From: Owenia fusiformis
Taxonomy: Eukaryota > Annelida > Polychaeta > Sabellida > Oweniidae
DNA length: 64,000 bases
Direction of reading: 5' to 3'
NCBI GenBank assembly: GCA_903813345.2
Contig: CAIIXF020000005.1
Coordinates: 9,737,375-9,801,374, forward strand
The notes under the pieces were generated by a model. That model did no database searches. It saw only the letters and a list, made by a program, of their open reading frames with translations, and was not told where the DNA came from. This document shows, piece by piece, positions 1 to 64,000 of the stretch; positions within the stretch are counted from its first letter, which is position 1, and each line of letters starts with the position of its first letter. Position numbers and translations under genes: made by a program.

Positions 1-59
1 AGCTATATTTTTGCTATCTCGTTCATAAGCAGTGTTAAATACATTCTTAATCAGTTTAA

Positions 60-365
60 ACCCGTTTGCAATTAGTTCTACCTCGTTCTCAACACGTCCT
101 CAGACAGTTCAACTCGTTGTTAAAACGTCCCTAGTAGGATTGAAGTACGACGGTTCCGTTCGTAGTACGTCCAGTTCGTCGTTAGTACGTTGTCACTCGT
201 TCTAATTGTAGAACGTGACGACCACGAGAACATTTTGAGCATTGTCTAAGTTCTAGAGGACCTTCCCGTTCGAGTACGTTTGATGAAGTTTGTAAATAGA
301 TCCCAAACGGTTCTTAGTAGGTCCAGTCCGTTCGTACACAGTTGAAGCCCGTTTTCGAGAACGTA
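60..365. repeat. CpG-dense degenerate low-complexity stretch
   Basis: About 26 CpG dinucleotides fall in roughly 300 bases, mostly inside short variants of CGTT, ACGT and TTCG spaced 5-20 bases apart. Flanking DNA has very few CpGs. There is no long ORF and no clear unit length. It may be an eroded satellite; nothing coding is seen. Confidence 0.45.
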
Positions 366-394
366 GTGAGAACTAGTTTGGTGTGATAGTAGGG

Positions 395-770
395 TAAGGG
401 GAAGCCCATGATACCAAGTAATATCAAATAATTATAGGAGCTTCTAACTTCTTCCGCATCCCCACCCCGTGGTTTACGCAGCTGACAAAATGGATCGGTA
501 CGGGTCAAAAGCTGGACCGGTACGGGTTAACGGTTTTATTTGAATTTAAAACAGCTATAACTTGCTCAATATTGACTTCTTCGTATCTAAGTTGAAATAT
601 ATGATCCCTCCGAATGATTTTAAGTACCCCCAAAGTTCACCCGTACAGGTCCAGCTTTTGACCCATACCGGTCCATTTCGTCAGCTGCATATACCAAGGG
701 TGGGGATGCGGAAGAAGTTAGAAGCTCCTATAATTATTTGATATTACTTGGTATCATGGGCTTCCCCTTA
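395..770. mobile_element. Foldback element with 130-bp inverted arms
   Basis: Positions 395-527 and 639-770 are near-perfect reverse complements, separated by about 110 bases. Each arm carries a variant of GGTACGGGTCAAAAGCTGGA near the centre and GGGGAAGCCCATGATACC near the outer end. No coding potential. It looks like a non-autonomous inverted-repeat element; the exact ends and target duplication are unclear. Confidence 0.65.
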
Positions 771-1463
771 CTATTCCTTACATGGTTCTGATCGTGGCGG
801 ATGCCGAGTAACCACATAACAACTCTGACCCCCCCCCCCTTGTATGGGATGTCAATAAATGAATATGCTGCCGGTTTTATGAGACCGCCAAAAATTTAAT
901 TCAATTTTTGGTTCAAATTTTAATTCACCTGCAATGCCGGACAGCCCTACAAGATATTTCAAAACATTTATTGTCATTAAACGTAGACATGTATGTGCCA
1001 TACATGAAACATCTACAAAATAGCAAACTATTCTTTAACATACTACTTTAAGATGACAAAAACAAATGTCACGTGAGTTGTATTCTGCCTTAGCTTGCAG
1101 AATTGTCTCAGTGAATAAAAATATTTTAGACTCGCGCACCCATCCTTCGTAAAATTCGATTTACTCGCGCACACGTCATTTTGCGAGACACAAAAGTGCG
1201 AATTTCTCTTTAACCGGGACACGCTTGGATGAGATATTTGGTGAATTAGATCGTCTTCAGACATTGATGGTACGGGACAAGTTTCACAGAGATACAAAAT
1301 CTTAAAACATGTAAAAAGTGTGATTACAAACCTCAAGCGAAAGAAAATGCGAATCACTCGCGCACACGTCATCCATGAAGTCACGTGACAGACTATACCC
1401 AGGGTGACTGAGCATGGCTCCAATATAAGCACTTTAAACTAGATCTTTTACTTAAACACTTAC

Positions 1464-2127
1464 TTCTAAGTCCCTGTCCTTTCATAATCTCCCCAACTTC
1501 TCTCTCAGTTGGGTTCTGTCCTAGACTTCTCATTACAGTTCCAAGTTCATTCACAGAGATTTTGCCATCACCATCTCTGTCAAACAATGTGAATGCCTCT
1601 TTGAAGTCTGAAATGTGCACCAATTTAAGGGTAAACAAGGCACGTCTTAAAAGGTATTGCAAATTCATGGGCATATCCAGGAGAGTAAATAATTTTTTCT
1701 TTTAACGAACCTATTTACATGTATTTGAAATTGTATAATTATCATCAAATTCAAAATCGTTAGATGAAAACTGATTCTCTCAATCAAATTACTTTTCAAA
1801 TTTAGGGGAATTCAGGGTATGTTATTTGGCCCATTACTGGCAACTAGGTATTGCCAGTATATTTCCTGATAATTGATTCAAAAATCATTATACAGAATAC
1901 AGAGGCGTTAAAGCTGAGGTTCACTAAATCTTGTAATATTTAATCAAACAATTTGTTGTCAACAAAGTCCAACATTAATAGTACAAAATATATTTTGTTT
2001 TTAATAAAACTAACTGCTGTGTTTCTTTTGAGTTTTAATTGCCTTAGAATTAGAATCAATTGAAAGTCCACACATGGTGTGTTTTATAAATACACTTACC
2101 AGATATTTGTGCCTCAGATAATTTTGC
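1464..2127 (-). CDS. Calmodulin-like EF-hand protein, two internal exons (partial)
   Basis: Two exons are supported: 2100-2127 (28 nt, residues AKLSEAQIS) and 1464-1607 (144 nt). Both have AG acceptors and GTAAGTG donors, and the frame joins as ...[15 protein letters not shown]. The 144-nt exon holds a full first EF-hand loop ([12 protein letters not shown]) and the calmodulin-type [13 protein letters not shown] linker. The 28-nt plus 144-nt exon pattern resembles exons 2 and 3 of calmodulin genes, where exon 1 supplies only the ATG. The initiator exon would lie above 2130 and was not found. EF-hands 2-4 must lie left of position 1, because no further EF-hand codons appear in 1-1463. Unusually, the exon ends [10 protein letters not shown] where calmodulin has an acidic EVDADG-type start of loop 2. 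The protein would bind Ca2+ and act as a cytosolic sensor; its targets are unknown. Confidence 0.8.
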
Positions 2128-3023
2128 CTGAAAATATAAAAAAGAAAACATTTATTACCATTTAAATATAGCATACTACCGTGTATTAAGGAGTCAATAA
2201 ACCAACCATTGAATGAACTGTTTCACTCAAATCCTACATCCCCTTGATTAGTTTGACTTGAGAGCTCTGAAAAAACTCATGGTTCAGGGTTCTGTATCGC
2301 TATAATTGTCACTAACAAAATGTATGTTATTCAGAAAAATTAACTACATCTACTCTTCCATAAAGAGTATTTTTCAAAGCTCAAATTACTTTCTTCTTTA
2401 ACAGTTTAACAGTCAATCAGATTTGACAATTTTCTGAAAAAGTTGAAAGATTTTTAATATTGGAAATGAAGTAAAAAAAAACTGATACCATTACACCTAT
2501 TAAAAGATGTACATCATTTACGGAATAAATAGAACAATAACCTTCAAAAACCTGTCACAAAATCATTACATTAGTTATAGTCATTCTCTTATATTGTCAC
2601 TTTGAATAAGTCTAATTTACCATTAGACTGTTACATTTTTTAATTTCGACCAACTTCATATCAATCAAACAATAATTTGCCTCATTGTTATAACTGAAAT
2701 GAAATGAAGGACTTAAACACCTTTTACTGCCTTGAGGCACTGCAACCCTCTAAGCTGCTAAATATAATTTCCAAAATTGCAAATATGAATACTGTGTCAT
2801 TTTAACAAGTTTGTAGAGACTCTCTAGAATTAAGTCCTTTACCCTCCCTCCTCTTTTACAAATTTCTCTTATATATAAATATATAAAAAACAGAATGGAG
2901 ATCCTGAATTTTTCTCTTTCAAGAGCGATTTAGAAATTCACCCATCAGAAATATTCAACCTTTCTGGTCTTAATATCTTTGTGTTTTCACTCTTTATTCA
3001 TTATCATCCAATTTTTAGGGCAT

Positions 3024-3140
3024 TAAAATGCAAAATGTCACCACTCTACCTGCCATTTGTTACAGACACCAAATGCCAACTGCCAGACACCAACCACTGC
3101 TACAAAAATGTTGGAGACCACAACAATATGTCACAGAATA
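3024..3140 (-). repeat. GTGGTGACAT-family dispersed repeat, copy 1
   Basis: Reverse-strand copy of a short interspersed family. It contains GCAAAATGTCACCA, then TGCCATTTGTTACAGACACC, then tandem variants of AAATGCCAACTGCC, ending near ACAACAATATGTCAC. Other copies are listed below. Confidence 0.6.
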
Positions 3141-3395
3141 CAGTTTTTTAAAAGGTCAGAAAATCTATACCGTTCATTTCATGAACATGATTACCAGCTC
3201 TATGCCACAATGTGTTACATTAATTATTTAAATGATACAATACAACTATAATTAAGAAAGAAACTGCCTAAACATAATATAAAATGGCTTGGTGAAAAAT
3301 CTACAGTTGAAAAGTGACAATAAATTTAGAATGGTGTTATTTTGCATGCCTCCATATTAGACCTTTAAAGATAGACTATTTTTATACATGTAGAC

Positions 3396-5542
3396 CACGG
3401 AGCGGTAGGCAAACTGCGCGCCTACTATGCACGCAGTTTGGAACATTGACAAACTGCGCGCCTATTCACAAAATGGCAGACAGGGAGGACACGACTCCCA
3501 AGAGGATGGAAATTACTGACAATACAAAGTCAATTTTGGTTATCAGACAGTACCAAGATGTGGAGACTAAGTTACTTTATACGTAGCACTCGATTTTTTT
3601 CCCGATGAATATCTAGTTATCTCAAAATAAGGTTCCCAATGAGCTTTCGTGTTCAAATTATACAGTGTTGCGTCATATAATGTCTGTTTTTCGTAGTTTG
3701 ACGTTTATTCAGCCCTCATGTTTGCATATACTGAAAGATATAGGATTGCTGCTAATGGTTTAAGTAATATAGGGTTTGTGTGTTAAACAGTGACAAGCCA
3801 TTAACGTGATTTTATTTTTTTCGCTGTCAAACTGCGTGCATACTTTCACGTGGATTTCACAAACTGCGTGCCTAATACTTACAAACTGCGCGCCTATATT
3901 TTCAAACTGCGCGCCTAATTTGCAAGCTGTGTGCAAGTTTGTTGTGTATTTTCAGAAAACGTAAACCCCTCTCACTAAACCTGTCCATATATAAAAAAAA
4001 ACAAAGTCTGTCCCTAACAAAGATGTAGATAACAACAGCGCATCTTCAAAAACCATGAAACCAGAATTAAACAAGATGTTATTTCCACACGCACCAATGA
4101 AGAAAATGAAACCAATCAAGAAACTAAAGGGGCGATTATTTAAAGGTACCAGTGACTCATTTTGAAATTAAAAGACTGTGAAAACCTCTTGCCCGATGTC
4201 CTCTCAAACCTTAAAAGAAATAGTACATTGTGTCAACCCTTCCTCAATTTCCTTACCCTCATCTCAACAAATTCAATCCCCCTTGAAATTACCGATTTAT
4301 CAGGCTCGTATAATATACATGTACTGCAGTCGGAACATTCAAGTATTACTTCCTTTGGCAGATGCTATAGAATAGACTCGAAACGATTGTATCCCCAAAA
4401 ATTCAAAGATTTAAGTGAAAAAGTTTTGAATTACTGAATTTTGCTCGTTATGCATGCGTGGTCACTTATTTATGGTAACGTGGGTAATAAACAAAGTTTC
4501 AAGTCGAAAGAGTGAGATTGTTGTAAATATCATTTTCTTACTTATATGTTCCTAAAACTGTAAATTGATATAGTATTTTATAATGAGGAATTCATTGAAT
4601 TCTAAGAAATGGCTTTTTGGACTGCATCAATCAAAAATCTAAATAAAAAAGGATTCAATATATATATTTACACAATTTTTATGAACGTATTTATTTATGT
4701 TGCACCATGCATGAAATAGTGTTAGTTTGAAATAAAGTAATAAAATAGGCAAGTTCGGCACTTCAATTGGGACCAGGCGGGGGCCTCCTGTGTGTCTTTT
4801 AGAAGGACCCCAATAGAATAAAACCATTTTCATGAGATTTTTGAACTCAACTCTATATGATGAAGTTGAATCATTGCGCCATACTTTTATAAAATCATAT
4901 AGACAAGAACAAAATAAAATATATAAATATGTACATTTCAAATGGTTGTCAACCATCAACCCAATTTTAGTTTTTGATTTTTTTCAACTTTTTCAATCTC
5001 TACCAGCAGCTTACTTACGTACTCCCATGAAATCACATAGGCCTGTATCAATAATATGCACGCAGTTTGGAAGAGTATGCACGCAGTTTGTGATTTCTGG
5101 CTAAAATAGGCGCGCAGTTTGTGTTTTATTACTTCTTTCTGTCATGTTCATCTGTTTTAATACGAAATATTTTGTATTGTACGGGAGAACTGGGTTGAGA
5201 TTTACCTGTGAATCAAAACCCAAGTGTTTTCTATTTCTGTGAAACGTGCGATATCAACTTTTGTATCGATAATCCAAAAATCGATGCCAATTTTTTGTAT
5301 TAATCTGCTTATATTTTTAAACCAACGTTCATCTGGACATACATTTCGCTATCACATGGCTGAATCATATAATCGCCACCGAATGGACGTGTGAAACTAT
5401 AAAACAATTCAGAATAAATGTCTTAAAATGACGTTTGAAAACACAGACTCCAACTTGTATGATGCAATGTTGATAGGCGCGCAGTTTGTCAGTCTTTCAA
5501 ACTGCGTGCATAGTAGGCAAGCAGTTTGGCTACCGCTCCGTG
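3396..5542. mobile_element. DNA transposon with subterminal motif arrays, non-autonomous
   Basis: The ends form 30-bp terminal inverted repeats (27 of 30 identical) starting CACGGAGCGGTAG. They are flanked by a 5-bp direct repeat TAGAC (3391-3395 and 5543-5547). Inside each end are clusters of a 15-bp motif, CAAACTGCGCGCCTA and variants, in both orientations: near 3409-3465, 3826-3935, 5056-5120 and 5472-5530, about 14 copies. These look like transposase-binding sites. Two short ORFs lie inside (3473-3586, 37 aa; 4162-4437, 91 aa) but neither is a recognisable transposase. A 5-bp duplication with ends starting CAC is shared with Transib-type elements; the family assignment is tentative. Confidence 0.82.
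4162..4437 (+). CDS. Hypothetical 91-aa ORF inside the transposon
   Basis: An ATG-to-stop frame lies in the middle of the 2.1-kb transposon. The translation is Leu/Ser/Asn-rich with no motif I recognise. The preceding 100 bases also read in a Lys/Asn-rich, coding-like way but contain stops, so this may be a worn exon of a transposon protein. No splice sites were assigned. Confidence 0.2.
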   Translation: MKLKDCENLLPDVLSNLKRNSTLCQPFLNFLTLISTNSIPLEITDLSGSYNIHVLQSEHSSITSFGRCYRIDSKRLYPQKFKDLSEKVLNY

Positions 5543-5547
5543 TAGAC

Positions 5548-7771
5548 TGTGTAGGTCCCAATGCTCAGTACTAAATCATTATTTCACAAATAACATGGCT
5601 CTGTACATACTGTACTGTATAAGTAACAAGACAGTATGATTTAAAAAAATAAATATGCTATAATAGGGTTGAACTATCGAATAATGAAAACGTTGCAAAT
5701 GATGTGATAGAAGTTTTTATACTATTTAGCTTGGAAATATTGCTGATATAGTTTTAATGTGATTTTAGGAGATTAAATGTTCTACTGAGGAACTTTGATT
5801 ATGTTCAATTTTCTATGATCTTTAACTTTCTGAAAAAGGTCGGGCTAAATTCTCATTGAGACGATGTTAAAAATCTTAATGTTGACTTCCTAAATGTTGA
5901 ATTCTTTTGATTGTCATGAATTTAAGGTTCACACAAAATCTGAAGATCATCTAGTTTCAAACACAATCTGAATCTCATTGAGTTTGATGTGAAAGCAGTT
6001 TTTCTTTAATCCAAAATAACAAATATGGTAAATCAATATGTGTCTATGGTAGATGCTAGCGTGTAGTCCAACCAGCACAAGTGCTGCCATCTACCTATCC
6101 ATTCATCAGTTTAGCACCTAATAAGGTCAGTACTCATGGTAAAGCTTTTGTACCTTGTCTATGGTAAAAATGTTAACTTGACACGATTGGTAATGCCCAC
6201 CTTGAAGGGTGTAGGGATAAAGGGAAGGGTCAGGATAACACTGATATAAAATATTTAAAGTGTCTAATAATGATAATGAACATATTACAATGTTACATAA
6301 CATAAGTAGATGCTAATTAAATGTCAATTGTTGTTAGTATAATATGTATTTTTCACTTAATGCTGCAACAAGTACACACGTACCAAAAAGTGCCACGCCC
6401 ACTTTTCCCTAAAAGCAGCTATGTGTGACTATATTTGATAAATATTATTGATTTATAGGATCATTATTAACACTTTTCAGTGTTTAAATGTTAAAATATA
6501 CATATTGATACAATTTTTGACAAAGTAGCAGCCATAAAATCCAAACAGATTTGCAAATATTTCACTTTGAGATCAAAAGGACACATTTGGGAGGGGGTCA
6601 AATTGAGAATATTTCAAGATATAAATACTGTTTCTATGGTAACCATATCAGTTAGAGATTGGAAATTTCTGGCACTTACTAATCATAACATGCCCTACCC
6701 AATATAAAACAATGAATATCTGACATGCATTAGTATTCTTTTTATTGGGTGGTATTAAAGTACCCCCATGGTTTTTTGGGGGTAGGGGTATAAATTGGTC
6801 TGAGGGCCGTCTGCCACCCCTATAGAAAGTCCAACTACCCAGAAAGTGTCTAGTATCATCATACAGATGGTTTGAAAAAGGTTGGAATGTGTAACCTTTC
6901 ATGTAAGGAAGGAGTTACAATTATCAGAGTGGGCCGTAGTCTATAATGTAATGTATATGGTGTATAAATAACATGATTGTACTGTGTATGCTATATATTA
7001 ATAACATTATACATGTACATATAAAGTATACTTCATAAGTAACATTTATAAGTTAAGCAATGAGCTATTTTTCCAAGTAATAAACTACTAGGATTTATCA
7101 GATATATTGCGAAGGGGCACTATCTCTTTATAACTGAACTATATGTACTATAAAGCTATTGGGTAGGCCTATTATGTAAAAATGTATATTTTCAAAATGT
7201 AGGGAAATTAAATTAGATTGAAGAAGTCATTTTGTTAAGTTCATTCTGCATAAATGGTTTCAGAGTCTAATCAACAAAATTCAAAGTAAATTGAGATTTT
7301 GAGTGTTTGTTGTTTTAGCTGTTAGATAAAGTTATTTATTACACTGAAACCTGATGAAATATTGACTGATAACCTTACCATGGGCTTGTTCAAGTCTATG
7401 CCTAAAGGTTATAGACAAGAATTGATAAAGATACATTTTATGATATTGGCGGGTAAAAGTAGAACATTATATTTTAATTCAAGCCAGATTCCTGGGTTTA
7501 AGCATTCATTTTTCCACTTTTTTTTTATTCATTTATTTATTTATTTAGAACTACACTTTTGTATCAGTGGCACACTTTCACAGGAGTGTCTTTACAATAA
7601 AACACAATATAACTAAAATTGCGTTTTTAGGTTCTTAAAAAAGTTGCACTAAATCTTTACTGGATAAAATAGGTTTGCATGTAAGACTAAAAACACTAAA
7701 TATCTTAAGTAAAAACATTTTAGATGCTGTGTCAAATATTGAACCTTAATCTTGCTCCCCATGTCTAAGAG
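5548..7771. other. Intergenic, no gene seen
   Basis: AT-rich DNA with only short ORFs on both strands. I saw no splice-bounded coding block, tRNA or clear inverted-repeat element. Confidence 0.6.
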
Positions 7772-7906
7772 CTTCATCGCCTAAAATCTGTTGCAGTTTG
7801 CATGCAAGTGAAGATTCTTCATCGCCTAAAATCTGTTGCAGTTTGCATGCAAGTGAAGATTCTTCATCGCCTAAAATCTGTTGCAGTTTGCATGCAAGTG
7901 AAGATG
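7772..7906. repeat. 45-bp tandem repeat, three identical units
   Basis: Units at 7772-7816, 7817-7861 and 7862-7906 are identical or nearly so, starting CTTCATCGCCTAAAATCTGT. The 45-bp period is 15 codons, so the plus-strand frame stays open and reads a repeated HASEDSSSPKICCSL peptide. I see no splice sites or gene context, so coding is not supported. Confidence 0.9.
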
Positions 7907-8474
7907 CAAAGAATGTTTCAGTCAGGGTAGTTGGAATTTTACTTTCGATTCTTTTGAAATCACATTACATTGGTCATTATAGTGGGGAAAGAGTAGAAAT
8001 CTGTGTTCTACTGTTTCAACCATGTGTACACAAAAGTTGCTATTGGGGTCTGAGAGTTGATTTTCTCATCCACATGTTGCGCTTTTTAATTGAAGCATAA
8101 TGTTTTATCTTAATTTTATTGAATACTGACTTGTATTAATGTGTTCATGTACCTATACAATATACATGTAAGAAATGTAGTTGAAGGACTGTTTAATCCA
8201 TTGTACATCAATTTTTTTAATTCCATTTTTTCAATTTATGCTAAATAAAGTGCTTATTTAAGGTCTTAATTTTCATAGTCTTGAACTCCTTTTTTGAAAA
8301 ATTGGGCCTTTTCTAGAAAATATGGGGCAAAATAATCAAAAAGAAGCAAATTATTTGAAGATTTTCAAAATAACAATTTGCCTCATGTTTCCCGAAACAC
8401 CCCTGGGTACAGAATGTGTACAGGATCAGAAAATATAAGGTACATGTACATCTAACTGGAGACATTTTTGAAAC

Positions 8475-8612
8475 AATGCATAAGATGCAAAATGTCACCA
8501 CCTGCAATTTACAGACGCTGAAAACGAACCTTCGAACACCAACTACCACTGCAAAAAAGTTTGAGACCTATAACAATATATATACTTGTGGTGGTGGTGG
8601 TGACATAAAAAT
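8475..8612 (-). repeat. GTGGTGACAT-family dispersed repeat, copy 2
   Basis: Same order of blocks as the copy near 3024: GCAAAATGTCACCACCTGC, an ACAGACGCTGAAAAC variant, CACCAACTACCACTGC, then ACCTATAACAATATATA. It ends with an expanded GTGGTGGTGGTGGTGACAT run. Confidence 0.6.
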
Positions 8613-8741
8613 AAAAAAAATCATCAGTTATATCAAGCAGTTATCTCAATTTTTCAAAAAGATAACTTGTATCATTTGTTCCAAAATAGCAGTTAGATCT
8701 ATAGTTCATATCAATTTTCCCCAAAATTGTACCTGATTCTA

Positions 8742-8978
8742 CAGTGCTCACCATAGACAAATGACACCTGGATTTGCCGAAGTGAGGATTTCCCATGTTA
8801 AAAAGAATAGAATTTTCAAGAGGCTATACATCAGTGGATGAGAGAACACAAAATGTAAAATATACAAAACTTGAGGGATGTGGATCTAGACATTATTGGA
8901 AAGTATGAAGTCTCAAATCACCATGGTCTGGAAATGGTGATAGAAAATCCAGGTGTCATTTATTCATGGTGAGCACTT
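8742..8978. mobile_element. 237-bp MITE, TA-flanked
   Basis: The ends are inverted repeats built on GTGCTCACCAT and AAATGACACCTGGATTT, about 35 bases per side. TA dinucleotides flank both ends (8740-8741 and 8979-8980). Non-coding. TA duplication plus short TIRs fits a Tc1/mariner-dependent element. Confidence 0.75.
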
Positions 8979-9066
8979 TATGTATCTTTCACGGGCATTT
9001 TGTCAAAAACATTTAGTTTCTCACGGATAACTTATATCACTTCAAATAACCTGGATATTCACACTA

Positions 9067-9900
9067 GAGTAGATTTCATGGCCTGACTTCGTCGGTAGAA
9101 CTTGAAAAATAAGATTTATCTGAAGATTAGGAGTCTTACTTACCGTCTAGAGGTTAGAACACTCATTTTAATGAAACCATATCAGCTATGTTTTGTTCAT
9201 GATGAAGCATAAGCACAGTACTTGATTGAAATTTGTGATAATGCTTTTTGGACTTTTCCATTTTCCTCGTGTTTACTTCCGGGATGGCTTTGCCTCTATC
9301 ACGAAATACTGTATTGACCTTGAACTTTAATTTTGTGACATATCATCCAACCATGTCTGATGTAAAAATAATTAAAGTATTTGAAAATAATGTTTTGTGG
9401 TCTCTTGCCTCTCTTCTGCAGACGAGTTTAGGACAGGGCAGAGGAGGATGGCCTGTTCTAAGATAGAAAAAGTGCATGATCTACAGTTGAACTATTGGTC
9501 TGAATGAAATGCTGCGCGGAAAGTATGAAATGGTCGTCAGCTGTATTAGTCTATTAATATTCTAGGACCTGTTTGTGATGCTTTATAATTTAGACCAAAG
9601 TGTAGACGAATACACGCATGTGTAAATTATAAAATCAACGAACAAAGATTCAATTTTCACAAATGTTCGGTAATTTGTCGTATTGAAACTTCCGGAACTT
9701 ACAAGGAAATCATTCATTTTCACGATCCATAATTTACCTCTTGGATATTGTGCTAAATGCTCTATAGTTGACGAAACAAAGGTGATAGAGTTTCATTAAA
9801 ATGTGTGTTCTAACCTCTAGAGGGTAAGTAAGACTCCTAATCTTGAGGTAAATCTTATTTTTCAAGTTCTACCGACGAAGTCAGGCCATGAAATCTACTC
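9067..9900. mobile_element. 834-bp MITE with 115-bp TIRs, TA-flanked
   Basis: 9067-9180 and 9788-9900 are reverse complements. The outer ends read GAGTAGATTTCATGGCCTGA, followed inward by CTTCGTCGGTAGAACTTG. TA flanks each end. The central 600 bases show no transposase. Probably a Tc1/mariner-type non-autonomous element. Confidence 0.8.
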
Positions 9901-10759
9901 TAACTACATATACAACATTCTTCATTGAATCATGCTTGATCAAACAAAAGTAAATGGGTGTGTCACATTTCTTATTATTCAAACTATAGTGACAATTCAC
10001 TTGACTATTTTTACAGCTTGAAAATGAAAGAACTTCAACCAATCAATACAGGTAAATATCCCGTCCCACATGACCATTAACTCCATTATGGAGCAATCCA
10101 TTTTGGTGAAATGAATTCAAATAATTTCAACGTTGGACTAATTCAAGTGCCCCAAGTTTTTTTGAATTTTTGTGAACATATAAACTTTTGAAACCGTATA
10201 TTTAAGAGTTTATATTCGAAATCTACGACAGGTAATTGGAGAATCTGGTGATGGCATATTTAAAAAAATATTATTTTGAGTAAAAAGTACTTTACTTACC
10301 ATTTTACTTGGTGGTCAGACGCTTTATCACAAAAATTAATCAGCTACAAAAAGTAAGTTCATTCACTTAGAAGACCCCTTGAATACCCTTGAACTTTGGA
10401 GAAAATGAAATGTTCAAACAGTCCGATGATTAAAATATGTTGCGACTTTTGTATGAATTAAAGCCCTGTTTATAATATAGTTCACTTATATCATTGAATC
10501 TGTAAACAAAGCGCTTCATGGAAAATGAATACAATACTGGGGCAAATGTACATGGGGTCTTTTTCTTAATTGAAATGACAAGCAACCGTTTAATATGGAA
10601 GCTTTTAATGTTGATATTACTGCAGAATGAACCAAGATGTTAAATATAAAATTATAAAACAATGTTTTTTCATCTTTGATTTTTATTTGATAATATGATG
10701 ATTGTAATAATAAAACCTACAATAAATAATTGTCATTTTATTTCAATTCATGACCCAGT

Positions 10760-10774
10760 AACAATGGCGGCCAT
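10760..10774 (+). promoter_or_regulatory. YY1/TISU-like motif over the SUCLG2 start codon
   Basis: The start codon at 10764 sits in ACAATGGCGGCC. The core ATGGCGGC matches the YY1 site and the TISU translation-initiator motif known at the start of many genes with very short 5' UTRs, including mitochondrial ones. The -1 and -2 bases deviate from the TISU consensus. Confidence 0.4.
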
Positions 10775-13700
10775 TGGACGAAATTTACGAAAGCCTTTAC
10801 AAAACCTCCTTCAAAAGCAGGTAATGCATTAAAAAAATCGATGTCAATGCGCTGTCTTGTGAACCACGAATTTGAAGTTAACATACAAACTTAATGCATA
10901 CTTTGCAAAGGAATCAGAGTTGATTTTAATCAAAAAACCATGCACAATATTTTGACCCACTTCCGGGTTTGTAACCACTGGGTTCACCTTGTGTATTGAA
11001 ATTGACCTTTATAACATCTGATATTATTTGTAGATAACAGAACAAGATAGGAATGAGTTTTTATATTACACACTCCTGAATAGGAAAAAATCAGTTTATC
11101 ATCAGAACACATGTCATTGTCATCCTTATGTGTTAGCTTTGGGATATCCCTGATTGAAAGCTCATGGGATATCGTACATGTACATGCGTGTATCGAAAGG
11201 GGGTTTGTGAGGCTCGTGCAAACCCCCCTCTACTCCATTCGCCTTGCACCTCCCTGGTCAGGAGCAACCCCCTTTTCTGAAAGATCAACGAATCCCAGGC
11301 CATGAACGAAATGTACACTATTAGGGATGGATAACTATTTTTGTACAAACAATGAATCACACGCTTACCAGTAATTTGATGACGTGCATACTATATTCAA
11401 TGATTTGATCGGTTCGTTGAAACTGTTTCCGTCACGTGAACTCCCTTCACCCCAAACCTCCCTTTCATTATTAGACGAACCCCCAGCCTGGGGAAAAATA
11501 GAAACCCCTTGGTAAATTCCAGCATCAGGCATCACCTTATTCTTAAATTTAATCATTATCATGTGAGGGAAGGGTTACTAAACCCTTCAACAAATCAATG
11601 AATGGATTTGCCATGCCAATGCTCCATATTCAGTCCATTCTTTATGTTTGCCAAGAAGTAAGTGTAAGTGTGGTACATCGACAAATTAGGGGGGGGAGAG
11701 TTCTAATATATACATCATTTTAGTTATCAGTGTGTTGCACAGGAACTTGTGTCAACATTTGCCATCTACTGTGACCTTATCCAGTACCAGGAATATAGTC
11801 CTAGACTCTCACACATACATTGTCTATACAATTACAAAGGATAGGTATTGATATGGTGAACTGGAATCAACAATGTTTTTCTCTTAAACCAATTATTGAA
11901 AACATTCTGTAAAAAAAACACGGTCCTTTATGTAATGTTGACTGATTGGCAACAATTAATGCAAAAATTATTTATATACATTTTATATAACTGTTTTTGT
12001 TAACATTTTTTGTTTTTTAGTGCAATTGTTTTTTGTTCCTTTCTACCAATTCTTGAGACAGAGAATGAAATTAAAGGCCTTTCCGATCCTTGTTGGAACA
12101 AAATAGCAAATACAACATTTTTTAGACCTCTCAATATTATAGATATACAAAGGAAATTTTGGTCGATTTAACAAAAAGTATGCAAAAACTTAAAACAAAC
12201 CCCCCAAAATAGATGAAAATTGAGATAAACCTTTTATTTCATTAACAAGATACTTTATTAAAATCAACGAAACGTTCCTTTGTACAATTACAATATTGAG
12301 AGACCTAAACACGTTGTGTTTATGTCGTTTCGTTCCAATGAGGTTCGGATAGATGTTTCATTTCATTCCGAACATATGATACCAAAAACAAAAGACGTGT
12401 CTTATGTGTTTTCTAAAACGATATAGAGAAGAGTATATCAATATATTTCAAATTATAATGTTACCATCCAAAAGATGACCATTAAATTGATGATGTGTAA
12501 AATTTTCAGAATGTTTTGATGACTGGTTTCACTTGACCAAACATGGTCCTCTAATTTTCAGAAAAGTTTAAGATGTCCCATGTCATATTATTTAAAAATA
12601 TTGAATATTTAACAATATGACATGGGACATCTTAAAATTTTCTTATTGTAAGCATAGAAAAAAATCAACTTTATTTTTTTATAATTTTTTTTTCTTTGCT
12701 TAGAATAAGAGTGACCTATTCAGTCGCTTACCATGCATTGATAAACAGGCCTCCTTTAAACATCATCTAGGGATACCAATGACGATGAATACCCTTTAAA
12801 ATGTTTATGGTTATGCTTTAGGTGACTTGCACCTCAGTTGTGCCAGTAAGATGCTTGAATCTACAGGAGTTCCACAGCAAGAAGCTGATGGCAGATGCTG
12901 GCATCAATGTGCAGAGATTCCGTATGGCAACTACTGACAAAGAAGGAATAGAGGCTGGACAATATCTCATGGATACAGGTACATTTTGTTTGATATACAT
13001 GGTGACCCAAAAATGTGATCTTATTTTTTTTAAAAATAGCTCTCAATTTCTTTCTGTCCAGGTTTGCTCGTGTACCAAATCATTCCAAAAAAAAATTTTT
13101 TTAGAAATCTGTACATGTATTTGTTAATTTCTCTAAAACATGCAAGTCAATTCATATTTTATATATCTGTCTATATGAAAAGTATTTGCGATGTAGGAAA
13201 ATTATCTGGAAATAATATTTTCCCATTTTATTTTCCCAAATGGCCAAAAATGCGTCCAATAGAAAATTTGAACAGCTATTTTGTATATTTGTGTCTTACT
13301 ACGTCTATAGTTTTACATAGCAGTTTTGTTATCCTATTCCATGTGTTGTTTTGTAGGAGCCAAGGAACTGGTCATTAAGGCTCAGATTCTTGCTGGTGGT
13401 CGAGGTAAAGGTGTATTTGATAATGGCTACAAGGGAGGAGTGCATTTAACTAAAGAGTGAGTACCACACTGTTTAGCTATTCATTGAACAATTTATGCTG
13501 CAAATGTTTCACTAAGATGATGCTGACTCGGTACGCGGTAAAATTGCATTTAGGCTATTTAATTCATGTAATAGAACTTTAATGTTGGAAATAAATAGAG
13601 TATGCAATGTTCTTTTTGATGTGATATCAGTGATACACATTACATTGGAGCTAAGTATTCACCTACCAGGTAGGTAACATATATGGCATACACATTTATA

Positions 13701-16700
13701 TAGAATTCTCCCTAAATGATATGTTAATATTTCTAAGTCATAACAACTGTTGCAATAACTATGACTGTCTTGAGGCCATGATATATCTGATAGTTGTCAT
13801 CCAGAACACCAATCTTCAGAAGCTACATTCTAGAGCAGATCAAATTTCACAAAGAATTCTAATAAAGGTACAACTCTGGATGGCTAAGGCAATAGCATTA
13901 TCAGCCACATAAATTATATGCATAAAGTACATGTTTTTTCCAGTGTTGAGAAAGTTGGACCAATGATCTCAAATATGGTGGGTCACAAACTGAAAACAAA
14001 ACAAACCAGTAAAGATGGCGCTACAGTCTACCAGGTAATATTTTCTTACTGTTACTCCAGGAAAGGTATTGGGTGAGAAACACTTGATTCACTGGCAAAA
14101 GATGTAGTTCATATCATAAATGAAAAGATTCATTATTTTTTTCATTATTTTGGCGGATTTGCTGTCTTGAACATTTGGCGGACTTGCAATATTACAATGC
14201 AGGCAATAATGGTACTAATTAACATGGGACAAAAATTACCAGGGAATTCGGCGGCTACTTAATTTGGCGGACTTTAACAATTTTGCGTTAAATTAAAATG
14301 ACAGCAAGATTAAGTAGCAGTACAGTATGCATGCCTGTGTGTCAGCAAAACACTATTCCTTGTTTCAATTTATCATCTGGAGATTGAACATGATCAATTG
14401 AATGGTGATTTAATTAAAGGTGATGGTGGCCCAAGCACTAGACATCGAGAGAGAGACATATTTTGCGATCTTGATGGATCGTGAGGCTAGTGGTCCTGTC
14501 ATGGTGGGCAGTCCAGAGGGAGGAGTTGATATAGAAGAGGTTGCGGAAACACATCCCGATAAAATAATGAAAGTAAGTATTGTACTGTATCTAGAGGTCT
14601 TGTAGAACAAAAAAATCTTCAGAATGTTTGACTTTGGAATGGAACAATTTGTAAGATATTCACAGAACAATTTTTTCATTTTAATATCAGAACAATTTAG
14701 AACAAAATAACCTTGCATCATATCATCAGATGTAGAAGTACAAAGACCAATATTAGAAAATCAAAAAACAAGCCCTAAAACCATGGGCTTCTAGTTGAAA
14801 GCCCACACTAAAACCATGGGCTTTCAATTATCTAGTTGAAAGCCCATGTTATAACTAATGAAAAATTATTTTTTAAATTGATTGTAAAAAAGTATATATC
14901 AAAAAACTCATGATAGCAATTGAAAGGATGAAAATGACTGCTTAAATCAATATATAAACAGGCATCAGAATTTTATTAAAATATGAAATTGTATGTCATC
15001 TCCAGGAGCCAATAGCTATAGATGGCGTCACTATGGAACAAGCAATGAAGATGGCAGGATTTCTAGAGTTCACTGGACCTCGACAAACAGAGGCCGCTAA
15101 ACAAATTATACAACTATATAAATTATTTATGAAGGTAGATGCAACTCAGGTGGAAATTAATCCTTTTGGTGAAACACCAGATGGCGAAGGTAATTGGAAT
15201 ACTCCTTTACATGATAGAGCTCTTTGATTTGGAGGAGTGAATGTGTCTCCTTATAAGATTAAAATATTACACATGACACAATCTTATTCTCATCTGTTTT
15301 TCTGTGCTGGGCTCCTTTTCAGATTGAAGAGAAGTCCAAATACCTCAATAAGCAGAATTGCATTTGATGGACAAGTGTTTCAAACGGAATTGTATCAAAA
15401 TGTCATAAAATTTTGGTTTAAGTACAAATACATTATAAAAGTTCTTGTTTATTTAAAATTATGCAGTATTTGATTGAAAGAAAATGTTTGATTCATCCCT
15501 TTTATAGTGGTATGCTTTGATGCAAAAATAAACTTTGATGATAATGCTGAATTTCGACAGAAAGATATTTTCGCACTCAATGATACCTCAGAAACTGATT
15601 GGAGAGAGGTGAAGGCTTCTGAACACAACCTCAATTATATTGGCATGGATGGAAATATAGGCTGTCTTGGTAAGAAAGTATAATATATATGGTAGTTCAA
15701 TCATTCAGAGAAGCTTGCAAGATAAATTCTAAGATACACCATTGATCATATGAAATAGTTCCTATTGATTTCCTGTTTTCAATGCCCTCTCACATTTTAA
15801 TGAATGGAGATTTTTCAAATATTTGTAATTAAAAACATTATTCATTTCCCAGGAACTTATTTGCAAGAAATCATTGAAATTTTAGAGAATATACTGGTAA
15901 AAGGGCGTATTCTTCAGACTAATCAGGATTTCCTGGATTACATTTTTAACTGGAAATTTTAAAACTTCTACCCTTGCATTCTTTCATGCAAAATTCATTC
16001 TTTCATGTAATTCTCATAGTAAAGACCATTTACTGATTTTTGTGAAATGTTAAATATTCCACAATCCATATATTTCAACAACAGTATAGGGTCATTTACA
16101 GTATACAGTTCAGTTTACAACAGTACAATGCAGTACAATACAGTACAGTACAGTACAGTTAAGTACTGTATCATATGATACTCAAGTATGCATTGCAATA
16201 ATGTGTAGCACATGTATTCACATGTGATAGTAGATTTGTAAATATATCTGTTTTATCTCATATACATGTACTGTAGATAACTATGTATCTGTGAAATCAT
16301 GATGATTTCCTTCATAAATATGCTATCTGGTTATCTTTTATCTTTACTGTCCTATCTAATATCATGGAAGCCCATGCTAATTTACAACATTCGATATTGA
16401 GAGTATCTAGAGTTTGACTACTTTGATTATATTCAGGTTCAAGTTGTAGGGGGATATTTTTAAGCTGTCAATCAAATGATGGGTTCTATGATTGTTTTGT
16501 TTTGAAGAAATAAAAGGTACATTGAATGCCTATAAAATCATATTCATCATATTGTCTACCATATTCATATTCACAGTATGACATCATGAAATATTAATTG
16601 GCAGTGGCAAAGCACTGATTTTTGACCAACTACACTTAAATTACTTAAAATAGATAATCTTGCCTCCAGCTAGTTCAAATACACTGTACAGAAGAAAATG

Positions 16701-18099
16701 AGGGAGTTTTCTGCTTCAGAAGTTTTTTTAGCCTGACAGATGCAACTAAAATCCATATGAACCAACCTTTGTACAGTTTATTTGATTTTAATCAAGCATT
16801 GATTGAGCTTGTACTTGTGTTGCAGTAAATGGTGCAGGTCTAGCTATGGCCACCATGGACATTGTGAAGCTCAGCAATGGAGAACCTGCTAACTTCCTTG
16901 ATGTTGGGGGTGGTGTCACAGAAGCTCAGGTTCTGGAGGCTTTCAAACTGCTGACTGCTGATGAACAGGTGCCTCTGCTTAAACATATACACACTATGTA
17001 GATCATCTGTTAATGTAGACTGAGTAGAACAGAATTGGATTACATTAGAGCATTTGTCTGTGGAATTGTCCCTATTAGCAACATAGGAAATTACTAAAAC
17101 TGCAATTATTTGGCTCAAAACCTCTCAGAATAAGAGATATGTGACGTGAAATGTTTATTAGACGATGGCCCATAAGGATCTGATCGGGAGAAACTAGAAA
17201 TTGTGCATTACTGAGGGCCTTTAACATAAACTTCATAAAACTTAGGAATTTAAAAGTTAATGAGTCCATTGTTCTCTTATCATGACATTATATTACATGT
17301 ATATCCTTATTCTTGACTATGTTAGTGAACCATAGAAAAGTTTCAAATTGCTTATAATTCCTAGTTTTATTGTTCACTTACTATTATATCTTGTTTTCAT
17401 GGTTTCTCAAGTAGCTAAGAATGTCCTTGTAATATACTCAGCTAGTTATCTTTTCAATGCAATGCACAAACAGTATACAAGTATAAGAGGGGATGATCAA
17501 GGAAACTCCCATAGAATGAAAAAATGATTTTTATTTGTGAACTTTTATTTAACATCTCTGCTTGCAGGTTAAGTCAATCCTGGTGAATATATTTGGTGGT
17601 ATCGTTAACTGTGCAACTATAGCCAATGGCATCACTAATGCCTGTAGGAATATGGACCTGTCTGTACCCCTAGTTGTTCGCTTAGAAGGTAAGAGTGCAA
17701 TTAACAAATAATTCCAGTGAAAGATTTCATTTATTTTACAAAAAATGTAGCACACTTACTAATGAGCAAACATAAAATAACGTGAAATGTTTAAAAAAAA
17801 CTAAATATTGTTGCACACCATGTAATAGCATATTGTTATTATTGTAATTCACATAATGCATATGACCAAGGAGATTAGTATAAACTGAATGTTGACAAAA
17901 TGTAAACCATTCAATACACATGCAATAATGTAGCATACAATCTATAACCTACAATAAAAGTAGCTAATACAACAAATTTCAATCTGCAGGTACCAATGTA
18001 GATGAAGCCAAAAAGATCCTACGAGAGAGCGGTCTTCCTATAACCCCAGCTGATGACCTAGGGGACGCAGCTAGGAAAGCAGTTGCTAGTATTCAATAA
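10764..18099 (+). CDS. SUCLG2: Succinyl-CoA ligase beta subunit, GDP-forming type, mitochondrial
   Basis: Ten exons: 10764-10820, 12822-12978, 13357-13456, 13944-14034, 14420-14572, 15006-15189, 15508-15669, 16826-16968, 17568-17688, 17990-18099. All are GT-AG, all phases agree, giving 425 aa (human SUCLG2 is about 430). Residues 1-19 are basic and Arg/Lys/Gln-rich, as expected for a mitochondrial presequence. The ATP-grasp half carries AGGRGKGVF (about residues 85-93), ILMDR and [14 protein letters not shown]. The Mg-nucleotide region has [16 protein letters not shown], and the CoA-ligase half has [18 protein letters not shown] and VVRLEGTNVDEA. The enzyme pairs with SUCLG1 in the TCA cycle, making GTP from succinyl-CoA. 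The GDP call rests on overall resemblance to SUCLG2 rather than SUCLA2. Intron 1 (2.0 kb) and intron 7 (1.2 kb) are long; intron 1 holds a hairpin and intron 7 a CAGTA microsatellite. Confidence 0.94.
12569..12634. repeat. Perfect 21-bp-arm hairpin in SUCLG2 intron 1
   Basis: TAAGATGTCCCATGTCATAT (12569 on) and its exact reverse complement (12614-12634) enclose a 24-base AT loop that is itself partly palindromic. With one mismatch the arms extend by about nine bases each side. It could be a mini inverted-repeat element or a structured RNA. Confidence 0.75.
14765..14852. repeat. Short inverted/direct repeat cluster in SUCLG2 intron 5
   Basis: AAACCATGGGCTT occurs twice and TAGTTGAAAGCCCA twice within 85 bases, arranged so the segment can fold back on itself. 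Non-coding. Confidence 0.5.
16096..16170. repeat. CAGTA-type microsatellite in SUCLG2 intron 7
   Basis: Imperfect tandem CAGTACAGTA / CAGTACAATA units run for about 70 bases. Confidence 0.7.
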
Positions 18100-18291
18100 C
18101 CAAGTCTTGTGATAGCCGCAATTATAGCATAACCAGAATTATGGAATATATGCAATTATGGCATTGCTGTATATGGAAAGTGCCATCTTGTATCTTAACA
18201 AATTATTTTCTTATAATGTGTAGCAATGGAATTATTGTGAGAAATCATGATTGAATGAATTATTTGCCAAAATGAAATTAATCGAAATATG

Positions 18292-18297
18292 AATAAA
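18292..18297 (+). terminator. Polyadenylation signal AATAAA for SUCLG2
   Basis: First canonical AATAAA after the stop codon, about 190 bases downstream. Position and motif fit; use is not shown. Confidence 0.5.
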
Positions 18298-18299
18298 AT

Positions 18300-21200
18300 T
18301 TGAGGCATGGATTGGTCATACGCAATGGAATAAATGGACAATTTTTCGAAGAAATCATAACACTGTGTCCATGATAGACTGATACTCAAACTAGGAATGT
18401 ATTTTTACTTTTAATGTATTTTATTTTTAATGGAACTAAAACAATTCAATGGCTTCTTAGTTATAGTATATGCAATCTCTACTTAATGACAGATAGGATG
18501 TGTATTCCCGACATGAACTTTCCCGATAGTCAGAATCATCATTGTGGGCCTAGTTGTTTAAAATCACTTTTACTACAGATTAACTTAGTCATGAATGTAG
18601 TTTTCTCAATCAACTGGACCCTGTTCTTCATGTATTTCTAGGAGAGTTAATAAGCTATTTGTACTTCAGTTAAACCTGACTATAGGAAAACATATTGAAA
18701 GCTTTTAGTCTGACAGTTTTCATTTGGTTACAACTTAACAAATTATAATATATTCTCATCAGACAGGTTTTCCTGTACATTTAACTTCTTCATAAAGCTT
18801 GACCATTATAACATTGTCAAATGCTATATAATCCAGTCAAGGTTGTTCCAACAAAACTTTGTGGAAAAATGAATTTAATTTCGTTATGGTTTGATCCCCC
18901 TTCCTTCATCTTACAAAATTTTAAAATGTTGATATATATTTTGTTTAAAAATATCAAAACTATATGAAACCAAACCATCAATTACCTCCTCCCCTGACGA
19001 AACTAACTCCATTATTTCACAACGTCATTGGGGTAATTGGACACCTTCCCTTACATGTATATGTGTGTAGATTAGAGACATGGTTCGTCATCAAGCAGGC
19101 TTCATAGGCCAGAGGTTATCTCAAGTTTTGTTGATACATCTCTACAAGGGATGTGTCTGGGGGAGGGGGGCACATCTTGCCGTTTGAGAATTATAAACAG
19201 GGTAGAGGGTTGTACTACAATTAATAATATAATTAGAACATGATCATTATAATAGTAAATGATCATCTTCATGGATGTTTGAAGCTAAGTTGCAATATGA
19301 AATAAAAGCTAATTATTTATATACATGTGTAATATTATTTTAAGTTTGTTTGCGAGTGAGGGGTCACCTCAAAATGGTATTTCTAGAGAATGTGATTTGA
19401 TATAGGAAAATAGGTTTCAGGGCCTATATTCGTGCAGTTCATTCGAAATGACCTTGTAACTTTTTTCTATTTAGAAATGTTTGTTTTTTAATTTTCTAGG
19501 TGCCCTTTTGACTTATATTACCTAATTTCCAGGGTATCAAGGACAGGTTACCTGTTTGTTTTTAGTTAGCAAAAAAACAAGCTAATTTTTATTATTCTCG
19601 AACGGCACTTGAGTCGAGTAGGACTCTTTTGATATGATATTCTGTTATGTGTGTACATTGTATGTGCACTTCAAAATGTGTGTTAATCATATTTTTTATT
19701 TTTAATTACGTCACCAAGTGATGATGTATTGTCCTAGCCAACAGTTGATTTGGCTGATATTTGGTGTCAACATTTGGCATATGTAACAGATAGTAACAAG
19801 TTTTGCTTATATGTTGAGCCTATCGTCCACTTGCCCATCCATTCATCAATCCATCTGTCAGTCAGTCAATTTTTGAACAAATGATAACTGGCTTTGTCTG
19901 AACTGGTGCTCATATTCATTTGAGTTCATAGTGGGAGTTTATACTTGTAAGTGGTCACATTTCGTTTGTTTGCCTCATTTTAGAGAAATGGGCTATTTGT
20001 CTTCAACATATCGCATCTTTTACAAAAAACAAGTCAGTACCATTTATGATACACAATTCTGTTGATCATATGTATTGTATTATAAGATTATACTTATCAA
20101 GGATATTTGTGTAATTTGCACCTAGTTTTTCAATTCAACCTTTTGTGCAATCTGGCATTTTTTAAAATGAGTACACCTTCATTATAACGAAATGTTGCCA
20201 TTTTTGTACTATAATCAGGTCAGGTGGTGGTCATTTTTTCATGATAGTGCCTTGTTTGTAGATTTCAAACCAAATCAAAAGCAGGGGAACCACCCGAGAT
20301 TACTTATCTCGACAAAACGTTGTGTGTTCATTGTTCAATGATAAGAAAATTTAAGATTTAACTCATCATATTCAGAAAAATGCTTGCTTGGAATTGAAGA
20401 ATAATTCAGACATTTTCATGCAATTGTTGAGAGTTTCTTTAATTTTTAATAGCACTAAACTATTCTTAGGTATATTTACATTTCAGCTTTTTGTGTCATC
20501 TCTTAATTGAAGTGTTTTGATTATATATTTCTTGAAGGTTTATTTATTCATTTTTTGACCAGCATACTGACCACAATGACCAATACTTGACAAAATTGGC
20601 AAAGTCCATTGGTCAGATGATAGCAAACAGGACACGGACATAAGATAACCTCATTTGTTAACATTCTTTAATGCACTTATATTATTGATTGGGGAATTAT
20701 CTATGGAACAATTTGACTTCGTTCTGAATCATAATTTATGTGAAGAATTGTTTTAATTTTTTATTGTAATCTTTCTCTGATTCTCTACTCTCTGTAATAC
20801 AGTTGTAACCTTTATTGAAGAACATGTTTTAAAACAAATTGCAAAATAGGTCACTTATCAAATTTCTTGTTCTTCTTATCAAATTGTTTATAGAAGTCAT
20901 TTGCCACAAATCCTCATTGTTTCTTTTTATATACATTGTACATGAAAAATGTATGGATAAAAGAATGCTACCCATACAGTACTATGGCAACGCGATTTTG
21001 GACTCCAGGAGTCAAGACAAAAAATATATTCCTAGTAATACATATCCCATAACCATAAGGTTAATTCATGAATTTGACAGCATCTTTTTTTACTACATGT
21101 AGTTTGAAATCTTTCTGGGTCAGGTAAGGTCATAAGAACAATACATGTAATTTTTTGGATATGATTATTATCCCACCTCCAAACCTCCAAGAAATGGTAA

Positions 21201-21740
21201 CACATAGTTGTTATGGCCTTTTCTTTTTGAACCAGTGTCATTGTTTGCTCAGGTGTTATATATTTAATGTCCATCATCATTACAGTTGACAATAGGACGA
21301 TAGTACCATAAAAATAAAGGGATATCTCAAGAAGTAACAGTCAGACTAACTTGAAATCCCCACAGACATGCAATAAGCATTTTAGATTTTAAGGAATATC
21401 CAAAATAATGGCAACTAACTGTGTGTGACTTATTTTTACATTGCAAACATGAAACTCATACATTTAAGACCTCAAGATACGATTTAAGTGTTCAAATTTT
21501 TGTCATATGTAATACCAAGAAAAGTTGGAAAATGAGTATCAATATTCTAAATATTAGCCCAAATTTAATAAAATTAAAGAACCTTACTTTTTCTGAGATG
21601 CAAATAATTTTTTGCCCCTCCCATTGCGGGTCCACTCCTGTCAATGGTGGCTTTATGGCCAAACAGTGAAAGATATATACAGTGTATATAATATTTGCTT
21701 GAATGAACACTTGGGCTAAAGTTGATACGTGTCAGTCTTG
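18300..21740. other. Intergenic, no gene seen
   Basis: Only short ORFs without splice support. A diverged GTGGTGACAT-family copy appears near 19710-19800 (GTCACCAAGTGATGATGTAT, then TTTGGTGTCAACATTTGGCA, then GTAACAGATAG). Otherwise AT-rich DNA with nothing I can name. Confidence 0.55.
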
Positions 21741-21744
21741 GGAA

Positions 21745-22205
21745 GTCTAGTCAAGTGCGGTGTTTTACTGAACCAGACGTTGAGAGAAAGGTGAGGACTG
21801 AGATCAAGGGTGTGGGCATTTCACATTTAACTTGTCTAGTCAAGTCTCGACATAGTTTTGAGATAGTTTTGCTGAACCAGACATTTTTAACCAGACGTTT
21901 TTAATTTCTTTAAGTAGAGTTAATGTCAAGGTTGCTGTTTGTAAAATTCTGATATCATAAAAGCTCTTCCATTACATCAAAAACTTGAGAGAGCAAAAGG
22001 GGAAATGTCACATATCTAGTCTAGTCAGGTACTTACATCTGTACATAGTTTATCTGAACTAGACATTTATGAAATGACTTGTTTATTTTTTCCTTCTATA
22101 ATCATTATAATCAAGGCTGTTCTTAAAATAATATCAATAAGCTCTCCCCTAAGATCTCTTCAATATTGAGGGTGAGAGACAACAAGGCAGAGTGAGTCTA
22201 GTCAA
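21745..22205. repeat. Degenerate tandem repeat, about 180-bp period
   Basis: GTCTAGTCAAGT-type starts recur at 21745, 21834, 22019 and 22196. Shared downstream blocks include CTGAACCAGACATTT, TTATAATCAAGGCTGT and GCTCTCCC. One unit is a half copy (89 bases); the others are 185 and 177 bases. Non-coding. Confidence 0.6.
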
Positions 22206-22215
22206 GTACGATTAT

Positions 22216-22459
22216 ATACAGTAAAACCAGTCTAAGTGGAACACCTTTGGTTCCTCTAAAAAGTGTTCCACTTGGGAGGTGTTCCACTTAAAGAGGTTCA
22301 TTTAACATTTAGTCAGTCAGTCACGGGACTCTAAAAAGTGTTCCACTTGGGAGGTGTTCCATTTAAAGGGGTTCATTTAACATTAAGTCAGTTAGTCTTG
22401 GGATTCTGAGAAGTGTTCCTCTAACAGAGGTGTTCCATTTTACAGGTTTCACTGTATAT
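22216..22459. mobile_element. GTTCCACTT-family repeat, copy 1 (inverted ends)
   Basis: Starts ATACAGTAAAACCAGTCTAA and ends ACAGGTTTCACTGTATA, so the ends are imperfect inverted repeats. The interior contains repeated AAGTGTTCCACTTGGGAGGT blocks and GGTTCATTTAACATT twice. Related copies lie near 46359, 59306 and 63812. Confidence 0.65.
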
Positions 22460-23859
22460 ACTTTCCTTTTCAATAGTCCAGATGTCTCAAAAACTAGCTT
22501 GTTATGTATCTTCTTGTAATAAATAAAATCAATGCTTCTTCAATATTGTATTAATATAAAATAATTATGTAAAAAATTGCAGTCATTCAATTTCACAAAA
22601 GATACAACTCCCTTATATTTCAAAAATGTCTTAACATCAAATTCTTTATTTTAGGCACATATGCTCGAGCTATCAACCTTGGAAACAAGTAATTTTGTTG
22701 AATAAACAAATTGAAGAATGCTGCATGATCCTGTTTACGGCATAGGTCTACTGGAAAGTCAAAACAAAGGTAGGACAACAATTCAGCTTGTTTATCAATT
22801 AGTGAGTTGGGGATCATTAGTGTTAAAGTTCTTATGGTATGCAAAATTGATAGGCATTTGAAGTGGCATTTTTAAAAGTAGATTTGTGTATTTCATTTTC
22901 ATGTCGCCACCAAATGACATTTCGTCACGTAAATTACTTGTGATGGTATCGTTATATATTTCATGTAAAATGTCTTTTACAATATACTTTTAATTACAGT
23001 TTAATGGTAGGAATATTGAGGAGATTAAATTAATTTTGAGAAGACATGAACATCTAGAATATTTATTATGGTTATATGTGCACAAACACAGTTGTTATAA
23101 GTTCCCTGGAGAATTGAATTGAGAGGGGTCAGAATCAGAAGTCCCTTAGGGTTGTGATATTACGCATTGACATACAAGTTCTCTCAAAACACATTCCTGA
23201 TTCTCTGTAATTGGCGCTCACTCTCTAATAAGCACCCTCATGTAATTTAAAGCATTATTAGTTTGTTCTCATTTTTTCATGAACATTTCACCTTGTCAGT
23301 TCCAACCATGAACCTTTCCTTGTTATTACATGTTAAGAAGTAATGTGTAATGATGAAGGAGAATTTCATAAAACTGCTGTTGTGATTAAAGATTATCAAA
23401 AAATGACGCAATTGTAAATCGGGACATTTTGGTTAAGATAACCTTATTTTAAGACAAAACAAAGATTTGTCAAAAAATGTCCTTTCTATTGACATACAGA
23501 CATATAATTAAGGTAATGCATTGGCCTGAATAAATCAGGGCAACTTTGTTTACAATGTTCCTTTCATATATATTTCATGAATTTTCTCTATAAATCAATG
23601 TTTTTACTATCTTTTTGTGTTTTATGTTGATTTCAATGAAGTTATAATGTTTTTTCCAATCTGGATGTTTCTTTTCAACTCTTTTTTCTCATTTTCAGAT
23701 ATTTTGACTTGAATTTTTATTCTTGGGTAGTATCATTAGTGATAGACACTGTGATGACATCATCATTTGAAATTCTATTTAAACGACGATTTAAGTAAAC
23801 TGTTTTAGTTTAGTCACGATTACGCTTTTTAACACAACTCCGATATTCCGCTAGCGATA

Positions 23860-26800
23860 ATGGGTCTAAAAGTGACATGTAGATCGTGTTTAATTCTACT
23901 TGTGTTGGGACATGCTAAAATCACACTTGGAAAACCAATACCAGAGGAAGAGAAAAACATCATTTCTGAACTTGAGCTTAAAGATGAAAAAATACATGAA
24001 CTTGAACATAAAATAGAAGAAGCTAAAGTGAAAGATCTGACAGAAAAAATTGAAGAACAAAAAAGGAAGTTCAAAATAATATCAAAGCTGGTTGAGTATG
24101 AATATGAAGTCATGAAATTATTGGAGAAAGATGACAATAAAAAAGAGATCAAAATTGATCGAAAGATTTTAGAAAATGAAGTTGAAAAAATATTGGTTAA
24201 AGATAAATCTGTTAAAACACCTGTGACAGAAATTCCTACTCCAGCTATGGGTAAGTCATATTGCTGAATTAAATTTGACATTTTTGTCAGTTTTGCAATT
24301 TTTTTTATTATTATTTGGTATTTATTTGTTGACTGATTCATTAAGAGACTCTATTGTGTAACTTTTAGAAATAACAAAACTTACATATCAATTATATGAA
24401 ATGATATACAACTGGGACAATTGAAATAGCAAAATAATTAAAAAACAATGTTTAATCATATTAGACAGGTTCCAATTTCAGAATATCTCAAGGGAAAAAG
24501 TTTATGAGGCATTTTTTAGAAAAAGCAACAGACCTATTTTTTCTGGATCAGTTTTTCATGCTGATAAAGATATTAAAAGATGACAGCTCAACGAGGTGGT
24601 CACGACACTGAATTTTAGCGTTTTTACCCCCCTAGGAAATTATCTTAGGGGGTACTATAATATTAGTTCATAACTCAAAGGATATATAAACTATTGTTCT
24701 GAGTTCTACAGCATACATTGTTAGTACAGAGATGAATACTATCCTTAAGTTATAGGTTGATATCTTTGTTGGTTTCGAAAAAATACAATTTATTAGAAAA
24801 AAATATGCAATTTTTGTCATTTTTTCTTGCTTATTTTATATTTGTAGCTTCAAGCAAAATATGATAACTTTAACAGCTCAAAGTAGTATTCTAACAACAT
24901 TCCCAAGCTATGTGTGATATTGTAATACATCTATTATAGTGATGAAGTACTATTTTGTAATTTTAATATGACTTTATAGTGCCCTACCCCTGGTAAATAG
25001 AAGAAAGTTGGTGTGGTTTTCTTCTGGTTTTAACATTTTATTGACTTCTTAGTTGAAGATACAATCAATTCTGTCAGTTTACCATGAGAAGCTTTACAAT
25101 GGTTAACTATTCCCATGAATAGAGGGTTGGGACCTCAAAAATACCAGAACTGTTAAGTGGCATTCTTGGGCATCCCTCTTCAGAGCATTTTCCTTATACT
25201 CCGATGAAATCTGCAGGGGATACTATAAGAAACCTATATATCTAAGATACTAATGAAGATACTGAATTCAAATTTTCAGGATTTGGTCCTGGTATGATAG
25301 GTAATCTGTATGACAAAAAGAAAAAACTCTGTTGCCATAGTAACAAGAATACCACACTATTTGTTTCCTAAGAAATGTGTTTTAAGAGGTTTTGTCATTC
25401 TCTTCATATTTTTAATTCTAAATATGTCTACAATGTAGGATGATTAGAATTATGGTAAAGTAATCTTTTCTATTGTTTTATTGTTCTCTAAAACAGAAGT
25501 TGCTATGGCGACACATAGATCATAGAAAAAATGCTGGGATGATCGCTCTATTTGTCAGGAAATTAAAATGGAAACTGAAAAATGAGTTTCTTCCCACCGA
25601 ATAGCAATTAATTTGGTAGACCATGGCTGACACGCACAAGAGAAAACGTTTATCAGTTCTATGTCATTTTGTTTTTTTTTGTTTTTTTATTTATCGTGGT
25701 CTGGGACTTATAACACCTAATACCGAGTCTTCTCCAACTGCAAAGGAAGGCAAGATTTTAATAATGAACATTCATATATCTCAACAAATATGGCCAAAGA
25801 TTTGGACAATGATGAGGAAACTCTGAGGGAAAATTAGACGAAATATTAATGTGAGTGGTCCAAAAATAACACTAACATGTTTTGGAAAAGTTATGCTCTC
25901 GGATGACTCAGTGCTCATTTAAGGATAGTCTGAATCAGGTTAATCACGTTTTTAACCTAATTGCACCCCTTCCCCAAACCCCCAAATTTTGACTCAATTG
26001 TCGAAAACTAGCAAACAACATTCATTAAAGATCAATATGGCTATTTCGCTTCTATGTCATAAAGATATGATACGATCTCAGGTCAATCAATAAATTTCAC
26101 AAGTGACACTCTATCTTATGAAGAAAATACTATCGTATTTGAAGACATGTCAAAAATTTGGTTACCCTTTGCATTCGTTTGACTTCACTTCTTAAAAAAG
26201 AGCTTCGTCTTCACTCTTTCAAACTAAAATAAACCTGTGAACTCACCGCCCCAATCAGTGTTCGTCGGCCAAATTTGACATGCGCATATTTAATTTGATA
26301 ATAAAGTCAATTGGACTCGTAGATATTTCACTAGCAATCAACCCATCAATATATTTTTTTAAAGTTGTTGACCTCATTTTCACCAAAAATGGAATCATTT
26401 TAACAATGTTTGATGCATTACTATTCTTTATTTTAATGTATCAAATAGCTCTTCAAAAGAAACTGAATTCCCCTAAGATTAGTGTTCCCCATGTTATTTC
26501 CCCTTTGAAAAAATTCATGCTGTCCATTGGTTTCAGTTCATTTTGGTCATCCAAATTCAGTGTCTTTAAAGTCCCTGGAGCAATCCACTTTTCCTCTTAG
26601 GAAATATAACATGTCTCAAAGCATATTTTAATTATGCATCCAACAATATAATTAAAGGTTGCATCTTTGGTAAAAACTAGGTCATCATTTTTACTAAAAA
26701 GTATGTTGATTGGGCCATTCCCTTTAATATCACTCAGGTCTGATTAATCATTATATTTACTCTTCTTGAAGATAATGAATAGATCTAAAAGATATACCAA

Positions 26801-29800
26801 TGTTCATGGTCAGAAAATATTCATAATTCAAGTTAGAATTGACCTTTTTTATATAAATGGAAAATAGATGGCATCAAGAAGTTATTCCATTTGGATCAAC
26901 TTAAAACATCATTGGAATGTAACTATATGATCTTATTGACATGTGGATTGTGATTTCACATTAAAATTGTGATCCTTGTAAGAGTAAATGAACTTTTAAA
27001 GGTTTTTCAGCATTTTGTCAATGGGGATTTAGCCCGACCTTTTTTAGACAACCAGAAAATCATTAGAATTTGAATAATGGTAAATAACAGTGCAAATCAA
27101 AGTTGTTTTGATAGAGAATTACTCACAGAATTCAAATATGCCATCAGATGGAAGAAAACGTTAGTTTTTAATGGTAAAAAATGCTGATCTCCTAAAATCT
27201 CATTAAAAACAAGACCTTAACGAGATTTCAAAGCTATATGGAAAAAGGACCATTTTCTGAAGTTGTTTGCGATAACCTACATGCTCCTTTATAACATTAT
27301 TATGTAAATACTATCAAATGCTTTAGTCATGACAGTTGAAGTAAACTGACGTCTTGGTATTTAAATGCAGAATCAGATCTATGTAAACAAAATTGAAAGC
27401 AATTGAAAGTACAATCTCAAATATAATATCTCCCAAAAGATCCACAATATAAATTATTTATTGGTAATGTTGTTTAAAATTCAAAGTGTAAAAAGGGGGA
27501 AATGTTCAAATTCTCCCAAATAATAATAAATAAGTTACACTAAGTTATACAAGTGTGAGGCACCATCAGTGGGAAAGTCATCTTTGGTGAATAAAAAAGA
27601 TTCTTAGCTACTTTTCTAACATATGGCTGTGATGCATCATGGCTTAATGAGGACTCTGCTATATGGTCAGATAATGAGAACTAACAGTTTTACGGAACTT
27701 TTGCCATGTTTTGCACATTGTAAATGACCCTTCTGAATGGGTTGTAAAGGAGGTATATATGGCTCAAATGACTCGTGCCCTAGTACATGGGGCACTGAAG
27801 TACATTACTTGTGCATGATGACCACCATAGTCTAGTTGCTCAAATGAGATCAATTGATGATTATAATGTTTAGACTTTATGTCAATGTCCTCTCTAGTAT
27901 GTGATCACACTAGATTTCATTATGATACATGTACTAAATTGAAAACTTACATATAAAATATCTTAAGTCCTATATTCTAGTAATAAATGAATTAGAATGT
28001 CACCTAACATTTGATGATGGTATGAATTTATTGATTTGGTGTCTATCAATACATGTTTCTAACTTAATGCTGCAAAACGATAAAATTCACCACATCCACT
28101 TTCTTCAATTTTCCAGAGGTAGGGCACTATAAAGTCATATTAAAATTACAAAATAGTACTTCATAACTAAAATAGATGTATTACAATACCGCACATAGCT
28201 TGGAAATGTTTTTAGAATACTACTATGAGCTGTTTAAGCTGTCATATTTTGCTTGAAGCTACAAATATAAAATTGGCAAGACAAAAATTGCGTATCTTTT
28301 TCCTGTTTATTGTATTTTTTCTGAGACCAATAAGGGTATCAACCTATAACTTTAGGATAGTATTCATATTTGTACTAGCAATGTATGGTGTACAACTCAG
28401 AACAATAGCTCATATATCCTTTGAGTTATGAACTAGTTTCATAGTACCCCCTAAAATATTTTCCTAGGGGGGTAAAAATGCCAAAATTCAGTGTCGTGAC
28501 CACCCCGTTGAGCTGTCATCTTTTAATATCTTTATCAGCATGAAACATTGATCGAGTGAAAATAGGTCTGTTGCTTTTTCTAAAAAATGCCTCAAAAACT
28601 TGAATTATTAGAATTGGAACCTGTCTATATTTTATTACGATTGACTTAGCTGTTTATATACAAATACTAAATTACATTACAATTTCAGTTATTTTAGTGT
28701 TCCTCATCATATCATAAATTTCTTTTAAGTTGATACAAAATACATGAACAGTTGTATTCTAAATATTAATTTATCACAGCACAAATCATCACAAATCTTG
28801 TTTGTTTCAGAATATCCTAAAAGAAAACAAGTCAGAAAGTGATTAATAAAGTGAAAATAGAAAACTTTTGCCTCATTATTTATACAGTTTATGTGCTACA
28901 TGCAAATTTCTATTTTCTTGTGCATTAGCATTTCTTAATTTCTCTTTTTAAGAACTTTTATAATAGAAAAAATTGAATTTTGATTTTAAGTTGATTTTGT
29001 ATCGAAAATCTTGATATCTAGTAGTGAATTTTGATTCTCTAATGTAAAATCATTTTGTCATCAACATACAATATATAATACAATTTTTAAAACTTTTAAA
29101 TTTTATTTCTTTAGCGGTTGAATTTCATTAATATATATAGAAATGAATTGTTCAATCTACATGAATTCTTTACTCCATCTATGTGATCTGTTTCTATTAT
29201 TTTTCACTGAAGAACAGACAATTAAGACAATTAAATGGTTTACTAGAATATGATATGTACACCTCTATTAATTTTTTTTAAAACAATGATCATATTGTTT
29301 TCCTATTTCATGAACATAAAAAGTTAAAGAAGTTGATGAAAATGTTCAATTCAAATGACAAGTAGAAGACTGTAGAGAGTGTTTTGAATAAGTCAGCAAT
29401 TTCAGATCATATAATTGAAAAATGGACTGGGATAACATTACACAGGGTTCAAACATGGAAATGCCATGGAAATGTAGGGAGTTTGAAATACACGCATAGT
29501 CAAAGAGGGCCTAAATTGTTAGGGATTAAATTGAAATAATTCTATATCAGAGCTAAAAAATAAAAGTAAAAATATCATAAAAATATTTTTTTTTATAAAG
29601 TATTGATATACTGGTTGAGCAAAGCAAAAGAATCTGGAAAATAATATTTTTGCCTGGAATCGTTAGGTAATTTTATTCAGAAATGGTTGTAGTTTCAGTT
29701 TACATTAAAATATTGGAAGTATCTTCAAAAAGCATGTCAATGTTTTCCTTCTAATCCTAATTTTATTTTCTGAAAAATATATTGGGGTATCTGTTCAAAT

Positions 29801-32474
29801 AAATATGAGCAAACATCATGTTATTGGAGATTTAAGAATGTAGATATATCTAATTTTTGGGTATAAAATAGGCATACTATCTTTATGGCACCACCAAAAC
29901 TTCTTTGTATAGGTTGTTAGCTCACATGGTGAGCTTTTGCAATCACTCACTTGTTGGTGTTTGGCATTCATAGATCAGCATCTGTAACAAATGGCAGGTG
30001 GTGACACTTTGGATGTTATTGCCTTCTTTCAATTTCATCAAGATAACCATGAAAATCAAAGGATTATCCTGAAATTAAGTCGAAATTGTCACATGAGGTG
30101 AGAGCAAAATATATTCAAAAATTTGGGCAATCTTTTAAAAACTTGTCTCTGTCCCATCTACTTTTTATTTTATTACTGTAAAGTATTTCCATTTCATTAT
30201 TTTTCTACTGTATGGTAGTCAATCGCAAAAGCTCTTCTTCGAGAAGGAAATAAAGACGAACAAACAAACAAACAAACAAACATAATAATAAAAAGCAACA
30301 ACTTTTCCAAAATAATTTTTGTTCATGAATTATTTTCATTGCATTTCTAATCATATACTCTTAATATTGAGTTATTATCCAAATTTCTTTATTATTTAAT
30401 TTAGTCAACTTAATTGTTTTTAGCTTTGTATTTGAAATCTATGTCTAATATTATATGGGCTATGTCCTCAGTATGTTGGTTGATTTTGAACTTTAATTTC
30501 CAAACTTTTTTCAGTTTGTTAAATTTATTTTGCTTGTACTTAAACACATTAAAGAAATACTAGACTACAAATGCTTGTGATTTTTAACTCATTAATTTTG
30601 ATGCCCAATGCGTTCATGTCATTTTGTTTCAAAGTGAATTGTTTGTAAAAATGATAAATTTTTAAAATGTTTTCGAAGCCTTAAAATATATTCTACAGTA
30701 TGTAAAGCATTTTAAAAACCGTTAATAGAATAATAAGATGAAATGCTGTTAGTAGTATGTGGCAGTCTCAAATACATATATAAAGCTCTACAAATCTACG
30801 AGAACAACAAAAATAGACACTACATAAAACTTTGGGCATTTCCCATAATGATATTTCAACAATAAGTTTCATTATTGGTTTTGCATTTTGAAATTCTATG
30901 ATAATTAATAGATTTTGTTAATTTGTTTTTCTGACTTACTGACAGCCCTACCTCAAACATTATAGAAAAATTGGCATAGTGGTAAAATATCATTGTTGCA
31001 GAATCAAATAGAAGATACATAACAATACAACGCAATTAAGGGTTTGAAAAAATATCTACAAAATATAGATAATATTGGTCTATTTACAAGATGAATCAAG
31101 ACTTTTGAACCTGATTCACAAAAAAGCCACCAATAAATGTTTTAATTGTCTTTGGGCCCCTTACAAGGGTTTTGTAACCTGGGTTTTGTAAATGTAATTA
31201 TCCCACCCTAAGTGCTTTAAATGATTATATAATAGCATGGTATAACTGCAATATAACACTCATTGTATACAACTCGAACGATATACAATTCCTGGATAGC
31301 GTATACACCTCCTGGGCAGTATATACTAACTCTTTGACTTGATATACAACTGCTCAATTTAGATTAACTTTTTTTGAAGATTTTTATTATGTTTTTTTGT
31401 AAAGCACTTAGGGTGGGATGGTAAGATCATGTAATTGTTGATTTTGTGTCTCTTTATACTCTTGTGAGTACATGATATACTCACTTGAGTATAAACACAT
31501 ATACAGAATCAACCATTAATTCAATTCAATTTTCAATTCAATTCAATTTATTCATACATTTAATCATTATGTGTATATATATTATTAATAACAGGTGGCA
31601 CCACAGGTGATGCTTATACCCGTACATATAGTAGTTAAATTAAAATTATACAACCTCATATATTATTACATTCCTCGTATTCCTTATTCTTGCAGTGGAT
31701 GAGAGCCTCTCAGAAGAGGAGGACACAGCTTCCAATGAAGACGTGAGTGGGTCTGGAGAGGAGGGAAGTGGAGAGGAGAGCAGTGGAGTTGATGGAAGTG
31801 GATCAGGTGGCGCTGAAACTGAACTTGTTGGTGGTGAAATAATCGGAAGTGGTTCAACAGAACCAATGACAGTTGATGTTGTAAATGCTGAATACAAAAC
31901 CGATGCTCAGTTGCCAAATGCTCCTAAGGATGAAGGATTCATGGACTATGAAGAAAAGAGAAAAATAGACAGACCAACTCAGACAGATGATAATGAACAG
32001 ACAAATAGTGAATCAAACGAGGGACATATATTCGCTGCAAATGATGATGAACATGTTCAAAATGACGTTGAAGTTGTGGTCACAGCAGTCGATAGTGCCA
32101 CACATGAAAAAGATCCCAATGTTGATAAAGATTATAGTGAGTTGGACACCGACACTGAGCAGAATAAAATTGAGACTACAGTTGAAAGTGAGGAGTTTGA
32201 TCAAATGTTTGGTAATGTGGATGAGGAATATGAACAGACTCAAAGTGAGGAAGAGTCTGAAAGTGAAAATGAGCCTCAAACTGAGGAAGAGCCTGAAATC
32301 GAAAAAGAGCCTGAAAGTGAGGAGGCGCCTCAAAATAGGTTGAAGCGAACTGAGGCAGAACACAGAAATGATGAGGGACATGTGTCTGTTGTAGCAGTGG
32401 CCAGTAAAGAAAGCCAGCAAAATAAAGGAAGATGGCTTTTCGGTTTCATCCCCTTTAAATGGTTAATACCTTAG
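23860..32474 (+). CDS. Secreted acidic Ser-Gly protein, candidate proteoglycan core or precursor
   Basis: Two exons: 23860-24250 (donor GTAAGTC) and 31696-32474 (acceptor TTCTTGCAG), in frame, 389 aa. Residues 1-24 form a signal-peptide-like start with the hydrophobic run CLILLVLGHA. Residues 27-115 are Lys/Glu-rich with heptad-like leucines, probably a coiled coil. Residues 132-184 are acidic and hold seven Ser-Gly dipeptides (148, 150, 155, 160, 165, 167, 182) next to Glu/Asp, the known glycosaminoglycan-attachment context. Many S-x-E sites suit a secretory-pathway kinase of the FAM20C kind. Residues near 305-342 are Glu/Pro repeats. RLKR (345-348) is a furin-type site; the 41-residue tail ends in an aromatic, hydrophobic stretch, GRWLFGFIPFKWLIP. 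I recognise no orthologue. It could be a small proteoglycan, a biomineral matrix protein or a peptide precursor. Extra exons in the 7.4-kb intron cannot be excluded. Confidence 0.7.
24464..28625. mobile_element. 4.2-kb element with 540-bp terminal inverted repeats
   Basis: 24464-25023 and 28088-28625 are reverse complements at roughly 85-90% by eye. Both ends begin GACAGGTTCCAATT and are flanked by TA. Landmarks in both arms are CCCCCTAGGAAA-type, CAGTGTCGTGACCACC-type and ATAGTGCCCTACC-type sequences. The 3-kb centre has only short ORFs (for example 26280-26600) and no transposase I recognise. It lies inside the single intron of the acidic secreted-protein gene. The arm divergence indicates an old insertion. 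Confidence 0.78.
28811..28842 (+). CDS. Possible alternative last exon of the acidic secreted-protein gene
   Basis: TTTGTTTCAG (28801-28810) is a good acceptor. Joining the first exon (ending in phase 1) gives EYPKRKQVRK and then a stop at 28840. An AATAAA lies 3 bases after the stop. The product would be a 140-aa form made of the signal peptide and coiled coil, without the Ser-Gly domain. Only transcript data can confirm it. Confidence 0.3.
28845..28850 (+). terminator. AATAAA after the possible alternative last exon
   Basis: Canonical polyadenylation hexamer, three bases past the predicted stop. Confidence 0.3.
29935..30030 (+). repeat. GTGGTGACAT-family dispersed repeat, copy 3
   Basis: Contains TTGGTGTTTGGCATTCATAG, CATCTGTAACAAATGGCAGG and GTGGTGACACTTTGG. 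Forward orientation, inside the intron of the acidic secreted-protein gene. Confidence 0.6.
30258..30284. repeat. ACAA tetranucleotide microsatellite
   Basis: About six ACAA/CAAA repeats directly after GAAATAAAGACGA. Microsatellite ends like this are common at retroelement 3' ends, but no element body was recognised. Confidence 0.6.
31200..31420. mobile_element. 221-bp MITE with ATCCCACCCTAAGTGCTTTA ends
   Basis: 20-bp terminal inverted repeats, perfect by eye, at 31200-31219 and 31401-31420. The interior has several GTATACAAC/GATATACAAC-like subrepeats. Non-coding. Confidence 0.7.
31437..31513. repeat. Imperfect 75-bp palindrome
   Basis: TTGATTTTGTGT ... TTTATACTC ... GTGAGTA is followed by TACTCAC ... 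GAGTATAAA ... AGAATCAA, so the segment folds back on itself. It lies about 180 bases before the last exon of the acidic secreted-protein gene. Confidence 0.6.
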
Positions 32475-33270
32475 AAATTCCTAATATCTTAACGTTGGGT
32501 TATTTTTAGGATTAGGCTAGGTTAACTTAAAGTCTACTCTTAATTTTAGTATATACAGCAGGTTAATATTCAGTCCACTTTTGGTTCATGTTAAAATTGC
32601 ATTTAAAATTGCAATTATGCTGAACCTACAGGTCCACTATAGGCTCACTTTTAGTCTACTCCAGACTAGACTTATGGGTTAACTTCAAGTCTAGACCTAC
32701 ATTTTAAATTTCAGTCTAAGTTTAGCAAAGAAACCAATTGTTTCTAAAGAATTGTACAGACTATGGTTTACCTGTAAATGTACTTGCTCTTATGCCTGTG
32801 TAGTTTAATGACTTTAGCATGCAATTTATTTTAGCATTTATGTTATTGTTAATATTTTTTCGAAAATTGTATTTTTTCTCACGCATATATTTTCTAAATA
32901 CCATATACTAGTATATGTAAAACTTTCAATATAAATAACTCTAAATACAAATACAAAATTAGGTGCATCCAGAACTAAAATATTATCAATATACTTGTAC
33001 TCTGCTAGAATGTGTTAGAATCAAGATAATGATATGTCGTCGCAACAACTAGATCAGTCATGAATAGGCATCTGTATTATTGTTTATAATGTCTGGTGCT
33101 ATGTTAAATATTGTTAAAATGTGACTTTTTAAATAATAGTTGATCATTTTTTAATTTTCAAATGATTGAATTTCCTGTGATTTTAGAAACAAAAGTTTAG
33201 ATTTCTAGATCATCAACACTTAACATTGTAAAACACCTGATTGAATAGATTCATTCAATCCCTGAAGTAT
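32475..33270. other. Probable 3' UTR and downstream DNA
   Basis: Follows the stop codon of the acidic protein gene. The first 250 bases repeat AGTCTA, GGTTAACTT and GTCCACT words. No canonical AATAAA was found close to the stop, so the transcript end is not placed. Confidence 0.4.
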
Positions 33271-33370
33271 TTTTGGTGGTGACATATTGTTATGGTCTTC
33301 GTTTTTTTGGTAGCGGTTGGCGGTTGGTGGTTGGCGGTTGGCGTCTGTAACAAATTCTTACAACTTCCAA
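33270..33370 (+). repeat. GTGGTGACAT-family dispersed repeat, copy 4
   Basis: GGTGGTGACATATTGTTATG, then four GGCGGTTGG/GGTGGTTGG units, then CGTCTGTAACAAATT. The internal GGTTGGC unit has expanded compared with other copies. Confidence 0.65.
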
Positions 33371-33399
33371 TAACTTAACAAATGCTGTTTAGACTGACT

Positions 33400-33850
33400 T
33401 CAATTTTTTTCAAAATCTTCTACAAGTTTTCAGAAGTTCAAATCTGACCATACATATAAGATTTGACCTTCAATGACCGTTTCAAGGTCAATAAAGGTCA
33501 AAAAGGTCTTTTTTCAACTTGCATCAAATTGGCCAATCTTTTTTTCAAAATCATCTACAAGTTCTCAGAAGTTCAAATCTGACTACAAGTTCTCAGAAGT
33601 TCAAATCTGACTATAGATTTGACATTCAATGACATTCTCAAGGTCAAAAAAGATTTGACCTTGAATGACCTTCTCAAGGTCAAAAATGTCTTTTTTCATG
33701 TTGCTTCAAATTTACCATTTTTTCAAAATCATCTACAAGTTCAAATCTGACTATAGATTTGAGATTTCACCTTCAATTAACTTCTTATGTTCAAAAAAGT
33801 TCTCAGAAATTCAAATCTGACTTAAGATTGAACTCATAATATTGTGAGCA
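33400..33850. repeat. Tandem blocks rich in AAGGTCA half-sites
   Basis: Repeats of CAAAATCATCTACAAGTTCT, AGAAGTTCAAATCTGACTAT and GATTTGACCTTCAATGACC form 3-4 degenerate units. At least eight AGGTCA or TGACCT words occur, several as TCAAGGTCA. Probably a repeat fragment; hormone-receptor binding is only a sequence resemblance. Confidence 0.6.
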
Positions 33851-34077
33851 ACTAGGTGGTGATATTTTGTCATGTTAATGCCTTGTTAAAAAATTGTGAT
33901 TTCACGAGGACATTGTGAAGTCTGGTGGAAAAATATTTTTTCAAAAATTTTTCTCATAGAAATATTTTCTTAATATCATGATTATGTAAAACATTATATT
34001 TGAAATAAATTCATATTTTTTTCAAAACTGTGTTCTGTTTGGCTAGAATTTATTTATTTATAGATATATTTAACAGG

Positions 34078-34225
34078 TTTTTATGTCACACTAGAAGTGA
34101 TGACATATTGTTCTCCAACTTTTTTGTGGACAGTGTTTAGTGATTGGTGTTCAGCAGTTGTATTTTCGGTTGGCTTCTGTAACAAATGACAGGTGGTGAC
34201 ATTTTGCATGTTAATACCTTGTTGT
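34078..34225 (+). repeat. GTGGTGACAT-family dispersed repeat, copy 5
   Basis: Fairly full copy: GTGATGACATATTGTTCTCC, AACTTTTTTGTGGACAGTGT, GTGATTGGTGTTCAGCAGTT, TGGCTTCTGTAACAAATGAC, AGGTGGTGACATTTTGCATG. It is a good reference copy for the family. Confidence 0.7.
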
Positions 34226-34859
34226 GTGCTAGTTTTAACAGACTAGTAGGTCGAGGATCAAGTCTAGCATACAATTCACCAATAATATGTATCCAAGAAA
34301 ATAAAAACCTCTATTCCTTTTCACATATGGCAATTCACTTTCAGTCATTTTCAGTAGTGGCCTAAAATCCGCAAAAAATAGATGCAAAAATTGCAAAAAA
34401 CAAACAGCACAAAATTGATTTATTTCTATTATTATTTATTAAGTCATACTATTAATTCACTAACAACATTCATTCATAATTAGTATCTTCAATTATAAAA
34501 TGGTTACACAGACTTTCCCAAAAGGGATAAATTTTCACTTATTACAAAAAAATTATCTCATGATCATTACGAACTGTCAATCATATTTAGGATTCCATTT
34601 ATTGGGTGGAGCTTTGGTTTTTAAGGTATTCTTTTCTATGGTTCAGATTGCTGCAGAGATAACAGCACAGAGGAATACACTTGATAGTAAAAATAAAATA
34701 TACATTACTTACATTGTTATCATTGATTTGTCCGAGGTAGGCCTTAATAATATTAAAAGGGATGACACCGATGAATTAATTTAGTATAGTGGATCAATGC
34801 CATTATTTCTCAAAATAATTTTTTAAATGTAATTCTTAATTTTGATTTGTCTGGAATAA

Positions 34860-36060
34860 AATTCCGGATTCTCCTGGCCAAAACAAAATAAATAAAAAAA
34901 TGATGTTTTATTGAATCTAGATTTCCAAAATATCACAACTATAATTCTGTATTTCATAAAATATAAACAGTGTTTCTACTAATTATTTTGAAATTAAAGA
35001 TGGCAATTTTTGTTTCTTTACATTTTACTGTTGCCTCAAAATGGTTTTCCCAATATCAGTAATTGTTCATCATTTACTTAGTAAAATTGCTTTTCCCATG
35101 TATCTTTAAATACAAACGTTCTGTCTTTTCCTCTTAAAATGTCATATAAAAATTTAGATTTCTGATGATTCACATTTATTGTTTAATCAACGAATTTAAA
35201 TCTTAATGGTTTAAAGGATATATTTATATATTGTGATTTGTGAAGTTTGCCTGCTATTTTTTAATAGTTTTATTGCATTTTGTACTTCATAAAATTTTGC
35301 TTGTTGACAAGTTTTTGATAAATGAAATCAATATGAAGCAGGAATTTTTACGAACGAATGAAAATTGGTTTGTTTTATGTGATGAAAAGTTTATTTCCCC
35401 ATATTAGTTCTTGTAAACTGTAAAGTATGGAATTTTATGAAACATTTTTTGTTTTTCAAAATCAATCATATTTAATTCTCCTTTGTTTATTCAAACAAGT
35501 TGAGTTAAAGTTTATAATAACAGACCAACATATTTCTTAATTTTTTATTTCCCTATAAAAATTCAAAGAAATGAATAGAAAATTTAAAAGTTAGTTGTAT
35601 TATACAAATTAAGTTTATGACATTTCTCTTCACTGTGTCCTTAGTGAATGCCCAAATATTTTACAGGTTCATTTGTAAAAGTAATATCTTCATCAGTTTT
35701 TGTACATTTTTCGAGCCAAATTCCTTCAGTCTTATAAATTTTAATCCAGAAAACCCATGCAATAATATCTTGATTGTTGATAGAGCATGTTTGTCATATT
35801 TTAGGTATAGTGCAACTTTATATTCACTATAAGCTATTGTTAAACCTTCAACTTTCTGATTTTGCTATAAAGCTTGATCCATAACTTCACAGCACAAGAT
35901 AAATGCCATTGCAGACAAGGGGCAGCCTTGACGACAAGAACGTTCAATATTAATATCTTTAGAAAGCCAACCATTTTGTTTAATATTCAAGAATAGTGTC
36001 TCTGGCTTCTCATATAGTAATTCTAACCACTTGACATATTCATCCAGGTCATATATTTCA
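34860..36060 (-). mobile_element. Decayed LINE, reverse-transcriptase fragment (L1/Tx1-like)
   Basis: On the minus strand, 36055-35868 reads DEYVKWLELLYEKPETLFLN, a short linker and then ERSCRQGCPLSAMAFILCCE, the RT finger/palm block with the RQGCPLS motif. Below it, broken frames read STI..ILHGFSGLK, VKYLGIH and then KDTWEKQF, in the order expected for an L1-type RT thumb and C-terminal region. Several stops and frameshifts and loss of the catalytic YADD block show it is dead. The 5' part (endonuclease, early RT) and a clear 3' end are missing. Confidence 0.72.
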
Positions 36061-36593
36061 CAAACTTGGGTTGATACTCATATGTGTTGTATACACTTCA
36101 TAACATTTTTGGACAGAAAGACATGACTGGTGTCAGGCTGTTCCATTAACATAGTCCTATTAAATAGGTATTTGATTTAAGGTCTTAAGGTCTCCAATGT
36201 ATCATAACTACATGTAGGCGTGTAAGAAACAAAATCATATTAAGAAACATCATTTTAAGATCAGTCATAAATTAAAACAATTTATCATGCTTTTATCATG
36301 TGTTAACTATGTAAGGTATTCTTTGGACATAAGTGTGTTTACGTGCAGCAAAATATAAATGTACATCACAAACTAGAATATAAATGATTCAAATACATAC
36401 TTTATACACATACAAGTAGTCCACTGTTAATTTGTTTTTCTAAGATTGTCATTTACTGCACTCATTTTCAATAGCCTAGATGCAAATAGATAACCTTAAT
36501 TTTCATCATAAAATGTTTAAAATTTAGTGGAAGTGATATTTAATTTAAAATCTACATACAAAAGCACATTAATGTGGTTGCAATAATTGTACA

Positions 36594-36860
36594 GGGTGGT
36601 CCAAAAAAATGGGACACTAGTATTTCAAAAACAAATATTGATTTTCTTGATGAAAACATGTCATATATTATTTTGAAACCAAAATGACGTCATTTATATA
36701 ACGGACGCTGGTTGACAGACATTATAATAAATTTGAACTTATGACAGCCCAAATTAAAGATAAGTAAATTCCCTATCCACTGGTATATAATATGACATGT
36801 TTTCATCAAGAAAATCAATATTTATTTTTGAAATATGAGTGTCCCATTTTTTGGACCACC
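36594..36860. mobile_element. 267-bp MITE with 75-bp TIRs (GGTGGTCCAAAAAA)
   Basis: Both ends carry GGTGGTCCAAAAAAATGGGA in inverted orientation, followed inward by TTGATTTTCTTGATGAAAAC. The GGTGGTCCAAAAA type end is common in mariner-like elements. No ORF. A target duplication is not clear on the right. Confidence 0.78.
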
Positions 36861-37668
36861 AACCAACAAACCAGTATATCAACTTTCAGACTTTGAAATT
36901 CTAATTTTCTCTGGAAGTGTCATTTCTTCCTCAGGAAGATTCCTGACCTCAAAGAAATTTATTGAACACAATATCTGAAATTTGATCCTCTAAATCTATT
37001 ATTACTCAAGTTTAGGGGACATTATTTTGTACCTGCTATGTCATCTGACCTGAGTTAGACATCTGGTGGTGAAACTGGAAACAACCTACTTGCTCTTAGT
37101 TTATTCTAAATATCACAGATTTTGAAAAGTATTTACAAAATAGCCTTCTTACTCAAGCATAAAATGGAGAAAACTCCTCAAAGACAGATCTTTGTAAAAC
37201 TGTATATACATGTATAAGTAAATCCCTAATTGGTCATTATTTCATGACTGAGCATTGACTGTGCAGCCATATATAGAACAGTACAGGTATAATATTACAT
37301 GGTTGGCCGACATCTCAACCAAAACAGACCCTATAGACTAGGGATGGAAATCGTTGGTTGAGGTCCGAGACCAGTAACCAATCCCTCCAACCAAATAACC
37401 ATTCAGTACCACTCGTTTCATTATTAAAATTTAAATACATGTATAAGCATTTCTAGGGAATTCTAAGAAAAAAATTCTTGATATATGACTCACAACACCA
37501 ATCTTAATTGCAGATCATTGATTGTGATCCTTTTGTGTATATTCATATAAAATATTGTTGCTGGCAAAAGGATAAGCTTAACAGTCTGCTGCATTAAATC
37601 TGTTTTAATTGTCTCCTGGAGGCAAATGATCTCTGCCATGTTAATCTCCATCCGAAGCTATCAGACCT
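36861..37668. other. Intergenic, no gene seen
   Basis: No coding blocks or clear repeats. A short local inverted repeat involving GGTTGGT/ACCAACC words lies near 37340-37410. Confidence 0.5.
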
Positions 37669-37674
37669 TTTATT
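37669..37674 (-). terminator. Polyadenylation signal AATAAA for the STAND gene
   Basis: Minus-strand AATAAA about ten bases after the TAG stop. This implies a very short 3' UTR. Confidence 0.55.
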
Positions 37675-37683
37675 CAGCACTCA

Positions 37684-40600
37684 CTATGGCTCATAAGGGG
37701 CAGGTATTTCCTTCCCTCGTTGATTAGCAACCCGTACATAAAATGGTTCTCTAAGTGTATCAATACATCTCTTCACTTTGATATGTTTCTCCCCATACAA
37801 GTCCATCACCATTAAGTACCAACGATGGAAATATTCATAAGACTTAAAATATTCTCCATTCTCCTCATAATGTATGCCAGTGTTTAATAGAAGTCGGTCC
37901 ATTTTAGGGTTAAGTCTCCCAGCTGATTGCACAAGTTTCTCTTCTGCTTCTAGATAGTACTGAAATTAACAAAAAAACTTTTTATGAAATGGTATCGCAT
38001 ATTGAACAGACTGAAATGTTGTTGGTGTGGCTCACCATTAAGTATGAAAGGCATGTTCCGGGAAAAATATTCAAAGATACACAGGTGTGTTGGCCAGTCT
38101 ATGTAGCACTATTGTAGTTTAGATCGCCACACATTTACATAAAAGGGAACTTTGACCATAAGAATTCGAAAAGTCCATTGTTGTATGACTATGCCTTCAT
38201 TATAGTCCCACGACCTCATTATAACCTGGTTCCATAAATTCATTCAGGAATTCTTAGGTTTACAGAGTTTCTGTTAATGACCCTGTAATACTCATTAAAC
38301 AACCATATTAAGGTGGCAATGAACTGAGTATTCCATTTATTTGTCACCCTGCCATCCCATGGCCTCTTAACATAAAGTGCAAATAAAATAAAATAAAATG
38401 AAATATGATTTCTTTTTACCTTAAGCCTTTCTCCTCCCTCTTCGCAAAGACCCCTTGTGATAAGAGCATCTCCGTAATGGTAGTCATCATGCAACTGGAA
38501 TATGTGCAAAATATAAGTACAGTGTATTCAGAAATAAGTCAGTAATAAATATCTGTAGTTTGTATCTTTCACGTTGTATTTTTCACTTAGGCCTGGAGGC
38601 CATGGCTAGAAGGTGATTGGTTTTGACCAATCATATACATGTTATAGCAGTCTTGACTAAGTTAATATATACAGAAATTGTGCAATTCTATCATCCTGCT
38701 ACACCAGTCATTAGTTTTGGTGACTTAAACTAGATTAAGACTATTAAGCATTGCTAACCTCTTCATAGAGTTTCATTGCTTCTTCCAGCCTGTCCACGGC
38801 TACCTCCTTGGCTCTGTCTTTACTCATCCACTCATTTCCCCCTAAGTACACAAACTCAGTACAGTTGAATGCCTGTCTAGTGAGAGCGAGTCCCAGCTTC
38901 AACTGAAAGTTTATCAAATTATATATATTCTCTCAATTCTTTTTTATTTGCCCCGGGTGCCTTGATTTCCTGTTACTATGGCAACCATTTCTTAATAAAT
39001 ATTTCTGTTAAACTAATATTTTTTGCTGAATTAATAAGACATTCTATGCTGCACATTCTGTGAAAATTACATTAGAATATATTGTAAAATAAAGAAATTA
39101 GAGAGATATTATGAGAACTTTATGGTCAACCCTCGTATATTTGTAGTAGTACACAAGGGGAGGGTAGATCTGGAGACCAGGATTTTCAATATTTGTATAG
39201 TATTGGAATTGCAACAATTTGCATTTTCAACATTAACACTTTGTGTTTGTTGTTAAAATAAAATCTTGGGCACTTAAACTTCAATATATAAAGAGCACAT
39301 CGATTTCACAATTCACAGCATATACAATGTTTAAAATGATACCAACCTTCTGCTCTTTATTATCTCCCATGATCGGTCTCCTCAGCTCTACAGACTTTTC
39401 AAAATGTTCAAAGATCTCTCGACACACAACTAAATCCTTTTTATCCATGAATCCATTAAGGCCCTTTTTCTGGAAGAAATATGAGAAATCTGACAATATC
39501 ATTGTCACAGATGGTTTGTTATAGTTTAATTTCTTTTAATTTTTGCACACTGGAGAGTTTAATAATTTAAGTTGATTTTAAGAAAATACATGACAAAATG
39601 TCACCTCCTTGTTAGTTATTGCAAATGTTTAAAAAATGATTACAAAATATCAACTCATTTGTTGCCATGGTAACATTTCAAGTCAATGTGAATATACATT
39701 CTTAAGTTACAGTATGTTAGAAATGTGAGAAGTGTTTTAAGCTGAATAATCTGTTCCATGGTAACATATTCATTGCCATGGTAACTGAAACTACCAAAAA
39801 TATTGCGTGTTAAACGCGATTGAATTTGTCAAGTGAGAGTCTAAGAAATTTCTTGGGAAAAAATTCTGTTGAGCATACTATGACGTCACAGCTTATAATG
39901 CTAACAATGGACTTGGGGAGGGGCCTTTCTAAGCCTTTTTGGCCTTCGCGAAGGAAACAGGACAAAAGTAAGTATAGGGTATATAATAAAACAAATAGTG
40001 ACTGCCTAATTTCAAGCAATAGTGTAAATGATTTCCCCTTGGGAATACCCTCTATAATGTACTATTCCCTCAGCATGCGGCTTCGGGAATAGCCTACATT
40101 TTAGAGGATATTCCCTCGGGGAAATAATTTACACTATTGCCCTCAATGGCAGTCACTATTTGTATAATATTAAAGCTTTACCTCAATCATTACGATAGCA
40201 ATATTATAGTGAACATCTGCCATCCGTTCAGGATCTGAACCAAGCTCTTCTTCTAATGTCTGAGCTTTTGAAGAATATTCAATACTCCGTGTATACCTTC
40301 CCATTTGAGCCCTGAAAACAATTTATCTTGAATACATACACATTTTCTCAATTAATTTTAGTGTTTTTAAATATCATTAACTATATCATTAAAAAGATAT
40401 ATTTCCTGTTCCATAACAATATATTTATTATCGTAATGATCAAGACCTAAACGTATTTTTATGTTGCCTAAATTCCTATATTTTTCACCATAAAAATTAT
40501 GCAATTATCAGAAAACTTACAGAAATCGTGAGAGTCTTTCTAAGCGCTGTGACAAGAGTTGTTTTGGGGCTTCTGGATCATTTACTAAATTTTCCATTTT

Positions 40601-43600
40601 TGTAACGTAACACTGCTCCATCTCGTCATGCGTACATGTCTGAAACAATAAATTCTGACAACTGATTTTCTAAATCTTTGGAAATTTCATTTTATTTCAA
40701 TATGTTGAAAAAATAAAAAAGAATTAGAGAGATGTTATGACAACTGTATGATCCCTCTTCATATGTTAAGGAAAAGGAATTAAATCATAGTCTTGTAAAT
40801 CACTATTTAAATGATTATTTTCTTAAAACTGAGGCAAAGTCCCAACTCAATTTATACTGACCTTATTTGGTTTCTCATTTCTCATGACTATGATTTTAGT
40901 GATAAAATAACAAGATTTACAGTATACTGTTTCACTTGATAAAGCACGTTTACACAGAAGACAATCCAAAGATGAGATAAAGCTTGATCGCTTATCGACT
41001 TCAACAACAAGTGTGGGTGGTGTGTAATGGGGGGGGGGGGGGGGTGGTACAAAGGCTTGTATTTAGACAACTTTTACAAGTAACTAGTACTGATAATGAA
41101 ACTCTCATCAAAGCTTGTTTGACGGCAACTTTTGGGGTCATTTCGATCTTGGCACATCAAAACTATCACCCACCTTATTCCAATACTTAATAAGTTTTGA
41201 GCTGTACTCTATGTTGAATAGTTCCTCAAATATGTCCCAATCTGTCAGCAATTCTTTCAACCTGTCTTTATCGTCAAGTTCTATCAGATGATGGGGGTAT
41301 TCCTGACAACAACAACACACAATGTTTGCCATTAAATTAATGTTACACGATGCAGTAACAGGTTACAAATGCACTCCTTTCTCCAATGAGACTAGAAAGA
41401 TTTTCCTAGGCTAAGCATTAAATCCTAGTATATAGAGGTCTTATATTTCTTTATGATTGTATTCGATTTTATTCACATTTTTCGCAATGGTAAGTTGAAA
41501 CCCTGACAGTTCCAAAACTGATTGTAATTTAAATGTACGAGGGGCGATCAGAAAGTATATCTTACATCTTCCATTTCACATAAAAGAAGCTCATGAATAA
41601 TGAGAATTACATTTTATCACTACTATTTAATTTTGGTTTACCTCCACTTTTCTCTCCAAGTTCTGCACATTTTCAAAATAACCAGCTAGTTTTTTGTTCC
41701 ACCATTTCTGATCTTTTTCATTCTGAAGATACCTATGAAGACAAAAACATTATTAACCAAGTAAAGGTTATTGACAACAAAAAAAGTGAACAAAAAATAT
41801 AATCCTAGATAACTGCAATTGGAAAATGTAGCAAATCCCATAGAACCTGCAGTGTATAAAATATTATCGATATCTGGCAAATTGTATTTGATACAGACAG
41901 ATGTTTGGATGGACAGACAGAGACATTCTAAAATCTCCGGGAACTTTGTTTGATTGAATGATAATCATACTTCTTTTTTAATCCTTCAATTAACTATTAA
42001 TACTTATCTTAGAAAAATATAACGCTGATGGTATGCAAACTCCCCCTAAAAGTCCCCCTGAAATGATTGTCTGTGTTTATATTAGCATCTATCTGGCATT
42101 AACTGGATGATTTGACTGAGCTTGTATTCGCGAATGCAACTTTCAGCTGTCAGCTACTGGATTAACATACTACAGTATTCATACTCATTCAAATATGAAT
42201 AGAACCTGCCACTATTCCATTCATATTTAAATGAGTTGGTCATAAAATAGTAGGTTAATCCAGTAGGTGACAGGCATTATTCGCATATACAAGCTTAATA
42301 AAGGTAAAATATTGCTTCCACTTACTTCTGTCTGACTGCCTTGCTGAGGGACCTGTGATAAAAGTCAAGGCGACCCTCCCCACTGTCACCAAATGGACGC
42401 AGAAATGGTCTGAGAGCTCTGTACACCTCTGCCCACTTGTACGCTGGTAACGGTTCTGAGTATTTGCCTTGTTTCTCACTTTTACTGTCATCTTTGAAAT
42501 AAAAATACGGCCATTATTGTATGGTTGTATTGCTATTGGAAATTTCTCATAGTTTTGAACTGTTATATTGTAAATATGTATTTCCAATTTTGAAATTCAC
42601 ATTTAAATTGTTGGTTTGTCTTTCATCAGAGGAATTGTAGGGATTTATGACCTTCTAGAATAGTTTCTTCCTAGATAAATGTATTAAAACTTGAAAATAG
42701 AAGGATGTCATCATTGCCAGAATGCATCAGAGAAAAGTGCTTGCCAAAGTCAAAAGGAAACCATTAGAGCTAGCCAATTTAGTAATTGAAACATTTCTTT
42801 TGAAAACATGTCAAAAATACCTATATACGAGCAATGACTAAAATACCTATATACGAGCAATGACTAAAATATGACTAAAATACCTATATACATTTAGTGT
42901 ACCAAAAATGCAACCATGCAACAGAAAGGTAGTTAAGATTGTGTACCTTTCTCTGAACCTTCGGCTGCTTGTGGTTGCATCAGGTTATCAGTGTCCCCAA
43001 GAATCTGTAATAGTTCAGTCTCTAGCAAACCTGTGGATGATGTTTCTAGAAGACACAACGTAGCAACCAACAGCTCACCTCCATTCTCCTCCTCAAACCT
43101 AGTCATTATCTGCATCTCTAGCCTGAGAATAAAAATAAAGATACAAGTATGTACCTTGTAATGCATCTTTCTAGTACAGGAACAGACACACAAGTTGACA
43201 AGATTGGTCCAAAAGAGTATCTTGAAAATCCTTTCCCACACTTATTATACAATTATAAAAAGAGGCCATTTTTCAAAAGGACCAACCTTTGAAAATTTTA
43301 GCCTGATTTTTGAAAATTTTGGCTCATTTTTTGAAAAAGAGGACCTATTCTTGTACACAGTTTTAGGTCCCACTCCAGGTCTGCAAATATATATACTAAA
43401 CAGCTATGCTTGAACACTGCTAATGATGAAAGTGAATGAATATTTCTTGAAACCTACCAGGGACATAGCGTGCAATTGTCAAGGGGGGTGCAATTTTTGG
43501 GGTTTGCATCACAACAAGCAAACGAGTCCCAAAAAAAGGGGTATGGGGGTTTACCCCCAGATATTTTTTAAAATTTACATTGTATATGGTGCTTTCATAC

Positions 43601-46600
43601 TAAAATTTGATAATGCTTTTTCAAGAAATTTTACAAAATTGCCTTTTTCCTTTTTTGTGGGGGTTGCGATTGCAAACATCGCAACCCCCTGGCTGGGCCC
43701 ATGCCTACTGTATGAATAAATGTTTAAAAATGAGTAAACATAACACAAACATTAAACTCATAGAAAATGTATAATAATATAAAAACTAACTCCAAAGTCC
43801 ATCCTTCATCTCTTCAATTTTTTGTGAGATCATGCGGAAGTTTCCAAATACTCGCAGTTCCTCACAAGCTAATGATAACCAGAGAGGATTCTGGGAAGAT
43901 TCCTTTGACAGCAATGTTTGCATCTGTTGCTTATCTAAAGATTTGTTATATTTCCCTAACATATCCTTGATGATATCCTGTAAAACAAAAAAGAAATATC
44001 AACCAATATATGTAAAATGATAGATGAGGAATGAAACATGCAAAATTTCACCACCTGCCATTTGTTAAAGACACCAAACTCTGAATGCTGTCCAAAAAAA
44101 GTTTGAGACTATAACAATGTGTCATCACTTGTGGTTGTGACATAATTAACTATACTGATAATAGGAATTGGTAAGATTTTGGTGAAAATGTGAAAAACAA
44201 TATTTTGGTTAACTGTGTCTCCCCTTACCGTTCTGGATTCCATATCAAGGGGTGTGAGGTTCATCATGTATGGCTGAGGTTCCCTGGACTGAAACACTTT
44301 ATGCTGAGGGGTGTCAGGTATCATAGAGAACACACATCTGATCTGAGGAGCTAACTTCTTTGGAACCCAACTAACAACCTCTGCAGCTGTATCATTGTCT
44401 AACTGAAATTCAGCACATTGCCAAAGTGAAATACAGCACACATTATATTAAAACACTTTCAGCATACACAAGGCATTCAAAACAGACTTGGCCCATTTAA
44501 TTTCTCTGTGTAAAGATTCCGTTATTAGACAAACTGAAAGATCACAATTATCTATTATCAATTATGTTATCATATTTAATATTTACTTGGTTAAGGGCAT
44601 CCACAATGATAACAGTAGGGCGAGTCTTTTCATTGTTTAATGCTCCACATGTAAATTGAGCTGCGCTGTCCAGATCTTTAACCATATCAGTCTCCTGAAA
44701 ATACAAGATACAGTATAACATCTCAACTTGAACAAAACACTGTATGTAATATGGACATATTTCATAGGCTTATTTTTATTACTTCCATTGCATCTTATGT
44801 TAAATTCGCCTCTCTGACAACAGACATGAACACCCCAAACAGCATTCCTAGCAGATTTTGAAAAAAATCATCAAGAATTCAATAAAGTGAAACCTATCCT
44901 CAATAATGACCCAAACGTGACATTTTGTTCTAAATCTGTTTGAATCTTTATCTTTAAGAGTGTAACAAGTCAGATACTGGACATGAAAGGGAATGTTCTA
45001 AAATTCAATACCCATGCAGGAATCGAACAAAGAACCTTCTGCTCCATAGACCGATGAACAACCCCTGAGCCATAAGGGCTCACCACTACAACTGAGACTT
45101 GTTAACGAGGGTCATTACACTAACATCGAATGTCATTAAACTTACTACTCCCATCTCTTTAAGTAATCTCTTGAGAAGTTTCTCTAGTTCTGTAGAGCCA
45201 GGTACAGCACCCACAAAATGGTAGAACACATGCCAGCCTTTATCTCCACCCCTGCACAAAGATACACATTGCATATCATTATATACGCCATAGGTATTCT
45301 GCATAGTACATTGGCTTATTTATGGTAACATATTATAAATAAACAAAGAATTAACATGCAAAATGTCACTACCTACCATTTGTAACAAATGTCAGCGGCT
45401 AAATGTTAACTGCCAAACACCATCAACATAAAAATATTGTCAATTCTCGGGGCTTTACACATAAATTATATTTAATACACAAATCAATTGAGAAGGAGTG
45501 AGGAACTTAGTTTGGTATTAAGTTCAACTTGATTTTTTTGGAATTTGGGAACAATCAACTCACCCAGGAATTTGCTTGCTTGCAGCTTTCTGTGATGTCA
45601 CATCTGCAAGCCGTGACATCACAGATGATTTACCGCTCCCAGCACCACCTATCAAGAGGAGAGGTTTATCCACACCTGGACCACAAATGTGCTCATCTAC
45701 CTGAAGTGACATAAAAAATTTTGAACATTATGGTGCCATTTACATTATTGAACAACTCACGGTCAATATCAACAAACACCAATAGTTAATCCTTAGAAAA
45801 TTGGGGAAATTAAAGTGCTTGTAAGAAATCTAATAATAACATTGTTGTTAAGTTTAGACATCCTCTTGGCTAAAACGAGCATCTTCGCACGCTCGGTCTT
45901 CACTGAGACCAACAGGATTCTAGTGAATGAAGGCGTATAACAACTACAATGTGGAGAATCTCAAACAGGTCATGTGTTATGACAACAGATCAGTCGGGGA
46001 AAACAACATTTTGAGCAATTTCCTGGGGATTTCTTCAAACACCGACCTTTTTGAGAACATCATCTCTTCCTATTACGACAGCAGCATTACTCTTCATGAA
46101 AGCTTCATGCTTCTGTCTTATCCTCTCAAATGGATCTTCAGATTCTTTGTCCATCAATGGATATTGCTGTTCAATACGCCTCTTGAAAAATTCAAATACT
46201 GTCTGACTGAATGTACCATCTAAGCCACTGAGTGCAACCTTTTTTATTTCCTCATCATAGCCTTCATATTTGACTTGGTATGTCTTCACTCTTTCAGCCT
46301 GTAATTTAAGATGAATGCATTAACAACACAATGTGCTTCTTGTTTGGGAGAACAAATATATAGTGAAACCTGTATATCCGAACATCTCTCAAATCTGAAC
46401 ACCTCTCAATATGAACACATTTTCTTGGTCCCAAATTTATTATCTTCCATTGACTTGCTTGTTTTAGAAACCTTGAAATGTGAACACCCAACAGGCTAAC
46501 ATAAAAAAGTTAAAGTTGTCACTGCATAAGCAGTACGAGGAATTAACATTATATCACCTCCTGATAAGTCATTGCAAATGATTATATAACTGTAACAATT

Positions 46601-49600
46601 GTTACAGACATATTAAATAACTGTAACAATTGTTACAGACATATTACATAAGTGTAACAATTGTTACAGACATATTAAATAAGTGTAACAATTGTTACAG
46701 ACATATTGCAAAAGTGGAACAATTGTTACAGACATATTGCAAAAGTGGAACAACTGTTACAGACATTGCAGGTCAAGCACCTTACACTGATCACCAGTCA
46801 TTAAAAATGGAGGCCAGAACAATATGTTCCCACTCCTTAGTGGTGACATAATAATGATGAACTTGTTTTACTCACAGTAAACCTATCAAATATCATCTTT
46901 TTCAACATCTTGAGTTTCTCTGGCGCAAGCTCCTGGTCATCTACAAAAGCTGTTCTGTGAGATTCTGGAACACCCTCGAGAAAACTTGGGTCCCTCAACA
47001 TAAAAATGGCTGAAAGAAAAAAGAAATGTTTAGATTAAAATACTGTAAACCCATTGGAATTTTGAGTATACATAATTATGTTCCTATTAAATTCCCTATA
47101 GAAAGTTCAACAAAGTTCACACATTTTAATTGGGTTCAATCTGAAATTCAGATTTTCTCTTAAGATACAAAGTACATGCTCAATTCAGTCCAATATTTTG
47201 GATAAAATATGCAAAACTTGATTTAAAACACTGAATTTCTCCCTACATGTATGTACAATACTTACAGTTTGGATTTTCTTTCCTATAAGCTGCATGCATG
47301 ATTTCCATCTCAGTGACTGATAGACCATCTATCCACTTATACTGTGCCTTGAGACCCTCTGGAATGTCAGGTCCTCTAGGGATCCAGCCTATCCTCTCAC
47401 TAGAAAGTATGGGGAAGACAATTGAAACCTGAGGCATTCAAAATAGGCCACTTAGGAAGTTTCAACAATTTTATCATAATCAGGGGACCATTTGTGGTGG
47501 TTGGTGGACCAGAGATGTAACTTTTCTCCAAGATCCAAGATTGTTAGATAAAAGAAATGCAATGTTATGCAACGTTTAATTTCAAAATATGTGATTGATA
47601 CAAGGCATAAACATGCAAAATATCACCATCTGCCATTTGTTACAGATGCAGACTGCCAAATGCAGACTGCCAAATGCCAAACACCAATCACCGAATACCA
47701 AATAACAAATACCATCCACAAAAAAGTTGGAGACTACGTATAACAATGTCACCACTTGCGGTGGTGGCATAACAAGAAAACAAGCTTTACTATGAATCTG
47801 AGATTCTTTCAATGAAATATTCCGGTAGTTACAAAAATAGACCTTTGATACAGGTACTAAAAACGATATACAATGTATTATAATACTGTATAATGACTAC
47901 ATTTTCTATTATGAATTGGATAAAAACATGTACATTTTACTAACCTTGTCATGTTGACAAAGAATGGCATAATATTATCTTGATAACACCGATCTATCTC
48001 TCCCAGACATGTTCTCAATGTGGACTCTGTCGTAGAATCTTTTGGAACACCCTGTAAATATCAGAAATCATACCATATAATATAGGGGACATCTTGTAAT
48101 CATAAGTCATGCCTTAGCATTTTGCTTTTTTGATCAACCAACTGATAAGAGTATTTACAATTAGATCTTAAATAGAGGTTCTTTATTTATTTATATTTCA
48201 ATATTATATATTATTATTATATACCTCATATGTATTCTAGATGCTCATTGGCTTATTCATGGTCACATGATATGAAATAGGTGAACTAATTCCCTGGAAA
48301 GCCCTAAATATCTGGTACCAGAGATCACCAGTTAGATCATGTGACCAGTCATTAGCACATTTTATTTCCCCCCATAGGTGAGGTTATAGGAGTTGAAAGG
48401 CAAAATGCCTTCAAATCCCAATAAGACCCTGTAAACATTTAATGTTGAAATGAAGACTTCTCATTTTGTTTTTGTTTACAGAGTACATATGGGGTATATA
48501 ATAAAACAAATAGTGACTGCCACATTTTAGTCACTATTTGTAAATTAATACATGTATACATAGATGGACAGATGGACTAATAAATATTTTGTTAAAAGAA
48601 GAAATTACCCATCTGAGGTCACACTCCACCAAATGAAGACGTCTACTCTGACACCATACTCTCAAATCTGGAAACACCTGGAAAAAGTACAGCATACAGT
48701 GAAAACTCCCAAGCCAATCACTGCAGATCATTTTTGAACTTATAAAGTACATTTTAAGTTCATACCACATATTTATAAGTATTTTAATTCACTAATAGGG
48801 ACATGGATGCAACAATGTATCTAAACTGCAACCCTAGACAGGTATTTCTTAGGCTGAAAATGTAGATTTTACTGAATTGAATCAGTTTTAACTAACCTTA
48901 ATTTCCCCTTCAAGTCCATGCTAAAATATAGTGCTAATTCATAATGAAATAACTACTGTACTCCAACAACGGGACTAACATATTTCGCGAATTAGAACTA
49001 TTAGCATTTTACAACTATTATATTTCACAAATTTTCCAAAACTCGCGAAAAAAGCAAAACATAGTCAGATAGTCGAAAATTACCAGGAGTACACTATTAT
49101 TGTACTTGTTGGATTGTAGCATGGGTTGGTCTATAGATTTACCAGAAGAAGTGAGTAGCTCCCATAATTCTTTCATATTCTATCATATTCGGGGATTCCC
49201 CATTATACGATCTCCAATCAAATTGCAAGATGTGATCACGTGAACAATCATGAGCACATGCTTTCTCAGTGCCGCGCATGCGCAAGTAAAATTTGATATA
49301 GTTGAAATGGCATCTATTTCAGTTTAACCCAGAGGTCTCACTCACATATACTTCTTAATACCTATGTGCCGCCCCAAACAACATCATCATTCAGTCCCAC
49401 CCCCCCTGTAGATTTACTGAGCATGTATACATTTACCTTTTTCACCAGCACCTCCCTCTCTTGATGGAAATCCCTAAAAGTTGAAGATACGAATATTCGT
49501 ATAGTCTTCCATCCCGATCTCTTGACCACTAAATTCTTATATGGATTGGTGTCTTTATCCTTCACTTCAAGAGTTGTAAAAACTGCATCCCATGTCTGTT

Positions 49601-49664
49601 CTATTTGTCCCCTTGAGTTTGTAAGGGTAGTACCAGTAGCGACAGCAGAAGAACCACATCCCAT
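37684..49664 (-). CDS. STAND NTPase: N-acylation signal, DUF4062-like, NACHT, TPR-like (TTC41/NPHP3-type)
   Basis: Twenty-one exons, 5' to 3': 49437-49664, 48609-48677, 47945-48051, 47266-47399, 46876-47009, 46047-46298, 45564-45700, 45146-45251, 44587-44694, 44229-44402, 43791-43977, 42947-43117, 42326-42491, 41642-41732, 41174-41302, 40521-40639, 40182-40311, 39347-39469, 38759-38902, 38420-38494, 37684-37959. They join in frame to 1019 aa. MGCGSS at the start is a myristoylation signal with a palmitoylatable Cys. Residues 55-180 (IRIFVSSTFRDFHQERE, HLVECDLRWG) match the DUF4062 fold of TTC41, TEP1 and NWD1 proteins. Walker A is GGAGSGKSS (326-334), Walker B VIIVDALNQ (Asp421). Residues after 735 are helical with TPR-like spacing. 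Expected role: ATP-switched scaffold, perhaps ciliary as NPHP3, or immune. The exon 12 acceptor is uncertain. Confidence 0.87.
39981..40170. mobile_element. 190-bp MITE beside a splice donor
   Basis: Ends are inverted repeats around ATTATACAAATAGTGACTGCC; the next inward block AATAGTGTAAATGATTTCCC is also inverted. Lies in an intron of the STAND gene, ending 5 bases from the donor of the 40182-40311 exon. A deleted relative is at 48495-48542. Confidence 0.75.
41029..41044 (+). repeat. 16-G run
   Basis: Uninterrupted G run inside GTGGTGTGTAAT...TGG, within a STAND-gene intron. It could form a G-quadruplex on the non-template strand; the length is also prone to sequencing error. Confidence 0.8.
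42119..42296. mobile_element. 178-bp MITE in STAND-gene intron
   Basis: AGCTTGTATTCGCGAATGC, CTGTCAGCTACTGGATTAAC and ATTCAAATATGAAT on the left recur as reverse complements on the right. The whole element is nearly palindromic. It ends about 30 bases from the exon at 42326-42491. Confidence 0.75.
42812..42890. repeat. 28-bp tandem repeat, two and a half copies
   Basis: ATACCTATATACGAGCAATG followed by ACTAAA is repeated twice, then a shortened third copy. STAND-gene intron. Confidence 0.75.
43455..43712. mobile_element. Possible DNA element, GGGACATAGCGTGCAATTG to GGGCCCATGCCTAC
   Basis: An island with C/G runs (GGGGGGTGCAATTTTTGGGG, TACCCCCAG, GGGGGTTGCGATTGC, GCAACCCCCTGGC) in AT-rich intron DNA. 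GGGGGTTGCGATTGCAAACATCGCAACCCCC inside it forms a hairpin. Ends are approximate and the family is not known to me. Confidence 0.4.
44035..44147 (-). repeat. GTGGTGACAT-family dispersed repeat, copy 6
   Basis: ATGCAAAATTTCACCACCTG, CCATTTGTTAAAGACACC, GTCCAAAAAAAGTTTGAGAC, TATAACAATGTGTCATCACT, GTGGTTGTGACAT. STAND-gene intron. Confidence 0.65.
45000..45096 (-). mobile_element. tRNA-derived SINE, copy 1
   Basis: On the minus strand, TATGGCTCAGGGGTTGTTC resembles a pol III A box and GGTTCTTTGTTCGATTCCTG carries a B box (GTTCGATTCC). It then runs into CATGGGTATTGAAT. The sequence parallels the copy at 55800 over about 90 bases, so both belong to one SINE family. No CCA or intact anticodon arm, so it is not a tRNA gene. 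Confidence 0.6.
45353..45450 (-). repeat. GTGGTGACAT-family dispersed repeat, copy 7
   Basis: ATGCAAAATGTCACTACCTA, CCATTTGTAACAAATGTCAG, AAATGTTAACTGCCAAACAC. STAND-gene intron. Confidence 0.6.
46359..46528. mobile_element. GTTCCACTT-family repeat, copy 2 (diverged)
   Basis: Begins ATAGTGAAACCTGTATATCC and carries GAACATCTCTCAAATCTGAA blocks. Ends near GTTGTCACTGCATA. STAND-gene intron. Confidence 0.45.
46540..46856 (-). repeat. GTGGTGACAT-family copy with internal 31-bp minisatellite
   Basis: The flanks match the dispersed family (AATTAACATTATATCACCTC on the left; ACAATATGTTCCCACTCC and GTGGTGACATAATAATGA on the right). In the middle, from 46591, six units of exactly 31 bp repeat. The first four contain the perfect palindrome TGTAACAATTGTTACA; the later ones have TGGAAC substitutions. 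The unit seems to have grown from the family's TTGTTACAGACA core. Confidence 0.85.
47608..47775 (-). repeat. GTGGTGACAT-family dispersed repeat, copy 8
   Basis: ATGCAAAATATCACCATCTG, CCATTTGTTACAGATGCAGA, then AAATGCAGACTGCC / AAATGCCAAACACC subunits, ending GTCACCACTTGCGGTGGTGG. Expanded internal subrepeats. STAND-gene intron. Confidence 0.7.
48495..48542. mobile_element. Deleted relative of the 39981 MITE
   Basis: ATATAATAAAACAAATAGTG ACTGCC is followed after 9 bases by TCACTATTTGTA: the two ends of the larger element with the interior lost. Confidence 0.65.
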
Positions 49665-49834
49665 GTTGATTGGTCTTTATGGCATTGTATTTTCTATACT
49701 GTTATGTGGTATTCTTCATCCTAGGATTATAAGTCATGTAAAAAGAATCAAAATAAAAATATAGAAATTTTTAGGTGGGCGATAATAGGGTAATTTCAAA
49801 ATTTCATGAATTAAAAGCATTGATTTCTCATAAT

Positions 49835-50182
49835 TTAGATCAAAACGTTAAACCTTTGTTCTATTTTTTGAAACTTTGTATTTAAAGCTAGATATGTACA
49901 GTTGGCCGTAGCTAGATATTGCTTAAAACGTACTAAATATGTTGAAATAAGGAAATAATTTCTGCCAGTTTGTTGTTTTGTTGCTTGGTGTTTGCGACCT
50001 TGACCTTCTAATAATTTTCCCGGGAATACAGAGCCGGGGGGGAAGAGGTGTTCCCGGGGATTTTGAAGGTCTGCAAGTTCTTCCACATCATTAATTAACA
50101 AACCTTCAATATGTGACTGACTTTTATTCGGTTTCCATCTACCCATGCGTACATTGTAATTGTTCCAAGGGTGCCATGTCAA
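49835..50182 (-). CDS. Hypothetical protein, 115 aa, unrecognised
   Basis: An ATG-to-stop frame 170 bases upstream of the STAND gene on the same strand. The first 75 residues are balanced and coding-like (MTWHPWNNYNVRMGRWKPNK, then an acidic ELADLQNPRE segment). The rest turns AT-driven, so a splice donor near residue 65-75 (for example TTAGAAG/GTCAAGG) is possible. It may be a first exon, a retrocopy piece or chance. I do not recognise the family. Confidence 0.3.
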   Translation of the reverse strand: MTWHPWNNYNVRMGRWKPNKSQSHIEGLLINDVEELADLQNPREHLFPPGSVFPGKLLEGQGRKHQATKQQTGRNYFLISTYLVRFKQYLATANCTYLALNTKFQKIEQRFNVLI

Positions 50183-51050
50183 TACTGTTATTCACAGGTT
50201 AAAGGTTGTAATAACCATGGGCTTCCAATTAGAAGGGTATGCAACTCTGTGTAATAACATGAGACCTTCAAAATGAGCAATGCCATGCTCTCCTTTTATA
50301 GTAATATTTCAAAAAGTATTAGATAAATGTACATGTTTTAGTATTATGTTGAATAAAAATCAATTTTCAATATGATTAAAGCATAAAATATATTCAATCT
50401 CATGTAAAAGTAAACAAAGGCCAATAAGAATAAGAGGTATCAAGATAATCTCTTCAAGTATTGCATTATTCAAGAACACCTTCCAATAAAAATATAATTT
50501 GTGGGAGAATGTTCACTTTCTGTATTGTCATAATTATGATGAATTCAATTTTTTATTAAATTATCAACATGTATGGAGATAATCATGTTTTTATTTTTGA
50601 GTTATTTCTTTAAATCATCCATAAAAGGACAAAATAAGATTTTCCTATTACAGTGATTTTCACTCCTATTCAAAGCTTTAATACAGCATGTCGCTTTGTA
50701 TAGAACACTGATTTTTACTTACGCAATTAGAGTGGATATTCATCTTTCATTCCATAAAGAAAACAGAAATTGAAAAAATATTTACGGAGTGGGAGCTGTT
50801 ACAATGACCCCTACTTTAAGATGAAAATGAATCTAAATGATGATATTCTTCAAAAAACTCATTTTTATTGTTTTCTAAGCCCTTGATAGTTATATACATC
50901 CTTAATTTACAATTAATAGTTGTACAAATATAACAACTTCTGTAAGATTTGTAAATGGGTGAGGCAAGTTCACTTGTTTTCATGGCATTTCTCCATTGAT
51001 TGTCCAAGATACCCTTTTAATAATATGACTTTAGTATAACTGCATAATGT
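50183..51050. other. Intergenic, no gene seen
   Basis: AT-rich DNA with no supported ORF or element. Confidence 0.5.
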
Positions 51051-51185
51051 ACTGCAAGGCATATATGACAATTTGTCACTATCTGCAAATTGCTAAGTGA
51101 AACAATTACAAATGTGACACCCAACTGCCAGCCACACAAACTTGTGGCTTTAACAACTATCTTGGTAATTGGCGACATAAAAACT
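51051..51185 (-). repeat. GTGGTGACAT-family dispersed repeat, copy 9 (diverged)
   Basis: ACAATTTGTCACTATCTGCA, TTACAAATGTGACACC, CAACTGCCAGCCACAC, CTTGTGGC and GGCGACATAAAA keep the family block order with many changes. Confidence 0.4.
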
Positions 51186-51486
51186 GTTTAACCCATAGGG
51201 CCCATTCAAAATGAGAAATCAGGTGTGGTTGTTTATCAAGCCTTATATATTTTCACACAGTAAAACAATATTTAATAAAATATTTGAAATTGAGTCGATA
51301 ACTTTTTTCCAAGGGTAAATTCTTGCGCTCAGTTTATCATAGCATGGACCTCAATCCCGAAAATTGTAACATTTAAAGGTCATCTGGGAGATAATTGTAA
51401 AAACATAATGATGACATCCTATTCAAATTAGGGACAAGAAGTACCTATTTATCTAAGTGAATCTGCAATAACTTTACTAATGTTAG

Positions 51487-51592
51487 CCTTGCCTAAGTTG
51501 GCATTTTATTTTACTTATTATAGCTTGTCTATCTTGATCTTAAAGTAAAAGATAAATACAAAATACACTGACTTAGCCAGGCTACATTAATG
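51487..51592. mobile_element. TTAGCCTTGCC-family MITE, about 100 bp
   Basis: Left end TTAGCCTTGCCTAAGTTGGC and right end CTGACTTAGCCAGGCTA are imperfect inverted repeats; TTATTTTACTTA and TAAAGTAAAAGATAAA are also inverted. Related units lie at 57176-57270 and 57637-57740. Confidence 0.6.
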
Positions 51593-52746
51593 TTATAAAC
51601 ACAATATCCATACCAAATATGAAAAAGAAGTCATTTTTAGTTATATTAATTTTATTTTATACAAAATTGATGCAACATTATCTACAGTAATATAAATGTA
51701 CATAATTTTCTGATGTATTATACATGTTGTTACACACATGTCACATGAATTATAAAATTTTGGAGGTTAATATTTTTGCTTCCCATTTTCCCGGTGTGAT
51801 GCTGCTTGATTGGTGTAGGAAAAAAGTACATGTTAATTTCAACATAAAAATGACGAGCAATTGTTTAAACATGTGCTCCCTTTACCTTGAATTACTTGTA
51901 TGAAGAATTTAGTATTCAGTGTAATAATCAGACTTTCTTTAAAAATACAAACATAAGAAATGTTTTAACAATGATTGATTAGATTAACATACATATTTCT
52001 GTTTTTATTGCCTCTTCAAAATCAAACATATTTTAGATTTTGTAATTCAGGTACATTACATCATCACATATTAGGTATATATCCAGAAAAGCCACTTACT
52101 AAATTGACAGTTTTATATGTAAATGCAATATCCAAATTTAACACTAACAGTGACAGCCTAAAATAGACACTATTACAACAGTTCTTTCCCATACTTCTGT
52201 GTCTATTTTTAGGCTCTATTAGGTGAAAGTTGCTAAAGTTAGGTATTTAACACACAACAAAATAGCAAAAATCTAAAACTCTTGTCATGTATTGTTTTCT
52301 TCTGTTGTTACTAAGGTGACCAGGTGACGTGTTATATGCTATTGTGCACTGAACAATTCATAGCAATATTCTTTGCTATTTAATGAATACAGTTATTTGA
52401 CATTTTAAAACTTTCGCCCTGACATTAAATGTTTGTGTGGATAGTGTGTATGTTATGAAGACCAGTATTCCCATGTTGTTCCACTTGGCTTCTACCCTGG
52501 AATCAAATAAAGATTCAATACATAATACTGTGTAATCATTCATCATTTCTAAAAAAACAGACATAAACATATCAACTTGCAGAATAACATCCACAATTAA
52601 GTAATTACAGTAATGTAGTGTTAACCAGAAGGAGAAGGCTTTACATTGTTTTCAAGATTTTCATTTAGCTTTAATAATGTAATCATGACATCAGAACATT
52701 AGATATAGGTATTAATAAATTTGGAATGCATTGAGATCATAAATAC

Positions 52747-52852
52747 AACTTGAATTTCCTTTAAATGCCACACAGATACCAGTAATTTAGTTTACCTAAA
52801 ATTTCTTGAGTAATTCTTCTGCTGAAATACGTGCATTGAGATTATAAAAAAT
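52747..52852 (-). pseudogene. Tandem copy of the end of the ARPC4 last exon
   Basis: Roughly 52747-52852 duplicates 52853-52950, which holds the ARPC4 stop codon. On the minus strand the extra copy reads NARISAEELLKKF then TAG, against [14 protein letters not shown] in the gene. The duplicate is just 3' of the real stop, so it is read as 3' UTR unless used as an alternative exon (TTTCAG/CAGAAG occurs in it). Confidence 0.75.
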
Positions 52853-52892
52853 AACTTGAATTTCCTTTACACATACCAGTAATTTAGTTTAC

Positions 52893-55800
52893 CTAAAATC
52901 GCTTGAGGAATTCTTCTGCTGAAATACGTGCCCTTGAGTTGACGGCAAGCTTCATTTCGCTGATTTCCTTATCGATTTCCTCCATGAAATGTATGATGAA
53001 ATCAACCAGTTTGTGTTTAAACATAGCCTCTGAATGGAAGTTTGTAATGAGAAAACTAATATCGTATCCCTGTAAAATAAACATTTTAAACATGATACAG
53101 ATATTTTTATTGAACCTTCAGTATTTTCCTCACTTTTAACAACATAAACAGTTACAAAAATTATCTTCCCTAAAATAGAAAAATGCAACGATATTTGGAA
53201 TTAAAGGACTCGTGTCAATTTTCTCTAAGTTTAATTATTTCCAATGCCTCTACTTTTTAATATTGCAAATCAAACCATACATTCACTTAATGATTAAGAT
53301 TTAGTTTTGAGAATGTTAGTTTCAAATTCCAATTTCAATTCATACTTACTTAATGGACAGATAAGTATAAAGTAAAATAAAAATACCTTTACGGGTTTCC
53401 TCCTAAGTATAATGAAATTTTCTGCTCTCATCATCATAAACCTCATGAACTTGTGGCATAATATTTTTTCTATTTCATCAGCCTATAAGAGAACAAGAAC
53501 AATATGGTTTATTTTCAGTTACACACTTCAACAAAACAACAAAACTCTTACTGTCTTATGTCTAATTGATACCCGATATCATTGACTGAAGTCTATGCTG
53601 GTACCTGAATGATTCAAATAGAATATCATGAAAGTATTTGAAACAAGGCAGAAACGTGCAAAATGTCACCATTTGTGACATTTGTTATAGCATGGGCTTT
53701 CAACAGACCAACCGCTGACCATCAAACACTGTCCACAAAAAATTGGAGGCTATAACAGTATGTCACCACTTCTGGTACATGTTACAATTAGAGCATCACT
53801 TTGATCATCTCTATCAATTAGATTAATAAGACATTATGTAAGGATTCTTAACAAACAATACAAATTGAAATGAGTGGACAATGGACATAAGCTGCAGTTG
53901 TATCAGTGTATATTGATATAATTTACTGAGTCAAGGGCCACATTCTGTTTCTAAATAACATAACACACTGACCTGTTTCACACCAATGCTTATCCTTAGT
54001 GAGTTGATTGAACCTTCTATAAGAACTTTTTCTTTCTCATTTCTACTGATAACTACTGGAGTTAAAAGTAACTCTTTACTACTCCTGAAAAATAATCATA
54101 AGTATATGAGCGAATTTATTTTATCTACACAATTAAAGAATACTTCACACACAACAAAGATGTAGCCAAAATTGAACACAATTTTTAATAGTGAGGCAAA
54201 ACTTTAACTTTAACAGAAAATATGTATTTTATTTAGACATTCATTTGACAAAAATTCATAAATCATCAAAAAATCTTTTTAATTTGATCGAATACACTGA
54301 ATTTCTTTTCAGATTACAATAGGATTGCAAAGAAAGATTTGAATGCTTTTTTAGAAGATTTCTATGTGCTGCCACTTAAATGCATTTTGGTTTACACAAT
54401 ACAAATCAATTATGTTCTTCAATAAACACAAACTTTGATCACTTACCTAACTTCTACTTCTGGTTTGTTGTGTCGCTCAACGACCTGAGATGAGAAGTTT
54501 TCAAGACATAAGGCTGCTGTTAGTGTGTGCCTCACGGCATTTAAATATGGCTTTAATGTCGCTGACTGAAAACAAATAGTTTTTAATCAATATAAGTTTG
54601 CATGTAAATTTTATACTTATCAATGATATTAAACTGGGGAAATTTCCTTCTTTTGTTTCCTCAATATGATTTGAATAGTCATGTATTGTTCCATTGATTT
54701 ATTTGATCATATCAGCAGTTAATAGTGAAATATTCAATACTGAAGAAAACATGATATGGTTCAAGAATTGCAACAAGATTTTGAATTGTACACTGGTGAT
54801 TAGTATATTTGATGTACTTATCATATCTAAGATGTATTATGAATATGATTTGAATAATAATTTGAAGACTGTATTTGCATGTGCTTTCAAGAAAAAAGTT
54901 AGAGAAAATGGATTATATTCAATTTTAGAAAGCATATAGGCTATAATGTCATTAATTTATTAGCCATAGAGTGTTCCATGCCACTATACATATTCTCAAT
55001 TCTCCTTATACCACAAAATCAAAGCAGTTTCATGTAGTAAACTCCTGTTCGAAAGAATAAAGTTCATGATCAAAATAATTTTTTTATTGCATGAAGTAAA
55101 ATATTTGTCAAACTGACATCTCAATAACATCTCAAATGCCATTCAAATAGACATTTCCTAACTCTTTATAGTCTATTGCAATGTTTTCTCCATCAATAAA
55201 ACCTAATAAAAAATAAGGAATAAAGATACAAAATTGCCCTAATCTATGAAAAAATACATTCATATAGGTCTAATATATCAAAACATTTGTATATTTCAGA
55301 TAATATTTGTAATATGCAACAAAGCTGTGGCCTGTTTTAGGGTGCATTTTCATATGCCAACGGGTGCAATCCACCCACACAGCACTAATGAGCCTTGTCA
55401 GCAGGTATCACAAAAAAGAACAAAAAGCTCCGCCATGCAAATTACATGCTCACATGTTTTCAACAATAACAGCTCATTCAAGCGCACTTAAACCTTAAAC
55501 TTAATACCCCTATGCCAACTGTGTCGGTTACACTCGCTCTGGTCATTCGCTGAATGGTGTCCGTATGCGTTTGAATGGGTCGTTTTTTGTTAAAAACATG
55601 CGACCAAGCAATTCACGCCTTGAGGTCCATTGATCGTTTCATGATAATGCTCATTAACTGCTGTGCGGGTGTATTGCACCCATGACACACAGTGTGTATG
55701 AAAATACAGCCTTAATTGAAGGACTTTCGGCCAAGTAAAATAACATGGCAGAGAAGTGTAATGACCCTCGATAACAAGATGTTACTGCAGCCAAGTTATA

Positions 55801-56801
55801 GTGGCTAGCCACTATTGGCTCAAGCGCTAGAGCATCAGACTTTGGAGTGCCAGGCCCTGGGTTTGATACCTGCATGGGGCATTGAATATAGCACACTTCC
55901 TATCATGTCTAGTATCTGGCTTGTTACACTACAGCTCCCCAGAGGGGTCCATGGGACGTTACATTGGTATCAAATGTGGGATTTGCCCATGTTTATATTC
56001 AGGGTTACGATGGGGTATTGTCCAAAATCAACCCCACATTTATGGGGTTACTCCTCGGAGCTGCCCAGGGATCATTACAGAAGCATTAAAATTATCAAAA
56101 TATAGTCTTAGAGGCCACACATCTTCTTATTAGCAAAACCACTAGCAATCCAAAATAAACAAATGCTCAAATGTGTACAATATGAACATTTAATCCATAG
56201 AAAATTGCACAATGGAGTGTGGCCTTTTGATTCCATATTTTTAGGTTTTATTGATGAAATAAAAAGATTTAAATGGACTATATGACACATTAGTAAAATG
56301 AAAAAATTACATTTTCTGCTGATCATTTAGAATGATAATCAAATCATGTCATAATTTATTGTCAAATTAGTAAACTCAAAGTTGAAAAAAAAATGGGAAA
56401 AAAGCAGGAAGTGATTTTGACAAAATAGTGGACTCAAACAAAAGTGTATTTGTAAATGTAAGACAACACCAAACCTACATTGAATCAAATTGATATGACT
56501 GCAAAGTACTTTTTTCAACCGAATAACATTGATATGTAACTAAAAAATTTGACGAAAGAGGTACATTTTAATATGATAATTGAATGATATTTTTTGAAAC
56601 TTTCAAAAATAATTCAAAAGTAGGTCAAAATTCCGGCGTCAATCAAACAGCATTTTCCACGCTATTCCTGATAAATTCAGTACAAACTTTACTTCAAACA
56701 TAACTTAGGTATATCATGAATCGCAAGATATAAGAATATTTGTCTATTCTTCGCTATATATCAAGAAATATGTAAAGAAATGAAGTTAAAACACCCACCA
56801 T
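52893..56801 (-). CDS. ARPC4: Actin-related protein 2/3 complex subunit 4
   Basis: Five coding exons, 5' to 3': 56799-56801 (ATG only), 54447-54565, 53973-54084, 53387-53482, 52893-53069, giving 168 aa, the same length as human ARPC4. All junctions are GT-AG and in frame. Recognisable segments are [77 protein letters not shown] and [24 protein letters not shown]4 and ARPC2 form the core of the Arp2/3 complex, which nucleates branched actin filaments in the cytoplasm. The start exon is inferred: GTATG followed directly by donor GTGGGT at 56798. Intron 1 (2.2 kb) holds an inverted-repeat element and a SINE. The last ~50 coding bases are duplicated downstream of the stop. Confidence 0.96.
53651..53790 (-). 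repeat. GTGGTGACAT-family dispersed repeat, copy 10
   Basis: GTGCAAAATGTCACCATTTG, CATTTGTTATAG, ACTGTCCACAAAAAATTGGA, GGCTATAACAGTATGTCACC. ARPC4 intron. Confidence 0.6.
55329..55712. mobile_element. 384-bp element with 65-bp TIRs in ARPC4 intron 1
   Basis: 55329-55393 and 55649-55712 are reverse complements. Shared blocks are GGGTGCAATCCACCCACACA versus its inverse, CATTTTCATAT and AATGAGC at the inner edge. The interior is GC-richer than its surroundings. No transposase. Confidence 0.7.
55800..56105 (+). mobile_element. tRNA-derived SINE, copy 2
   Basis: TTGGCTCAAGCGCTAGAGCA is A-box-like and CTGGGTTTGATACCTGCATG carries a degenerate B box, followed by a body of about 230 bases (CTCCCCAGAGGGGTCCATGG and so on). 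It matches the minus-strand copy at 45000-45096 across the tRNA-like head. ARPC4 intron 1. Confidence 0.6.
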
Positions 56802-57082
56802 ACTATAATTTTTGAATCCGGAAGTCCATCTCATAAAACAGAATAAAAAATGACATGTGATTGGTTAATGGAAAATGAGTCACCGCATATACATTCTAAA
56901 TGTAAACAAATGCACGTGGTATGGCAAACACACATTTGGAGCTTCCACTGAACTCTCATAATTTCTTGACTGTACAAGCTGACAAGCAAACATTGACAAT
57001 ACGACAAACCCACATTTTATCAAGCATTAGTCTTATCACTACCGAATAACCTGTTGACTTAAAGTAAAACAGATTCACCATC

Positions 57083-57741
57083 ACAGTTAGCCTTGCCCCA
57101 AGCATGGACTTCTAAGCACCAAACATTATTATTTCTTAAGAGATTGACAAGACAATCATGTTATTTGAAGTCCATGCCCCAAGTCAGTATTTTTTATTTT
57201 TACTTATCTGATCTTGAATTATTACCATAGAAATCAAGAAAGGTAAAAGAGACCGACTTGGGCAAAGACTACATCACAGTTGATTCCACTTATTCCACCC
57301 ATTTCTACGCCATTTCCTCCAGGTGGACAGGACTTGTGCTCAAGTTCAAATCAGACTGGCAAGTGGCAATGACTGTTTGTTTGTTTATTCCACATAGTGC
57401 CAATACATGGAAGGAACAGGCTGGTCATAAAAACACAGGATTTGAGATGTCATACTAATCATGGGCTTTCAAGAGAATGCCTGTGTACTAATGCATGATT
57501 CTGACATCATATCACACCATCAGACCAGTCTATCATTTTCTGTTTTCAAAAGATGACCAAAAAATTACATTGCCCAAATCTTTTTAATCTGAGAATATTT
57601 TTTTGTTTCGTTTATTGGATATAATATGCAATACTGTTCTGTAGCCTTGCCCAAGCCGGTCTCTTTTACTTTTCTTGATTTCTATTATAATTTAAGATCA
57701 GATAAGTAAAAAAATACTGACTTGAGCAAGGCTAACTGTTC
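57083..57741. mobile_element. Composite inverted-repeat element, TTAGCCTTGCC family
   Basis: 57176-57270 and 57637-57740 are reverse complements (ACTTATCTGATCTTGAATTA and AAATCAAGAAAGGTAAAAGA shared). Outer GTTAGCCTTGCCC appears at 57085 and, inverted, at 57728. CATGGACTTC and GAAGTCCATG form an inner hairpin. It lies upstream of ARPC4. Confidence 0.65.
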
Positions 57742-59300
57742 TGGTACAACATGTCCTTTCATCTTAGCCATATCAAATATCAAACACAACACATTTATTA
57801 ATTCATATCTCATCTATTTATATTTCAGCTATATAACAGCTTCAGACATGTTTTATGTCATGTATGTCACAAGCACCCGTAACTGGCAACATAGTATAAT
57901 GTACATGTATAAATATATCACTACAACAAGCAGACATCTTAAAAATGTTTGCACCTAATACTGGTCTACATTATATTGCTACATACATAACAGGTTAATT
58001 GTTCATTTAGTAAAAACAAATTAAAGAGCACAGTTATCAAGCTTATTTTATTTTTTTTTATAAATTATAGCCTAAGTGAGAGTAAGCATCCGTTTCTGAT
58101 AAAAACAGCAGTTCAACAGAGGACTAGGTTTTTGGATAATCAGATTCTCATATGGGCACCACTAGACAGACATTTAATAAACTGTATATTAGGGCTTGAT
58201 AAGTTAAAAACTCATAGGGAGAATGTTGAGATATACATATCTGGAACAAAAGCTCTCATGAATGAATCTCTCCTCCTAACCCTTATATTTCATAAATTAT
58301 GTTAAACTTAACATTACATGCATTATGCAGTAATAAAACATAATAATATTGGTCTTACAGAACTGGGATTCATAATTGTCGACAGGCAAAAGACAATTTC
58401 ACCTGTTGTTTTTACCGAAAGTGCCTACGGTATGTTGAAATTATTCATTTTGCCTATTTTCAAAAATTCTAATTTATCCATGCCAACTAAAGAGTGACCA
58501 CCATTGATAACATTAAAACCATTATTTCTATTACACACGTCATAAAATACCAAAAATAGACAAAGTTAGTGAAATGAGGTAATCTAATTAAATGACTGAT
58601 TCTACAGGATTCATCTGAGAAAAAGAACTCTGCAGAATGAACCAAAAACATGAAATAAGTCACCTTTAAATTAGTCATGGACAAATTATTAATTATCTTC
58701 AGTGAAGGATCTTCAGTAACAAAAAGCTCCCATTAATTGCATTGAGAGATATTAAAAGGTACATCATGATATAGTTTAACTGTATCGTTTCAGATACAAT
58801 AGGATATTTTGACAGTTACAACTTTCATGATGAATACTTCAGTCTGCAGATTGGCATACATATATTTCTAAAATATGAAGACCTATTCAAGTCTTTAGCA
58901 ATACAATGGACTTCTAGTTCATATTTATTTTATCAATAAAGCTCAGTATATCAGCTGCACCCTATACTTAAACTTTGTAGATCATAATTCTTACAAAATT
59001 CAGTACTAACTAAAGTAACTATGCAATGGGTATTACAACATTACAATTTCAAGAGATTGCATACAATAAATATTAATTGAATATTGTATCTAATATGGTT
59101 TCTATAATATATACCCTTTCTCTTAAGCTGGACGGATTTTTGTCTGCTACTATAGAAACAGCAGACCAAGCATTTATTACATCATAACAAGTCTATCAAT
59201 GAAAAATGCCTCGACTTGGTGACACTCTCCCTTCAATTACATGGGCAACTAGGCCCTTCAATTACATGGGCAACTCATCACATATCATCAGTATTATCTT
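57742..59300. other. Intergenic, no gene seen
   Basis: AT-rich, short ORFs only. A short direct duplication of CTTCAATTACATGGGCAACT lies at 59230-59275. Confidence 0.5.
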
Positions 59301-59305
59301 TATGA

Positions 59306-59488
59306 TATACAGTGGAACCTTTAAAGTGGAACACCTCTGGAGGCGAAACACCTCTGTTAGTGGTACACTTCAGAGTCCCAAAACCAACCAATTTAATGTT
59401 AAATGAACCTCTACAAGTGGAACACTTCCCAATTGGAACACTTTAAAGGTACCCAAGGTGTTCTACTTAGACAGGTTTCATTGTATTA
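59306..59488. mobile_element. GTTCCACTT-family repeat, copy 3
   Basis: ATACAGTGGAACCTTTAAAG at one end and ACAGGTTTCATTGTATTA at the other. Inside are GTGGAACACCTCTGG, TTAATGTTAAATGAACCTCT and AAGTGGAACACTTCCC blocks. Opposite orientation to the copy at 22216. Confidence 0.6.
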
Positions 59489-60228
59489 AATAGCTCATGG
59501 CTTTTAATAAACCCATGCATAATGTGCAAGAATACAACAAAGTACAGCATGTTTATACTCATTTTCGAAGGAAGTTTTGACTAGTCTAAAACCATTGTTA
59601 AGACTTCCAATGTACAACTTACATACTGTATATATAAAAGTGCTCTCAATCATTAAGATAAAATGGTATAATTAAAGTAATCCCTCAAATTATTTTTAAA
59701 ATATACATGTATACTTAACTAAATTATACTCAAGTCAACATTTAATTGAGCGGGATTTACAGTGCAAGGTTCATTAGCCTCAGTAGCTCTATATTGGTAA
59801 AAACTACACTTTAACACAGTAAAGTTGAGCAACGTAAAGAACTTAATATTATCATTTCAGTACAACTTAAGCTCTTGAGTACATGTTTTAAATAAGTTGA
59901 GATGCCAATCTTTAAGCTCAAGTACTTAATATATAAGGTTTATATAATTTTACAATTGTTCAGTGATCAGTCAACAGCAAATAACAAAACATAAAAATTG
60001 GACTGCTTTTCAGAAGAGAGCATATGTTGACAATATCAATGTGGTTTAAATTATAAATAAAGATGGTTTTGAATATTTGGAAAAACACTAATTTTAGGAA
60101 CTGCTTGGTACCTTAGTATAACATCTAGAGCATATGGCATGACTGTGTGAAGAAGTCAGAACATTACATTATGAGATCTTACTCCCCAACTGGAAGTAAA
60201 TAATGAACCAGCAAATTACTGTCCAGTT

Positions 60229-60899
60229 ATGTGTCCATACTTTGTCCATTGTCTCATCACCATGCATGTATAAAACAACACAATGCTCATAGTTATGTGT
60301 CCAATACATAGTCTCATCACCATGCATGCAAAATACAACACAGGTCTTATAGTTATGTGTCCCATACATAGTCTCATCACCATGCATGCAAAATACAACA
60401 CAGGTCTTATAGTTATGTGTCCCATACATAGTCTTATCACCATGTATGTATAAAACAACACAATGCTCATAGTTATTTGTCCCATACATAGTCTTATCAC
60501 CATGTATGTATAAAACAACACAATGCTCATAGTTATGTGTCCCATACATAGTCTTATCACCATGTATGTATAAAACAACACAATGCTCATAGTTATGTGT
60601 CCCATACATAGTTTTATCACCATGTATGTATAAAACAACACAATGCTCATAGTTATTTGTCCCATACATAGTTTTATCACCATGTATGTATAAAACAACA
60701 CAATGCTCATAGTTATTTGTCCCATACATAGTCTTATCACCATGTATGTATAAAACAACACAGGGCTCATAGTTATGTGTCCCATACATAGTCTTATCAC
60801 CATGCATGCATAAAACAACACAGGGATCATAGTTATGTGTCCCATACAGTCTCATCCCCATGGATGCAAAATACAACACACGGTTCATAGTTGTTCTTA
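60229..60899. repeat. 60-bp minisatellite, 11 units
   Basis: The unit starts CCCATACATAGTCTTATCAC. Eleven units of 60 bases (the outer ones degenerate) fall into subtypes: CATGCATGCAAAATACAACA (two units), CATGTATGTATAAAACAACA with AATGCTC (five), and the same with AGGGCTC (two). Because 60 is divisible by three, minus-strand frames stay open for 244 and 209 codons with a 20-residue repeat. I read these as repeat artefacts. The array starts about 60 bases after the stop codon of the next gene, so it is probably in its 3' UTR. Confidence 0.93.
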
Positions 60900-60957
60900 T
60901 CAATAAAGATGGAGCAGAGAAGGTAATGATGCACAGAATTAATATTGCTGTTAACTC

Positions 60958-62451
60958 TCAGTTTAGTCCAAAGGCTGATTCTTCACAGAACTTCAACTGC
61001 CAGATTTTCCCTGCGAACATGTCAAAATTGTCTTTTCCAAGCAACTTCACCAATTTAGGCTGAAAGTAAAAAATACATTTTTAAAAGGTCAATTATAATT
61101 GTACTAAACACATTTAGTAATTTAATACCTAATTAGGTACAATTTGGTATGAAGAATTTACACATTTAGTAATTTAATACCTAATTAGGTACAATTTGGT
61201 ATGAAGAATTTCAATTTGTTATATTTTTGGTGTTTTGATATGTGTCAAATTGTATTCTGTATATTCTTATGAATAAATAACTAAAATAAAGAATGATAAT
61301 AAACCTGAAAATTGTTATACAATGTATTTACCTCAACTTCATCTTCATCTATATTGTCAAGAATATCATACGCTTGCTTCAGTTTGGACACACCCAATCC
61401 TCTTATACAATCCCTACAAGAACAGGAATATTAAATAGTGTATTAAACACAGTTAGCAACCTTTCTGAATAATTTCAAAATTTTGGACCTTGAAAAGAGA
61501 TGCAAAGGTTTTAATTGCTCTTTAAACTTGGATTATTTTGAAGACATTTCGATATATATAATGGATCCTCCATACAGTTACTTTTTTTTCTGGTATAAAA
61601 TTTATTTCATGCCCTCTTCTAGTTTGGCATGCTGCCTTATTGTGCCTTAAAATATAATTCCCCCATTCCAAGAAAGTTATTCTCAATGGTACAACACTTA
61701 TTTCCACTAAAAACATCTGAAAATACATTGTGTAATTCTCCACACAAGTTTGATAATGAAACTCTTGAGCTTTAACAGATACTTCATGTGAAATAAAGAT
61801 GTACATGACCGTCCTTCCATGTGTGACAGGTAGCCATTTTATCATTTCTCTAGAAGATACAATATCAAGCATCAACATGAGTACATACCTGCGTAAAACA
61901 TTAATTCTGTCCATGAGTCTGCCAGATGCACTGAGAGTGGCTTCACCTGGAACAACAATTAAATACCATATATAGACTAAAAGTCACGAGGTAAATATAA
62001 TGCTGTGTAAGGTTTTTAATAGTACATGTAATTTAATTACAATTTTTAAATTATAGTAGACCATGCCTTATCAGACTTATCAGACCAGTTTCAAATCCAT
62101 CAGATTGATGCCAAAAATGGCCAAACTCTTGTACAAATGAAGCTTTTTATCTTAGATCCAAGCGAATTAACCCATCAGCACAATAGATGGCACAGCAGCC
62201 TATAATGAGTAGCACAAACCCTTACTTTTGTGCTTACAACATTAATAGAAACACATCACACCACAAATAACTTACTGATTCCAAACTGAGGTTCTGATGC
62301 TCTACGCACTATGGCAGGCTCAGGGGCAGGGGCTTTGGGTCTATCAGGAACATCAAACTCATCTACTTCATCGTCTGATTTGTCATCATCCTTGTTAAGT
62401 CGTAATGTGGTATCAAGTAAAGATATAAAGTTGTTCATTTCTTTATCTCCC
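60958..62451 (-). CDS. C-terminal exons of a possible NEK-family kinase (partial)
   Basis: Four 3' exons: 62276-62451, 61889-61946, 61332-61413, 60958-61059 (TGA stop). All are GT-AG and join in frame to about 138 residues. The first has an acidic patch (DDDKSDDEVDEFDVPDRP) then a Pro/Ala stretch and RRASEPQFG, a basophilic-kinase-type site. The next exons predict helices: GRLMDRINVLRRDCIRGLG, KLKQAYDILDNIDEDEVE, PKLVKLLGKDNFDMFAGKIW. The last part resembles, from memory, the C-terminal helical segment of Nek1/Nek4-type kinases. The kinase domain would lie beyond the right edge. Coding is well supported by splicing; the family name is tentative. Confidence 0.5.
61108..61211. repeat. 52-bp tandem duplication
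   Basis: 61108-61159 and 61160-61211 are identical by eye (ACACATTTAGTAATTTAATA start). It lies in the last intron of the partial gene and looks recent. Confidence 0.9.
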
Positions 62452-63811
62452 CTGAAAATCAAATAATATTAGATATCACATCAAGTATTATGTCCTCCAG
62501 GAGTCCAAGAGATAAACTTCATCACAGTATGTTTGTTGTATTGCTGTTACATCTATGTACCTGATACAGCAGCATGTTATTTCATGAAATGACAGGATTT
62601 ATCAACAGAAATATTGTTGATACAGCAAGAATCTAGCATGAACTAAAATAAGCAGACTGGGTTGACATTTTTGAATGTACAATGTCATAAAGTGGGCCTG
62701 AGCAGAATAACTCTTGGTTTTTATTGTGCATGACAATAGTCACTGTCAGCAGAATTCAAGTCCTCATGTTATCATGGTTCATGACATTTGCCTCTAAATT
62801 AACTCATTCTTCACTTTTTCTATTAGGCTAATCGTAACATTTTAAGTGAAATTACAAGTACTATCGATTAAAATTTAAAAATTGAAAGGTAGCATTATTT
62901 TGGATCACATTATGAATACAAGTACACATGTTTCATCTTTGATTAACCACATGTTTTAACCAGACCTATGGGTAACCTGTTAACCAGATGTGGAGCTTAA
63001 AATGTTCACAACATTATGAAACTTGTTACGTGTGTTTATTCGATTAAACAAATGTTAGATAGATTAGTTAAGCATGTTAAATGTTCATGCAGATTTTCAA
63101 TTTTATCCTGCAAACAGCATCATTAGTAGTCTCTGCAACATAAAGCTGCTTCAGCCTGCATTCATAACTGAACTCATATGAGACACTCCTCGCATTGCAT
63201 GCTGGGAACTTACATCCATTGGCCCGGTATTAGTCAAAGCATTAATTTACATCTAGCAGTTAACATGTTAGTGACATTTGGTCGTTTTAGTCTAAATCTG
63301 TGCACATATGTAGAATGAGGTGGTATTGCCTTAGCAACAATAAAACAAATTGACAACAGATATGCTAATGCCTTTTTATTATCAGTTACACTTAGGCCTA
63401 ATTCATAACATACTATAGTTTTATTACTATAATTGCTCATGTAACGTAGTTTGATAAAAACTAGAAAATGGCAACTTCACGGAGCAGTCATATCCAACAA
63501 AAGAAATATGTTTTCACATTCTGTTTCTAAAACTTCTCATTTTGAGTATTTCGTTCTAATTTCTAAATATAGCAGAAATGTAAACTTTATCAAATCTATT
63601 TCAACAATATCAATTAAATTCTTTAATGAATAAAATACAAACTCACACCTTGATAAATGTAAAGCATTATGTTCTTTTTCATATGAGCCAATTACTTTAG
63701 TTTAAAATGCAAGGCAACTAAACGGAATGTTTATCATATTACTCATTTTGAACAATGACCAAGCAGTGGTAGTGTCTGCTTTTGGCAAAAACTGATTCAA
63801 AACAAATCAGA
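62452..63811. other. Intron of the partial right-edge gene, no exon seen
   Basis: No further in-frame, splice-bounded exon was found here. AT-rich sequence with short ORFs only. Confidence 0.45.
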
Positions 63812-63976
63812 AAACCAGTGCAAGTGGAACACCCTTGGTTCTGCAAAAGAAGTTCCACGTTTACAGGTTCATTTTACAATAAGTCAATAGTTTTAGAAAT
63901 GGGACTCACACAAAATGTGTTTCACTTGCGAGGTGTTTCGATTACAGAGATGTTCCACTTAACAGGTCCAAGTGTA
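63812..63976. mobile_element. GTTCCACTT-family repeat, copy 4
   Basis: AAACCAGTGCAAGTGGAACA at the left, GAGATGTTCCACTTAACAGG at the right, with GGTTCATTTTACAATAAGTC inside, in the same order as the copy at 22216. Confidence 0.6.
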
Positions 63977-64000
63977 ATTGTGATAACATAGGTATATACA

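Follow-up and report, generated by a model that had tools for sequence, protein, structure and literature searches.

What kind of protein is encoded by a two-exon gene on the + strand of the annelid Owenia fusiformis? The gene lies in a window of 64,000 nucleotides, the whole stretch of DNA that was analysed, and all positions below are those of the window unless another contig is named. An earlier note, made from the letters of this DNA alone, had offered three guesses: a small proteoglycan core, a mineral-matrix protein, or a peptide precursor. These features carry the argument:

23750..23786, + strand: core promoter block, CRE-like TGACATCATCA and TATA-like TATTTAAA (labels by eye), identical in both copies of the gene
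23860..24250, + strand: exon 1, carrying the start codon, a leader resembling a signal peptide (aa 1-24), charged helices at aa 29-90 and 101-117, and a phase-1 donor
24019..24123, + strand: predicted five-heptad coiled coil, aa 54-88 (helix prediction and heptad test)
24251..31695, + strand: intron, GT..AG, 7445 bases
31696..32474, + strand: exon 2, the acidic half, predicted disordered, including the stop codon
31746..31853, + strand: Ser-Gly block, aa 148-183, with E/D-G/A-S-G serines at 155 and 165
32239..32334, + strand: 18/36-base tandem repeat giving Glu-rich units, e.g., EEEPEIEKEPESEE; its length varies between the copies
32337..32348, + strand: RLKR, a furin-like site that the second copy lacks
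32436..32471, + strand: last 12 residues, LFGFIPFKWLIP, whose coding DNA is unalignable to the second copy (break after 32435 by eye; blastn)

A coding gene in two copies

The gene structure is established. Exon 1 (23860-24250) and exon 2 (31696-32474) join in frame to a protein of 389 amino acids, exactly as the earlier note had proposed, with the donor GTAAGT at exon 1 and the acceptor TTGCAG at exon 2. A second copy, with an open frame of 404 amino acids, lies in the same assembly on another chromosome-size contig (G000:C9, from 30823233 onward). Its exons (L006:3234-3618 and 6570-7399) meet at a phase-1 junction, as in the window copy, and the two proteins are 65% identical over 377 aligned codons. 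Because the second copy supports its coding status, the two-exon gene is, judged from its sequence, real as a coding gene. Searches of the assembly with each exon of each copy (cut-offs of 0.001 and 0.1, and then 10) found these two loci, and the rest had E values of 0.475 or worse. This count of family members is a lower bound.

Coding constraint is evident between the copies, and it is weak. Over the 377 aligned codons, dN is 0.20 and dS is 0.34, giving a dN/dS of about 0.6. dS was no greater than dN in 1 of 1,000 bootstraps of the whole alignment, and in 43 and 44 of 1,000 when residues 25-130 and 131-290, respectively, were taken separately. None of the seven gaps in the DNA alignment of the coding sequence was out of frame, whereas in three non-coding blocks lying upstream 24 of 33 were (8 of 8, 10 of 16, and 6 of 9 singly). 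For lack of blastn homology, the 3' flank was not counted; a forced alignment of 300 bases gave 46% identity, with two of six gaps out of frame.

The intron of the second copy has 2951 bases, compared with 7445 in the window copy, and the two introns can be aligned only over about 20 bases next to the donor and 6 next to the acceptor. In a search for hidden exons, the introns were compared with each other by blastn, and 128 intronic frames of at least 20 residues were compared with the other intron by tblastn; no convincing match lay outside the splice junctions. The best scores were a tblastn E of 0.005 over 13 residues and, away from the junctions, a blastn E of 0.019. The 3' ends are unalignable past about 32420-32435 (the blastn piece stops at 32420). 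These unalignable introns and 3' ends, together with the dN/dS of about 0.6 and the lack of a credible family match, are what might be seen in a functionless gene, decaying or newly born, whose frame is held open through repeat-rich composition. However, both frames are intact, all of the coding gaps keep the frame, and the splice sites and promoter block are kept. We regard a functionless gene as highly improbable.

Three blocks within the upstream 2.2 kb match the second copy at 72 to 77%. The promoter block is the longest identical run (37 bp) in the 23352-23859 block, and its TATTTAAA stands 84 bases above the start codon. A 32-mer from it had two matches in the genome at up to three mismatches, one per copy, and none in a backward-pattern control. 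Two of the upstream blocks are separated by a dispersed repeat, about 240 bases long (about 22201-22464), which is missing from the C9 copy; overlapping it is a 75-base tandem repeat (22254-22440). Of 71 matches listed after the scoring of 40 of 3477 candidates, the dispersed repeat makes up the remaining 67, and its number in the genome is a lower bound.

If the intron were retained, translation would stop within a few codons in both copies (24251-24267 here, and past the donor on C9), and the resulting ends are alike, GKSYC and GKIFC. Intron retention is therefore a possible source of a short form with leader and coil only.

Other features of the window were found by a domain scan of 10 of its 105 open reading frames and by inspection of its repeats. 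Upstream of the gene, on the + strand, 12825-15224 holds exons of a succinyl-CoA ligase beta subunit of the GDP-forming type. The ATP-grasp_2 match had an E of 2.5e-9 for 14958-15224 (best PDB E, 4.3e-17) and of 0.0057, under the cut-off, for 12825-13124. On the - strand are an EF-hand exon at 1396-1701 (EF-hand_1, E of 1.2e-9), a weak reverse-transcriptase fragment at 35868-36077 (E of 0.0026, below cut-off), and a DUF4062-like stretch at 49365-49676 that scored just below its cut-off (23.7 versus 24.7 bits). The frame of this last stretch holds MGCGSS, perhaps a gene start on the - strand. There are also two tandem arrays, one at 46581-46766 (31-base unit, 6 times) and one at 60247-60892 (60-base unit, 10.8 times, 93% matches). 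The latter falls within two - strand open frames that each exceed 200 codons.

The leader and the N-terminal coil

The earlier note had recognised a signal-peptide-like start. This leader, of 24 residues, has a hydrophobic core and is kept in the second copy, and its putative cleavage site, between TLG and K, agrees with the (-3,-1) rule for signal-peptide cleavage sites. From these features, the protein is probably secreted.

AlphaFold2, given exon 1 alone without an alignment, predicts helices at residues 29-90 and 101-117, with a pLDDT of 90 or more at 50 of 130 residues. The best 35-residue heptad window spans residues 54-88 and has VLIQFIVEML at its a/d positions. It was equalled in 11 of 1,000 shuffles, and in 9 of 1,000 for the second copy, where all ten a/d residues are kept except for M to I at 85. 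A single-register coil over residues 33-92 was also tried and rejected, with no signal in either copy (2515 of 5,000 shuffles were as good, and 3321 of 5,000 for the second copy). The coiled coil of the earlier note therefore narrows to the 54-88 window, which is beyond chance and has its helix and register kept in the second copy, but it does not extend to a 60-residue register.

The acidic half and the C-terminal tail

The acidic character described earlier is clear, with a net charge of about -57 at pH 7.4 for the 389 amino acids of the window copy. So are the Ser-Gly clusters in acidic context. Ser-Gly dipeptides are at 148, 150, 155, 160, 165, 167, and 182. When residues 26-389 were shuffled 20,000 times, these seven compared with a mean of 1.4 (P 0.0001), and the six with acid on both sides compared with 0.76 (P 0.00015). 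The second copy has five Ser-Gly dipeptides in all and a milder excess (P 0.011, and P 0.039 in acidic context). Each copy has two E/D-G/A-S-G serines, at aligned places, a number reached in 12 and 10 of the 20,000 shuffles.

Conservation of the block between the copies is partial. Four of the seven sites (150, 155, 160, and 165) are kept, including both in E/D-G/A-S-G context, and three are lost; the sole relative compared is the paralogue from this genome. Two GSGEE units are inside a 15-base tandem repeat, and therefore slippage may have made some of the Ser-Gly sites. Exon 2 alone is predicted to be disordered (mean pLDDT of 47.7, one sequence), which is weak evidence because a single low-complexity sequence often scores in this way. 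Unstructured regions hold attachment sites, according to a passage in PMC10570366. E/D-G/A-S-G is the motif that glycoproteomics mapped on the chondroitin cores of C. elegans, according to a review (PMC8418075), which also cautions that a motif by itself points only ambiguously to a proteoglycan.

The earlier note also drew attention to many S-x-E sites, a FAM20C-type context. There are 10 of them, although their enrichment is slight (5.4 expected by shuffling, P 0.025; 11 versus 6.3 in the second copy, P 0.033). Six of the 10 are kept in the second copy, and two of these six, at 150 and 155, are Ser-Gly sites too. RGD is absent from both copies. Little stands behind the mineral-matrix guess, given the marginal S-x-E excess, the lack of RGD, and the tube of a congener, which is made of fibres and sediment: Owenia collaris tubes are described in a part of PMC4375521 as layered secreted threads with sediment grains. 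A shell-matrix framing is also unfit because the host is an annelid. The domain content of the genome fits such a host: PF16915, a family named for annelid erythrocruorin linkers, had three matches over its cut-off on C6 (best E of 5.0e-7) and none in 14 control genomes, of which those known by name are prokaryotes. A molluscan haemocyanin sandwich domain gave no match here or in any control, and COX1 was not found.

The same S-x-E sites could instead belong to a polyanionic adhesive or tube-cement phosphoprotein, phosphorylated by a FAM20-type kinase. The genome does have Fam20C-domain matches at three or four places (12 exon-sized matches), and the number of S-x-E sites, with more than half of them kept, would fit. 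Against this, their enrichment is marginal, two of the kept ones double as Ser-Gly sites, and serine makes up only 28 of the 389 residues. We consider such a phosphoprotein distinctly unlikely.

The third guess concerned the C terminus, where the earlier note had described an RLKR site and a 41-residue tail. Both are present in the window copy, where RLKR starts at residue 345 and 41 residues follow it. A precursor from which furin, cutting at RLKR, frees the tail as a bioactive or membrane-active peptide would be consistent with the fit of RLKR to R-x-[KR]-R and with the hydrophobic, aromatic tail end. It would also be consistent with what the copies share, namely an identical TEAEHRNDEGHV after the site and a hydrophobic end beginning G-x-W-L. 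However, SKEQ stands opposite RLKR in the second copy, and R-x-[KR]-R occurs nowhere in that protein. The DNA alignment breaks after Trp377, so that LFGFIPFKWLIP is unshared, and the second copy ends in WLNDLLNYLLPV. Taken as a helix, the last 15 residues are non-amphipathic, with a moment of 0.10 at 100 degrees; the moment of 0.30 at 160 degrees leaves room for a strand. Dibasic pairs number seven (overlapping) in the window copy versus two (KK) in the second, and the KK pair at residue 94, common to both, is inside the exon-1 helix region. Comparison of the two copies did not reveal a cleavage site, whether R-x-[KR]-R or dibasic, conserved in the way expected of a neuropeptide or prohormone precursor. 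Since RLKR is not kept and DNA homology ends before the aromatic tail, there is less to support a cleavable peptide, and we think the peptide-precursor guess very unlikely.

The copies also differ in N-x-S/T sequons: the second copy has six (L006:3234-7399), and the window copy has none. This difference may be chance because shuffles often reach such counts (none in 416 of 5,000 for the window copy; six or more in 698 of 5,000 for the second copy).

A candidate proteoglycan core and known systems

Of the three guesses, the proteoglycan core is the best, with its Ser-Gly excess and both E/D-G/A-S-G sites kept. We tentatively favour, short of firm belief, a two-copy gene whose product is a small, fast-evolving, acidic proteoglycan core that is secreted. 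The leader would route the protein into the secretory pathway, and the N-terminal coil, from the helix prediction and heptad test, may let it oligomerise. The disordered second half would expose to peptide O-xylosyltransferase the two E/D-G-S-G serines kept in both copies, with at most four kept Ser-Gly sites in total, and the protein could then leave the cell with chondroitin- or heparan-type chains. Together, the glutamate-rich repeats and sugar chains might form a polyanionic bristle that hydrates and binds calcium or basic proteins. The weakest step is the last, in which the bristle might help to build mucus, tube lining, or other extracellular matrix.

Xylosyltransferase-type and Fam20-type domains are expected in any animal. 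Among the matches listed, two pieces were over the Xylo_C cut-off, both on one contig (G000:C189:10938-11984), and each carries one stop, as would be expected if six-frame matches enter introns. This contig is numbered far beyond the twelve chromosome-size contigs.

A granin-like or gland-granule acidic protein, which condenses with calcium and basic cargo in secretory granules and carries a sugar chain incidentally, is a doubtful reading that nonetheless deserves weight. It would account for the strong negative charge, the long Glu-rich predicted disorder, and the position of both window-copy cysteines inside the leader. Chromogranin A and secretogranin-1 are tabled with heparan sulfate in a part of the review PMC8418075. 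This reading overlaps the proteoglycan reading because prohormones and granins can carry such chains. However, the dibasic pairs drop from seven in the window copy to two in the second, and Pfam gave no granin family match.

A more elaborate version of the proteoglycan core, which we hold to be unlikely, is that of an annelid core confined to one lineage, whose copies diverged in processing. The window copy might have gained the furin-like site and aromatic C terminus (or the other copy lost them), alongside the contrast in sequons. The C terminus could come from unrelated DNA at a duplication edge, making one copy a releasable form that anchors to matrix or membrane. To our knowledge, few annelid proteoglycan cores have been described. 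A literature search for annelid proteoglycan cores with Ser-Gly found no annelid case; nor did searches for the Ser-Gly string of this protein, or for Owenia with tube, proteoglycan, and secretory, find a paper.

The earlier remark that no family matches agrees with the Pfam, NCBIfam, and PDB searches. With the exons taken singly, Pfam gave no match over cut-off (best, 15.4 bits versus a cut-off of 27), and NCBIfam matches were far under their cut-offs. The best PDB match (exons singly, except exon 2 of the second copy) had an E of 0.023 versus the required 0.001. PDB matches to MepR, RPA32, and RAD23 (E of 0.02 or worse) were taken as chance. Among viral contigs, 111 stretches matched the exon 1 pattern, and none encodes a relative. 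The word orphan is limited to the libraries compared because none is an annelid proteome. The protein has no relative found outside its genome.

Acidic secreted proteins confined to one lineage are common, and the general picture would be unchanged even if the proteoglycan reading is true. In that case, the protein, being small and keeping two strict attachment sites in both duplicates, would allow the motif rules to be tested easily outside nematodes and vertebrates, and might offer a way into tube secretion in an annelid that branched off early.

Which known systems does the protein resemble? SIBLING proteins are acidic and disordered, with S-x-E and RGD. The window protein is like them and other FAM20C substrates in its acidity, predicted disorder, and S-x-E sites; it differs in having no RGD, a marginal S-x-E excess, and an N-terminal coil. 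Sabellariid cement proteins are polyanionic and poly-serine. They also come from a tube-building annelid, and the window protein would likewise be polyanionic and secreted; it is set apart, by description only, by the absence of a poly-serine block from its sequence. In the part of PMC6262867 that describes sabellariid cement, sulfated proteoglycans were not detected in the cement cells of the tubeworm Sabellaria alveolata, which counts against the proteoglycan reading, though sulfated polysaccharides had been reported for Phragmatopoma californica. The window protein differs from granins in its few dibasic sites, its sole and unconserved R-x-[KR]-R, and its lack of a Pfam match. Granins are acidic, disordered, and secreted. 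Some, such as chromogranin A and secretogranin-1, carry glycosaminoglycan chains, as a part of PMC8418075 has it, which is their likeness to the protein proposed here. From the C. elegans CPG family, it differs in its N-terminal helical coil and in having no Pfam domain over cut-off. Several CPG proteins are secreted. Likened by description only, the window protein shares with CPG core proteins their E/D-G/A-S-G serines, as these are presented in a section of PMC8418075.
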